From Castor canadensis (Eukaryota > Chordata > Mammalia > Rodentia > Castoridae), in assembly GCF_047511655.1 (NCBI RefSeq), contig NC_133394.1, positions 59,056,501 to 59,120,500 on the forward strand: a DNA stretch of 64,000 nucleotides, read 5' to 3'. Positions 1 to 64,000 of this stretch are shown here, piece by piece. How positions within the stretch are numbered: the stretch's first letter is position 1; each line of letters opens with the position of its first letter. The notes beneath the pieces were generated by a model. It ran no database searches. It had not been told where the DNA came from and saw nothing but the letters and a program-made list of their open reading frames with translations. The position numbers and the translations under genes are program-made.

Positions 1-1001
1 AGTAAAAGTTTCATTTTTAGTTAATAAGCATTCATTCTTTTTTCCACTTTTAGTAAAGGTCCTGTTCATTTACTCCACTATATATTGTGGGTAATACAAA
101 AATATATGAATAGCCCTGACAAATTGAACCTTGTAACTCCTGTAAAATTCATCTATTCTCTCTTCTTTAATTTCTGGAGAGTAATGGAGAGATATGCTTA
201 ATTCCTGATGTTATTTTGACCTCTGTTTGCTCAATTACTAAAATAAGCATTTGAAATTTTTACTCTAAAAAAATTGCTGCTGTTATTGTAGTTTAGCTTT
301 ATTTCCAGAAGACAAAAACTTGAAAATCTCAAATAACATTGAGGAATAAAGGAGTCCTTGAACTAGAATTAGGTCACTAACCCAGTTTATTTTTAATACT
401 GTAGCTTCTACATAATGAAGACCTACTCCCTTGGTTCACATGGGATTTTATGAAGGTATGGATGGTGAAGGATCTCTGTGTGGCTTACAACTCTACAGGG
501 TTGTATTTGTCATATATGGAACAGGTCTTGGGAAATGGAGCTGAAAGTGCTTTGATGTCTAAATTCCATTAATAACTCTTAAGAAAAAATAACAGTGGAA
601 CAACCTGTAGAAATAGTAGTGGAAGAGAGAGGATGTTTCAAGCAAAATATTCACTCAGTTGTTTAACACTGACCAGATCTGATCAAATGAAATAAGATTG
701 CAGCCATTTTCTTTTAAGGAAGAAAAAAGGATGTTTACATTCTTCACTTTTCTTTTCATCTGAGTCCAAGTCTGAAGAATCCAGGGGGTTAAGGCTGGCT
801 GAATCTTGCAGTAATTCCCCATCAGAGAAGCCTTCAGTGAGGAATTAACAAAACCAATACTAGGGAAAGGAAGTTATTTTCATGAGAATGTGGGAAGGTG
901 GGAGAAAGGGATGAGGAGTCAAAAAGGGAAATAATTTCCAAAACTTCAATTTTGTTTTTAATAGCTATTTCCACCTCTGACACAAGCTGATAAATTTAAG
1001 G
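1..1001. other. Gene-free AT-rich DNA
   Basis: No open frame with codon structure, no repeat family I can name, no RNA gene. Confidence 0.6.
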
Positions 1002-1172
1002 CACTGGCTTTCAACCAAGCATAAGCATGAGAATTACTCATGAGCCTTTTCATCACCCTGCCACCAAACGTCCCCTTAGGCTTTCTAAATCAGAACTCTG
1101 GAAGTAGGACATAGGCATGGCTCTTTTAGAAAAACTTCCCTCTATTAGGTACCCTCAGTTTAAGAACTACTT
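1002..1172. repeat. hAT-type DNA transposon fossil (MER5-like)
   Basis: It begins CACTGGCTTTCAACC and ends CAGTTTAAGAACTAC, imperfect inverted ends. CATGAGAATTACTCATGAGC and AAATCAGAACTCTGG lie inside in the usual order. Subfamily uncertain. Confidence 0.5.
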
Positions 1173-2710
1173 TTTTATTGCAATTCCCATTTTCCCCAAG
1201 CCTTACCTTACTATCCTGTCCTTACAATAACAGCAATAGCACAAATCTCAGGCCCTCCCTGTGCAATAGCAGAGTCTCATCCATCTATTTCTGTGGTCTC
1301 CACATGGGTAGAACAAAGTTGGCAAGCACTCCTCACTTGCCTGCCACTTGTTGTTGAGGTCCTGGTTAGCAAAGGCTCTTGGGAGTGATGCTTAACACCG
1401 GCTTCTGGCCCAGAGTGCTATTGTATCTTGTTGTTCCTAGGCCACTTGATAGATAGCTCTGTACCAGCAAAGGCAGATCCCTCAGATACTTCTTGCATTC
1501 CCTATCTCCATTAGGTTCAAACTAAGTCCACAGGACTCATTAGTAAAAGAGACAACCTCTCGTCTGCTCATTTCCCTGTCTATCTCTGAACTCAAACACC
1601 TCTATCTTTGAAGTCACTTTGCTACTGTGTCTATTACTTCACCCACATAGCTTCTCCAAGCTTATAGTAACCCCTTTTTTTATCAAACACAAAGCAAAAT
1701 TCTAAACACTAGTTTAGATTGAAGTGTTATCCCTAAAACACTAGAAATTCTTTTAAGAAAACCCTCTTTCTCTCAAGTTGCCTCATATCTAGCTATGACT
1801 TTCTCAATCTACTTTTTGTAGCCTGCAAAATTTTTCTATGGTACAGAGTAATTTTTTTACATCTATTTCCTCTGCTCTTCAAAGTCTTCCTAAAGCTTAT
1901 GAATGTCAGACTTCTAAACTATAAATCGAGCATAACAATCCAGCAATGATGATTACTGTAAGAATTTGAGAGAATATAAAATATATAAGAGAAAACATGT
2001 ACAATAAATTAAATCTAATATTTTACTTGGCATGCTTCATAAGCACTATTCTTATTATTTTGCCTTTCTAAGGCAGTTGAATGCAAGGGCCTTGCATTCA
2101 ATGGAGAATTGAATTCCAATTCCAAATTCCTATGACTGAGTGTTACTAAGAGAGCCCGGGATGACCCTGAATTTTAGACTTAATGCTATATTCTTTTGAT
2201 TTTTTATTGATAATAAAATACTGAACCAGATGGACTCTTATGAGGTACATCAAAGGTGATAAAATCACCCTTATCTTCACAACGCACTTTGCCAGCCCAG
2301 CTCAGTCATCTTTTTTTTTGCTGGGTCATGGGTTGCTGATGGATTGCTCAGATTGGGTTTTGAAAGGAAGAGAGTCAGAGCTTCATGTAAGTCATCCTTA
2401 AAAGAAACTGAAATATAGCTTATCTCATCTTGGTCTTCCTTTTTTTTTAATGGGGAAGAGGTTTTCTAAAGGTGGATTCAATGGGTCAAGTTTTCCAAGT
2501 TGACCTTGAAGAAAGGCGAGAAGCACAATTAGAGAGAAGAATAGCAGATGGTCCTCTGTGAAAGACAATGCTTCCTAATTGAATTGAACTGAACTGAATT
2601 TAAGGAGCCTCCAGGGTTCTCCTCCACAGGAATCTGAGGGTCAAGACCCTAAAGGGTGAGAGGTTTATAGTATTTCCTCTGGTTCCTAAAATTATTTTAT
2701 ATCTCTTGAG

Positions 2711-2751
<41 letters not shown>

Positions 2752-3844
2752 GATAGCCAGTGAGTGGGTTGGCTCCTGACTGTGGGGTAATTATTGGAAT
2801 CAAGGAAAAGAGAAAGAATGCAGAAAATTGAAGGAAAATGGTATCCCTAATGACCTTGAGATTTAAACTGAAGCTGTGAAATATATATGTTTATGTACAG
2901 TACCCTCTTCCAAATGCATATGTCTAAGTTCCGCCCTTTCTTTGATCTCCTGTTCCAGCCTATAAACTCTTGCTCCATCATCCCACTCTTGAAACTGAGC
3001 TCATGGTTCAGTGACTCATTATTTAGTCATCCCTGGAGTTTCCACAGTTGTGGGAATCACACCATTTCCTCTTTGATCTGCAATAGATAAACATATCTCT
3101 CTCAATGAATGAAACTTATGTTTACTTGCTTCTTTAAGATAAATAAACAAATAAAGGAATGAGTGATATTTGAGAACTCCCCACAAGTTTTATTCCTGCA
3201 GCTTGAATCTAGGTCTTCATCTCTAAATTGAGAACAGAATGCAAATCTTGTTGTTTGTTACAAGAAACTGAGCAATATAACTGAAAAAAAAAATTTATGT
3301 TGTGCTTGTCACATAGTTTACAATTATCTTTTTCCCTTAATAAAGTTCAATGGTATCCCAAATTTAGCAATTAAAATTGCAAGCATAACCCCAGACTAGT
3401 ATCACAAAGATATTTCAAATAGTCAGTAGCTCATGGTTCAATGTGCTTGTTTAAAAATGTCATATAATTGATGGTCATTTTCATCTGCTCATTAGACTTC
3501 CAGGATACATTTGGCTTTATTATGAATTCCAATTCTTGAAAATCTTGGGGGACAGTCTTCTGTAATATAGTATGTCAAGCACAAGCTCTGGTTTTGCTTA
3601 TTTATACTAAATAGCCTCCAACCTCCAGTTCACTATGCTGTACAAGATTTATTTACAAAGTCTTCAGCCAAAGCTAGAGTTCCATGACTTCTGAGTATTC
3701 ATGAAATTCCCTACAGGAAACTGTTTTGGGTCAGTTTTTCTGATGTAACTTTGATTTCAGCATGCTTGTCTACTTATGTTTAGAAAATGCATAGTTGCAA
3801 GCAATTTTTTCCAGTGGCAATTATTTCCTTTTTAAAAACATTTG
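1173..3844. other. Gene-free DNA with one microsatellite
   Basis: Apart from the (TG)n at 2712 I see no recognised element. Short open frames at 2600-2803 and 2887-3090 show no domain and are not supported as genes. Confidence 0.6.
2712..2750. repeat. (TG)n microsatellite
   Basis: 39 bases of uninterrupted TG, in gene-free DNA. Confidence 0.98.
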
Positions 3845-4340
3845 ATTGGTAAATACCTAGGGGGTTTTGTTGTGACATTTCATATATATTTTGTACCCAG
3901 GTTTGGTTGAGCCTCTCCATTATTATCCTTCTTCTCTCATGTACCTTCTTAAAATGACTTTAACAAGTTCAATGTTCCGTATCCATAGATGTATATTCGC
4001 CCTCCTTTGCTCTCTTCATTTACCCTCCCTCTCCCACTATTACTCTCCCCTTAACAGGACCTGTTTTCTATTCCTGCCCTTCATTGTTTTTGTGTCTGCT
4101 CATTGTTCACTGGGATTTTACCTTGATATTTTACCTGTAAATATATTTTTTATTTTCCTTGTGCTTTTTCTCCTACCTTGTTATTGTTCAACAGTTTCAG
4201 TGTATTTCACTATGTCTTGTTCCTACACAGATGTGATGTATTTCAGTACTTTTCACTCTCTAGCATTTTCTTCTTTTCCTCCTCCCTTAGTCTCCTTTAA
4301 TAGTGACAGCTATTTTCATTTAAGAGTACACTATTAAGAA
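3845..4340 (-). mobile_element. L1 3' UTR fragment (minus strand)
   Basis: A pyrimidine-rich stretch has the same layout as the 3' UTR at 11280-11470 (GGGGG, then TTGTGATATTT-like, then CTCTCCATT and an AACAAGTTCA-like block). An open frame of 148 codons (3891-4337) is a by-product of the low-purine composition and is not a gene. Confidence 0.6.
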
Positions 4341-7300
4341 CTAAAACTATGTATTGACTACATTCCCATTTGTATGATAAATTGAATGACATCAATGACA
4401 TGATTCCTACATCCTACACAAGTCAGAATATCATATGGGTTTCAAGATGACTACTGAGCTCAAATGACCCAGGTTTAAAGAACGTTCAAATTTGTCCCTA
4501 TGGAATAACATGAATCACACACAAACTCACATGTACACATTTACCTAACTTTCCTCTTTTTAAAAATGTAGAAAATTTCAAGTTCTTTTTGCTAAGTAAA
4601 TTAACACGCCATTCTCCAAGATAATTGCCATGTAACTGGTGTAGATGACTATCTAACCTTGCATTCTCATCAATGGATATTACTAGTTGAGAGGAAATTG
4701 TTTTTATATGAAGTGTAGGGAAGAGGATTCATCATCCAAATCCTCAGTATTATCAAATATTTTCACTAAATTGGCAAAATTGAAAAATGACATAAGCATA
4801 TTTGGAAGTAACTTTCATTCAAATGATTTTTCTTAATACTATTATTTGTAGCACACATATAAAATTATTTCCCTAAATTGAGCCATTAATACATGAAACT
4901 TTGTAAAAGGAAATAGCTACTTCCTGTAGAAATCTGAATCAACAATAAATTTAGAAAAAAGTCAAGACATTGGTTTACCTTGAGACTTTCAGCTTTGCTT
5001 AAAAATAATAGTCCCAAACATGTGTAGAACACTTACACTCTTTAAAATGCCTTTGCATTTAATCATTTAATCACAAATAATTGCAAACAAGTAAATTCCT
5101 TACAGTTGCTCAAAATGCAGAAAAAATCCTGTGTTTTCTTCTCAATTAGCTTTCATATAACATTTTGCTGATAAGAAAATAGGACATTTCACCAGAGAAA
5201 TGTAGGTTTAGAAAAACATACATCAGAAAATTGGTTTTCATTTGAAGATAAAAACATATGTAACCAAGCTTGTCTCTGCACTTCTAGCAAGAGGTATCTT
5301 TTCCCCCTTCTCTTTAAATTTCTTCCTACTTTATCCTATTATATTAAAATATATCCTTGCTAAAGCTTCAAAAAACATATGTACCAAAGCTACTTTTAAT
5401 CTTACTCAGTTTTATACTTTTAAATATATGACTGCATGAGTGGGGTCAGCCAGAGCACTGGCCAGATATCAAAAAGTCTGGGGACAAGGGCCTGAAGCCT
5501 TAAAACTAGGTTAGGAATTTCAAAAGGAGCCAAACTCCAGAAAGGAAAGGAAGGATCCAAACCATTGGTCTTAAAAGGTATGCAGAGCCATAGTTGGAGA
5601 AACCACGTATGGATAGCAGAACCCTAGCCTGGAGCCAAGCTGACAATGAGGGGCTGATCCAACAGGCAAATAGGTACAAATGGATGGAGTAGAACACAGA
5701 GAAAGTCCTGGGAATTCATGTGGTCTGAAACTGTTCCAATGGTTGACCTAGACAGAACAAGAAAAAGATTTTCTGTGACCATAAAGTATTGGTGGGTTCC
5801 TTAAAAATTGCACCTACAGTTTCTGGGACTCCTTCTTTCTATTTTTTTTATGTAAACCAGTGCAGAGGGGGCTTTCCTCCTAATTCTAGTGCAGCCTGAA
5901 AAGTGGTACTATGGACATGAGAGCTTGGAAGACTTCATGATATTGGGAGATTCGTGATTTGATTAAAGTCAATCAATAATGGGTTTAAGGAACTAGATTT
6001 CTCTTCTGTGCCTTAAATAGTATTTTCAGTACCTTCTTGGATTGCTGCATTGTAAATGTAATGGATAGGTGATGTTGTTTGCTTTTTAGTGTGTGGCTAG
6101 GTGTTTTCTAATATCCCCGAGAGACTGCTGAAAAATACAAACACCCACACACATGCACTCACACACACTTAATGATGAGACAAAAAGACCAACTAGGTTG
6201 AAATAAAACCTAGTTGAATCTTTAAACTAGAAAACTGACATTACCATCAACAACAAAAACATCTTCCAAATCAAACTGCATGAAATTTACTCAGGCTAGA
6301 GATGTCCAAATTGACTTTCATTAAGACAGTCTCAGAAATGATCAGGAACAGTCTCACAGAGACTGGCTGCTTAGTTCTGAGTGCCAAAAAAGACACTCAC
6401 CCTTGTATGCACATATGAATAATAAAATTTAAAAAAAAAGACACTCACTAACAGTCAGCTGACCTCATCTTTACTTCATGCCCATTTCTCAACACACACA
6501 CACACACACATACTCGTGAATAGGAACTATGTCTCTCCAGTCTTTAACTCCTTCTTAGTTGGGATCAGTGTTCCTACCTTCGTCTTCCTTCTGCTCTTAC
6601 CTCAGAGTAAAGAGTCAAGATTTTGAGTTCACACACAAGAGACCCCAGGCAATCTCCCAAATATTCATTTGGCTAACAATCCAGCAAATTCCAGTACTCT
6701 AAGGATTAACAAGTCACTTTATTTCTTTTGGAAGGCTTGGCTACAACTGAAGCCCAACACTCTGTTTATTTCCACTGTTCGTCTTCTAAGAAACACATTC
6801 AAATTCACTCATCATGACAAAGTACCTGCTATGAAAATACGTTTTAGTATTGTAAGATCTAAAGACTTTAGGGGGAAAGAGGAGTTATTATTGAATAGTC
6901 AAAATGTGATCCTTCAGAGAAGTGGACAAAATATAAGATTCTTAGAGGTTCTTAAGTGAACTGCATTATTGAAATAGTTTCTTACCCATTCTTTATAAAG
7001 TTTAACAGATCCATTAAGAATGGTAATGGACCATTGAAACCTATAAATATTAATAAATTTCATTAAGTTAATTGTTTTGACCTCTTCCTGATGCAACATC
7101 ACTTTTTGGAGAACTGCTAAGAAATAGTAAAAGACAGGCTTGTGTTTCAGAGCCCATTATTTGCCAGGTCATTCAGTAATGTGGATTCTAACGAATAACA
7201 TGAGAATTCCATGGTTGGAAGCCAAAAAGAGAATAATGAAAATCAAAGATGAGATAACAAACAACTCCACAAACTCTCATTAATCCATGAATGACTGAAA

Positions 7301-8719
7301 ATTGATTATTAGTGAACACATTTTTGTTCCAATTATTAGGTAGAGGAGGTACAAAGTATTATAAGGCATGATTGAATGGAGGCTATCTCAATATTCTCCA
7401 GCCCCCTTTGTGTTTTTCCCTAAGTGGATATCAATAGGCAACGGTTTAAATAACATAGAAAAAATTAGTACAAGCTTATTTTCTTCTCTAAGTATATTTT
7501 CATGAAAGTAAGTAGAAAATGAAGGGCTCAGTGACTTTATTGCTTGTCTCAGTGCCTTAATTTTGTCACTTAAGCATAAATAACTATAATAAGTGCTATG
7601 TGCTATATTCAAAATATGCCTAATGCGAAGACAGATAACTAATTCTACCAGTGACAACTAAAAATACATTTTAGCTTTCTTTTGACCTATATTTTATTCC
7701 ATTAATATTCCATGTTCAAAAAATATTTATTGAGCACATATTATATACCAGATATTTACATTTTAATGCTGACAGCTATTATTTTTTAAAAGGCCTAATG
7801 CATGGTGTTTGACAATTACCATGGTGTAAATATGAGTAGGATGTGTGATTTCAAGCTAGCAATTTGACATTGTCAGATTCTGAGTTGGAAAGCGATGCAC
7901 ACACCCATTCTCCTATCCACTGTGCTCTAGCACATCACTTTTAGTACCCACCAGACAATGCCTTCCCAGGGCCACCTTAACAGCCCATTTATAACTTTAT
8001 AACAAGCAGAAGTAGGAGGCTAAATGTCTTTGAAGGGTGATTTACAGTTGCCTATAGATAAATTGATGCATACTCCCAATTTCTCTATCTCCTTGCTTCT
8101 CTGGATTTGACAGCATCTCTCTCAGACAGTTCTTTCTTTAGCTCTCTGCTGTATTAAGCACCTGACCTCTGCTATCACAAAGAGAAAATTACCATCTGCT
8201 TCAGGAGGTTGGCAGTAACTTTGAGCTACTTCAGCAAAAGGTTTCCCCATTTTGGCACCCAGAATATTAAAAAGATGTGTGTTCAGTGATGAGATTTAAC
8301 AAAATTAATGAGTTTCTGCTTTATCAAGAATTATCTTTAAGGAAAGCTTGCAGGTTTTCACAGAGAATATGTTGGGATAAAGAATTAAATGACTAGAAGC
8401 CCAATTTATTGTCTTGATTAAAGCTAATCTCCAGAACTGTAAGTTTTGTGCCATCAGTGCAAATACGAGAACAATTTTTAGGGCAAATAATATCTCAGTG
8501 TTATTGTGAAAATGATTTTTACCTTCCAGACCTCATGAAAGGATCTCCAGGACCTCAAGGAGTTAACAGAAAAGACTTGGAGAACAACCTTCCCAGTTCA
8601 AAGTCACAAATGTCTCTTTATCTGGAGACATTTTATGGTAATAGCCTTGCCTCTTTCATTCTGGCCACACTGTAACCCACACATCAACAAACAGCCAACA
8701 GGAATTGTTAGTAAGGCAA
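4341..8719. other. Gene-free DNA
   Basis: AT-rich with scattered short open frames (for example 6669-6959 and 7388-7657) that show no domain, signal peptide or family resemblance. Confidence 0.6.
6492..6510. repeat. (CA)n microsatellite
   Basis: A short CA run. Confidence 0.95.
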
Positions 8720-9255
8720 TTCTAATCATTTTGCTCCTTATGCAAAACTGTTTTATGACTTCTCATTATTCTTAGGACAAAATTAAAACCCTCACTTTGG
8801 CTATGCCAGCCACTGCCACCTCCCCTCACTTGGTTCTCTTCTTTGATGTATTTGCAACCACCACACTAGCTTCTTTCTACTCTTCAAACATAGTAGGTTC
8901 ATGTTCACCCCCTTGTGTCTTAGCAACACTCTTTGTTCCTGCAATGGTTTCACTACATGTCATTTACCTGAGTATCTTGACAGATTCCTCCCCCCTCCCC
9001 GTCAATTTAAATCACACTCTAAGAGGTGTTCCTTAATGGAACACCTATTAGATTAGATATTCTCTGCCATATGCTCTTATAAACACTCTTGTCATTTTAT
9101 CATTTGTGTAGCACTTATTTTTGAGGTCTGCCTTCTACCACTAAACTATAACTGCTCTCAAGAAAGAGACTATCCTTCCAGCTCTTCACTATGTCCCTAA
9201 AGCTTGGCACAGATCTAGGACTTCTAATGTTGTCTCAATTCATTGAAAGATGTCA
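8720..9255 (+). repeat. Old L2-like LINE fragment
   Basis: Blocks such as TGACTTCTCATTATTCTTAG, then ACAAAATTAAAACCCTCACT, then CTATGCCAGCCACTGCC, and an ending with CTATGTCCCTAAAGC, follow the order of the L2 3' region. Strongly diverged. Confidence 0.6.
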
Positions 9256-9968
9256 TTTAAAAACAAAAAGAGATCCGAAGATTGGCTACTTGTAAACATC
9301 AGACTGTCTGCTCCACTGAACACATACATCACTGACCCACTGGCCTAAACTGCAGGAGCAGGAAAGCATCTTAACCTAGATCCAAAGTACCTCACAAAAA
9401 CTTTATTGTTATAATGAAAAGCCAGCAAACCAAAGGTGTAGAACAAATTTCTCTTCCCCACAGGAATCAAATTTGAGGTGACTGTACTCAAAACTGAATC
9501 TCAACTCTTATGTTTCAAGGATAAATTTGCTGCACCTAAATCTCTCTTGCCTTTAAGATGATGATTCTCCAGGGAGGATACTAAATTCTTTATTCAAACA
9601 GACTTCATAAAGTCTGTAGACATGTCCAGCAAATTTCTGAGCTCTAGCACTAGACATAGCTTAGCCTCAAGTACAGATTTTCACTACACTTTATTCATTC
9701 TTTTATTCCTTAACTATTCCTCCTCCTTTCCTGGATATGTTAAAGTCTATAACTTATAGACTTTCTAGAAAAAAGTATCATGCTCCCAACCTTTACATTA
9801 TAGGAAATGTTTTGCCTGTAGAAAATATTTTGCCTCTCCTATTTCTGTGCCACAAATTAAATAATTCTAGGAAAGCTCAAACCTCCTTACATTGTGCTCA
9901 TAATGGCTCACATATGCCTTATGCCAGGTAAGGATCAGAGGTAACTGGACATGGTAGTCTAAGATAGT
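9256..9968. other. Gene-free DNA
   Basis: Nothing recognised. Confidence 0.6.
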
Positions 9969-10060
9969 ACCAGCCATGGTGGCTCATGTCTGTAGTCCCA
10001 GTGACCCAGGAGATGCTGCTACAAGACATAAACTACAAAGAAATATAAATAAATATATGA
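9969..10060 (+). mobile_element. B1-like SINE, partial
   Basis: CCATGGTGGCTCATGTCTGT, then AGTCCCAGTGACCCAGGAG, then an A-rich tail with AAATATAAATAAATA. It is a diverged, shortened 7SL-derived unit. Confidence 0.7.
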
Positions 10061-10659
10061 AAGCTCAAATACAGTAAAACTTACTTCTCATTCATGGAAG
10101 ACCCCAGATAGGAGACACCAACTAATAAATAGATGATCCCCTCTGAGCAGAAATTCAGAAACCCAGGCTTCTTCCAGCATTGCCTCCAGAATCTTCAACA
10201 TATCACTTACAGTATGGCCATGCCAGTCCTCACAAATCAAAAGAGGAAACAACAAGTGTAAAAGTTTCCTGGACCAGACTTGGGAGAGACACAAGCTACC
10301 TCCCTTCCCATTCCATTGCCTGGATTTCAGTCACATCTCACTGCAAGGGAAGCTGAGAAATGTAGCTTGAGATCTGCCTAGAATGATGGCAAGGGTGCTG
10401 CACCTTTCTTAATAGCCTAACACCTAACGTACCATTTCCTCTCTTCAGTCACTAGTGGTCTCCCAGCTGCCCCATCTCCTCTTTTGCTGGCAGAAAGCAG
10501 TCTTCTTAATTGATTCACAGTTATGTGCCAGCAATGAACATGCATTCTGAAAGCAGATTACTCACTCACTCAACCAATGGAAGGGTTTGGGCTTTTGGGT
10601 TTTTTTTTATGTTTTGTTGTCTCCAGTAGGAGTAAAAAGTGTTCTAAGAATTGGTTAAG
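10061..10659. other. Gene-free DNA between two B1-like SINEs
   Basis: Nothing recognised. The 68 codon open frame at 10088-10294 (minus) has no family resemblance. Confidence 0.55.
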
Positions 10660-10790
10660 CAAAGAGTGGTGGCCTACACCTGTAATTCCAGCACTCAGGA
10701 GGTTGAGGCAGGAGGATCTCATGTTTGAGGCCAGCCTAAGCTACATAGTGAGACCCTGTTTCAAAAACAAAAAAGAAATAAATAACAATC
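10660..10790 (+). mobile_element. B1-like SINE
   Basis: A 7SL-derived monomer: GTGGTGGCCTACACCTGTAA, GCACTCAGGAGGTTGAGGCA, GAGACCCTGTTTCAAAAACA, with an A-rich tail. No tRNA part follows. Confidence 0.9.
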
Positions 10791-11244
10791 AATTTTTAGA
10801 ATTAAAGAATGTACTTAAAAATTAAATAATACGTATTATAACTAGCATTTGTCTATTCAATTCTGATTTTCCCTGGTCTTTTTATATATGCACAATGTAG
10901 AGGAATAGCAGGTTGGTGTCTCTATTGGTACAGATTGAATGATGTACTTTATCCAGCCAATAACAGGTCTTCTGTGTTTTAATTCCTGTGCTGAGTTATT
11001 GTATATAAAATGTTTAATAGATATAAAATATACTATGCTCCAATATTAGACTATTTCATCTCCTTCACAAATTTCAACATCTTTTCCATTCTCTGTTTAT
11101 CCTAACAGTTGCAGAAGACGAAAACTTTAGAGTCATTCTTTCTTCTCTCACAGTTCTTCTCCAAGCTTTCAGGAAATCCTATTGACCTCACACTCAAAAT
11201 ACCCAAAATATGAGCACTTCTCCCCAACTCAACTGCTGCTTCTA
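10791..11244. other. Gene-free DNA before the L1 at 11258
   Basis: Nothing recognised. Confidence 0.55.
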
Positions 11245-11257
11245 GTTCCTGTCCTCT

Positions 11258-12911
11258 TTTTTATGATTTTATAAGTGCATAGTAGTTGTATAGGGGGATA
11301 TATTGTGATATTTGCATATGTGTTTAAAATATATCTTAGTTGGATTTGCTCCCTCCATTGTTCTCCCTCTTTCCCCTTATCCCTCTTTAGAACAATTTCA
11401 GTAGGATTCATTTTTCTATTTTCATATATGGATACAAAATACACCTGCCATATACACCCTCATTCCCCCTTTCCTTGTGCCCAACCCCCTCCCAGAGATA
11501 ACCATCCATGGAAAAGATTTATTTTTCCTTCCTGCTTTTTATTTTTTTAAATTAAGTATGTATTGATAGTTCACAGAGGTTTCACCTTGGTACCTCAGGT
11601 TTATATATATCATGCTTTAATCAAAGTAACCCTCTCCCCCCATTACTTACCTTTATCACCATGCTCCCCTAATATTTAACAGCTTACTGTATAGTGCATT
11701 ATAATCAAAAATTGATAGGTTTCAATATTTTTCATTCTCAAACATTTTCTTTATCTCTTACACCTCCCATATCCCCCTCAGATGAACTCATTAATATAAT
11801 TTTGTTCTCTCTCTCACCAGATATGTATGTGTGTATGATCACATATGTTTATATACATTTAACTTATAGATCTAGTTTCTGCATATGAGAGAAAGCATGT
11901 GACCTTTGATTTTCTGAGCCTGACTTACTTTGCTTAACATGAAGTTCTCTAGTTCCATCCATTTACCTGCAAACAACATAATTTCATTTTTCTTTATGGC
12001 TGAATAAAACTCCATTGTGTGTATATATATTTTACTAAACCATTCATTGGTCAGGGGCCATCTGGGCTGTTTCCAAATAGGGCTGCAATAAATATGAGTG
12101 TGCAAGTGGCTCTATCATATTCTGGGGTACATTCTTTTGGATATAAACCTAGGAGTGGTATCACTGGTGTCCTATTTTTAGGTTGTTGAGAGGCCTCCAT
12201 ATTGCTTTCCATGGGGGTTGCACTAATTTACATTCCCACCAACAGTGTAGAAGTGTTCCTATTTCCCCACATCCTCACCAGCATTTGTTGTTGTTTGTAT
12301 TACTGATGACAGCCATTTTGACTGGGGTGAGGTGGAATCTCAATGTAGTTTTGATTTCCATTTCCTTTTCCTTTATGTTCAAGGATATTGAGCATTTCTT
12401 CATATGTTTATCAGCAATATGTATGTCTTCTTTCAAGAATTACATGTTCAGTTCATTTGCCTATTTACTCAGTGGGTTGTTGATTCTTTAAGAAGTTAGT
12501 TTTTGAGCTCCTTGTATATTCTGGTTATTAATCTCTTGTCATATATATAGCTGGCAAAGATTTTCTCCTATTTTGTAGGCTGTCTCTTTAGTCTGGTTAC
12601 TGTTTCATTTGTTGTGCAGGAGCTTTTTAGTTTCATTAATTCCATTTGTCAACACTTTGTCTTAATTGGTGTGATATTGGAGTTACATTCATAAAGTTAT
12701 CTCTATGCCTATGTGGTTCAATGCGTTCCTTATTTTTTCCTGGATTAATTTCACTGTTTCAGATCTTACACTAAGATTATTAATCCATTTTGAACTGATA
12801 CTAGTACAAGATGAGAGACTGGGACCTAATTTCAAAGTCCTGCAGGTAGAAATTCAGTTTTCCCACAAACATTTGTTAAAGAGGCTGTCTTTTCTCCAAT
12901 GTGTATTTTGG
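11258..12911 (-). mobile_element. 5'-truncated L1 (minus strand) with target-site duplication
   Basis: A 3' UTR begins at 11258 with a short T-run and a pyrimidine-rich stretch. From about 11870 to 12900 it is the reverse of the ORF2 carboxy-terminal region (for example YIHTMEFYSAIKKNEIMLF at 11872-12105, minus strand). The 13 bp repeat GTTCCTGTCCTCT at 11245-11257 and 12912-12924 flanks it exactly. It is diverged and inactive. Confidence 0.92.
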
Positions 12912-13179
12912 GTTCCTGTCCTCTCTTGCCTGGATTGCTAAAATAGCCTCTTGACTACTTTTACCTACTCCTCACTCCAATACCTGCCACACATACACAT
13001 ATGCACACAGTCAACTCTCAATCTAGGACCAAAAGTAGAAGCAGGGAAATTAGTCCAGGGATTATTGCACTAACCCAAGAATGAACTCACAAACACTTCT
13101 ACCATTCTCCCCATCCTACAGTCTGCTTCAGGCACATTTACCTATTCGCTAGCTTTGAACAAATTAGATTCTCTCTCAA

Positions 13180-13184
<5 letters not shown>

Positions 13185-13224
<40 letters not shown>
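13185..13224. repeat. (CT)n microsatellite
   Basis: 40 bases of CT, followed by a pyrimidine-rich stretch to about 13260. The strand bias could favour triplex structure. Confidence 0.97.
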
Positions 13225-13227
<3 letters not shown>

Positions 13228-13429
13228 CCTCCCTTTCTTCCTCTTCCCCTTTTCTCCCTCACCATGACATTGTCTCAACAAGGCTTATGCTGAGTGTCCT
13301 ATTAAATATTATATTGGGCTATCCTTCCTTTTACCCAGTTTCTAAAACTTCTTAAGCTTGTTTTCCTTTTTATATAATGTATAATACTTTTAAAATACTT
13401 TATAATCTACATTATTTTTATGTTTATTA

Positions 13430-13575
13430 TTTGCCTCCCTTCCAAAATGTAAGCTCCACAAGAACAGAGATTACTTTTGTCATTTTTTTTTGCACTGCTG
13501 GTTTTCCAGTGCATAGAAGAGGACCTAGCACATAACAGACACACTATAAATATTTGTTGAAAATTGAATGAAATT
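13430..13575 (+). repeat. L2-like 3' end
   Basis: AAAATGTAAGCTCCACAAGA, then GACCTAGCACATAACAGACA, then TATAAATATTTGTTGA, the typical tail of L2. Confidence 0.75.
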
Positions 13576-13974
13576 TTCTATATAACAGTATGTAGTTTTA
13601 AATTGATGACCCTATCACTTCTAAGCTTTTTCTAAACCACCCTTACCTGCTACAGAAACTTAATTCAAATTCTTGGGATCAAAATATCTTCAGGTATGCT
13701 TGTTAGAAAGTTAATCTCACAAAATGTCCTTACCAGAAAGGTTTTTGATACATAGCATACTATACCCTACTCTTAGGGAGTCACAAACATATGAGCATGA
13801 TATATTTGCTAAGTTATTCTGCTGTTGAGAGACCTGCTTGAATATAACCCATCATTCCCCAGACTTTTATTTATAGAGAAAATATTAACATCACATGGAA
13901 TTATTGATCGGAAGCTTGCACTTGGAAATCACTTCTCTAGGTCAGTGGTTTGGAAATAATTATACTCCAAGTGA

Positions 13975-14960
13975 GATTTAGCCTAGGAATGCAAAGTTGG
14001 TTCAACATATGAAAATAAACTTTAGTAACTGTGAAAAGAATTTAAATCAACATGATCTTCTCAATAAGTATTGACACACTGTTTCATAAACTCTAAAATA
14101 ATCCTCTTGTATTTGAGTAAAGAACATCTACAAACACACATACACATACAGAGCTTACATGCTTGCATCATACCCTGTATAAGAGACTGAAAACTTGTCC
14201 TCTATGATCAGTAACAAAAAAGAATGTCCATCTCATCTCTTCTATTCAAAAGTATCAGATTGTAAGGGGAAAACCAAAAACACCTCTATTTCCAGGGTTC
14301 ATTATTTTTGTGTAACATTAAAGAAATGTTTAGGAAACATTCAGGAACACACACACACACACACACACACACACATCTTACCTATTACAGTTAATAAATG
14401 AGTTCAGCATGATTGCAGAATATAGGATCAACATATAAAAATCAGTTGCATTGCTATCCCCTAGCAGAGAAGTTGAGAAAACAATACAATTGATCACAGT
14501 ACCAAAGAGAACAAAATATTTAGGAATAAATCTAACAAAACAACTGCAATAGTTACTGAAAACTACAAAACATCATCAAGTCAATGAAGAATAATGTGAG
14601 TGGAAAGATATCCCATGTTCATGGCTTGAAAGACTTGATGTTTTGATAATAATATTCCCTAAATAATTCTACAGATTCAATACAATCACTACTAAAATAC
14701 ATGCTGACATTATTTTATACAACTTGGTAAGATGGTCATATGATTTGTGTGGTTATTCATGGGATACAATACAGCAAAAACAATCTTGGAAAAGAACAGA
14801 GACAACTCATAATTTCTGATTTCAAAATTTGCTACAAAACTACAGAAATCAAGATACTGTAGAACTAGCACAAGGTAGTCATACATATAAAGAAAGATAA
14901 TTTTAGAATTTTCACAGCAAATTAATAACAGAGTGGAGGTCCGACTACCATGTGAATCTT
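13975..14960 (+). mobile_element. Old L1 ORF2 fragment
   Basis: Text such as CTAGGAATGCAAAGTTGGTTCAAC and TTTAGGAATAAATCTAACAAAA-type blocks are the nucleotide remains of the ORF2 RT and downstream region, forward strand, heavily mutated. An (AC)n repeat (14347-14374) has grown inside it. No open frame remains. Confidence 0.65.
14347..14374. repeat. (AC)n microsatellite
   Basis: 28 bases of AC within the old L1 fragment. Confidence 0.97.
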
Positions 14961-15297
14961 TCTTGGCTGTGGTAGTTCTCTTCACTCTGCACAGCTCCTA
15001 GCCTACGTCCAGGTACTAATCAATGAGTGAACAATGCTCTGGTAATAACAGATATCCTGTAAGGGAATAAGCAATATGTAAAGTAGGAACATTTTATTTT
15101 TAAGTACAACCTATCAGACACCCTGAAGACAAAGGAAAGAATTAAGAGCTGTAAGTACCTACTTGCTGAATAAAAAAGACAAATGGAATTTCTGTATCAT
15201 TCACCCTTGGGAATAGACTAGTAAGAATATGAGAGTTGAAAAACTATTAGACAGAAATACAGACACTTCAAAATTAAGATTCAAAACTAAAAATTAG
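14961..15297. other. Gene-free DNA
   Basis: Nothing recognised between the old L1 and the composite SINE. Confidence 0.55.
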
Positions 15298-15545
15298 ACC
15301 AGGCACTAGTAGCTCATACCTATAATCCTAGCTACTTTGGAGGCTAAAATCAGAAGAATCATGGTTGGAGGCTATCCCAGGCAAATATTTTATGAGACCC
15401 CATCTTCAAAATAATGACAGCAAAATGAACTGGAGCTGTAGCTCAAGCAGTGGAGCACCAGCTTTGTGAACACCTGTATTGCAAGCATGAAGCCCTGAGT
15501 TCAAATTCCAATCCCACCAAAAAAAAAAAAGGAAAAACCAAAATT
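15298..15545 (+). mobile_element. Composite SINE (7SL part + tRNA part)
   Basis: The left half is B1/Alu-like (GTAGCTCATACCTATAATCC, then GAGACCCCATCTTCAAAA). The right half is tRNA-derived (GTAGCTCAAGCAGTGGAGCA, then CCCTGAGTTCAAATTCC, resembling A and B boxes). It ends in an A-run at 15519-15530. Confidence 0.85.
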
Positions 15546-15689
15546 ACACTAGCCAGGAGTTTGAATCTCCCCTTTAAAACTCAAGTTAAAATTTAGTTCC
15601 CATTGTAACAATATTAACAGATAAGACTTTTAAACAATATTTAGGCTCCATGAATGGATTAATGCTGTTTTCACAGAATTCATACAAAG

Positions 15690-15870
15690 GGTTACTAACA
15701 AAAAGGCAGCGTTTGGGCTCATTTTCTTCTGTTTTGCACATGCTTACTTGATCTGCCATCATGTTATGTTGCAGTAATAAAGCCCTCACCAGATTATATG
15801 CCACGTTCTCAGACAGCCTCCAGAACTGTGAGCCAAATAAACTTCTGTCCTTTATGAATTACCCTATAGA
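15690..15870 (+). repeat. LTR fragment, MaLR-like
   Basis: TAATAAAGCCCTCACCAGAT, then CAGCCTCCAGAACTGTGAGC, then CAAATAAACTTCTG (a poly(A) signal) are typical of the 3' half of mammalian MaLR LTRs. No internal region is seen. Confidence 0.6.
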
Positions 15871-16947
15871 AGAAGAGAATGGACTATGAAACTTTATGCT
15901 TCACTTTCCCTGACAACATATCACTCTCAGTGAGATTAAGACAAGAGTCAACTATAAGGGAAGGAAATTTTTACATATATACAGACTCATGCACAAGAAT
16001 TTCCTCAAAATGTCTTAAAGGGCAATACAACTTTGAAGGTCCTTGATAATTTTTAGTCTTGAAAGAGATTCACATACAAGACAATCCAAAAGAGTTCAAA
16101 GTTATCAGTGACTTGTATGCAACATTACAAATCTGTCCCCTTTGACACAGAAAATGAAATGTTTCTACAAACAACCCTGAAGGTAACAGTGCTGGAACAT
16201 TAAATGGCTTTCTAACAAATTTAGACTTGACTGTTATTTTGTGTTTCTCTTATTTTAATGGATTAGCCCACAAGAACACTGCATTTCTCTGGCTGCTTAG
16301 GGAACACAAGCCAACCTATCTGCCTCCTAGGCAGCTATCCAGAGAGGGAGTTTCTTATCCAGTTGTGTTCTACCCATGACAGTTGTTTGACAAGACAGGG
16401 GAAGGGTGTCCAAAGAAGATTGTGGGTAAGTGCTAGGCCAAACTTCTCAACTTCTCATTAGTCTCCTTTTATAGCCTTAAGTGCTTTACCACCAGCAGTT
16501 GCATGCTTTGATAAAACTGAAGCACAGAAATGGAACTAAATGCAATATCTGGCACATATTTAAAGTTCATTCTATGGACATTGAATGTAAATAGTTGTAT
16601 TTGGTAGGGTAGTAATGGCTAGCAGGTATTTAAAAAATTATGTTTTAGCTAATAAATGACATACATTATGTCATTTTCAGGTAAAGAAAACAGCATGTGA
16701 AAGTTGATATTATCACTGATCTATAAACTAAGCTGGAAAAACGTGCTTTCATTTTCTAAAACCTAAATTTTTCTTTTTATAGAAACAGCAATAATAAAGT
16801 AATTTTTCACTTTTTGTGCTAAGAAGAGAGCTATTGTGCATGTAATGTAGACTACTGCTTTTGTAATGAATGTAGGCATTAATAATGTCAGCCTGGGCTA
16901 AAAACAAAAGTACAGTGTATACTGGGCAACTTAAAGGAAAATCTAGA
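15871..16947. other. Gene-free DNA
   Basis: Nothing recognised. Short frames such as 16749-16964 (minus) lack any domain. Confidence 0.55.
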
Positions 16948-17274
16948 TGGGTGGCATGGTTCAAGCCTACAATCCTACCTACATGGAAGGGGGAGATCTA
17001 GAGAATCATGGTTTGAGGCCAGCCCAAGCAAAAAGTTCCCAAGACTCTATCTCAACCAATGGCTGGATGTCATGGTACACATGTGTCATCCTAGCTACAC
17101 TGGAAAGCACAAATAGGAAGATCACAGACTAAGCCCACCTGGGCATAAATCAAGACCCTATCACAAAAGTAACCAACACAAAAAGGGTTGGCAGAGTGGC
17201 TCAAGTGGTAGAACATCTGCCTACTAGCATGAGGCCCTGAGTTCAACCTCCAGTATCACCATAAAAAAAGAAAG
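16948..17274 (+). mobile_element. Triple SINE: two 7SL-like units + tRNA unit
   Basis: Two successive B1-like units (16948-17055 and about 17062-17170) are followed by a tRNA-like unit (GAGTGGCTCAAGTGGTAGAA, then GAGTTCAACCTCC) ending at an A-rich tail about 17265. It lies 70 bases before a long (TA)n repeat. Confidence 0.8.
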
Positions 17275-17340
17275 CTAATCAGTCTTCCTACTCTTGTCTC
17301 TCCTTGCTCCAATTTTATGATTTTTAAAAGTATTTACAGT

Positions 17341-17342
<2 letters not shown>

Positions 17343-17386
<44 letters not shown>

Positions 17387-17406
17387 TATATATATATATA
17401 TATATA
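17343..17406. repeat. (TA)n microsatellite
   Basis: 64 bases of alternating T and A with one ACACA interruption at 17378-17382. Self-complementary, so able to form a cruciform. Confidence 0.98.
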
Positions 17407-17639
17407 ACCTGCCCTAAGTTCTTTTGGAATAAAATGAAGCTATGCATAATCAAACTTTAGTGAACCAATAGTTGAGTTTTCTTGATTACATGCTGGGTGA
17501 CTCTTCCCTGTTAAGAGTAGCACAGTCTCATACATTGTTTAGGAGCACCAACTTGTTAACTTTAAAATGCAGAAATAATAAATAATAAGGCTCAACTCAA
17601 CTACTGGGAGAGATGGAAAACTTTGAAATACTGGAAGTG

Positions 17640-17860
17640 ATAAAGTATTTGTAAATGCCATGTACTGAACACTGTCCTAGCTGCTTTAAATACATCAATT
17701 CATGTCATCCTTTAAGCAATTTTCTGACATGTGTCTATTATCACCACTATCTCTAATTTACAAATGAGAAGATTGAGGATGAGAGAGTTGATGGGAAAGT
17801 GGTAGACAGGTTATGAAGCCAAGCTTCTGGTGATGGGCTCTCTTAACACATTGCAAACTG
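17640..17860 (+). repeat. MIR-like SINE
   Basis: GTACTGAACACTGTCCTAGC, then TCTATTATCACCACTATCTC, then AAATGAGAAGATTGAGGATG, the order of the MIR core and tail. Confidence 0.65.
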
Positions 17861-19440
17861 TTTGGAACCACTGGCAAGCAGGTTAAGCATTGACTTCCAT
17901 GCATAAACTAGAGTAACAAAGACTATGAAGAGAGAGTCTATATTTTCAGCAACCTTTTAAAAACCCTATGAACACAAAAATAATTAATATGAAGACAGAG
18001 TCAGAGATAAAATGGTGAAGAGAATAATAAACCACAATTCACAAAAATCAAGCCATCTATGGGCCCAGAGAGGCCACTCCCTGACAATACATGACACTCC
18101 ATTTGCCACAAGTGGGACTTATCACCTTTCTCAAGGGACTGTAGACATAATCCATAGGTAAACACAGACAGACTGAGCAATGACTGTCTTCTAGAATCTG
18201 TAGTTTGTTCTTCCAAAAGTAGAAATGGAAGAAGAGTCATTGTAAGTCAGCCACGTTGTCAGCCAAGGTGCAGCTGCAAAGCTTGTGTTTTTACTATGGA
18301 CAAAGAAAGTCCTTTTAAGATGAAAACTTTGCTAAATATCTTTAATGAGTTTAATTTATAATATGAGGTCACAGAGGTTGAAGGTACTCACTTATGCTCA
18401 AAAAAAGACTTTATTGAGAAATACCTTCACAGAGGTTGAAGGTACTCACTTATGCTCAAAAAAAGACTTTATTGAGAAATGAGAGAACAGGAGAGTAAAG
18501 AAGCAAGAAAAGGATGAAGTGAAAGTGGCTGGAAAAAGTATTACCAAGTAATAAACCAAAACTAGTCTTCTATTTCTCCTGAGTGTCATTGCTTCTGCAA
18601 AAGGCCTATAAAGCAGTGCCTTTAATGTCAGCCCTCTGCTCCTTTTCAACTACTTCAGTTCCTAGAGTTTTCCAAATGCACAAAGGATCCCACAGTGTAC
18701 AGGGAACACATATGTGAATTATTCAATGGACTCATAGTTGTGCTTTTCACTCCTATCCACACTTCAGGATGCAAATTATTAGGTGTCAAATTCCTAAAAA
18801 ATAATTATTCTTTCTTCAGTAAGGGTTTAAATGTTTCTAATCCTTTGTGACCTGATGAGGGTATAAGGAACTACATCAAAAACATCTGTCCTTAGACCTG
18901 CCTATGCCCAAACATCAAAGTGATTTGCTTAATGGGGTGATTTAATAAAGGGGTAGTTCCTTTTATTTCATCACTAGGTTTATAGCTTTAGGGGGTAATC
19001 TGATATTTCGATCCAGAAACTCTCCTTTCACCTAATTTTACCTTGAGTGTCATTTGATAAGCCATCCTTAGTCCTTATGTGTCTTTTTTGTTCTTTCTCT
19101 TTGGGCTGTACTGTGTTACACAGCAGTTTTATAATTTGGATCTATAGCTCCTCAAAACTTCAGGGAACTAACGCCATAAACATTTCAATAAGAAAAAGTA
19201 ACAACACTGTGGAATCCACCAAGGACTTTCATTTGTGAGATGCTGAACTAAGCAATTTGAAGTTAAGGAGAAATATAACAAACAAGAGGAAAAATGATAG
19301 CCAAAATAAATAAGGAGTTATGATAAATTGGGAAAGAAGTAAGTTATCACTTTCCCTGATAGGACATAAATATTGGTAGACACAGGCTAAACAAATACTG
19401 GAGGCAAGATTACAGAGTAAATAGTGTTTAAAATGTATTT
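17861..19440. other. Gene-free DNA with one tandem duplication
   Basis: The only structured feature is the 54 bp duplication at 18369. Other frames are unsupported. Confidence 0.6.
18369..18480. repeat. Perfect 54 bp tandem duplication
   Basis: TCACAGAGGTTGAAGGTACT begins an identical 54 base stretch at 18369-18422 and 18427-18480, separated by ACCT. No other copy was noticed in the window. Confidence 0.95.
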
Positions 19441-19448
19441 TCTGGCAT

Positions 19449-22400
19449 ATTTATTTATTTATTTATTATTAATTTATTCATATGTGCATACATTAGGCCA
19501 TGGGCCATTTCTCCCCCCTGCCCCATGACCCCTGCCTCTCCCCTCGCCCCTGGCCCCCCTCACTTCCAAGCAAAACCTCTTCTGCCCTTTTCTCCAATTT
19601 TGTTGAAGAGTAGAAATAAGCAATAATAAGAAAGACATAGTGTTTTTGCCAGTTGAGGTAAGGATAGCTATACAGAGAGAATCCTAGCATTGCTTCCATG
19701 CAATTTGGGTGTGTTACAACCCAAATTGATTCATCTCTACCTGACCTCTTCACTACTTCCTGGTCGCCTTCCCATATTGACCTCTGTTGCTTTAAGTTTT
19801 CTGTATTAGCTCCTCCACAGTGGGGACATCAAACACTTTCATGTTTTGGGTTTTCCCATTCCTGCCATATGTGTTGTCCCCTTAGCATGTGACCCAAGTC
19901 AAACAACATTGCTGTATTTGCCCTAGACCTAAAGTCCGCATATGAGGGAAAGCATAACGATTTTTGATCTTCTGAACCTGGCTAACTGCTCAGAATGATG
20001 TTCTCCAGTTCCATCCATTTACTTAAGAATGATAAGATTTCATTCTTCTTCAAGGCTGAGTAAGACTCCATTGTGTATAAATACCACATTTTCTTTTTTT
20101 TTTCTTTTTCTTTTATTATTCATATGTGTATACAAGGCTTGGTTCATTTTTCCCCCCTGCCCCCACCCCCTCCCTTACCACCCACTCCACCCCTTCCCTC
20201 TCCCTCCCACCCCCTCAATACCCAGCAGAAACTATTTTGCCCTTCTTTCTAATTTTGTTGTGGAGAGAGTATAAGCAATAATAGGAAGGAACAAGGGTTT
20301 TTGCTGGTTGAGATAAGGATAGCTATACAGGGCATTGACTCACATTGATTTCCTGTGCGTGGGTGTTACCTTCTAGGTTAATTCTTTTTGATCTAACCTT
20401 TTCTCTAGTACCTGTTCCCCTTTTCCTATTGGCCTCAGTTGCATTTTCTTGATCCATTCATCAGTAGTGGGGCATCTTGGCTGTTTCCATAACTTGGCTG
20501 TTGTGAATAGCACTTCAATAAACATGGGTGTGCAGGTGCCTCTGGAGTAACTTGTGTCACATTCCTTTGGGTATGTCCCCAGGATTGGGATTGCTGGGTC
20601 ATATGGCAGATCTATACTTAGATTTTTAAGAAGCCTCCGTATTTTTTTCCAGAGTGGTTGTACTAACTTGCATTCCCACCAGCAGTGTATGAGGGTTCCT
20701 TTTCCCCACATCCTCACCCACAGTTGGTTTTGGTGGTGTTTTTGATGATAGCTATTCTAACAGGGGTGAGGTGGAATCTTAGTGTAGTTTTGATTTGCAT
20801 TTCCCTTATGGCTAGAGATGGTGAGCATTTTTTCATGTGGTTTTTGGCCATTTGAATTTCTTCTTTTGAGAAAGTTCTGTTTAGTTCAGTTGCCCATTTC
20901 TTTATTGGGTCATTAATTTGGGGAGACTTTAGTTTTTTGAGTTCCCTATATATTCTGGTTATCAGTCCTTTGTCTCATGTATAGCTGGCAAATATTTTCT
21001 CCCACTCTGTGGGTGTTCTCTTCAGTTTAGAGACCATTTCTTTTGTTGTGCAGAAGATTTTGAATTTTATGAAGTCCCATTTGTCCATCATTTCTCTTAG
21101 CTGCTGAGCTGCTGGAGTTCTAAGTCCTTGTACATCAATTACTTCCATAGTATCCCCTGCTCTTTGTTGTACTAACTTCAGAGTTTTGGGTCTGATATTA
21201 AGGTCCTTGATCTATTTTGAGTTGTTACTAGCATAGGATGATAAACATGGATCTAGTTTCAGTTTTTTGCAGACAGATAACCACTTTCCCCAGTAACATT
21301 TGTTGAAGAGGTTGTCTTTTGTCCATCATATGTTTTTGGTGCCTTTGTCAAAAATAAGGTGTGCATAGCTGTGTAGATCCATATCCGGGTCCACTGGTCT
21401 TCATGTCTATTTCTGTGCCAGTACCATGCTGATTTTATTGCTGTTGCTTGGTAATGTAGTTTGAAGTTGGGCATTGTGATACCTCCAGCACTGCTCTTTT
21501 TGCTGAGTATTGCCTTGGCTATTCATGGTCTATTGTGTTTCCAAATGAACTTTAGAGTAGATTTTTCAACCTCTGTGATGAATGTCATTGGGATTTTGAT
21601 GGGAATTGCATTAAACATGTAGATTGCTTTTGGTAGTATAGACATTTTACTATGTTGATTCTACCAATCCATGAGCACAGGAGATCTTTCCACCTTCTGA
21701 GTCTTCCTCAATCTCTTTCTTCATGGGTTTGTAGTTGTCCTTGTAGAGGTCATTCACATCCTTTGTTATGTTTACTCCTAGGTATTTGGGTTTTGGGGGG
21801 CTATTGTAAATGGAATTGTTTTCATAAATTTCTTCTCAGTTTGTTCATTGTTGGTGTATAGAAAAGCTAATGATTTTTGTAAGCTGATTTTGTATCCTCC
21901 CACCTTACTGTAGCTGTTTATGGTGTCTATGGTTTGGGTAGAGTTTTTTGGGTCTTTAAGTTATAAGATCATGTCATCTGCAAATAGGAATATTTTGACA
22001 GTTTCTTTACCTATTTGTATTCTTTTTATTTCTTCTTCTTGCCTAATTGCTCTGGCTAGGAATTACAGTACTATGTTGAATAGGACTGGGGATAGTGGGC
22101 ACCCTTGTCTCATTCTTGATTTTAGGAGAAATGGTTTCAGTTTTTCTCCATTAAGTATGATGTTGGCTGTAGGTTTGTTGTATATAGCCTTTTCAATATT
22201 GAGGTACATTCCTTCTATTCCTAGTTTTCTTAGAGCTTTTATTATGAAGTGGTCTTGGATCTTATCAAAGACTTTTTCTGCATCTATTGAGATGATCATG
22301 TGGTTTTTATCTTTGCTTCTATTGCTGTGCTATATTACATTTATAGATTTGCATATGTTGAACCACCCCTGCATCCCTGGGATGAAGCCAACTTGGTTGG

Positions 22401-25400
22401 GGTAAATAATCTTTCTGATGTGTTGTTGGATTCGGTTTGCCATTATTTTATTGAGGATTTTTGCATTGATGTTCATTAAGGAGATTGGCATATAGGTCTC
22501 TTGTTGGTGTCTTTGTCTGGTTTTGGGATGAGTGTAAAACTGGCTTCATAAAATGAGTTAGGCAGTGTTCATTCCCTTTCTATTTCATGGAACAGTTTAA
22601 AAAGGGTTGGTGTTAGTTCTTCTTAAAAGGTCTGATAAAATTCAGCACAGAATCCATCAGGTCCTGCACTTTTCTTTTTTGGGAGACTCTTTATTGCTGC
22701 TTCAATTTCATTTTGTGTTATAGATCTATTCAGGTGATTCATATACTCTTGGTTCAATTTTGGATGGTCATAAGTATCTAGAAATCTGTCCATTTCTTCA
22801 AGATTTTCAAATTTATTAGAATACAGGTTCTCAAAGTAGTCTTTGATGACTTCTGGATTTCTGTGGTATTTGTTGTAATCTCTCCTTTTGCACTTCTGAT
22901 TTTACTGATTTGGGGGTTTTTTCTCTCCTCATTTTTCAGATTTGCTAGGAGTCTGTCAATCTTATTTATTTTTTCAAAGAACCAGATTTTTGTTTCATTG
23001 ATTCATTGCATGGTTTTTGTTTTTTGTTTGTTTTTATTAATTTCAGCCTTTATTTTTATTATTTCTCTCCTGCTTGTTTTGGGATTTACTTGTTCTTCTT
23101 TTTCTAGGAGTTTGAGATGTAGCATTAAATCACTGATTTGAAATCTTTCTGTCCTTTTAATACATGCACTCATGGCTATAAAGTTTCCTTTTTGGACTGC
23201 CTTTGCTGTGTCCCATAGATTCTGGTAGGTCATGTTTTCATTATCATTAACTCCCAGGAACCTTTTAATTTCCACTTTTATTTCATCAATGACCCACTGA
23301 TCATTGAGCAATGTGTTGTTCAGCTTCCAATTATTTGCATCTTTTCTACTGTTGTTTTTGTTATTGAATTCTAGTTTTAATGCATTGTGATCTGATAGAA
23401 TGCATGGTATTATTTCTGTTTTCTTATATTTGCTGAGGCTTACTTTGTGCCCTAAGTTATGATCAATTTTGGAGAAGGTTCTATGGGCTGCTGAGAATAA
23501 TTTATATTGTGCAGAAGTTGGATAAAATATTCTGTAGACATTGGCTAGGTCCATTTGATCTATGGTATGATTTAGATCAAGGATTTCTTTACTGATTTTT
23601 TGTTTGGATGACCTATCTATTGGTGATAGGAGGGTATTAAAGTCTCCTACTACCACTGTGTTGGAGTCTATATATGTTTTTACTTCTTTCACAGTATGTT
23701 TGATGAAATTGTGTGCACTGACGTTGGGTGGAGATAGGTTGATAATTGTTATTTCCTTTTAGTGTATTTCACCGTTTATTAGTATGGAGTGTTCTTCTTT
23801 ATCTTGTTTGATCAATGTAACTTTGAAGTCTACTTTGTTCGAGATAAGTATTTCTACTCCTGCCTGTTTTTGTGGGCCATTGGCTTGGCAAATCTTCTTC
23901 CAGCCTTTCACCCTCAGCCAGTGCTTGTTTCTGTGGATGAGATGGGTCTCCTGTAAGCAACAGATTGTTGCATCTTCATTTTTAACCCAGTTTGCCAAAT
24001 GGTGTCTATTGATGGGGGAATTAAGTCCATTAACATTCAATGTTAGAATTGATAGGTATACAGTGATTCCTGTCATTTAGTTGTTTTTGTTATTTAAGGG
24101 TTTGATTGTGTGAAGATGAATCAATGTTACTCTCTACATTCTTGTCTTTTTTTCTCGTGTGGTTTGGTACTGCCTGTCCTTTCATGGTTTTGTTTGCTTT
24201 CTTTTTCTGTTTGCAGAATTCCTTGAAGAATCTTTTGTAGTGATGGCTTGGTGGTCATATATTGTTTTAGTTTCTGCTTATCATGGAAGACTTTTATTGC
24301 TCCATCTATTTTGAATGCTAGTTTTGCTGGGTAGAGTATCCTAGGGTTGATGTTATTTTCATTCAGTTCTCAGAAAGCCTCACTCCATGCCCTCTTGTTT
24401 TTAAGGTTTCCATTGAGAAATCTGCTGTGATATTGATGGATTTACCTTTGTACGTGATTTGTTTTTTCTCTTTCACAGCATTCAATATTCTTTCTCTGTT
24501 CTGTGTGCTTGTTGTTTTAATGATAATATGTTGTGGGGTAGTTCTATTTTAGTCAAGTCTGTTTGGTGTCCTGGAGGTTTCCTGTACCTGAATTTGCATT
24601 GTTTCCTCTAGATTTGGGACATTTTCTGTTATTATTTTGTTGAATATATTACGAATTCCTTTTGCTTGCACCTTTTCTCCTTCTTCAATACCCATGATTG
24701 TCAGGTTTGGTCTTTTGACCCATATTCCTTTCATGGGTCTTGAGTTGTTTGAGTTCTTCAATTTTTCCTTAAATTTCCATTCATCTTCAAGTTCTGAGAT
24801 TCTGTCTTCTGCTTGTTCTAGTCTTCTGGAGTTGCCTTCCATTTTGTTTTCTACTTCTGTTTCATTCTTTTTTTCTGAGGTTTTCCATATCATGGGTCAC
24901 TTCCTTTTTAATATTGTCAATGTTTGCCTTTAATTCATTTATCTCTCCATTTATAGTGTTCTCTGTTTCACTTTGGTGTTTATTTAGGGTTCCTATGAGT
25001 TCCTTTATTTATTTTTGTGTCTTCTCATATTCTTTATTTTTGTTGTCTTGGAATTTCTTGAGTGCCTCTTGTATGTCTAGTAACACCTCCACAAAATTCT
25101 CAGTGATTACTTGCTGGATTTCTTCTTTCAGTTTATTCTTGTGGGCTTCATTGTGTTCCTAGGCTTAGTTTATCTTTGTTTTGTTTGAGTCTGGAACTGG
25201 GTATCAGTTTACTTCATTTCCCTCTGAATCCTGTATTAATTCATTTTTGGGGAGAATGGTTTCCATCCCTTTTTTGTCTTCTCATCACTTCACTTGGTAC
25301 TGTGTAACTGTGCTCTTGATAGGCTATTGGAGGTTTCAGTCACCTGTTTTCTTTCCCTTGGTTTAATTTTGTTTTGTGAGTGTGTGGGTTTTAGGTTAGT

Positions 25401-26530
25401 GTATGTGTGCTGTTTTTGTCCCTGGTCTATGTGTAATTTAGTATTAGCTAACTCACAATAGTAAAACTAACAATACAAAGAAAGAAGGAAAAAAAATAAA
25501 ACCAAAGAAATCAACAGGAAGAAGTGGTGGACAAACAAACAGGGAACAAAACACTTTAAAAAATTTCAGGTTCAGGAACAATAGATTTTCAGTCTTAGTA
25601 GTTCTGGTGTTACTCCTTCAGCATCTTGTCCTGGTGTTGGTATTTAAGCAAAAGCTCTGTCTTAGTCTCACCAGGTGGTTGGAGAGACTTGCCAGTTTTT
25701 TTTCCTGTCTTTCAGCTGCAGCTGCTTTTTAGCTCCTCCCTCAGTGAGGTGTGGCTTGTCCTCAGGTTCCACAGATCAGCTCTGTGGCCCATCTGCTGTT
25801 CTGCTTTGTAGTTGGGTTTTTGCTGTGTTTGTTTATTGGGGGATTGTTTCTTTGCCTCGCCTCTTTCTCTGGGGCAAGGTCAGAGGTCTGTCAGCTGACT
25901 CCCTGCTGTCAGCATATTATGATGGTTTGTTGATTGTTTTTCAATTTTTCAGCATTGTTTGGATGTTGCTCAATGGCTAGGAGATGAACTTTGTGGACCG
26001 CTACCTGCCCTACTTCAGGCAGCAGCCTATTGCCCGCCCACTGTTAGCCTTCTGCCTTTCCAGTCTTTGTTTACTGAAAGTTCTGGTGGAGATCAGCTCC
26101 TTGCTTCTCCCCCCTTCTCCAGTGCACTTACAGCACCCTGCCTCCTCTGCTGCATGTTCCTTTTCAGTTCCTTGTTTATTATTCAGGTTTTTTTTTTGGG
26201 GGGGTGAGTCTGTCCATGGGACTATGCTGGTTTATCCCAGTGGTGTCTGTGGGAATACCATGTGATGCTTATTTGCTCACCTGTTGGTCTGCTGGATGTC
26301 TCCCAAACAGGTTTGGAGCTGGCATATGGAGATGCTGGAGCCCTCCTGTTTTTTCAGTGTAACGTGGCATGGAGAAGCTTTGTATGGGCTGGGGGTTCAG
26401 GGTGTTGAAGTTTAGATTCTTCTTGGTTCTTTTTTTCTGCCAAATGTGGCTCCAGCATCTCAGCAAGATTTTTTATTTACAGAGTTCACACTGTCTGCTT
26501 CTGCACTCTAGTAGCCATCTTGGATCCCTC
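19449..26530 (-). mobile_element. Full-length but inactive L1 (minus strand), carrying a nested L1
   Basis: Read on the minus strand: the 5' end at 26530 (GAGGGATCCAAGATGG, the usual L1 promoter start), a 5' UTR to about 25200, ORF1 around 24150-25160 (coiled-coil and RRM-like part at 24549-24893), then ORF2 from 24076. ORF2 has an endonuclease start (LTLNVNGLNSP, LQETHL), then [10 protein letters not shown] and SDHNALKLE at 23003-23692, an RT segment ([13 protein letters not shown]) at 22063-22299, and FADD-type coding near 21970. A 3' UTR runs down to 19449. Many stops and frameshifts break both ORFs. A short duplication TCTGGCAT (19441-19448 and 26531-26538) flanks it. Without the nested insertion the element is about 6.7 kb. 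Confidence 0.88.
20096..20450 (-). mobile_element. Nested L1 3' end inside the larger L1
   Basis: A T-rich run (20094-20115) is followed by a second copy of the L1 3' UTR motif (Pyr-rich stretch, then a GATAAGGATAGCTATACAG-type block). The host L1 stops at ACCACATTTTC (20083-20093) and resumes at TTGATCCATTCATCAG (20449). The uninterrupted order is seen in the L1 at 58600-58640. Direct repeats CATTTTCTT at 20087-20095 and 20442-20450 are the target-site duplication. About 355 bp in total, strongly 5' truncated. Confidence 0.85.
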
Positions 26531-26538
26531 TCTGGCAT

Positions 26539-27339
26539 TTAAAAGCATCTGTTAACCTACAGAGTTTACTCTTGGGGTTGGTCAGGGAAGAAATTGTACA
26601 AAAGTGAGACTTCCTTTTTCCTGAGTTACACCTTGTTGTTCTGAGTTTGACAAGCAGGCCTGGTGTCTTTAGTGGACAGGCAGGGCAAACAGACATGCAG
26701 TCATCTTACAGAGCCACCTCTCCCCACACAGGGCACTAAAGTCTAGATTTGGAGGCCCAGTTTCAGAACACTGACTCCTCAAACTTGGGCTCAGCTGCAT
26801 CTTCCAGATCAGCTTTACTAGCCATTGATATATTTACCCACAAGCCATTTGTATCTTTGTTTTTAGAACTTTTCTACTTTGTGCCACTTAGAACTCAGAG
26901 AAAAGAAGGAGGATTCATTGTCTCCTATCTTTCCGTGGCCATCTCAGGCACTTCTTTCACTTCACTAAATTTTTTCTGATATAAAATCAGGAAACTGATC
27001 ACAACTAAACCCTTATTCTGCTATTTCATTTACAAGGTACTATCTTTTTTTAAACAGATTCAACTTATTATAACCAAAAGTAGCCAAAGATTTATTTCAC
27101 ATTACAAGTAGGAATAAATACAAAATAAGATCTCCTTTGAGATCATAGATCATGTATCTTCATTTCCATCAAAGAACTTTACAATTATCTTCATTATGCT
27201 TCACATTCAGAATGATGACAGAAAAGGCAGAGAAAATGTTCATAAATTTTCATAAATTTTCGAGTACTATGGATATGCTTTTTTTGTGAAGTGCCCAAGT
27301 CTTTTGCAACATTTTCTATTACGTTTTCTTTTTTATCCT
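26539..27339. other. Gene-free DNA after the full-length L1
   Basis: Nothing recognised. Confidence 0.55.
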
Positions 27340-27720
27340 TTCCTTGTTTATTAGAATTTTTTCAATCTTCTTTTTCTGGTGTGCTATGAATCCTCTTTCA
27401 GTTCATGTTTTGCAAATATCTTCTGTCTTTTTCTAGCTTGTCTTCTTACTTTCTTAATATTATGTTTTTATCACCAGAAGTTTTGATAAGTAAAATTTAC
27501 CAATATTTTCTTTTATGAATAGTATCTTCTGTACCCTGCTTGAGAAGGCTTTCTCCCTCTCAAGGTTAGTAAAGATATTTTCCTGAGTTACCTCTGTAAA
27601 TGTTACTGCTTTAACTGTCACATTTAGATGTCAACTCCACTTCAAAGTGATTTCTGCATATGGTAGGATTTTCTTTTGTCTGTTTTGAAAAATATCAGTT
27701 CTAGACAATTACCCAGACAA
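27340..27720 (-). mobile_element. Old L1 ORF2 3' fragment
   Basis: The order of blocks (TTTTACCAATATTTTCTTTTATG-like, then GTACCCTGCTTGAGAAGGC, then a CACATTTAGATGTCAA-like stretch) is that of the ORF2 carboxy-terminal region of ancient mammalian L1, read on the minus strand. It is much older than the other L1s here. Confidence 0.55.
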
Positions 27721-28629
27721 AAGCTACAAAATTAGGAAATCACATTAAAATGAGAAAAGAAATGTAATATAAAGTAGTCCGAGAATATTACTTAGGTCTG
27801 GATTCCTTGGGTTTGGAGACAATATGCCTTATAAACTATGTTGGGAGCTATTATTACAGTATCAACAGCTTTATTCTTCAAGGATAAGAAAGAGAAATGG
27901 AGCGGCATTTTTAAAACAATAAGCAATACAAAACCTGCAGTTGTTCCTTGTGGGAAGGAGATAAGGCAATTTCTTATTAAGAATGATTTCAGAACCATAG
28001 GCAATGAGTTCAGAAATGCAAGTCAGAACCCACTTTTAGCAAAATCCCCAGGAGTAACTTATGCCTATTAATGTTGAAAAGCACTGGACCAGACAATGGA
28101 AGATGGTTATCAATTGTTATCTACTGATTATCACCACTACATATGAAAATATCTACAGATCTGATAACCCACATCTTTAAAATAGAGTTAAGAGTAGGAG
28201 TGAGGGTAGAAATAAGGGTCAAACTGAAGAAAGAAGGATCATTCCATGGGCGGCTCAATGTATTGGTTACCTAGGACATTGAGCTACACATTCAGGGTCT
28301 GAGTACTGCCTGCTGACAGCCTGGTTATAAGTCCAATCAATTTTTTAAAAATCACAGTTAGATTTTACTTTTACTTTTAGTTTCTGATTCTGTCTTAGGG
28401 TCAAAGAGGACTGCAAATAGTCAAAGGAAGTAGAAAATACAGGAAAGTGAAAAAACAGGTCTCTAAAAGAAATGAAACTTGCCATATTGCCTTGATTCTT
28501 CATTTAAATCGTTGATTTAGCACCAAATCATTCTCCTCATTCTCTGACTTAGTACCCTAAATTCACTACCTGTACCTTCTATGAATAATTGGACTACAGA
28601 CCTTCTAAGAGGTTTTGGGGATCAGCTGG
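27721..28629. other. AT-rich DNA upstream of the CpG island
   Basis: No recognised repeat or exon. It could hold distal promoter elements, but none can be identified from sequence alone. Confidence 0.5.
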
Positions 28630-29500
28630 TTTTCGCTGGCGGAGACACTGCGCGCCCCGCGCCGCAGCCAGGGGGCAGAGTCTGTCTCCGGCGGGCTAGC
28701 GCCTCTGCCCGCTACCTGGCACTCCAGCCCCAGCACCTCCGGCCGGTCCCGGCTTTGGCTTTCCTGGTCCTTTGCACCGGCCAGGTCTCGGCGGAGCCGG
28801 GGATCCCACCGCCAGAAACGCAGGCCGGAGCAGAGGCACCCCAGGCTAGGGAGGAAGGGTGGGCGGCAGAAGGCGGTCGGCTCACCAGTGTGTGGGAGGG
28901 GGATCTGGAAGGAGGGGGTGTCCAGGGACGCAGCAGCCCCGCCCCTTCTCCTCCCCTTCAGAACCCGAGGAGCCGGGAGCATGGACCAAACCCCAGCGGT
29001 GGCACCATGACGCCCGAGCGTTTCGTGCTGGCTCTCATTCTAGGGGCGCTCCCCGAAGTGGTCAGCGTCGATCCGGTCCTCACTTATCCACCTCATCAGC
29101 GCCACCGCCACCTCCACTCGTCCCCTTCAAGTGCTCAGTACCTTTATTCCCTTCCCACCCGGCAGCGGCCACAGAGGACGCCTCCGCCGCCTCCGCTCCC
29201 GCGCCCCCCGCGGGCGATCCCTGCGCTCCAGGCTGGTCACACTCCCCGGCCGCACCCAGGAGGCTGCCCCACAGGAGGCCTGTTTGTCAACGTGACAGAC
29301 TTTGGCGCCCCGTGTCTGCGCTGGGCAGAGGTGCCACCCTTCCTGCAGCGCTCACCCCCGGCCAGCTGGGCTCAGCTGCGAGCGCAGCGCCACAACTTTT
29401 GCAGGAGCCCCGACGGCGCGGGCAGACCCTGGTGCTTCTATGTAAATGCCCACGGCAAGGTGGACTGGGGTTACTGCGACTGCACACACGATGAGTGGCA
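28630..29500 (+). promoter_or_regulatory. CpG-island promoter of PRSS12
   Basis: About 0.9 kb of GC- and CpG-rich DNA begins abruptly near 28630 in otherwise AT-rich sequence and ends just after exon 1. It covers the 5' UTR and coding exon 1. No TATA box is evident, which fits a CpG-island promoter. The transcription start cannot be placed from sequence alone. The retained CpG density is notable because the coding exons downstream have decayed. Confidence 0.8.
29007..29490 (+). pseudogene. PRSS12: PRSS12 exon 1: signal peptide, Pro-rich segment, kringle; donor lost
   Basis: The ATG at 29007 is in a good context (A at -3) and starts the neurotrypsin-like amino end (MTPERFVLALILGALPE). Residues 1 to about 20 form a hydrophobic signal peptide. 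Residues 27-86 are rich in His, Pro and Arg, with PPPPPLPRPP at 59-68. The kringle follows with all six cysteines, at residues 87, 103, 132, 143, 157 and 159, and a possible N-glycosylation site NVT at 95-97. There is no stop or frameshift in 161 codons. The exon should end at G29490, leaving a split Gly codon that exon 2 completes in phase 1. The next bases are ATGAGT where GTGAGT is expected, so the donor GT is now AT. Translation would run on into the intron to a TAA at 29640. The open frame upstream of the ATG has no stop back to 28581, but it lies in the 5' UTR and does not resemble the protein. Confidence 0.92.
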
Positions 29501-31574
29501 TCGGGGCAGTGGTGGCAACTTGGGACTTGCACGGGGCCAACCTGGTTTGGGGAGAGCAGAGATGTTTCTGGGAGACAGAGGGATGGTATGGAGTTTATGG
29601 GATTGCATTTCGGGGCACGGTGTGATGGTTGGCTGCCGCTGATACTAGTGAGGTATATTGGTATAGTAAGTTTAAATTAGCCGTGCGTGCTTTGTGTGAA
29701 GGTTGTCAGATGGGCAGTTTCTGTGCAAGGTTTGAGTTCTGGGTTCCTAGACACTGTCTTTGGTTACTGTGTGTATGTGTGTCCAGCCTTGGCTGGATGT
29801 GTGCATGTTGGTTGTCTGCTGTATTCCGGATCAGCTTGCCTGGAGGGCGTTATTAACATAAAAGAGGAAAAGCTAAGGAAGAGATGAAGTTGCTAATTAC
29901 TTATTTTGGAAAGGAAAGTAGTAAATGTAATATGACCTTCAGCAAACTTCCCTCCCCTCTGTGGACTCCGATTTGGAAAACCGGTGAAATTTTTGCCTTG
30001 CTCCCACCACTGTATTTGAAAAAGTGTGATAAAATTCCCAGGCCAAAATACAAAACTGGTCACATTCTGGGGCACAGAATGGTAAATGTCATCAGTGAGT
30101 GAAGAAAAAAGAAAAGGCCAAGAGGTAGGACTATAAGGAAACAGCTCACCATGGTTAAATGCAGTTTTCAACAATGACATCACTTGCCATTAAATGTCAT
30201 TCGTGGGAAATTGGGCTTAGTTGGTAACATCAGGAAAGAAAGTTGGTAAGATCTGTTAGGTGTGTGATAATAAAAGCATCACATTAATAAATTTAATGTA
30301 AGTGAATATTTTGCCTTTAAACAGTTCTTTATTTTGAAATTGTTGGGGTTTTAATACTTTCTTGTATAACAATTGGGGGAGAAAAATCTTGTGTCCTTTG
30401 AAGTTTGAATTTTTCCTAAAAGATTAAAAAACTGGCAGTTTTTCATCCAAGCTGAATTGGGATCCTGAAACACGTACTTTGTGCCTTTTGAAGGTAATTT
30501 GGAGGTACTTTCCACAATGTCCTTCTTTTCCTTCAGGAATTTTATTTATCTGTGCCTTCAATTGCATTAATGCTTTGAGTTAAAGGAAAGCGATAGGAAG
30601 GTTGAGATCAATTACCCTTCATCCTAGAGAATGAAGTCATTGCTATACTCATGATTCGTGGATGGAATGCCAATGAGCTATAAAAAATTGAGGTGAAGTG
30701 ATATCAAACAGAGAGCCCTAGTATTATCTCATTTACTGTAAGAGATTATTTGTAGTAAAATCTCAAGTCTATTGAGCTGTATTGACAGATATCTTACCTT
30801 CTAATTATTCTTAGTTTTATAAATAGATAAAGGTGAAGAGTTATTAGGGAATAAATGTGTAGGAAAGAATACACGATTTCTCCTTAAATTATGTAAAGAC
30901 ATACTAAAATTGAAATTAAGTTTAAAAAATTATAGTGATTTATTGCTTTTTTTCAGACATAATTAACTTTCAGTTTTATTTTCTTAATGAGGAGAATAAC
31001 TTGTTCTAGTATTCCCCACCACCCCACTCCCTGTAATTGGATAGAAATTTAAATTTTCTCAATGCTTTTAGATTCATAGCTGTCAACAGACAAAACCCCA
31101 AACATTACATAGTAGCTGTGTGTAAGATAATTGAACACAAGAGAAACAAAAGAAAACACCCAGGGAGAGACATAAATGCCCTCCCCCACCAAGAACAAAA
31201 CAAAAACAAAATCAGGAAAGCAATTGTCTATGTAATAATCAAATTACTTTTACAGACTCAGACTTGATAACCAAGGCCTCCCATTCTGTCATTTACTCCT
31301 GCAGGTCTGATTGGGCAAAACCCATACCTTTGAAATGACTTGCAGATTCCAACCCTTAGAACTTTACTATTCTGGCATTTCAATAAGGGGGTTCGAACAA
31401 AAATATTATGGAGTGGTAAAAGAATATTGATTGAGTCGTGCTTTTAGTCTGCAATGCTGGGTAAGACGCTTAACTTTGGTATTCTCCTCTGGAGAAAAGC
31501 AGGTTATGAACAAATTAATTCAAAGGACTTTTCCTGCTCTGCGCATGTACACAAAATGACCTTGCTTAATAACA

Positions 31575-31710
31575 GCTAGGACTTACTGAACACACACTCT
31601 GCACAGGATGCTGGACTAAGCATTTTGTTTGTTTTCTGTTTTAATTTTCATAGCAACCTTATAAAGGAGTGCCAACATTTTACTGTTGAAGATACCAAAG
31701 GCAAATTACC
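31575..31710 (+). repeat. MIR-like SINE
   Basis: TTACTGAACACACACTCTGC, then ATTTTCATAGCAACCTTATA, then an ACTGTTGAAGATACC-like end. Diverged. Confidence 0.5.
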
Positions 31711-32261
31711 AGGAATGAAGGAGAAAATAAGGTTGAATATGTTCATTTTTACTTCTCAGCTCATTTTGTGCTGTTTCTTTACTTATATACCATGTAGAAA
31801 TAGCTGTGCAGTATAGTAATACTCATTTGATAGCTTATGGACTGGTCTCAGAGGAAGAAAGAAAGGAAGAAGGGGAATTATGTTTATAGTACAATGCACA
31901 TTAATTCCAGTCTCTTATGCCTTAAAAATATTTTGTCTTTACAGAAAACCAAGGCAAAGAAAAGAACAATATATAGTAATGCTGTCCCTCCTTTAGAAAA
32001 TAAACTGGTGGCCAGTTTCTAGTTGCATCCAGAGAAATGAGGAAGTTGGTGTGTTCTGGGTGGAGAGTTTGTTGAAGCCAAGTTGAAGGGGCAGGGTGGG
32101 GATCTCAGGTGAGTCAGGGCAGGGCAAGGGCATTCCAGTGGCTCAAATGTCAGAGAACAAGAAAGGTGATGCCCAGACTCTGGCCTTATGAAATTTGTGT
32201 ATTAGTGAAAAAAAAAAAGAAAAGTTTCTGGGGATTGGAATACCTAGGTAGCCCAGGGAGT

Positions 32262-32355
32262 TGGTTCTTGTAATGAGCATTAGAATTACCTAGGGATTTG
32301 TTAAAATGCAGATGTCTGGGCTCTAGCATCAGGGTCCTGAGTAATTTTCACATGT
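32262..32355. repeat. hAT-type DNA transposon fragment (MER5-like)
   Basis: GCATTAGAATTACCTAGGGA, then TTGTTAAAATGCAGATGTCT, then GGGCTCTAGCATCAGGGTC, resembling the interior of MER5-type elements. Confidence 0.5.
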
Positions 32356-32913
32356 GGATCAGGAATGGAATGTACATTCAATTACCTTGCCTACTGGACA
32401 CTCTTTCATGGTCAGTGACAATCGACGGGAGGTCATTCAGAATCCCCTGGAATGTGTAGTGGTGGTGATGATGTGGGCTAACATCATCATTCCATGACTT
32501 CATCCTGCTAGTCTTAGTAGCATGCACAAGGGACCCCAATGGTAACTTTCTGTGTGATTTTAGAAAATGGCACCATTGGAATTTGACCAATGTGAGATAA
32601 CAATAACCTAGATCACTAACTGAATGTGAGCCAGGGTGCCGGCACATTTCTACAGGGAGATTTAACAGGCAACTGACTGATTTCCCACAAGTCCTTGTGA
32701 TAAGTTAGTGCTTCTTGAGTAGGAAGGGTAATCACTTCTCCAGGCTCAGGCTGGCACAGTGGCTGGGGCAACTTGCATGGCACTGTGCTAGAAACACTCC
32801 TTTTTCACAAGCAACCAAGTGGATTAAACCTTTGGAGGTTGACAACTGATAGATAAAACAGACAGAATAAATGATAACCTTCTAATAATTGAAATTTTAC
32901 CAGAGACAATCTG

Positions 32914-33613
32914 TGTCAGTCAGCTCCCTGTCACTGTGACAAAATACCTAAGATAATAAAGTTGAAAGGAGGAAAGATTTCTTTATATATGGTGGTATTG
33001 GGGTTTGAACTCAGGGCCTCTTGCTTGCTAGGCAAGTGCTCTACCACTTGAACTATACCATCAGCACTTTTGGTTTTAGCTAATTTTTAGATTGGGTTTC
33101 TCATTTTTTGCTCATGGTGGCTGAACTGTGATCCTCCTCCTTTGCCTCCCTTAGTTGGGATGATAAGAGCCTACCACCACACCGGTTTTTTTGTTGAAAT
33201 GGGGGTCTAGCTAAGTTTTTGCCTGGAATGGCTTCGAGCACTGATCCTCCTGATCTCTGCCTCCTGAGTAGCTGGGATTAGAAGGGTGATCCACTATGGA
33301 GGAAAGACTTATTTTGGCTCACGGTTTCAGAGTTTCAGCCCATGGTCACTTGGCTCTGTAGGTTTGTGATGAGGCAGAACCACTTGGTTCTGAGCAAAGC
33401 TGCTCACCTAACTTCAATTTCAGCCAGGAAGCAAAGAGAAAGAGTTTGAGGGGGTCTCAATATCCCTTCAATGGCATTCCCCCAATTACCTTGTTTCCTC
33501 TGACTAGGCCCCAACTTCTAAAGGTTCTACCACCTTTCCAATAGTGCCATAAGCTGGCAACCAAGCCTTTAATATGTGGCCATTGGGGAGCATCTAAAAT
33601 CCAAACCATAACA
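32914..33613 (+). repeat. Old interspersed repeat (family not assigned), interrupted by a SINE
   Basis: The two arms, 32914-32977 and 33298-33613, join once the SINE is set aside. The joined sequence matches the repeat at 53480-53970: GTCACTGTGACAAAATACCT-type start, GTTTCAG and GGTCACTTGGCTC blocks, then CCTTTAATATGTGGCCATTG and CCAAACCATAACAAAA at the end. Confidence 0.75.
32978..33297 (-). mobile_element. Composite SINE inserted in an older repeat
   Basis: Reversed tRNA part (TTGGGGTTTGAACTCAGGGC), then reversed 7SL dimer (TGGCTGAACTGTGATCCTCC and GCCTCCTGAGTAGCTGGGAT). The direct repeat GGAGGAAAGA at 32968-32977 and 33298-33307 is the target-site duplication and fixes the ends. Confidence 0.9.
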
Positions 33614-34477
33614 AAATGATTTCCAGTTCTGATTTTGTGGTTGTTAAATCATGCTAATCTGCTCATATGCACCTACTCACCGCAGATCTCTTCCTTCCAA
33701 CAGAGATGGTGGCTTGTCGGCCAAATACTGTTTATAAACTGTCCTCTTTGAAGTTCTTCTGCTGTTTGAAAAGAATGTTAATTAAGAAGTTAGCTGAAAG
33801 CTTCCCCCACCTCTCCGCCTTTTAATTCTGCATCTTGATTTTATGTAGTAGGTGTTGAAAAACATTTATTGGCAATACCAGATTTGATATATTTCCTGGC
33901 TGGATTTTAAATATGGAGCTCAGTCTGGCTAAGGCTTCTGTAAAACATTTAGATTTAGGGCATTATTTGACTCTGAAGTAGTGTGAACATCTTTTGTTTT
34001 AAGAAGAAAATAAGTTATCCAGTTTCTATTACTTTTTATGAGATATTGCCTGGCCAGGAGTATGTTTACTTATGTGGTCACTGACCTGTGTGTGTGTGTT
34101 TATGGTAATTTTGCAAATGTAGTTTGGTTTACAACTGTGAGGACAAAAGGAAATATCCAGTAATAATGTACTATTTATAGGTACCTTCTTTTGATGGATA
34201 TAATGCCTACACTAAAGTAATAACTGTAAAGATTACATACATAAAATGGAAAAATAATTATAATAATATTAAAAGCAAAATATGGGCATACATTATAAAC
34301 ATGATTGTGAAAATAATGAGACTTGTTAATAATTTGGGAAAGAAAACAAATGATAATTATGAGTTTGAATATGAATGTGGTTTGACTTAATTACATTGAT
34401 TTCAGTGGCAAAAAATAGACAACCCAATTCAAAATGAGTGAAACAGTCAGAGATTAATTTCTATTTTAATTTAATTA

Positions 34478-34572
34478 ATTAATTTTTAAATTTTATTGCA
34501 TTGGGGTTTGAACCAAAAGTCACACACATGCTAGGCTAACACTCTACCATACAGCTACATCCTCATCCTTAA
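34478..34572 (-). mobile_element. tRNA-derived (ID-like) SINE, reversed
   Basis: An AT-rich tail (AATTAATTAATTTTTAAATT) is followed by GCATTGGGGTTTGAACC, then ATGCTAGGCTAACACTCTAC, the reverse of an ID-type A-box region. Confidence 0.75.
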
Positions 34573-36640
34573 ATTTATTGTTTATATTACAAGAGGTCCA
34601 TCTGATTGGCTGCCTCCATCAGAGGCAGTTCTGTTCCACACTGTTCTCTTGGCTTCTCTACTTTCTATGTGGGGTTTTATCCTTAGGCTCCACTTAGAGA
34701 TAAGGCAACCTACAGGAGAAAGAAAAGGCCCCTCTCCCTGTGAAAGAGCAAAGAAAACTTTCTAGAATTTCTTCGCAGACCCCTCTACTATTTCATTGAC
34801 CAACACTAGATCACATGTTACTTTATGATTCTCTCTAGAAAGGAATAGCCAATGAGCCATACCTAGGTTAATAGGAAGCAAGGTAGTTCTTAAGGAGAGC
34901 CAACAGGTTTTGCTAAGGAACATGTTTAGGATTTATTCTTATATTTGGGAAACAGTGCAATTAAAAAGTAAGTAATCTAAAATACCATGCTGTGAAATTC
35001 TACATCCTTTTCTTTTTATCCGTATCTAAATGAATAATATTTAGACCCTGATTTGGTGGAGAAAACATATTGTCTTGTTTTAATATGCTATCTGCAGCAA
35101 ATATTACTGACAGATTTATTTCTATAATAAATAATTCCATAACAGTTGAGAATACCAAAGTTAGTTCAATTGTTAGGTTAAAATGATTTATTAATATTTT
35201 TTAAACATTTTTGTTCTAAGTGCAGGGAAGCAGTTTTTAAAAACTTTTCTTGCTACTCTGAATAGTAAACAAATATTCAGATGTTTACTATATGAACAAC
35301 TGATGTAGACTGCCTTTTACATGGTTGATACAATGATGTTAGAACATCAGGAAATGCTTATTTTTGCATCTTTAGCACCTAGTGTTCAAGGGCAGATCCT
35401 CCTGTCTCCCCTCCTCCTCCTTCCTGCAAATTGATACAACAATATTAATAAAACTTCATTGTATTCAAAGCACTAAAACCATACAAACCATACAGGTATA
35501 TTCATCCAGAATACTTTCTATTAGGATCATAAAAGGGGACACCAAAGGTGGTGGAAAATACTGATTTCTGTATTGGGGCAAGGATAGATTACTGAACACT
35601 CACTGAGTTTACAGTAGATGCAGTATATCCCAAGATAAATAAAGGATCACCTGACCTGTGTTTTCTAGTTGAGCTGTCTCAAGAATAATAAATGTTTTTA
35701 TTCCCTTCTCTGTGGTCCATGCTCTGTAAGACAGATAAGGGGATTACTATTCGGTTAATTTCATCACTCAGTGTTGTGCAGTGAACTGTTTACACAGCAT
35801 CGCTTGTGCATGTGTAAATGTTTCTGGGACACACAATTTGTGAGTTTCCTGCATACGTTGTTAGTATGCCAGAACTTAACCATGGATAAAGTCTTCTTTA
35901 ATGGACATCATAGAATATTTTAAACTAAGGAATAATTCATAAGATATATAAATTTCTAATAAGCACAATGTAATGGATAGAACTGGTTATCAAGAGGATA
36001 TTCTCTCATTTTGAATTAGACCAATTCAGACTTTTTTGGGCATTAAAGGTAGGTACATGAATAATAAATGAACAGTTAATATGAATTATAGATGTGAACT
36101 AATGGAGGCAAGTATAGTTTGGTTGGATATTGGTTCAGGGAAATGCCTTGTATGTTAAAAGATGATTTGACCAGGGGCTATTTGAATAAAATTTACTATT
36201 TCTCTGTGCTAAAACAGATTTAAATTATAGATCAATTGTCAATATAATTATAGATAAGAATAGTATAGTACTATCAGAGAGTGTGTAGAAAAAAACATGA
36301 ATTTTTTCCCCTCTTTACCAAACTGTTATTTTAAAAGATTTAAAAAATATTTATTACTAATTTTCTTCAGAAAACTACTGGAATAGGTCTTTGTCTTTGC
36401 TGCTTTTTCTTCCTTTAAATGAGTGTATGTTAGTTTATTAGTACATTTTAATTAGTTAATTGAATTGGCTTATCTTTTCAGTTGCTCTCTTTTGGAAAGA
36501 TCTGAATGTACAGAATAAAGGTAGTTGACCTATTTGATTCTGTTCCTAATATTTCCTTTGGGCCTCCTTGACTTAAGGAGTATAGGAAAAGAAGCTTGTC
36601 TACCTGGCCAAGGAGGGTTAATACCATAATGGTCCCATTA

Positions 36641-37012
36641 CTTTATTAGGGCTACAGTAAGTACCACAGAATGAATGGCTTATAGAAAAAAAAACTTCAA
36701 GATCAAGGTGTTGGCTGAATAAATTCCCTCTGAAGGCACTGGGGAAGGATTTGTTCCAAGGTGCTCTCCTAGTTCCTTGGATTATGGGAGAATAACTCCA
36801 GTACTTACATGGCATACTCCCTGTGCGTGTCTCTCTGTCCAGATTTTCCCTTGGTATAAGAACACAGACATAATGGATTATGGCTCACCCCAATGACCTC
36901 ATCTTGACTTGCTCATCTACAAAGGCCTTATTTCCAAGTAAGATCAAATTCATAGGTATTGGCGATCAGTACTGTGACATCTCTTAGGCATGCACAATTC
37001 AGAAACAGCAGC
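36641..37012. repeat. Old mammal-wide repeat (family not assigned)
   Basis: TTAGGGCTACAGTAAGTACC, then AACTTCAAGATCAAGGTGTT, then CAAAGGCCTTATTTCCAAGT and CAGTACTGTGACATCTC. The order is familiar from old mammalian repeats, but I cannot name the family safely. Confidence 0.5.
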
Positions 37013-37594
37013 CTTAAAGAAGAAAAACTAATGAGATTTGTGAAGGGAATTTTAATCCCCTTAGCTGTTCTTTTCTAGTTTACCTTGCATTAATTGAGAC
37101 TGGTAAGATGGTTAAAGACAACCCTTGAATGTCAGTTTTCAAATTTCTATTTCCTAGCAAAGTTGTCAGTGAAGCAAATTTTTATAACATACATCCATGA
37201 ATCTGTTATATTTATGTTCTTTTATGAAGCTGTAGATATGTTAACATAGAATAAAAATATAAAGTAAAATAACAATAAGTTAAACGTTTTTGCCAAGGAA
37301 TTAAGAAACAGAATTCTAAGCACTGTTGCACGTTGGTACTTTTCTGCCATGAAGTAAATAGTTGTGATACCAGCAGTGAGTGACTGTGGTTTGTCTGTTT
37401 GTTTTTTTAGCAATTCCTTTCATGAACTCTGGGGGCTCTTTTCTTTGATATGCCATCACACACAACCTTCACAGTTCCAGACTTTTGTCCATTACTGATT
37501 GGCTCTATACATTCATAATGACTAATACAGTTGACCTAAAACCTCTGTTTGAGATTGTAAATTTTAAATTGTCATTGTGAGGGTTTTTTAAAAA

Positions 37595-37818
37595 TTTTTT
37601 TATTTTTTTCCCCTTGGCAGTATCTGGGATTGAACCCAGAGCCTCATGCTTGCTACTAAGTGCTCTGTCATCTGAGCCACACTCTCAGACCTTCTGTTTT
37701 TCTGCTTTTGAGGTAGGGTCTGGCTAACTTTGTCTGGGGATTGGCCTGGAACTTGCAGTGCTTCTGCCTCTGTCTCCCAAGTGCAGGGATAACAGATATA
37801 CATTGCATGCCACTTTCA
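37595..37818 (-). mobile_element. Composite SINE, reversed
   Basis: It starts at the T-rich end (37595), then the reversed tRNA part (GGGATTGAACCCAGAGCCTC) and the reversed 7SL part (GAGGTAGGGTCTGGC, then CTGCCTCTGTCTCCCAAGTG). Confidence 0.85.
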
Positions 37819-37904
37819 TATATTTTTAAAAAGGTGTTTCAACTAATTCTTAGAAGAATTGAGAATTTCATAAAATTATATGCCATGAAAGAAATACAGT
37901 GAGT

Positions 37905-38020
37905 AGGCATGGTGGTGCAGTACTATAATCCCAGCACTCAAGAGGCTGAAGCAGAAGGATCAGTGTTCTAATTCAGAGTAGGCTACACAGTGAAAATCCT
38001 TCTCAAAAAAAAAAGAGAAA
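37905..38020 (+). mobile_element. B1-like SINE with a purine-rich tail
   Basis: GGCATGGTGGTGCAGTACTA, then ATCCCAGCACTCAAGAGGC, then an A-run that grades into a long GGAA/GAAA purine repeat (to 38108), probably grown from the SINE tail. Confidence 0.88.
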
Positions 38021-38108
38021 GAAAGAAAAAGAAAGGAGGAAGGAAGGAAGGAGGAAAGGGAGGGGGGACAGAGGGAGAGAGGGAGGGAAAGAGGAAGGAA
38101 GGAAAGAC
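38021..38108. repeat. Purine-only (GGAA)n-type repeat
   Basis: An almost pure G/A stretch follows the B1 tail. The strand is purine-only apart from a few bases. Confidence 0.95.
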
Positions 38109-38195
38109 TTATCTATGTAGATGGTTTGCTTGGAACACTAGAAATTTTTGTGGCTCTCAAGGGAAAAAGCCATCTGTAGAGGGGCACTGCTAGGA

Positions 38196-38198
<3 letters not shown>

Positions 38199-38249
<51 letters not shown>
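38199..38249. repeat. (GT)n microsatellite
   Basis: 51 bases of GT, 90 bases after the purine tract. Confidence 0.98.
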
Positions 38250-38251
<2 letters not shown>

Positions 38252-39629
38252 TGGGGGAGTTGGCTGGTCCTGTGCTGGGAGTGTAATCTGACAGAGAATT
38301 CACTAGTCATTGACATGCAAATTACCTTTTCAGAATCACAAATATTTGTATTCATTTTTTTAAAGAAAATTGGCTGATACCCCACAGTTCTTGCCACACA
38401 GCAGATGTCGCTAAATGAATCCAGGCTTTCACAGTAAGTTTGGAGCATTTGCAAAAAGATGGTGCAGCTGATAGTTGTCTTGGAAACATTTCCAGCTCTA
38501 TCATTGCCATAGAATGTCACGGTCATCATTGTACTGGTGTTTTCTCCTCATCTCTAGGTGCCTCACTCATTTGAATGATATGTGCACATCATTTCTTCTT
38601 GATAGGTTTTTGGTTTTAGCACTATTTTAAATGCCTAAGCACTTAAGTGTCTTGACATGCATAAGTAGAATTCTAGTTTGTTTTTGCTGCTAGAACTTTC
38701 TTCCAATCCTTTGACATGTAATTTGGTAGTGGTGGGGAATGAATAAAGAGGATAAGAGATTAATTTAAATATCATTTTCAGTAAAGTCTGAGGTGAACAA
38801 ATGAACTGTCGATTAAAAAAATAAAGTGGTGTTTTTGATAGCCATATTTTGTGGTCTCTGCAAAAGAGGTTGTGTGATTTAAAAATCTGTAAAGTTCATT
38901 TGAACTCTTCAGACATTCTGCATTTTAAACACATTCTGCACTTGACACGTTTGACTGTGCTAATCAGGGTCTGCTGTGGCTTAGTCAGACTTTACAAAGT
39001 TTAGAATGTGTGCTTTTGAGATGATCTGTCCTATGAATGATCCAGGCCCATGTTCTCTCCTGAATAATCAGGAATTGGCAGTGCAGTGTTTACCTCCATT
39101 TATTATTGCCTTTTGTTGGAATTCAGTTGGACTTTGTCATGAGAAATGTGATTTTTTTTAAATGCTTAAATTTTTTAAGGATGATGATATGGAAAATAAT
39201 ATGGTGGGTGGGTAAGCCAGTACAAATGAAATGAATGGGTAATATATGAACAGAATACTTTTGGAAAATTATCATAAAGCCTTACATAATAATTTTGAAA
39301 CGTGCAAATTACATCAGAATTTTTTGCAAGACTTATTTTTTTCTTCTTGATTTCCTAAATTCTTAACCTATGACATAAAGGACACCATGGATGTTTTTCA
39401 GCAGAATTTTATGAAATTTTAAGTTTGAGATAGAGTCAATCTCTGATTAAATACTCAATTGCTATGTTCCAATGCTAGCTGTGCAACCAGTCTCATGGAG
39501 AAGAGTGAGAAGAGGAATGCAGGGTCTTAATTAACACTTAAAGTCAGAAGAAAACTTAGTGTTTTCTTTGCTAGGGGTGCTTGAATTCAAATTTTGACTT
39601 TTTAAAGACTAAAAAGAATGACTCAGATT

Positions 39630-39695
39630 GTGGGCTGTGGGACAGCTCAGTGGGAGTCCTATGTAAGAGGACTTGAATTTCCAGGGTTATTCAAT
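39630..39695 (+). mobile_element. Possible degraded ID element
   Basis: GGGCTGTGGGACAGCTCAGT resembles the ID start, but the B-box region is weak (GAATTTCCAGGGTT) and there is no tail. Confidence 0.3.
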
Positions 39696-40111
39696 TATAA
39701 CAAACCACACTGCTGAGTGGCTATTATCTTAAGACTAATACTAGGCAATGTTTTCAAAACTAGCATCTTTTTGAAATTCTGAACATATACTTTAGAGTTT
39801 TTATGATTATTGTTTGAGGTTAAAATTGGAAAATGTACTTATTGTTCTCTAGTGGATGAACAAATCAAATAGAAGGAAGATATAATGTAGCTATTTACAG
39901 CTGATTTATAAGCAAGAGCATCTAACTTTGTTTCTGTTTCTTATGGATGACCTCATGTGAAGATGGAAGGTAATATATAATAAGAACTTCATATGTGATG
40001 TAATCTAATATTTGACTGCAAGATCTGATACTAGTCATTCTCTTCTGCTGTCTCTCTTTAAAAATTATAATTGGACTCTCTTTGTGCCTAGATAAAAAGA
40101 GAAAGTATAAG

Positions 40112-40215
40112 GGTTAGGGATGTAGCTCAGTGGTAAGTGTTTGCCTAATATGCACAAGGCCCTAAGTTCAATCCCAGAACCATCAAAAAGAAGAAAAGAG
40201 AGAGGGAGAGAGAAA
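40112..40215 (+). mobile_element. ID element
   Basis: GGGATGTAGCTCAGTGGTAA (tRNA-Ala-like A box), then GGCCCTAAGTTCAATCCC (B-box region), then an A/G-rich tail. It sits in PRSS12 intron 1, about 220 bases before exon 2. Confidence 0.88.
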
Positions 40216-40432
40216 ATATAATTAGCACTGATCTCAGGTTGTTAATTTAAAAAAATACAGTGTGCTCAATCCTCATTTGAAGAAAGAAGCATACTGTGCA
40301 CACACTGGAGGCTGAATCAGCCCTACTGAATGCCTTTCCACTTAGGGTAAAAATCAGGTGAACCCAGGACTGGCTTAGAATGTTCACTTAACTATGTGCT
40401 GTTATAAGGCTTGGGATTCTTTTCTACTTTAG

Positions 40433-43251
40433 GGGTATTATGACTTTATGGTGGGAAAAGTGAGTTTGATAAATGTAATACATCATATTAACAGAAGCAA
40501 AGACAAAAACCATTTGATCATCTCAATAGATGTAGAGAAAGCCTTTGGTAAAAATCAATACCATTTCATGATAAAAGTTCCGATGAAACTAGGAATGAAA
40601 CATAATAAAGGCTATATATGACAAACCTATAGCCAACATCATACTTAGTGGGGAAAAACTGAAACCATCTTCCCTAAAGTCAGGAACGAGACAAATGTGC
40701 CCACTCTCTCTACTCCTATTCAACATAGTTTAAAATTCCTAGCCAGAACAATAAGACAGGAAGAAGAAATAAAAAGAATGCAAATAGGAAAGGAAGAACT
40801 CAAACTATCCCTCTTTGCAGATGACATGATCTTCTACCTAAAAGACCTGAAAAACTCCACCAAAAAACTCCTAGACACCATAAACAGCTTCAGCAAAGTA
40901 GCAGGATACAAAGTCAACTTACAAAAATCAGTAGCCTTTCTATACACCAACAAAGAACAGTTTGAGAAAGAATATAGGAAAACAATTCCATTTACAATTG
41001 CTTCCAAAAAATCAAATACCTAGGAATAAACTTAACAAAAGATGTGAATGATGTCTATAAGAACTACAAACCACTGAAGAAAGAAATTGAAGAAAACTTC
41101 AGAATATGAAAAGATCTCCCATGCTCATGGATTGGTGAAGTCAACATAGTAAAAATGGCTATTTTACCAAAAGCAGTCTACACGTTTAATGCAATTCCCA
41201 TCAAAATCCCAATGACACTCATCACAAAGATAGAAAAATCAACCCCATAGGTTTCTGGAAGCACCAAAGACATCAAATAGCTAAGGCAATACTGAGCAAA
41301 AAGAGTAATGCTGGAGGTATCACACAATACCCATCTTCAAACTATACCACAGAGCCATAGCAATAAAAAAAAAACCATGGTACTGGCACAAAAACAGATA
41401 TGAAGACCAGTGGGACAGAATATAAATCCATGCAACTACACCCACCTAATTTTTGACAAAGTTGCCAAAAACAAAGGATAGAGAAAATACAGCCTCCAAC
41501 AAATGTTGCTGGGAAAACTGGATATCTGCTTGCAGAAAACTGAAACTAGATCCATGTTTATCATCTTGTACAAGTATCAACTCAAAGTGGATTAAAGACC
41601 TTAATATAAGACCTGCAACCTTGAAGCTAGTACAGGAAAGAGCAGGGAATACATTGGAAGCAGTAGATACAAGCAAGGACTTCCTCAATAGAACTCAAGT
41701 GGCTCAGCAACTAAGAGAAAGGATGGACAAATGGTACTACATGAAATTACAAAGCTTCTGCACAACATAAATGGTTTCTAAATTGAAGAGGCCATCCACA
41801 GAATGGGAGAAAAATCTTTGCTATCTATACATCTACCAAGGGATTGATAACCAGAATATACAGGGAGCTCAAAAAAACTATACTCCCCAAAAAATCAATG
41901 ACCCAATGAAGTAATGGGCAAATGAATTGGACAGAGTCTTTTCAAAGGAAGACCAAATGGCTAAAAAACACATGAAGATATGCTCAACATCCCTGGCCAT
42001 AAAGGCAATGCAGATCAAAACCACACTAAGATTCCACCTTATTCCTGTTAGAATAGCTACTATCAAGAACACAAACGACAACAAATGTTGGCGAGGATGC
42101 GGGGTGTGGGGAGAAAGGAACCCTCTTATGCTGCTGGTGGGCGTGTAAGCTAGTACAACCACTATGGAACACAATATGGATGCTTCTTAAAAATCTAAAA
42201 AAAGACCTGCCATAAGATCCAGCAGCACCATTTCTAGGGATACACCTGAAGGATTGTGAGTCAGTTTACAACAAAAGCACTGTACACCCGTGTTTAGTGC
42301 AGCGCTATTCACAATAGCTAAGCTATGGAAACAGCCAAGATGCCCCACTACTGAAGAATGATTAAGAAAATGTGGTGTTTATGTGCAATGGAATTTTACT
42401 CAGCCATAAAGAAGAATGAAATTTTGTTATTTGCAGGTAAATGGATGGAACTGGAAAACATCATCTAAAATGAAGTTAGCGAGACTCAGAAGGCCAAAAG
42501 CTGCAGGTTCTCTCTAATATGTGTAATATAGACCTAACACAAATGCAGCAATATTGTGAAACACTGGCCACACTAAGGGGAGATCATGCATGGGAAGGTA
42601 TGGAAACTAAGAACTTGAACAGGGTTCAAGGATACTATACAAGAATGACTATAAAAATAATCTGACTGAAACTACCATGAGAAAGGGATTAAGGTAGAAT
42701 GAAGAAAATAAAAGGAGATAAACCATTTGGGGTTATAATACATATATATGTGAAAATATCACAAGGAAACTCCCTGTGTAGCTACCTTTATCTCAAATAA
42801 GCTAAAATGTCATGTTTTTTGTTTTATCTTTTTTCTTCTATAAAATCAGAAAACAGGAGGGTGGAACAAGTCCTGCTGGGGGGAAGGAGGGGCTGGCACC
42901 AGTGGAAGTGGGGAGGTGTTTGGAAACGGGGGTAGGAGGGTGAATATGGTGCAAAAAATATGTAGATAAGTATGTAAATGCAAAAATGATACCTGCTGAA
43001 ACTACTCCAGGAATGGGGAGTGGGGGGTTGGGGCTGAAGGAGAATGGTAGAGGAGGTGAATTCATGTATGATATATTTGGTACATTGTTAAGAACTTGTG
43101 CAAATGCCATAGTGTACCCCCACACATCAAAATAATAAAATAAAATAAAGTGAGTTTGAAGGCACAGGGGAGATGAAGGTTGGGGCACAGTCTATAACAG
43201 CCCCCAGGATGATCCTGATGTATCAGTTACTTGTCAATAGCTGCAGTTGGC
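40433..43251 (+). pseudogene. PRSS12: PRSS12 exon 2 (SRCR1, first half), split by an L1
   Basis: The exon starts after AG at 40432 and its first half reads LYGGKSEFE in frame (human-like LRGGKNEFE), preceded by TGA at 40441-40443 where neurotrypsin has Arg. At 40469 an L1 interrupts it. The target-site duplication AAAGTGAGTTTGA (40457-40469) recurs at 43147-43159, and the exon resumes at 43160 with GT. The second half reads WGTVYNSPQDDPDVSV, then a TAG at 43238-43240, then LQL. The normal domain has Cys where Tyr now stands (43193-43195). The GAG of EFE (43152) and the TGG of WGT (43181) are 29 bases apart and in different frames, about 10 bases fewer than expected. The exon ends at 43251 with an intact GTGAGT donor, phase 2. 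Confidence 0.9.
40470..43146 (+). mobile_element. 5'-truncated L1 inserted in PRSS12 exon 2
   Basis: This is a forward L1 starting inside the ORF2 reverse transcriptase. The catalytic FADD motif is at 40814-40825, followed by the thumb and carboxy-terminal coding region with several stops and frameshifts (for example 40697-41023 and 41453-41770). A G-rich 3' UTR (about 42850-43060) and an A-rich tail (AATAAAATAAAATAAAG) follow. Perfect 13 bp target-site duplications flank it (40457-40469 and 43147-43159), so the boundaries are exact. The copy is diverged and cannot move. Confidence 0.95.
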
Positions 43252-43284
43252 GTGAGTTCACCCACATCTGACCCAATCAGTTTG

Positions 43285-43525
43285 CTAAGACAGTTGTGTA
43301 CTGCTTGATGACATTTTTGTCCACATAAGAGATGGAGGTCCCTTAAGATTATAATGGAACTGAAAAATCCCTCTCACCTAGTAATTTCATTTTGCCTTTC
43401 TCATGTTAATCTGCTGAGATGCACAAATACTATCATGTTACAGTTGATTACAGTATTCAGAACAGTAACATGCTGTGTAGGTTTATAGAGCAATAGGCCA
43501 TACCATAAATATTAGGTGTGTTCTA
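43285..43525. repeat. DNA-transposon fossil (family not assigned)
   Basis: TGTGTACTGCTTGATGACAT, then CCCTTAAGATTATAATGGAA, then CATGCTGTGTAGGTTTATAG and GAGCAATAGGCCATACC, an arrangement found in widespread old mammalian DNA elements. It lies right after exon 2 of PRSS12. Confidence 0.5.
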
Positions 43526-43964
43526 GGCAGCCATTCTTCCTTCCTTATTGTCACTTTGCTCATTCTCTCTTTTCACAAAAGAGCTGGAAAGAGAGGTCCC
43601 CAAAAGGAAGAAACCAATTTTTCCCCACACACAAATGTACTTCACACATTACCACCTCTGGTGAACTAGGAAATGGGCTGATTGTCATGGGCAAAACCTT
43701 AAAGAATCTTTTGATCATTGTTTTTAACAAAATAATTGTTTAGGCCTAGGAAGCAAGTCATTTACTCTGTGAATTATGATATCTGTGCCGTTCTTAGTTG
43801 CTATCATTTGCTTTTAGCTTTCTACTTTCAGCCTCCCACAAATCCCATTTCTTGGTATGTGAAAGAGACAATGCTTCCTGTGCTGTCATCACCTGATGAG
43901 TAAAGAGTTATGTCCAGGACTTAGGTTCCTGCAGTGAGAAGGTCCTGTGGGAGGTGACTCCTTC

Positions 43965-44024
43965 TGTCAGCCTCCCCAGTAGCTAGGATTGTAGGTTTGA
44001 GCCATGGTGCCTGGGTTATATGCA
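43965..44024 (-). mobile_element. B1-like fragment, reversed
   Basis: CCTCCCCAGTAGCTAGGATT, then GAGCCATGGTGCCTGG, the reverse of a 7SL-derived SINE start, directly upstream of a forward composite SINE. Confidence 0.65.
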
Positions 44025-44044
44025 CTGTCTTTAAAATGAACCAG

Positions 44045-44191
44045 TGTAGCTGGTAGCTGGAGGCTCACATCCGTGATGCTAGCTTCTCAGGAGGCAAAGA
44101 TCAGGAATATTGTGGTTCGAAGCCAGCCCTGGGCAAATAGTTTTCCAGACCCTATCTTGAAAATACCCAACACACACGCGTGCACACGCGC

Positions 44192-44228
<37 letters not shown>

Positions 44229-44318
44229 CACACACACAAAAGAATTGGCTAGTGGAGTGGCTCAAGAGCTCCTGCCTAGCAAGCATGAGGCCCTGAGTTC
44301 AAATCCTAGTACTGTAAA
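44045..44318 (+). mobile_element. Composite SINE with a CA repeat between its halves
   Basis: 7SL part (GGAGGCTCACATCCGTGATG, then GACCCTATCTTGAAAATACC), then an (AC)n/(CG)-bearing microsatellite (44169-44240), then the tRNA part (GAGTGGCTCAAGAGCTCC, then CCCTGAGTTCAAATCC). The linker A-run seems to have turned into the microsatellite. Confidence 0.85.
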
Positions 44319-46036
44319 ATGGACCACTGTTTACTTACTCCCACCAGTTCCAACATCTTTATGTTTTTCACCATAGGATTTTTCCAGGAGGAGAAGGCTC
44401 CATTTTGGAATAAAAGGTTTTATTCTTGTTCTTCTTATTGTTCCTTTTTTGCATCTTATGTTTTTCTTAAGTACACATATGTGTTTTTCTTGGCCTTTGT
44501 TTTCAGAAAGCATGGAAGCTATCTTATTATGAAAAGTACAGGTCTAAAAGCTGGAAAAGGCTTTGCAGCTTGCAAATATTTTGGATTAATAATCAATGAG
44601 TGTTAATAGGTAGAATGATGATTCAAGTGAAGAGGTTGAACTTCAATTTGCCAAATTCCTTCTGTCTCCCCACTGGGAAGATGGAGATTGAGTTCTTAAT
44701 AAAGACAAATCTGAAGGCCTAAGATTTGTTCAGACTTTAGGTTCTATTAGAGCAGCAAATAAGGTTAATTTACTATATTAAAATTAATTATTTTTCTTTA
44801 ATGGGAGTTGGTAAAAAGTAGTGAAAGAGTAAGGGAGGTCAGGGCCTATGAAGTGTATGGTGCTTGTAAATGTTCATTGCTGATTTCATCAATGAATATT
44901 TCATCCTACAAACAGTCAATGGTGGGTGGGCAAGCCTTAAAGAATGCTTATTTGAGGCATTCTCCTTTGAGGGCCAGCCAATGTAATAAATTTGTATGTT
45001 GGGTGTCAGTGTACATACCCACATGTGCTTTCTCTACCCTGAAAATCAGAAAAGAATACAATATCCTATGAGACACAAAGAGAACGAGAACGATAGCATA
45101 GTTGTAGTTATTAGTCTTTTGACTGACCACAGGCTCTGAACTATCATCCAGCAAACATAAACTTCAAGTAAGTCCATCTGATTGCTTATATCATCTTCTG
45201 GTGACTATTGTTTTTATATACAAGAATTGCACAATAATTGCACAGCTACGGTGCTGTGAAGATACATTCTTATTTTGGATAGCTCCCAAATGTTCACTGT
45301 TTGCTTGATGAAAGCTGTAGAGGGAGACAATTATAGAGATTACCATATTAATCATATAATTTTGGAATCTTTTTAACATTTAATATCAATTTGTACACAT
45401 CAGAGTTTATCTATAAAAATATGTGGAATAGAAGAGCCAAAAGAGGATCCCATCTGCATGTTATTATTTTATTAATCAGTGTCGCAGTCTTGCCAGCACA
45501 ATTCTATATAAAAGATATTTTTAAATGCTAATGGGTCTTCTCTATATATTACTGTTCTTGGATGTAATAATAATCCATTTGAAAAGGGTAATCCAAAATA
45601 TTGGAGTAGGAAAAAGTCTTCAACCATGCTGACTTCTCTTTTTACACGTTAGAAGACACAGCCTTAGAGGGACTTACAGCTCAGTGTGATTGTTAGCTGA
45701 GTCCAGACCAGCATTCAAGCCTCACTGGTCCTGGTGACACACTTCTTGCACAAAACCACACAGACTCCCCTTTTACACCAATAACTTCATCATTTTCTTC
45801 CAGATCAGTCTTATATAGTGAAAGCTCATACAAATATCTATTCAAGATTGATCACAAAGTTACTATTTTATCAATCCAATTCTAATCTCATGTTTTTATT
45901 CCCTTGAAATTTATATAATCTAGTGCTTTTTCCATTCCTTCCTTCCCATCCATCTTTATTGATTTCTCCCATCTTTAAAAATCCAAATACTCTGGTCAAA
46001 AAATTTTGCTTACACTTGATAAATCTGTATTTCCAG

Positions 46037-46214
46037 AAGAAAAGGAATAGTAAAATAAGCCCTGTTTTCTGGATGGGCCCTTATTCCCATTTATTGGAGC
46101 AATATCTGTTGCCAAGGAGATGAAGAAAATATATTGCTTTGTGAAAAAGACATCTGGCAGGGCAGGTGTGTCCTCAGGAGATGGCAGCTGCTGTCATGTG
46201 TAGCTTTTTCCATG
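46037..46214 (+). pseudogene. PRSS12: PRSS12 exon 3 (SRCR1, second half) with stop, frameshift, lost donor
   Basis: After the acceptor at 46035-46036 the frame reads RKGIVK, then TAA at 46056-46058 where neurotrypsin has Gln, then FSGWALIPIYWSN and GDEENILLCEKDIWQG, a close match to the second half of SRCR1. A one-base deletion near 46164-46168 changes frame, and the match continues one frame over as VCPQEMAAAV, then MCSFFH. The exon should end at G46214 (phase 1), but the next bases are GA, not GT, so the donor is lost. Start and end phases match the neighbouring exons, which confirms the assignment. Confidence 0.93.
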
Positions 46215-46349
46215 GATCAAAAAATTCTTTTGTTTTAGTTTCATGATTCCAAATGATAAAAGTGCTCTAGTTAAATCATTCCCTTAATGAGTTTAAGTGC
46301 AGAAATAAATTTAAATCATCATATTTCATCATTCAATGACATAATCTTC

Positions 46350-46440
46350 AGGACAGGAGGTGCAGTTCAGTGGTAGTGCACTTGCCTATCATGTGTGAGA
46401 CCCTGGGTTCAATAACCAGTATGGAAAAAAAGAAGAAAGA
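46350..46440 (+). mobile_element. ID element
   Basis: GGTGCAGTTCAGTGGTAGTG, then GACCCTGGGTTCAATAACC, then an A-rich tail (AAAAAAAGAAGAAAG). It sits just after PRSS12 exon 3. Confidence 0.85.
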
Positions 46441-47953
46441 CAGTCTTCAACATGAGTGCATCTAACTCTTTGAATTTTATTTGGTTTTCAAATAGTAAGT
46501 TTTGTTACAGAAATATTTCATACTAGATAAGTAACACTTGTTTTGGAAATGGGAAATCATGATGGAAACAAAATGGGAAATCATTATCTTGAAGCCAAAT
46601 ACAAAATACAACTTTATGTAAAAGTATGATCATGTATCAGTGTTCTTTGATTGTAACATTCCCTAAAAATGGATTGTTAGCTTCTTATAGACTCCTTACT
46701 AGGTGTGTGGTAATTAACAGTATGGTTTAAGTACAAAATATTTATTTATATGTTCATATAAACATATTCAGAGGAATGAACAGCTATTCTTTAAGTTGGT
46801 ACATGGGTTTTTCTGGGGAGCACAGTTATTGTTATAGACCACAGTCTGAGGTTATCACATCTTACAGTGCTGCATTTTGTATTTTCCATGGAGACAGCAG
46901 CATGACCAGATGTCCCAGGACTTGACATGCTAGTGGGCAGCTCGGGAAGTGGTTTTTGTTTGAGCACAGTTATCTGGAAGGTGGGAGTGGGGTGGCATAA
47001 GAAAAGCTCCCACCACAAGACAAACAGAGACCAAGTAAGAATTTGTCTTAGGGCACAGTGACAGATCTTTAATACATTTTTTTAATTTGGGAATTACATT
47101 TAGTGTCTTGTCATCTGGTAATTGTAGCTTTCCCAGTACTTAGGAGGTAGATCGTGTACAAGGGTTGGACATAGGAACTAGCAGCAATGTAAATGAAAAC
47201 GTGGAGAGTTTTATTTATCTATAAAGTAAAATATGAGTCAATTCCTTTACTAAATTTCCTTTCAAACGTTTTTTGTGTGTTTGTTAAGAAAATGAGGATA
47301 CTATCTCAGTTTTATCCTTGTGGTTTTCTATGTTTTCTACATTTTAACAACCAGGAAAAAAAACATGTTTTAAAATAAAGTATGACATAATTGTAAAATG
47401 AAAGGTAATATGTCAAAAAGGCTTTAAGTTCTAGGTGATTTGAAATTTCCTCTCAAAAAATTTTTTTTATTATCTCCAAGATTACCATGGCAAAGAGAGT
47501 ATATTGATTAAGAAAAAATACATTTTCTATCATTTTTCTGTATATTCCAAATTTTAAAGGAAAAATACACATCATACATAAACATCATAACGAGAATTGT
47601 GTGTCATCATTCAGTCATATATATCAAGTCCGTTTTTATCCTTTTACAAATTGTAAGCATGAGTTATATAAGTAAACTATAGTATAAATATCAGTATGCA
47701 AGTATATGCAAATATTTATCCATTTGAATTTCTGCTGTAATACTTAAATATGATATTTAAATTTAACTATGAATATCCAGATGTCACTTACTGACAACCA
47801 CTCACACTGTGGAGAATTAGAAGCATATTTCATATGGGTAAATGATTAGCAAAATATGCACGACCCAACCTGTTCACTTTTACCATATTACATCCTTTAG
47901 TCCAGCAAAATCAGGCTACCTTATTGTTTCCCAAACATGTTCAACTTTTGCTT

Positions 47954-48175
47954 CTTTTTTTTTTTTTTTTTGGCAGCACTGGGGTTTGAGCTCAGGGGCT
48001 CATGTTTTCTATGCAGGCTTTCTACTGTTTGAACCACTCCACCGACCCTTTTTTGTGTTGGGTATTTTTGAGATAGGGTCTTGCGAACTATTTGTCTGGG
48101 CAGAGATCCTTCTGATCTCTGCCTCCCAAATAGCTAGGATTATAGGCGTTGGACACCAGTACCCAGATTGCTTCT
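47954..48175 (-). mobile_element. Composite SINE, reversed
   Basis: A T-run (47955-47972), then GGGGTTTGAGCTCAGGGGC, then GAGATAGGGTCTTGCGAAC, then CTGCCTCCCAAATAGCTAGG. Confidence 0.88.
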
Positions 48176-48179
48176 ATTC

Positions 48180-48430
48180 TTTTGTTCAAACTATTCATTT
48201 TGCTGGAACACACTTCCTCCTCTCTGACTTCCAAAATCCCTCTGTCCATCTTTTTCCAAGGGATTCCCTAATGACCTCCAACTAATATAAGCTCCTTTGT
48301 TTCTAAACTACAGCAGTTTTTTTTGTTTTGTTTTGTTTTGATAGTCTCCTATCTTTACTCATTTAATCCACATCCTTAGGCAATAAAATTCTTGAGGACA
48401 GGCTCTGTTTAGTACACCTAGAGTGACCTA
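48180..48430 (+). repeat. L2-like fragment
   Basis: GCTGGAACACACTTCCTCCT, then CATCCTTAGGCAATAAAATT, then TTGAGGACAGGCTCTG. It directly follows a SINE and has a (TTTTG)n run at 48318-48340 inside. Confidence 0.5.
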
Positions 48431-49257
48431 GGGGTGTTCATTGCAACACCTTATATCTGAAGATGGTTAACATCTGTTTGTTAACCTGAATGCATAGACC
48501 TTGTGTATTATTTTTCCTTGTTTGAGGTATCCTTGTAGGTTTTTAGCATCACTTGCTAAATCAGCTAGTCAACAAATACTTATTACATGCCTTCTGTATA
48601 CTAGGTGCCTGAAATACAAAAGTAAGAAGGATAGGCAGTATTTTTGTCTATTCTAGCCAAGAGGGATAATTTCATGCAAATAATGAGTGACAGTTTTAGA
48701 TAAAGTAAATACTGTGAGGAAGACAGAATTAGGCAATATGGTGGGAAGTGCCTTAGGAAGTTCAGATTTAGCTAAGGCAATCAGGTCAGGCCTACTAAGA
48801 GACCTTTCAGAGTTAAGCACCACATGCGGAGAAGGCAACTGTGTCAGCATCTGTGGGACTTTATTTCAAGCAGAAGCACAGCAAGAACAGGACTCTGAGG
48901 TGAGAACCAATGTGAAGAATTGTGGGGACAGAAGGCTGAGGATGTTGTAGTCCAGCATGGAGACAGAGAAGTTTGGGGACTGACAAGGGCTGAATCAGGC
49001 TACTGCAGACTATGGGAGTGTAGCCATCACTGGTGGTTCTTTAACAGAGGAAATGAATTTGAACTGATTCATGCCCAAAAGAATTTTCAATATTGTATTT
49101 TGGAAATCCAGGCCATAATATCCACCAACTTGCTGTAATGACTTCAATGGTAATTTTGACTTGGTTTCTACAAATATAAAAATAATTCTGTACTTCTGTA
49201 CTGTAAATAGCTAGGTTATAGACACAAGTACCATTCTTAATAATTACATATTTGGTT
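48431..49257. other. Intron 3 DNA, possibly an old repeat
   Basis: The stretch 48480-49030 has the feel of an ancient mammalian interspersed repeat (CAGAAGCACAGCAAGAACAG, GGGCTGAATCAGGC), but I cannot name it. Open frames there are unsupported. Confidence 0.35.
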
Positions 49258-49480
49258 CCTGGGCACTGATGGCTCATGCCTATAATCCTAGCAACTTGGG
49301 AGACTAGATTGGAAGGATCTTGGGTGGAGGCCAACTTGGACAAATAGTTCTTGAGACCCCATTTCCAAAATAACCAGAGAAAAATGGACTGGAGGTGTGG
49401 CTTAAGTGGTAGAGCACCTGTGTTATACGTGCAAAGCCTTGAATTTAAAACCCAGTCCTACCAAATAGGTATATAAATAA
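49258..49480 (+). mobile_element. Composite SINE
   Basis: CTGATGGCTCATGCCTATAA (7SL part), then GGTGTGGCTTAAGTGGTAGA (tRNA part) and an A-rich tail with AAATAAATAA. It lies 320 bases before PRSS12 exon 4. Confidence 0.88.
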
Positions 49481-49798
49481 ATAATATGTTGGTAATGCCC
49501 AAGTTGCTTTAAATAAAATAAAAAATCAATGCCTGTACTACACCACTGTAAAACATTAATCATGTTTCCAGTAATCTGCAGTTTTTTGTGAATCTTTTCT
49601 AGTTTCTGAGGTTGTTGTAGAAAAGTGAATTTAGCCTATTTCCTCTGAAGGGCTTTTTGTATGAAAATAATTTGATTTGCAGTACCGTAATATATATTAG
49701 ATATACATGTGTATGTTCATACCACTTGTTTGGCTTAATAAATATTAGGGGTTGATGCAAAACCAGGTTTAACCTGTTTTAAATTTCCCACCGCACAG

Positions 49799-49949
49799 GT
49801 CCAGCATTGCCTGTCATTCGCCTTGCTGATGGGAGCAGCTGGTGTGAAGGTCAAGTGGAGCTGTACCATGCTGGCCAGTGGGGGACCATCTGTGATGACC
49901 AATGGGATGATGCAGATGCAGAAGTGATCTGAAGGCAGCTGGGCCTCGG
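49799..49949 (+). pseudogene. PRSS12: PRSS12 exon 4 (SRCR2, first half) with stop at a conserved Cys
   Basis: The exon opens after ACAG at 49798 in phase 1 and reads [20 protein letters not shown], then [19 protein letters not shown], the characteristic start of an SRCR domain. The next codon is TGA (49930-49932) where the family has an invariant Cys (ICRQLG), then RQLGL. It ends in phase 2 at 49949 before a GT (GTTTGT, a weak donor). Apart from the stop the frame is open for its whole length, so it is better kept than exon 2. The second half of SRCR2 (exon 5) was not found between 49950 and 64000. Confidence 0.93.
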
Positions 49950-50675
49950 GTTTGTTTTTACTGCTCTTATTTTGTTTAAGTTTTGAATCTATTTTTTTCC
50001 ATACCCAAAGGCAGGTGCTGTTTGTTTAAGTTGCACATTTCCTTGAACATGTAGAAAAAAACTACCTTTTGATCTTTGTACTGTAGGCTGCAGGCTACCA
50101 GAAGAGAACTATGTAAGTTTACCCCACCTGTGTCTGAAGAAGAGTGATTTTATGTCACTAAGAAGCTTTTACTACTTTTTATATTGTTCCCAGGTAATGA
50201 TCAGCACTGTGAATCACATCAACTTAATCTGTTAGCTTATAACTGAAGCTTAACTCCTGTTCCCCAAATAATGCCTCAACTTTTGAACTTGCTTCCTTAT
50301 TTGTTAGGTGCATGCTTAAAACAGAGGATGTTTTACTAATGTATGCAGCAAGTAATTTCCATGTAGGGAGTGGAAATGAAAGCTATGCAACAAAGAGAGC
50401 AGTGTGAAAATCAGCATCCCATGTGGTCTCAGTAGTGACTATTGGACTGCTGTTATAACTTCATATTTCCTAATCCCTTCCTTTTGTGATGCTGAACACT
50501 GGCATAGCAAGACTAAAAGTTAATCTAAAATTATATTAAGGGTCTTTTAAAAGCTACTATTTTAACGTCAAATTTAAAAAATACTTCATTTAGTCCTTTG
50601 TGGGAGGCCCCTTGCAATGAGAGCTTCCCTATGCACATATCATTTTGTCCAAATAACCTTTTTCCTGACCCCTGA
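49950..50675 (+). other. Start of PRSS12 intron 4
   Basis: AT-rich unique-looking DNA after the exon 4 donor. I looked for the second half of SRCR2 and did not find it. Confidence 0.6.
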
Positions 50676-52465
50676 GTGTTGATCCATTCATCAGTTGTAG
50701 GTAGGGCACCTAGGCTGTTTCATAGTTTGAATAATGCTGCAGTAAACATGGGTGTGCAAGTGTCTTTATTGTATCCTGACTTGCATTCTTTCAGATATAT
50801 GCTTAGGAGTGGTATTGCTGAATCATGTGGTAGTTCTAATTTTAGTTTTTTGAGGAACCTCATACTGTTTTCTATAGTGGTTGTACTAATTTACATTCTA
50901 ACAACAGTGCATAAGGATTCCTTTTTACCCTCACCAGCATTTATTGTTGTTTGTGTTCTTGGTGGTTGCTGTTCCAACAGGAGTGAGGGGGAATCTTAAT
51001 GTGGTTTTATTTGCATCTCCTTTATGGCCAGGGATGTTGAGCAGTTCCTCATGTGTTTTTTGGCCATTTGTACTTTCTTTGAAAAATTTCTGTTCGGTTC
51101 ATTTGCCCACTTCTTCATTGATTCATTGATTCATTAGGAGTTTAGTTTTTTGAGCTCTTCATAAATGCTTGGTTATTAATCACTTGTCAGACATATAGCT
51201 GGCAAAGACTTTCTCTCATTCTGTGGGCTGTCTCTTCAGTCTGTGCCTGTTTTCTTTGCAGGACAGAAGGCTTTTAGTTTCAGGTAGTCCATTTGTCATT
51301 CTTTCTTTTAGTTGCTGAGCCATTTGGTGTTCCATTTAGGAAGTTATTGCCTATGCCTATATATCCCAGTGTGTTCCTACTCTTTCCTGGACTAGGTTCA
51401 AAATTTTAGGCCTTAAATTAAGGTCCTTGATCCACTTTGGTTTGATATTTATACAGGATGAAAGATATGAATCTAGTTTTAGTCTTCCACGTGCCAATAT
51501 CCAGTTTTCTCAGCAATATTCATTAAAGAGGTTGTTTTTTCTCTATTGAACATTTTGTGCACTTTTGTCAAAAATCAGGTGGCTGTTGCTACATGGATTT
51601 ATGTTTGTTTATGTCCTCTTTGAGGTCATTTAGCTGTTTCTATGCCTTTTGAGCTTTTTATCCATATTCTCTTGGAATTTATTGCCTTGTTTTCGTGTTG
51701 TCTTTAAACTCATTAAACATTCTTATCATCATTCTTTTGAACTCTGAATCTGAGTTTTCATCTCCTTCACTATCCACCAGATTCTCTATTGGGTGGTTGT
51801 TGACCTTTTGATGAGTCATATTCCCCTGCCTTTTTAAATTTCTCATTCTGATATTTTCAGATTTGCTCATGTGTTGTCGATTAGTCAGTTGAGAGTTTTA
51901 GTTGCCTGATATCTTTCCCTTGACTTTATTTCTATGTTCTGGCTGGATTGGTTGTTTGCTATGTTTTGTATGGTTTTTGTTCACTGACCTGAATGGTTGT
52001 AGGCACCACTCTCTGGTATGGAAGGGACTCAGATCAGTGGGAATCTGGCTGGTGCTGAGGGTGGCAGGCAGCAATTGTTCGCTTTCTCTGCAGTCTGGGA
52101 TTTCCCAGGCTCTTATAGGGCTCACAACTCTGTGTGTTGATTTTTAGGATCTTTCATGGTTTCTGAACTGGAGGTTACTCTGGTAAGAAAAAAGGAACAA
52201 CTGCTCTTTCCAGTAGTTTTCTTGGAGGCACAGCAAGTTACTGGTGGCTCCTGTTCACCTAGGGTAGATTTGCACTTTAAAAGGCTTATTCAAAGGATGG
52301 TCATTGTAGATGTGGTCTGCCTATATATTGGCAACCTCTTATTTAGCAAGCTACTCAGACCACCTCCTCTTGCTGCCATGAACCTAACATTATCTTTCAG
52401 GCTTATGAGAGTGTGGTGTTCTGGGGTCTCTCAGCAATTTGCCATCTTGGCCTCTTCTTGGTCTT
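50676..52465 (-). mobile_element. Internally deleted old L1 (minus strand)
   Basis: From 50676 to about 51600 the sequence matches the ORF2 carboxy-terminal region seen in the L1 at 58620-59560. It then switches to ORF1 amino-terminal coding (51679-51870, MSKSENIRMRNLKRQGNM on the minus strand) and a 5' UTR ending near 52465 with GCCATCTTGGCC, the reverse of an L1 start. Most of ORF1 and the endonuclease and RT parts of ORF2 are missing. The ends carry no clear target-site duplication. Confidence 0.75.
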
Positions 52466-53479
52466 CATTCTTTCAAGAATGCTTTTATCAAAGTTTTCAT
52501 GTACTGGTATTGGAGTCAGCATGGCATAAGGTTGTGGACATGGGTTGAACTTACAACGACCTCGATCCAGTCCTTGTTTTGGAGTTAAAAAAATAATAAA
52601 AATAATAAAGACATCTCTATTAACAGCTTTCTCATCTATAGCATATTTCCTAATTTATAGGGTTTAGTTAGCACACACAGTATGTATACAATATATGTTG
52701 GCTGTCAAGTTCAGTTAGTCTAATTAGGAACAGTTTATTTAAAAGATGTTATTAAACATTCAAAGTATACTGAACATTTGGTGTTGAGATCATCAAACAC
52801 CACTCCTCTATTCAGCACTTTTATTAGTTAGCTGCAGATTTTTATATTTTAAAAACACTCTAATGTGTATGTCTATATTCACTGAGTTATCAATTATGTG
52901 TCTTCAGTGGTTGCTAATTGATTTTCATGTTAGTTACTAAGAAACCTATGTCTTTGCCAAAAATATTAAGAATTTCAAGAATACAGTAATAGCTTGTTAA
53001 TATTACCAGTTTCAGGAAGGATTATTCTAAGTTTAAACTGTAAGCCATTTTTTATTAATATATTTCTGTGGAGAAAAAGAAAGCTTTTGTTGTTTAGAAG
53101 ATTATATATAAAATTTAAATGATACATTGAGTATTAATTACATTTGCAGTTACCCAAGTGATTCTAAAAATTCATGTTGCAATATAAAGTTCTTTCATGA
53201 GAGATGAAGATTTTTTCACTTGTATAGGTGACTCTTAAAGACTATGTTGACAATACTCCATTGCACAGAGAGCAGATAGAGATGAATCATAAGAAAGACT
53301 ATTAATGTTGAACATACAGCTGGGTTAAATGAGGTGTTAGTGTCTTTTTAAAGTATTAGTTCATTGCTATCTTTCTGTAAGGGGATTTATGTTTGGAAAA
53401 CTGATTATAAGGAATCATTAATCATGATGTAGTTTTCCTCTAGGAATTCAACAAAGCAAGTAAGACCACATAAAATGTA
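52466..53479. other. Intron-like DNA
   Basis: Nothing recognised. AT-rich. Confidence 0.55.
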
Positions 53480-53970
53480 CTAGTCAGCTTTCTGTAGCAA
53501 GATACCTGAGATAGTCAACTTAAAGAGGAAAGATTTATTTTGGCTTACAGCTTTAGAGGTTTCAGTCCATGATCAGTTGGCCTCTTTGCTTTTAGGCCTG
53601 TGGTGAGGCAAAGCATCATGGCAGGGAGAGCATGGTGGAGCAACCGGCCTGCCTCATGGCTGGGACATGAAGAGAAAAAAGAAGAGGAAGATAGCAGTTT
53701 CCTCAGTCCCCTTTGAGAGGTTCCAATGACCTAAGACCTCCCACTCGGACCTATCTCTTTTATTGTTTATGTATTTAAATTTTCTTGGCAGTATTGGGAT
53801 GTGAACTCAAGGCTTTGCGTTTGCCAGACAGGCACTCTACCACTTTAGTCACACACTCAGCCCTAGGACATACTTTTTAATTGTTTCACCACCTCCTAAT
53901 AGTGTCACAGGCTGGGGACCAAGCATTTAACACAAGTAGTTGGGGGACTCTTTTCCAAACCATAACAACA
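53480..53970 (+). repeat. Second copy of the same old repeat, with an ID-like SINE inside
   Basis: It starts GTCAGCTTTCTGTAGCAAGA and ends CTTTTCCAAACCATAACAA, matching the copy at 32914. A minus-strand tRNA-derived SINE (about 53757-53863) interrupts it at a different site. Confidence 0.75.
53757..53863 (-). mobile_element. tRNA-derived (ID-like) SINE, reversed
   Basis: T-rich end, then GGCAGTATTGGGATGTGAAC, then TTGCCAGACAGGCACTCTAC, the reverse of GTAGAGTGCCTGTCTGGCAA. No 7SL part. Confidence 0.8.
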
Positions 53971-55269
53971 AAGAAGCATATATTCTTTACAAGCCTTTGT
54001 ATCAGCTAATAATCCAGAGGTTTGTTCTCAATATAAGCATTCTGATGCTCTGAGGTGACATTATTCATTTATCTTTCTTTAACTTGATTTATAGTTCTTT
54101 CATAAATTTGCACTAAAGCAATGTTCTACAATATCTCTTCGTATATAATTTGCTTTGCTTATTTATAGGCTAAGTAACTTCAGATGAAATAGTTTTTTAA
54201 TGGAACATGGCTGATAGCAGTCAGCATAATTGCTGCTTGTCTCAATTTATGATTTATTCTTAAGCATGTTTCTTACTGTGTTGAATTCCCTGAGGAAAAC
54301 TACATCATGCCTTCCTGGAGTGGTGGTTAAAATTTCTTTGTGAGATGCTCTCTTTGTTGACCCTCATCTTTTAATGGTGTCTGTATATTGTGGTAGGACA
54401 AGCTTTCTAAGTGCAAAAGAAGTTATTGTACTTAAGATTCTTACATTTGATTAACCCAGAACTTGAAGAAAGATGAGGAGAAGTAAAGGAGGCAGCCAGA
54501 TGTTAGAAAATTAGATAACTAGAAAATGCATATGCAGCCAGTGAAGATTCAGGTGGAGACATTTTAAAGTTCCTTGTGCATACTTACCATTAAAGCATTT
54601 CCCCTTTCAGAACTCTTAAAAGCATAGCCTGAAACTGTGACATCACATTTCATTGTGTTGATGTGCCATGATTTACATAGGGTTTTAAAAAAATATTAGA
54701 TACTTCTTTCCCCCTTAACTGTTTTTCATTTATTTCCTCCTTCCTTCCTTCCCTCCATTCTTCTTTCCTTTCTTCCTCCCTCTCTCCCTCCTTCCCTTCC
54801 TTTTTTCTGCTAAAGTTATATATAGAACAATAGTAAGTGATCAGAATAAAAATTCTTCTGGTATAACCTACTTAAAATTTTTTTCTATGCTCCTTTATTT
54901 CATTGTTTCTTTTATAAACTTTACAGCAAAAAACAGATGACTGTGGGATAATTGAACAGGAATTATATTTTATTTACAGATGTGGGAGTCATAGATTAGC
55001 CCCTGAAGCCAAACTGTTAGTGGGAAGCAGAGACAAATCTTAAGTCTCTCTTAATTTAGGACTTTTTCTTTTATGTTGCATTGTTTATAAGATGGCTAAG
55101 TGTTAGTAATAAATGCAACTATAGGGCTAACAGAAACAGAAAAGTCAGAAGAGAAAGTTAATTTTAAGAGGAAAATGATAATGAACATGTGTAGATAGTC
55201 CCTGTTAGACATACCTTCTGCCGTTAACTGAAAATGTCCCAAGAGGCTTTAGTACAGCAGAATGTCCAT
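53971..55269. other. Intron-like DNA
   Basis: Nothing recognised apart from the pyrimidine tract at 54735. Confidence 0.55.
54735..54807. repeat. Pyrimidine-rich (CCTT)n-type repeat
   Basis: Nearly all C/T, built from CCTT, CCCT and CTTT units. Confidence 0.92.
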
Positions 55270-55465
55270 TCTGTAGTCAAACTATACCATCTAGAAGTGT
55301 GTAAAGTTGGGCAAATTATTTGACTTGTGACCTCAGTTTTCTTATCTGTAAACTGGGGAAAATACACCTTGAAGGTGTAAAGAAAATTAAATGAGCTAAT
55401 ACAAAGAAATCTAAAAGGCCAGTGCCTGGCATGCAGTAAGCATTAGATATACACGAAGTATCATT
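55270..55465 (+). repeat. MIR SINE
   Basis: GTGTAAAGTTGGGCAAATTA, then GACCTCAGTTTTCTTATCTG, then AAAATTAAATGAGCTAATAC and GTGCCTGGCATGCAGTAAGC, a well-kept MIR. Confidence 0.85.
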
Positions 55466-55613
55466 ATTGGAGATGGAAGGATTTATTGTCCAGAGGAAAA
55501 TCTGGTATATTTATCATTAAAAATGAGTTTTCCTATCCATCGGTCACAGGAGTCACAAGCAGATATTTGTAGTTAAAAAGCCAGTCTTTTATAACCTGAA
55601 GAATAATGTTCTT

Positions 55614-55730
55614 CTTCTTTTTTTTTTGTTTTTTTTAGCAACAGCTTTATTAAGAAAGAAAAGGAAAGTAGAAGAAAGAGCAGAGAACACCCATGTGGGA
55701 GGGGCTGGAGGAAAAACAGTCCAAGCCCAG
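55614..55730 (-). mobile_element. Short retroposed 3' end of an unknown transcript
   Basis: On the minus strand about 90 bases end in AATAAAGCTGTTGCT followed directly by an A-run (the T-run at 55614-55636). Perfect 13 bp direct repeats GAATAATGTTCTT at 55601-55613 and 55731-55743 flank it. This is L1-style retroposition of a polyadenylated RNA truncated at its 5' side. I do not recognise the source. The poly(A) signal is only about a dozen bases from the tail. Confidence 0.8.
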
Positions 55731-55743
55731 GAATAATGTTCTT

Positions 55744-57104
55744 ACACAATTATCTGGACTAATTCTATTCTGAACACCTCAAAGTAGTAGGATTGAGTTG
55801 TTCTGATGGCGTTATTTATTTGGCCTTTTTCTATGGAGGGGAAGGAACAAAAGGAAAAATTTTCTATCAGTACAGTCTGATTAGGTAAATAGGCTTAAGA
55901 ATGTTTTGAATAGAAATTAGACATAGAATTAATCCAGTAACTGTTGTTTTGGAAATTGTCATGTAGGTCAAATAGCTTTACACAGAAAAAAAAAAAAGAA
56001 AAACTCAATGTATTATGTCAGAGCACCTCTGCTGTATAAATTTATTCTGTGGTCAGGGAGTAGGAGAGTAGGAACTTTTATCACAGATGAACTGGCAAGC
56101 TGGTATGGAAATAATTTTCATAAAGGAAGGAAAGAGAACATAGCTTTATTGAATTCCCAGAGCACTTAGTTTGACGTCCTCAGCTCTCCAGTTTTATGAT
56201 GCTTTCGCCAGTACTGTAAGATTTCTTTAAAAGCAGAGTCAGCAATTTCTTTGTTTTCTCTTGAAAGCCAGCAACAGTGTACCAGGAAATCCTACTTGAC
56301 TGACTGAATGAATTTGTGTTTATGCAAATATTATCTTGTTAATTTTAATACATTGAAAAATTAGCTAGGAAACTTAGTTTTTATGTTACATCATAGTTTC
56401 CTGGTTAATTTTTTTTCCTCAAGTTTATTCTATTAATTTAACCCTGATTCATTTTAATTAAACATTTTTTGTGATCATTAAAGTGATATTGTTTCAATGA
56501 AAACATAGAAATGTATAACGAAGAAAATTAAACACAAGAGTGAGTTTTATGAGCAGATTTTACCAGGGCTAACTTTCCTCAGAGTCACTATTTAGGGTTT
56601 CTACTCTTCTATCCTGTGCTCTTCCTCAAGGAAGGAACCCTGTTCAGAAGCAATTAACCAGACCTTTTGCTTTTTCTTAGAAGCTGTGCCACACAGTCAC
56701 TAAAGCATCTGAAACACCATGTAGTTCAGCTGTCTTGTCCCATCTGGAGTCATGTCTAGCCTACGGGCGATTTTAAGGGTTGCTATTTTTTTTTCTAGGG
56801 AACAAAAAGCCTTTACTTTGTTACTTTTTATCCTTCATATTGTATGAAAATGAAATTAATTGTATAAATCTCCAAAATATGTCCTAGGTAAGAATACCTT
56901 ATCTTTGTTTTAATTTGACTACTAGTAAGCTGAGAATCTTATTATAAGGTCAGTGGCCACATATAATTATTTTTTTGAATACTTTATTCCTTTTCATAGC
57001 CCTGTTTCTTCCAAATTGATTGCTTTTAATTAATTAATAATTAATGGAGGATTTTTGTTTGGTAGTTGTTATATGTTGCAGATATTTTTTCTGTTGGTTT
57101 ATCT
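55744..57104. other. Intron-like DNA
   Basis: Nothing recognised. No PRSS12 exon was seen. Confidence 0.55.
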
Positions 57105-57480
57105 CTGATCATGATGTGCTTTTGCTGTGTGATGGCTATCAATTTGTATGTGGTTAAATTTAACTTTTTAATTTGTTAGTCTTTTGTTTCCTGACTTCTA
57201 TCTAGGCTTCTGGTCTTGCTCAGGAAATCCTCTCCTGCATCCAACATTGTAGGAAGTGTGTTTCTATTGTTTTAGTTTAGTGACTTTTTAGCATTCTTTT
57301 TTCTTTCTTTCTTTCCTCCCTTCTATCTTTCTGTCTGTCTCTTTCTCTATCTGTGTGGGTCTTTTTTTCCTTTTTCATTAAAAAAAATCTGGATTTCATT
57401 TTTATTTCTTTTGTGACTTTGGGATCAAGTTTTATATTATCTCATATTGGTCCCAGGTTTTCTTATAAGACCCAATCGTG
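57105..57480 (-). mobile_element. Old L1 ORF2 3' fragment with a pyrimidine repeat inside
   Basis: The same region of an ancient L1 as at 27340-27720: AAATTTAACTTTTTAATTTG, then CTTGCTCAGGAAATCCT, then ATTGGTCCCAGGTTTTC. A CTTT/CTGT-rich simple repeat (57297-57375) interrupts it. Confidence 0.5.
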
Positions 57481-57724
57481 ACTCAATGAATTGCCCCCAC
57501 TGAAATTTTCCTTCATAGACATTTTCCTTTCCTGTTATTTATCTCAGGGCCAAGATCCAAGGAGACTGTTGATCTGCCTTTTTCTAAGTTTTCCTGTCTG
57601 GCTTCCCCATGACCTGCATCAGTCATCCTGTCACCTCCAGTCCTCCTCCTCTTGTGTTCTCCAACCCCCCTGTGATTCTAAGTCAGTTTCCATTTTTGCC
57701 TTCATTAATCTTTTTCCTCTAGAG

Positions 57725-57900
57725 TAGTGGTTTGCAAACTCTTTCTTTTTTTTTTTAAACTCTTTCTTTAAAGGGCCAGATGATAGTATTTTAAGCTTTG
57801 CAACTACTCAGCTGTGCTATTTTAGCACAAAAGTAGCCTTAGACAATAACTTAGGAATGAATGTTCCAATATAATTCTATCTTCAGACACTGAAATTTGA
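57725..57900. repeat. hAT-type DNA transposon fragment
   Basis: GTAGTGGTTTGCAAACTCTT, then AAAGGGCCAGATGATAGTAT, TTTAAGCTTTGCAACTACTC and TTAGACAATAACTTAGG, a mammal-wide hAT-like element with a T-run inside. Confidence 0.6.
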
Positions 57901-58024
57901 GTTAGGTTGGATTTTTACATGTCACAAATTGCGTTCTCATTTTAATTTTCCCTCAACCATTTCTAAAATGTAAAAGTCATTCTTAGTTCACATGTAATAT
58001 TTAAATAAGCGGCGTTCAGGATTT

Positions 58025-61000
58025 TTTTTATTCATTTATTGAATAAAAAAAGGGTCATTTCTTCCCCCTGCCACCCAACCCCCTTGCTTCCAGGCAGAAC
58101 CTGTTCTGCTCTTATCTCTAATTTTGTTGAAGAGAAGACATAAGAATAATAAGAAAGACAAAGCGTTTTTGCTAGTTGAGTTAAGGATAGCTATACAGAG
58201 AGATTCCTAGAATTGCTTCCATGTACAAATATGTTACAACCCAAGTTGATTCATCTCTGATCTTTACACTGGTTCCTGATCCCCTTCTCGTATTGACCTC
58301 TGTCACTTTAAGGTGTCTGTATTAGTTCCTCTGGAGTGGGGACATCAAATGCTTTCATGTTTTGGGTTTTCTACCTATTCCCATACCTCCAGTATGTGTT
58401 CTCCCCTTGTCATGTGACCCAAGCCCAACAACATTGGTGTAGTTGCCCTAGATCTAAAGTCCGCATATGAGGGAGAACATACGATCTTTGGTCTTCTGAG
58501 CCTGGCTAACCTTGCTCAGAATGATGTTCTTCAGTTCCTTCCATTTGCTTGCGAATGGTAAGACTTCATTCTTCTTCATGACTGAGTAGAATTCCATTGT
58601 GTATAAATACCACATTTTCTTAATCCATTCATCAATAGTGGGGCATCTTCGTTGTTTCCATAACTTGGCTATTGTGAATAGTGCTGCAATAAATATGGGT
58701 GTGCAGGTGCCTTTGGAGTAGCCTGTGTAGCATACTTTTGGGTATATTTCCAGGAGTGGGATTGCTGGATCATATGGCAGATCTATGTTTAGATTTTTAA
58801 AAAGCCTTCAAATTTTTTTCCAGAGTGATTGCACCAGCTTGCATTCCCACCAGCAGTATGAGGGTTCCTTTTTCCCCACATCCTCACCAACACCTGTGTT
58901 AGGTGGTGTTTTGATGATGGCTATTTTAACAGGGGTGAGGTGGAATCTTATTGTGGTTTTGATCTGCATTTCCTTTATGGCTTGAGATGGTGAGCATTTT
59001 TTCCTGTGGTTTTTGGCCATTTGAATTTCTTCTTTTGAGAAAGTTCTGTTTAGTTCAGTTGCCCATTTCTTTATTGGTTCATTGATTTTGGGAGAGTTTA
59101 GTTTCTTAAGTTCCCTGTATATTCTGGTTTTCAGTCCTTTGATGTATAGCTGGCAAATATTTTCTCCTACTCTGTGGGTGGTCTCTTCAGTTTAGAGACC
59201 ATTTCTTTTGTTGTGCAGAAGTTTTTTAATTTTATGTAATCCCATTTGTCCATTCTTTCTCTTCGTTACTAAGCTGCTGGGGTTCTATTGAGGAAGTCCT
59301 TGCCTATACCTGTTATTTCCAGAGTGTTTCCTGCTCCTTCCAGTACTAACTTCAGAGTTTGGGGTCTGATATTAAGGTCCTTGATCCATTTTGTGTTGAT
59401 AGTAGTACAGAGTGATAAACATGGATCTAGTTTCAGTTTCTTGTAGACGGGTAACCACTTTTCCCAGCAACATTTGTTGAAAAGGCTGTCTTTTCTCCAT
59501 TGTATATTTTTGGCACCTTTATCAAAAATAAGGTGGATATAGTTGTGTGGATTCATATCCAGGTCCTCTACTCTGTCTGTTTTTTTATAAGTACCATACT
59601 GTTTTTATTGCTATTGCTTTGTAATGTAGTTTGAAGTCGGGTATTGTAAGACCTCCAGCATTGTTCTTTTTGCTGAGTTTTTATTGCCTTGGCTATTCTT
59701 GGTCTCTCGCATTCCAAATGAACTTTAGGGTAGATTTTTCTATCTCTGTAATGAAAGTCATTGGGATTTTGATGAGAATTGCATTAAACATGTAGATTGC
59801 TTTTGATATTATAGCCATTTTTACTATGTTGATTCTACCAATCCATGAGCATGGGAGATCTTTCTATCTTCTGTAGTCTTCCTCGATCCCTTTCTTCAGG
59901 GGTTTGTCGTTCTCCTTGCAGAGGTCATTTGCATCCTTTGTTAAGTTTACTCCTAGGTATTTGATTTTTTTTGAGGCTACTGTAAATGGAATTGTTTCCA
60001 TATATTCCTTCTCAGTTTGTTTGTTGTTGGTGTATAGAAAAGCTCATAATTTTTGTAATTTGATTTTGTATCCTGCCACCTTGCTATAGCTGTTTATGGT
60101 GTCTAGGAATTTTTTGGGTCTTTTTGGTATAGGATCATATCATCTGAAAGTAGGGATATTTTCACAGTTTCTTTACTTATTTGTATTCCTTTTATTTCTT
60201 CTTCTTGCCTAATTGCTCTGGCTAGGAATTCCAGGACTATGTTGAATAGGAGTGGGGATAGTGGGCACCCTTGTCTTATTCCTGATTTTAGGGGAAATGG
60301 TTTTAGTTTTTCACCATTAAGCATGATGTTGGCTGTAGGTTTGTCATATTTAGCCTTTACAATGTTGAGTAACATTCCTTCTATTCCTAGTTTTCTTAGA
60401 GCTTTTATCATGAAGTGGTATTGGATCTTGTCAAAGGCTTTTCTGCATCTGTTGAGATGATCAAGTGGTTTTTGTCTTTGCTTTGATTAATGTGCTGTAT
60501 TACATTCACAGATTTGCATATGTTGAACTATCCTTGCATCCCTGGGATGAAGCCGAGTTGGTCATGGTGTATGATCTTTCTGATGTGTTGTTGGATTCGG
60601 TTTGCTATTATTTTATTCAGGATTTCTGCAACTATGTTCATTAAGGGAATTGGCCTGTAGTTCTCCTTTTTGGAGGTGTCTTTGTCTGGTTTGGGGATGA
60701 GAGTAATATTGGCTTCATAAAATGAGTTAAGTAGTGTTCCATCCCTTTCTATTTCATGGAACAGTTTAAGGAGGGTTGGTATTAGTTCTTCTTTTAACGT
60801 CTGATAGAAGTCAGCAGAGAATCCAACAGGTCTTGGACTTTTCTTTTTTGGGAGACTCTTTATTGCTGCTTCGATTTCATTTTGTGTTATATATCTATTC
60901 AGGTGATTAATATCCCCTTGGTTCAGTTTTGGATGGTTGTAAGTATCTAGAAATCTGTCCATTTCTTTAAGAGTTTCATATTTATTAGAATATAGGTTCT

Positions 61001-62557
61001 CAAAGAGGTTTCTGATGATTTCTTGGACTTCCATGGTGTTTGTTGTTACCTCCCCTTTTGCATTTCTGATGTTACTGATTTGGATTTTTTCTCTCCTCAT
61101 TTTAGTCAGGTTTGCCAGGGGTTTGTAGATCTTATTTTTTCAAAGAACCAGCTTTTTGTTTCATTGATTCTTTATATTTTTTTGTTTCTATTTTATTGAT
61201 TTCAGTCCTTATTTTTATTATTCCTCTACTTCTGCTTGTTTTGGGATTTGCTTGTTCTTGTTTTTCTAGGAGTTTGAGATGTAGCATTAGGTCACTGATG
61301 TGAGATCTTTCTGACCTTTTAATATATGCACTCATGGCTATTAACTTTCCTCTTAGGACTGCCTTTGCTGTGTCCAATAGGTTCTGGTAGGTAGTGTTTT
61401 CATTTTCATTAACTTCCAGGAACCTTTTAATATCCTCTTTTATTTCATCAATGTGTCATTCAGCTTCCAATTGCTTGCATGTTTTTACTGTTGTTTTTGT
61501 TGTTGATTTCTAGTTTAATGCATTGTGATCAGATAGAATGCATGGTATTATTTCTATTTTCTTATACTTGCTGAGGCTTGCTTTGTGACCTAAGATATGA
61601 TCTATTTTGGAGAAGGTTCCATGAGCTGCTGAGAAGAATGTATATTGTGTAGAAGTTGGATGAAATATTCTGTAGACATCAGCAAGGTCTGTTTGATCTA
61701 TGGTGTGATGTAGTTCTAGAATTTCTTTATTGATTTTTTGTTTGGATGACCTATCTGGTGGTGACAGGGGGGTATTAAAGTCTCTCACTACCACTGTGTT
61801 GGAGTCTATATATGTTTTCAGGTCCTTCAGAGTATGTTTGATGAAATTAGGTGCATTGACATTGGGTGCATATAAGTTGATAATTGTTATTTCCTTTTGG
61901 TGTATTTTTCCTTTTATTAGTATGGAGTGTCCTTCTTTATCTCGTTTGATCAATATAAGTTTCAAGTCTACTTTGTCTGAGGTAAGTATTGCTACTCCTG
62001 CCTGTTTTCAGGGGCCATTGGCTTGGTAAATCTTCTTCCAGCCTTTCACTGTCAGCCAGTGCTTATTTCTGTCAATGAGATGGGTCTCCTGTTGGCAGCA
62101 AGTTGTTACATCTTCCTTTTTAATCCAGCTTGTCAAATGGTGTCTTTTGATGGCAGAGTTAAGTCCATTAACATTCAGTGTTTCTATTGATAGGTACGTG
62201 GTGATTCCTGTCATTTAGTTGTCTTTGTTGTTTAAGGGTTTGATTGTGTGCAGCTGAATCATTGTTACTCTCTACTTTCTTGCCTTTTCTTCTCCTGTGG
62301 TTTGGTACTGCCTGCCCTTTCATGGTTTTGTTTGCTTTCACTTTCTGTGTGCAGAATTCCTTGGAGAATCTTTTGTAGTGGTGGCTTGGTGGTCATATAT
62401 TGTTTTAGTTTCTGCTTATCATGGAAGACTTATATTGCTCCATCTATTTTGAATGATACTTTTGCTGGGTAAAGTATCCTAGGGTTGAAGTTATTTTCAT
62501 TCAGTGCCCAGAAGACCTCACTCCATGCTCTTCTTGCTTTTAAGGTTTCCACTGAGA
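58025..62557 (-). mobile_element. Minus-strand L1, ORF2 and 3' UTR, defective
   Basis: The 3' end is near 58025 (T-rich, then the family's 3' UTR). Reading upwards come the ORF2 carboxy end, RT ([17 protein letters not shown] at 60103-60411), the RT amino part (60528-61100, [18 protein letters not shown]), endonuclease (61510-61965 and 62008-62214) and a piece of ORF1 to 62557. Key residues are damaged: the FADD box reads LSDD at the end of the 60103-60411 block, and the endonuclease GDFN reads RDFN. Frameshifts and stops separate the blocks. Sequence stops abruptly at 62557 in the ORF1 region, where a forward L1 5' UTR begins. Confidence 0.9.
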
Positions 62558-63580
62558 TTCCAAGATGGCGGCTAGAGGTAGGAAGCAGAAAGCGACCCTC
62601 CTATAGTGAAATCTTGGAGAGACGCTGGAGACACACTTTGCAGGCATAATCACCGAGAAAAGGCATAACTTTGACCCCTCCACATCTCCAGCCAGTGCAG
62701 AGAATCTCCACTTCACGTTAAACAGAGAAACGAGGAGGGCCCCCGGGGCAGCCAGTGGCTGGCGCCCATATGGCTTGGGAAGACGCAGACCAGGTGAGCT
62801 TCACGGTACCACAGTAGCCCCACAGACAAGCCTGGGCCAGAGCAGGATAGCCCCCTGGACAGACTGACCTCCACCCGGGAAAAAAAAAAAAGAGAAACTG
62901 AGTAATAAGCAATAAGAACAGTTAAGACACGCTGGAAAGAGGGTGGGGCGCCCTGAGCACTGAAGATTAGGGGAAGGGAATCCTTCCCGGGACTGTAAAT
63001 AAACAAGCCGGGCAGGCCGGAGAGGCTCTGGCGGGAGCGGGGCGCGCGCCCAGCAACCAGGAGCAGGGAAGCTTGTGAGAGGAGGGAAGACCCACTTCCC
63101 ACATGAACTGTAAACAAACATGGCGGCCAGCAGGAGCAGCAGCACCGCCCAGTAAGCAGGAGCAGGAAAGCTGCTGAAAGTGGCAGTGGGAGGAAAACTT
63201 CAGAGGAGAGGGGCTCCCACATGAACTGTAAATAAACATGCAGGCCTGACAACGCGGGGGCAGTGTCACCTTTCCCAGTACTTGGAAAGGGGAAAGCCTG
63301 TAGCAGAGGCTCCCGCACAGGAGAACTCTGAGCAAACAAAGCCTGTGGGACCAGGTGAGTGCTAGCTCACGCCAGAGATCTGCATAAATAACGCAGCCAG
63401 CTACAGGCTGAGAGCAGCAGGCAGGCAAGCCACAGTTGCAGGTACCACTCTCAGAACTGTCTCCAGACGCTTTTTTTTCTTTTTCTCCCTACCTTTGATG
63501 AGAGAACAACCGAATTACACCTGCAAGCCGAAAAACTTAGTGAAACTGTATTGCATTTGAACTGGGGACACTTGGTGTGG

Positions 63581-63635
<55 letters not shown>

Positions 63636-64000
63636 TGTGTAGTTTTGTTCTACTTTATGCATACCCTTTGATGAGACAACTACAGAACAACATCTGAGGC
63701 ACCAACTTCAGGACTGGAGATTGAGACAGACACCCAAATTATTAAGACTGAAATTGCATTGCATATAAACTTCGAAGTTCTTTGGTTTTTTTTTAATTGC
63801 CTATTTTCCATTTAATTTTAATTCATTTTTATATATAGGTATTACTTTCATTTACTTATTTTTTATTTTTTTTATCTTTGATTTTCAATCCTCTCTCTGT
63901 CTCTCTAATGTCTGTTCAGCTTACTGTCGATTAGTACACTAACACTCCCTGTTTATACCTTTGAAACTCTCTTGTCTGATACCTTGTTCTGCTTTCTCCC
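62558..64000 (+). mobile_element. L1 5' UTR in forward orientation, running off the window
   Basis: At 62562 the sequence CCAAGATGGCGGCTAGAGG matches the start of the L1 at 26510-26526 read in reverse, and similarity continues through CTTGGAGAGACGCTGGAG. The region to about 63550 is GC-richer, with CpGs and AUG-poor coding potential, as expected of an L1 promoter. A (TG)n run lies at 63585-63640, and T-rich DNA reaches the end. ORF1 is not reached. It may be the inverted 5' part of the neighbouring minus-strand L1 or a separate element. Confidence 0.7.
63585..63640. repeat. (TG)n microsatellite in L1 5' UTR
   Basis: About 55 bases of TG with one GAG interruption near 63633, inside the forward L1 5' region. 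Confidence 0.95.

Follow-up and report, generated by a model that had tools for sequence, protein, structure and literature searches.

A dead, truncated PRSS12 duplicate in an amplified array and, 8.2 Mb away, a PRSS12 locus intact where readable and predicted to encode a three-SRCR neurotrypsin

The window, meaning the whole analysed stretch of 64,000 nucleotides, carries on its plus strand a PRSS12-derived block (28634..62557) with exons 1-4, which blastn identified as duplicated from a PRSS12 locus. The blastn matches end at 28634 and 62557, and the left edge of the block lies in the 5' flank, 373 bases upstream of the ATG. Exon 1 (29007..29490, +), presumably coding for the signal and proline-rich parts as well, has an open frame and returned the neurotrypsin kringle PDB 2k4r on top of 94 matches (E 1.4e-36), with a Pfam Kringle score of 41.9 bits. 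It is followed on the same strand by the left (40433..40469, located by alignment) and right (43147..43251) parts of a dead exon 2, by a dead exon 3 (46037..46214), exons 2 and 3 both being SRCR1-coding, and by exon 4 (49799..49949), which holds the first half of SRCR2. With a provisional human PRSS12 protein sequence as probe, tblastn placed exons 1, 3 and 4 in order, at E 1.8e-73, 3.4e-19 and 1.9e-20, respectively. The right part of exon 2 gave a weak match by itself (tblastn E 0.05) and was assigned from its order and position. This order, together with the best match of the exon-1 kringle, confirms the naming of the feature as PRSS12 in the first-pass annotation.

The copy is a gene fragment, with exon 4 present and the subsequent SRCR and trypsin exons absent. 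Exons 5-13 were looked for beyond position 64000, and no probe match was found within 10 kb past the window end; nor did a genome-wide search for the SRCR family, which gave at least 118 matches from 150 scored candidates, include any match on the window's contig (C9) in the interval from the window's exon 4 to the neighbouring copy at 59.80 Mb. At window position 32989-33063, on the minus strand, a tRNA-Ala (AGC)-like match was seen, which is probably a tRNA-derived short repeat and not a gene.

Nine lesions had been listed for the four exons by the first-pass annotation, and 9/9 were read directly in the sequence. The donor immediately after exon 1 is AT (29491..29492, +). Exon 2 has a TGA in its left part (40441-40443), an L1 element at about 40470..43146 (+) for which AAAGTGAGTTTGA forms a 13-base target-site duplication, a change of frame from its left to its right readable part (43161-43181 as judged by eye; from 43181 on, the right part follows the probe in a frame of its own) and a TAG in its right part (43238-43240). 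Exon 3 contains a TAA (46056-46058), has one base fewer than its relatives near 46165 in the alignment and shows GA at its donor position at about 46215, and exon 4 contains a TGA (49930-49932).

SRCR-family search and alignments combined revealed at least eight loci with PRSS12 exons in this assembly, of which one is intact where readable. Five exon-4 matches with one TGA each, the window among them, lie on C9 at 59.1-63.7 Mb, and matches split over several exons lie at C9:50.85-50.88, C1:106.17-106.19 and C3:96.22-96.25 Mb. The copies on C3 (96.20-96.28 Mb) and C1 (106.17-106.21 Mb) are dead, having a TGA in exon 9 in common and further lesions of their own. Protease exons are kept in the C3 copy, the exon 7 of which was not found by blastn; exons 1, 12 and 13 of the C1 copy were not found in the 50 kb examined and probably lie beyond that stretch. 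With introns included, the block in the window is 97.7% identical to the C3 copy, 97.7% to the C1 copy (47510-62557 only), 98.1% to the copy at C9:50.8 Mb (35522-62557) and 98.3% to the exon-1 stretch of the latter (blastn). Site patterns in two blocks group the window with the C9:50.8 Mb locus, and C3 with C1, at 31 of 33 informative two-state sites, and uncorrected distances over four blocks are 0.9-1.3% between the window and the C9:50.8 Mb locus and 1.6-1.8% between the window and C3.

The C9:50.8 Mb locus (50.825-50.897 Mb, minus strand, same contig as the window and 8.2 Mb away) was read with exon edges placed from the splice consensus and the provisional probe. Joined in phase, its 11 exons (1 and 4-13) give 2292 nt and 763 amino acids, with no internal stop and 59 of the 763 residues unread, and all splice signals are kept (GT donors 10/10, AG acceptors 10/10). 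The unread stretches are equal in length to their C3 counterparts, so that no length change is seen in them. Eight exon stretches were searched separately, all eight scoring over the Pfam cut-offs for kringle, SRCR or trypsin; a kringle, three SRCR domains and a trypsin domain are thus found in an open frame. Exon 8 matched the PDB neurotrypsin SRCR chain 6h8m with E 1.8e-29, placing it tenth of 25 by whole-chain score, and the nine chains ranked above it match exon 8 in three to eight stretches each. Over the last exon, 102/102 residues are the same as in the provisional human sequence; searched alone against the PDB, this exon gave kallikrein-, factor XI- and urokinase-type chains as its best matches, with no neurotrypsin chain among the best 60 of 451. 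The segments TAAHC, DIAL and GDSGG, which we take to hold the catalytic His, Asp and Ser, are present.

Amino acid differences between the intact copy and each dead copy were compared with the probe wherever they map to it. The residue of the intact copy is that of the probe at 25 of 34 differences from C3 (the dead copy's at 6), at 22 of 25 from C1 (dead copy's at 2) and at 6 of 11 from the window (dead copy's at 2). The counts for C3 and C1 are not independent, owing to their common branch, and the window's 6 versus 2, being small, carries little weight. Where C3 and C1 share a codon that differs from the intact copy, 12 differences are replacement and 2 silent, numbers that alone cannot place the changes on either side.

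Comparison of the lesions in exons 2 and 3 was made between the window, C3 and the intact locus. Six of the nine lesions are common to all three by alignment (TGA 40441, the exon-2 L1 at the same site, the exon-2 frameshift, TAG 43238, TAA 46056 and the GA donor of exon 3), and all six sit in the SRCR1-coding exons, which are dead in 3/3 copies where both were compared. As the intact locus also carries these six, they are uninformative on the death of the window copy, and they show that SRCR1 was dead before the duplications. The other three, namely the AT donor of exon 1, the one-base deletion near 46165 and TGA 49930, occur neither in the intact locus nor in C3, and TGA 49930 is lacking in C1, too. 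The description of the lesions as independent therefore needs correcting on account of the six, while the verdict that the copy is a dead pseudogene stands. With introns aligning at about 98%, a parent open where readable and disabling lesions that this parent lacks, the window copy classifies as a duplicated (unprocessed) pseudogene; a processed copy was rejected based on the retained introns.

The pseudogene is part of an amplified unit that spans window positions 145..64000 and continues past the window end. At least five copies of it are present on C9 at 59.1-63.7 Mb, the other four being at 59.80, 61.29, 62.21 and 63.67 Mb; the unit is longer than 64 kb and occurs in both orientations, and sampled pieces show 99.4-100% identity. 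Identity to the window is 99.4-99.9% in six pieces taken from the flanks of the other four copies. The left edge is at window position 145, where the match stops in 3/3 pieces crossing it, and on the right side 2/2 pieces (from the 61.29 and 63.67 Mb copies) match across the window end, reaching at least 1.2 kb past it in one and 0.9 kb in the other. Exons 1, 3 and 4 of these four copies were read as well; their 1-kb exon-1 pieces are 99.8-99.9% and their exon-3 pieces 99.6-100% identical to the window. The AT donor of exon 1, the one-base deletion in exon 3 and TGA 49930 recur in 5/5 C9 copies, window included, and hence are real and older than the recent amplification. In the copy at 59.80 Mb, exon 4 has lost one further base at its end, a deletion absent from the other seven copies aligned.

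At the right junction, an apparently full-length L1 with an A-rich tail begins at 62557 (+), its 5' part filling the window to 64000 and the element ending about 5.75 kb farther on. This L1 is young; it is 96.6% identical to a C3 L1 over its last 5.75 kb. Its A-rich tail adjoins AAAAAGCTG; the corresponding C3 sequence is located 6.4 kb downstream of exon 13. In C3, about 43 kb separates the two points joined here, an interval that holds exons 5-13 (exon 7 not found there). L1 insertion prefers TTG/AAAA-like sites, and the tail is at such a site; no target-site duplication was seen, and the flanks are apart in C3, the one relative compared. Judging from this arrangement, exons 5-13 of the window copy were probably removed by an L1-linked deletion. 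It is also quite possible that these exons were lost via repeat recombination or at the duplication breakpoint and that the L1 at 62557 arrived later, given that the left junction lies within an older L1 of opposite orientation and that such repeats foster recombination. However, the tail adjoining AAAAAGCTG at a TTG/AAAA-like site, with no target-site duplication seen, is what insertion with deletion leads one to expect, and such an insertion explains the junction in a single step.

The lesions themselves are known from one assembly, which could raise suspicion of assembly or sequencing errors; yet the three copy-specific lesions recur at 5/5 separate places and the other six in 3/3 copies compared, leaving this explanation a practically negligible probability, as the first-pass annotation had also held. 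More far-reaching was its proposal of a natural loss of PRSS12 in the lineage, according to which every copy, the one at C9:50.8 Mb included, would be dead. The dead SRCR1 exons in all three copies compared, the stops that C3 and C1 carry of their own and the fact that the C9:50.8 Mb copy is unread at 59 of its 763 residues speak for it, but that copy is open through 11 exons, keeps all splice signals and retains the TAAHC, DIAL and GDSGG segments, which renders loss in the lineage highly improbable. An intact PRSS12 elsewhere in the genome is the very finding that the first-pass annotation had named as contradicting its reading, and a copy of this kind, open where read, is in place 8.2 Mb from the window. 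We conclude that the window very probably holds a dead, truncated PRSS12 duplicate restricted to exons 1-4, and that the copy 8.2 Mb away, defect-free where read, is a predicted three-SRCR neurotrypsin gene. The animal has likely not lost the neurotrypsin protease.

In the intact locus, the dead SRCR1 exons are still recognisable, one of them split by the L1 with its 13-base target-site duplication. Exon 1 ends in phase 1 and exon 4 starts in phase 1, and both phase and splice signals fit an exon 1-exon 4 join; skipping of exons 2 and 3 is thus predicted to leave the kringle, three SRCR domains and the protease. We infer that the intact gene would splice exon 1 directly to exon 4, as implied by the domain layout in mouse and rat. 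One source ascribes only three SRCR domains to mouse and rat neurotrypsin, with one absent, and reports that no trace of the absent one was evident in the genomic sequences of the two species (PMC3927609); elsewhere the number of neurotrypsin SRCR domains is given as 3-4 (PMC9616769) and PRSS12 is described as duplicated in birds (PMC2865498). With three SRCR domains in mouse and rat neurotrypsin, loss of the SRCR1 module is compatible with a working gene. It is likely, then, that a working neurotrypsin gene of a mammal other than mouse and rat has shed SRCR1 while keeping two dead SRCR1 exons, one L1-split, in its first intron, and that the 'murine' domain loss is wider than thought, readable as a fossil and datable across relatives. 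No title among the literature matches listed dealt with PRSS12 duplication or with SRCR1 relics outside mouse and rat. What we regard as mildly new is that SRCR1 has been lost, its relics still visible, in a mammal that we take to be neither of these two, since no such relics are reported there (PMC3927609); the rest is an ordinary duplicated pseudogene.

The following order of events would accommodate these data. SRCR1 would have decayed before duplication of the PRSS12 locus (divergence about 1-2%). In one of the duplicates, the AT donor and TGA 49930 may then have arisen and exons 5-13 have been lost, probably when an inserting L1 deleted about 43 kb. Finally, copying of this dead unit would have placed it at five or more sites within C9:59.1-63.7 Mb.

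What looks like a multiply broken gene can be the sum of an ancestral domain already dead and a dead duplicate, and recognising this keeps natural PRSS12 loss from being reported in error. By way of the SRCR1 fossils, the loss of one neurotrypsin domain could be timed, and the dead units, five of them nearly identical on a single contig, are the mark of a segmental-duplication array of young age.

In comparison with known systems, the window copy shares with duplicated (unprocessed) pseudogenes in segmental duplications the retained introns, the 1-2% divergence from the parent and the local amplification of a dead copy, with no fundamental difference. As in L1 insertions with target deletion, an L1 with an A-rich tail joins points about 43 kb apart in C3, with no target-site duplication seen; that such an event took place here is probable, judging from one relative. 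Exon order, kringle, SRCR2-4 and protease are the same as in human PRSS12 (NETR_HUMAN), which differs in having four SRCR domains, SRCR1 being dead here. Mouse and rat PRSS12 match in kringle, three SRCR domains, trypsin-like protease and the absence of one SRCR domain (PMC3927609); unlike there, two SRCR1 exons are still recognisable here in the intact locus and its copies.
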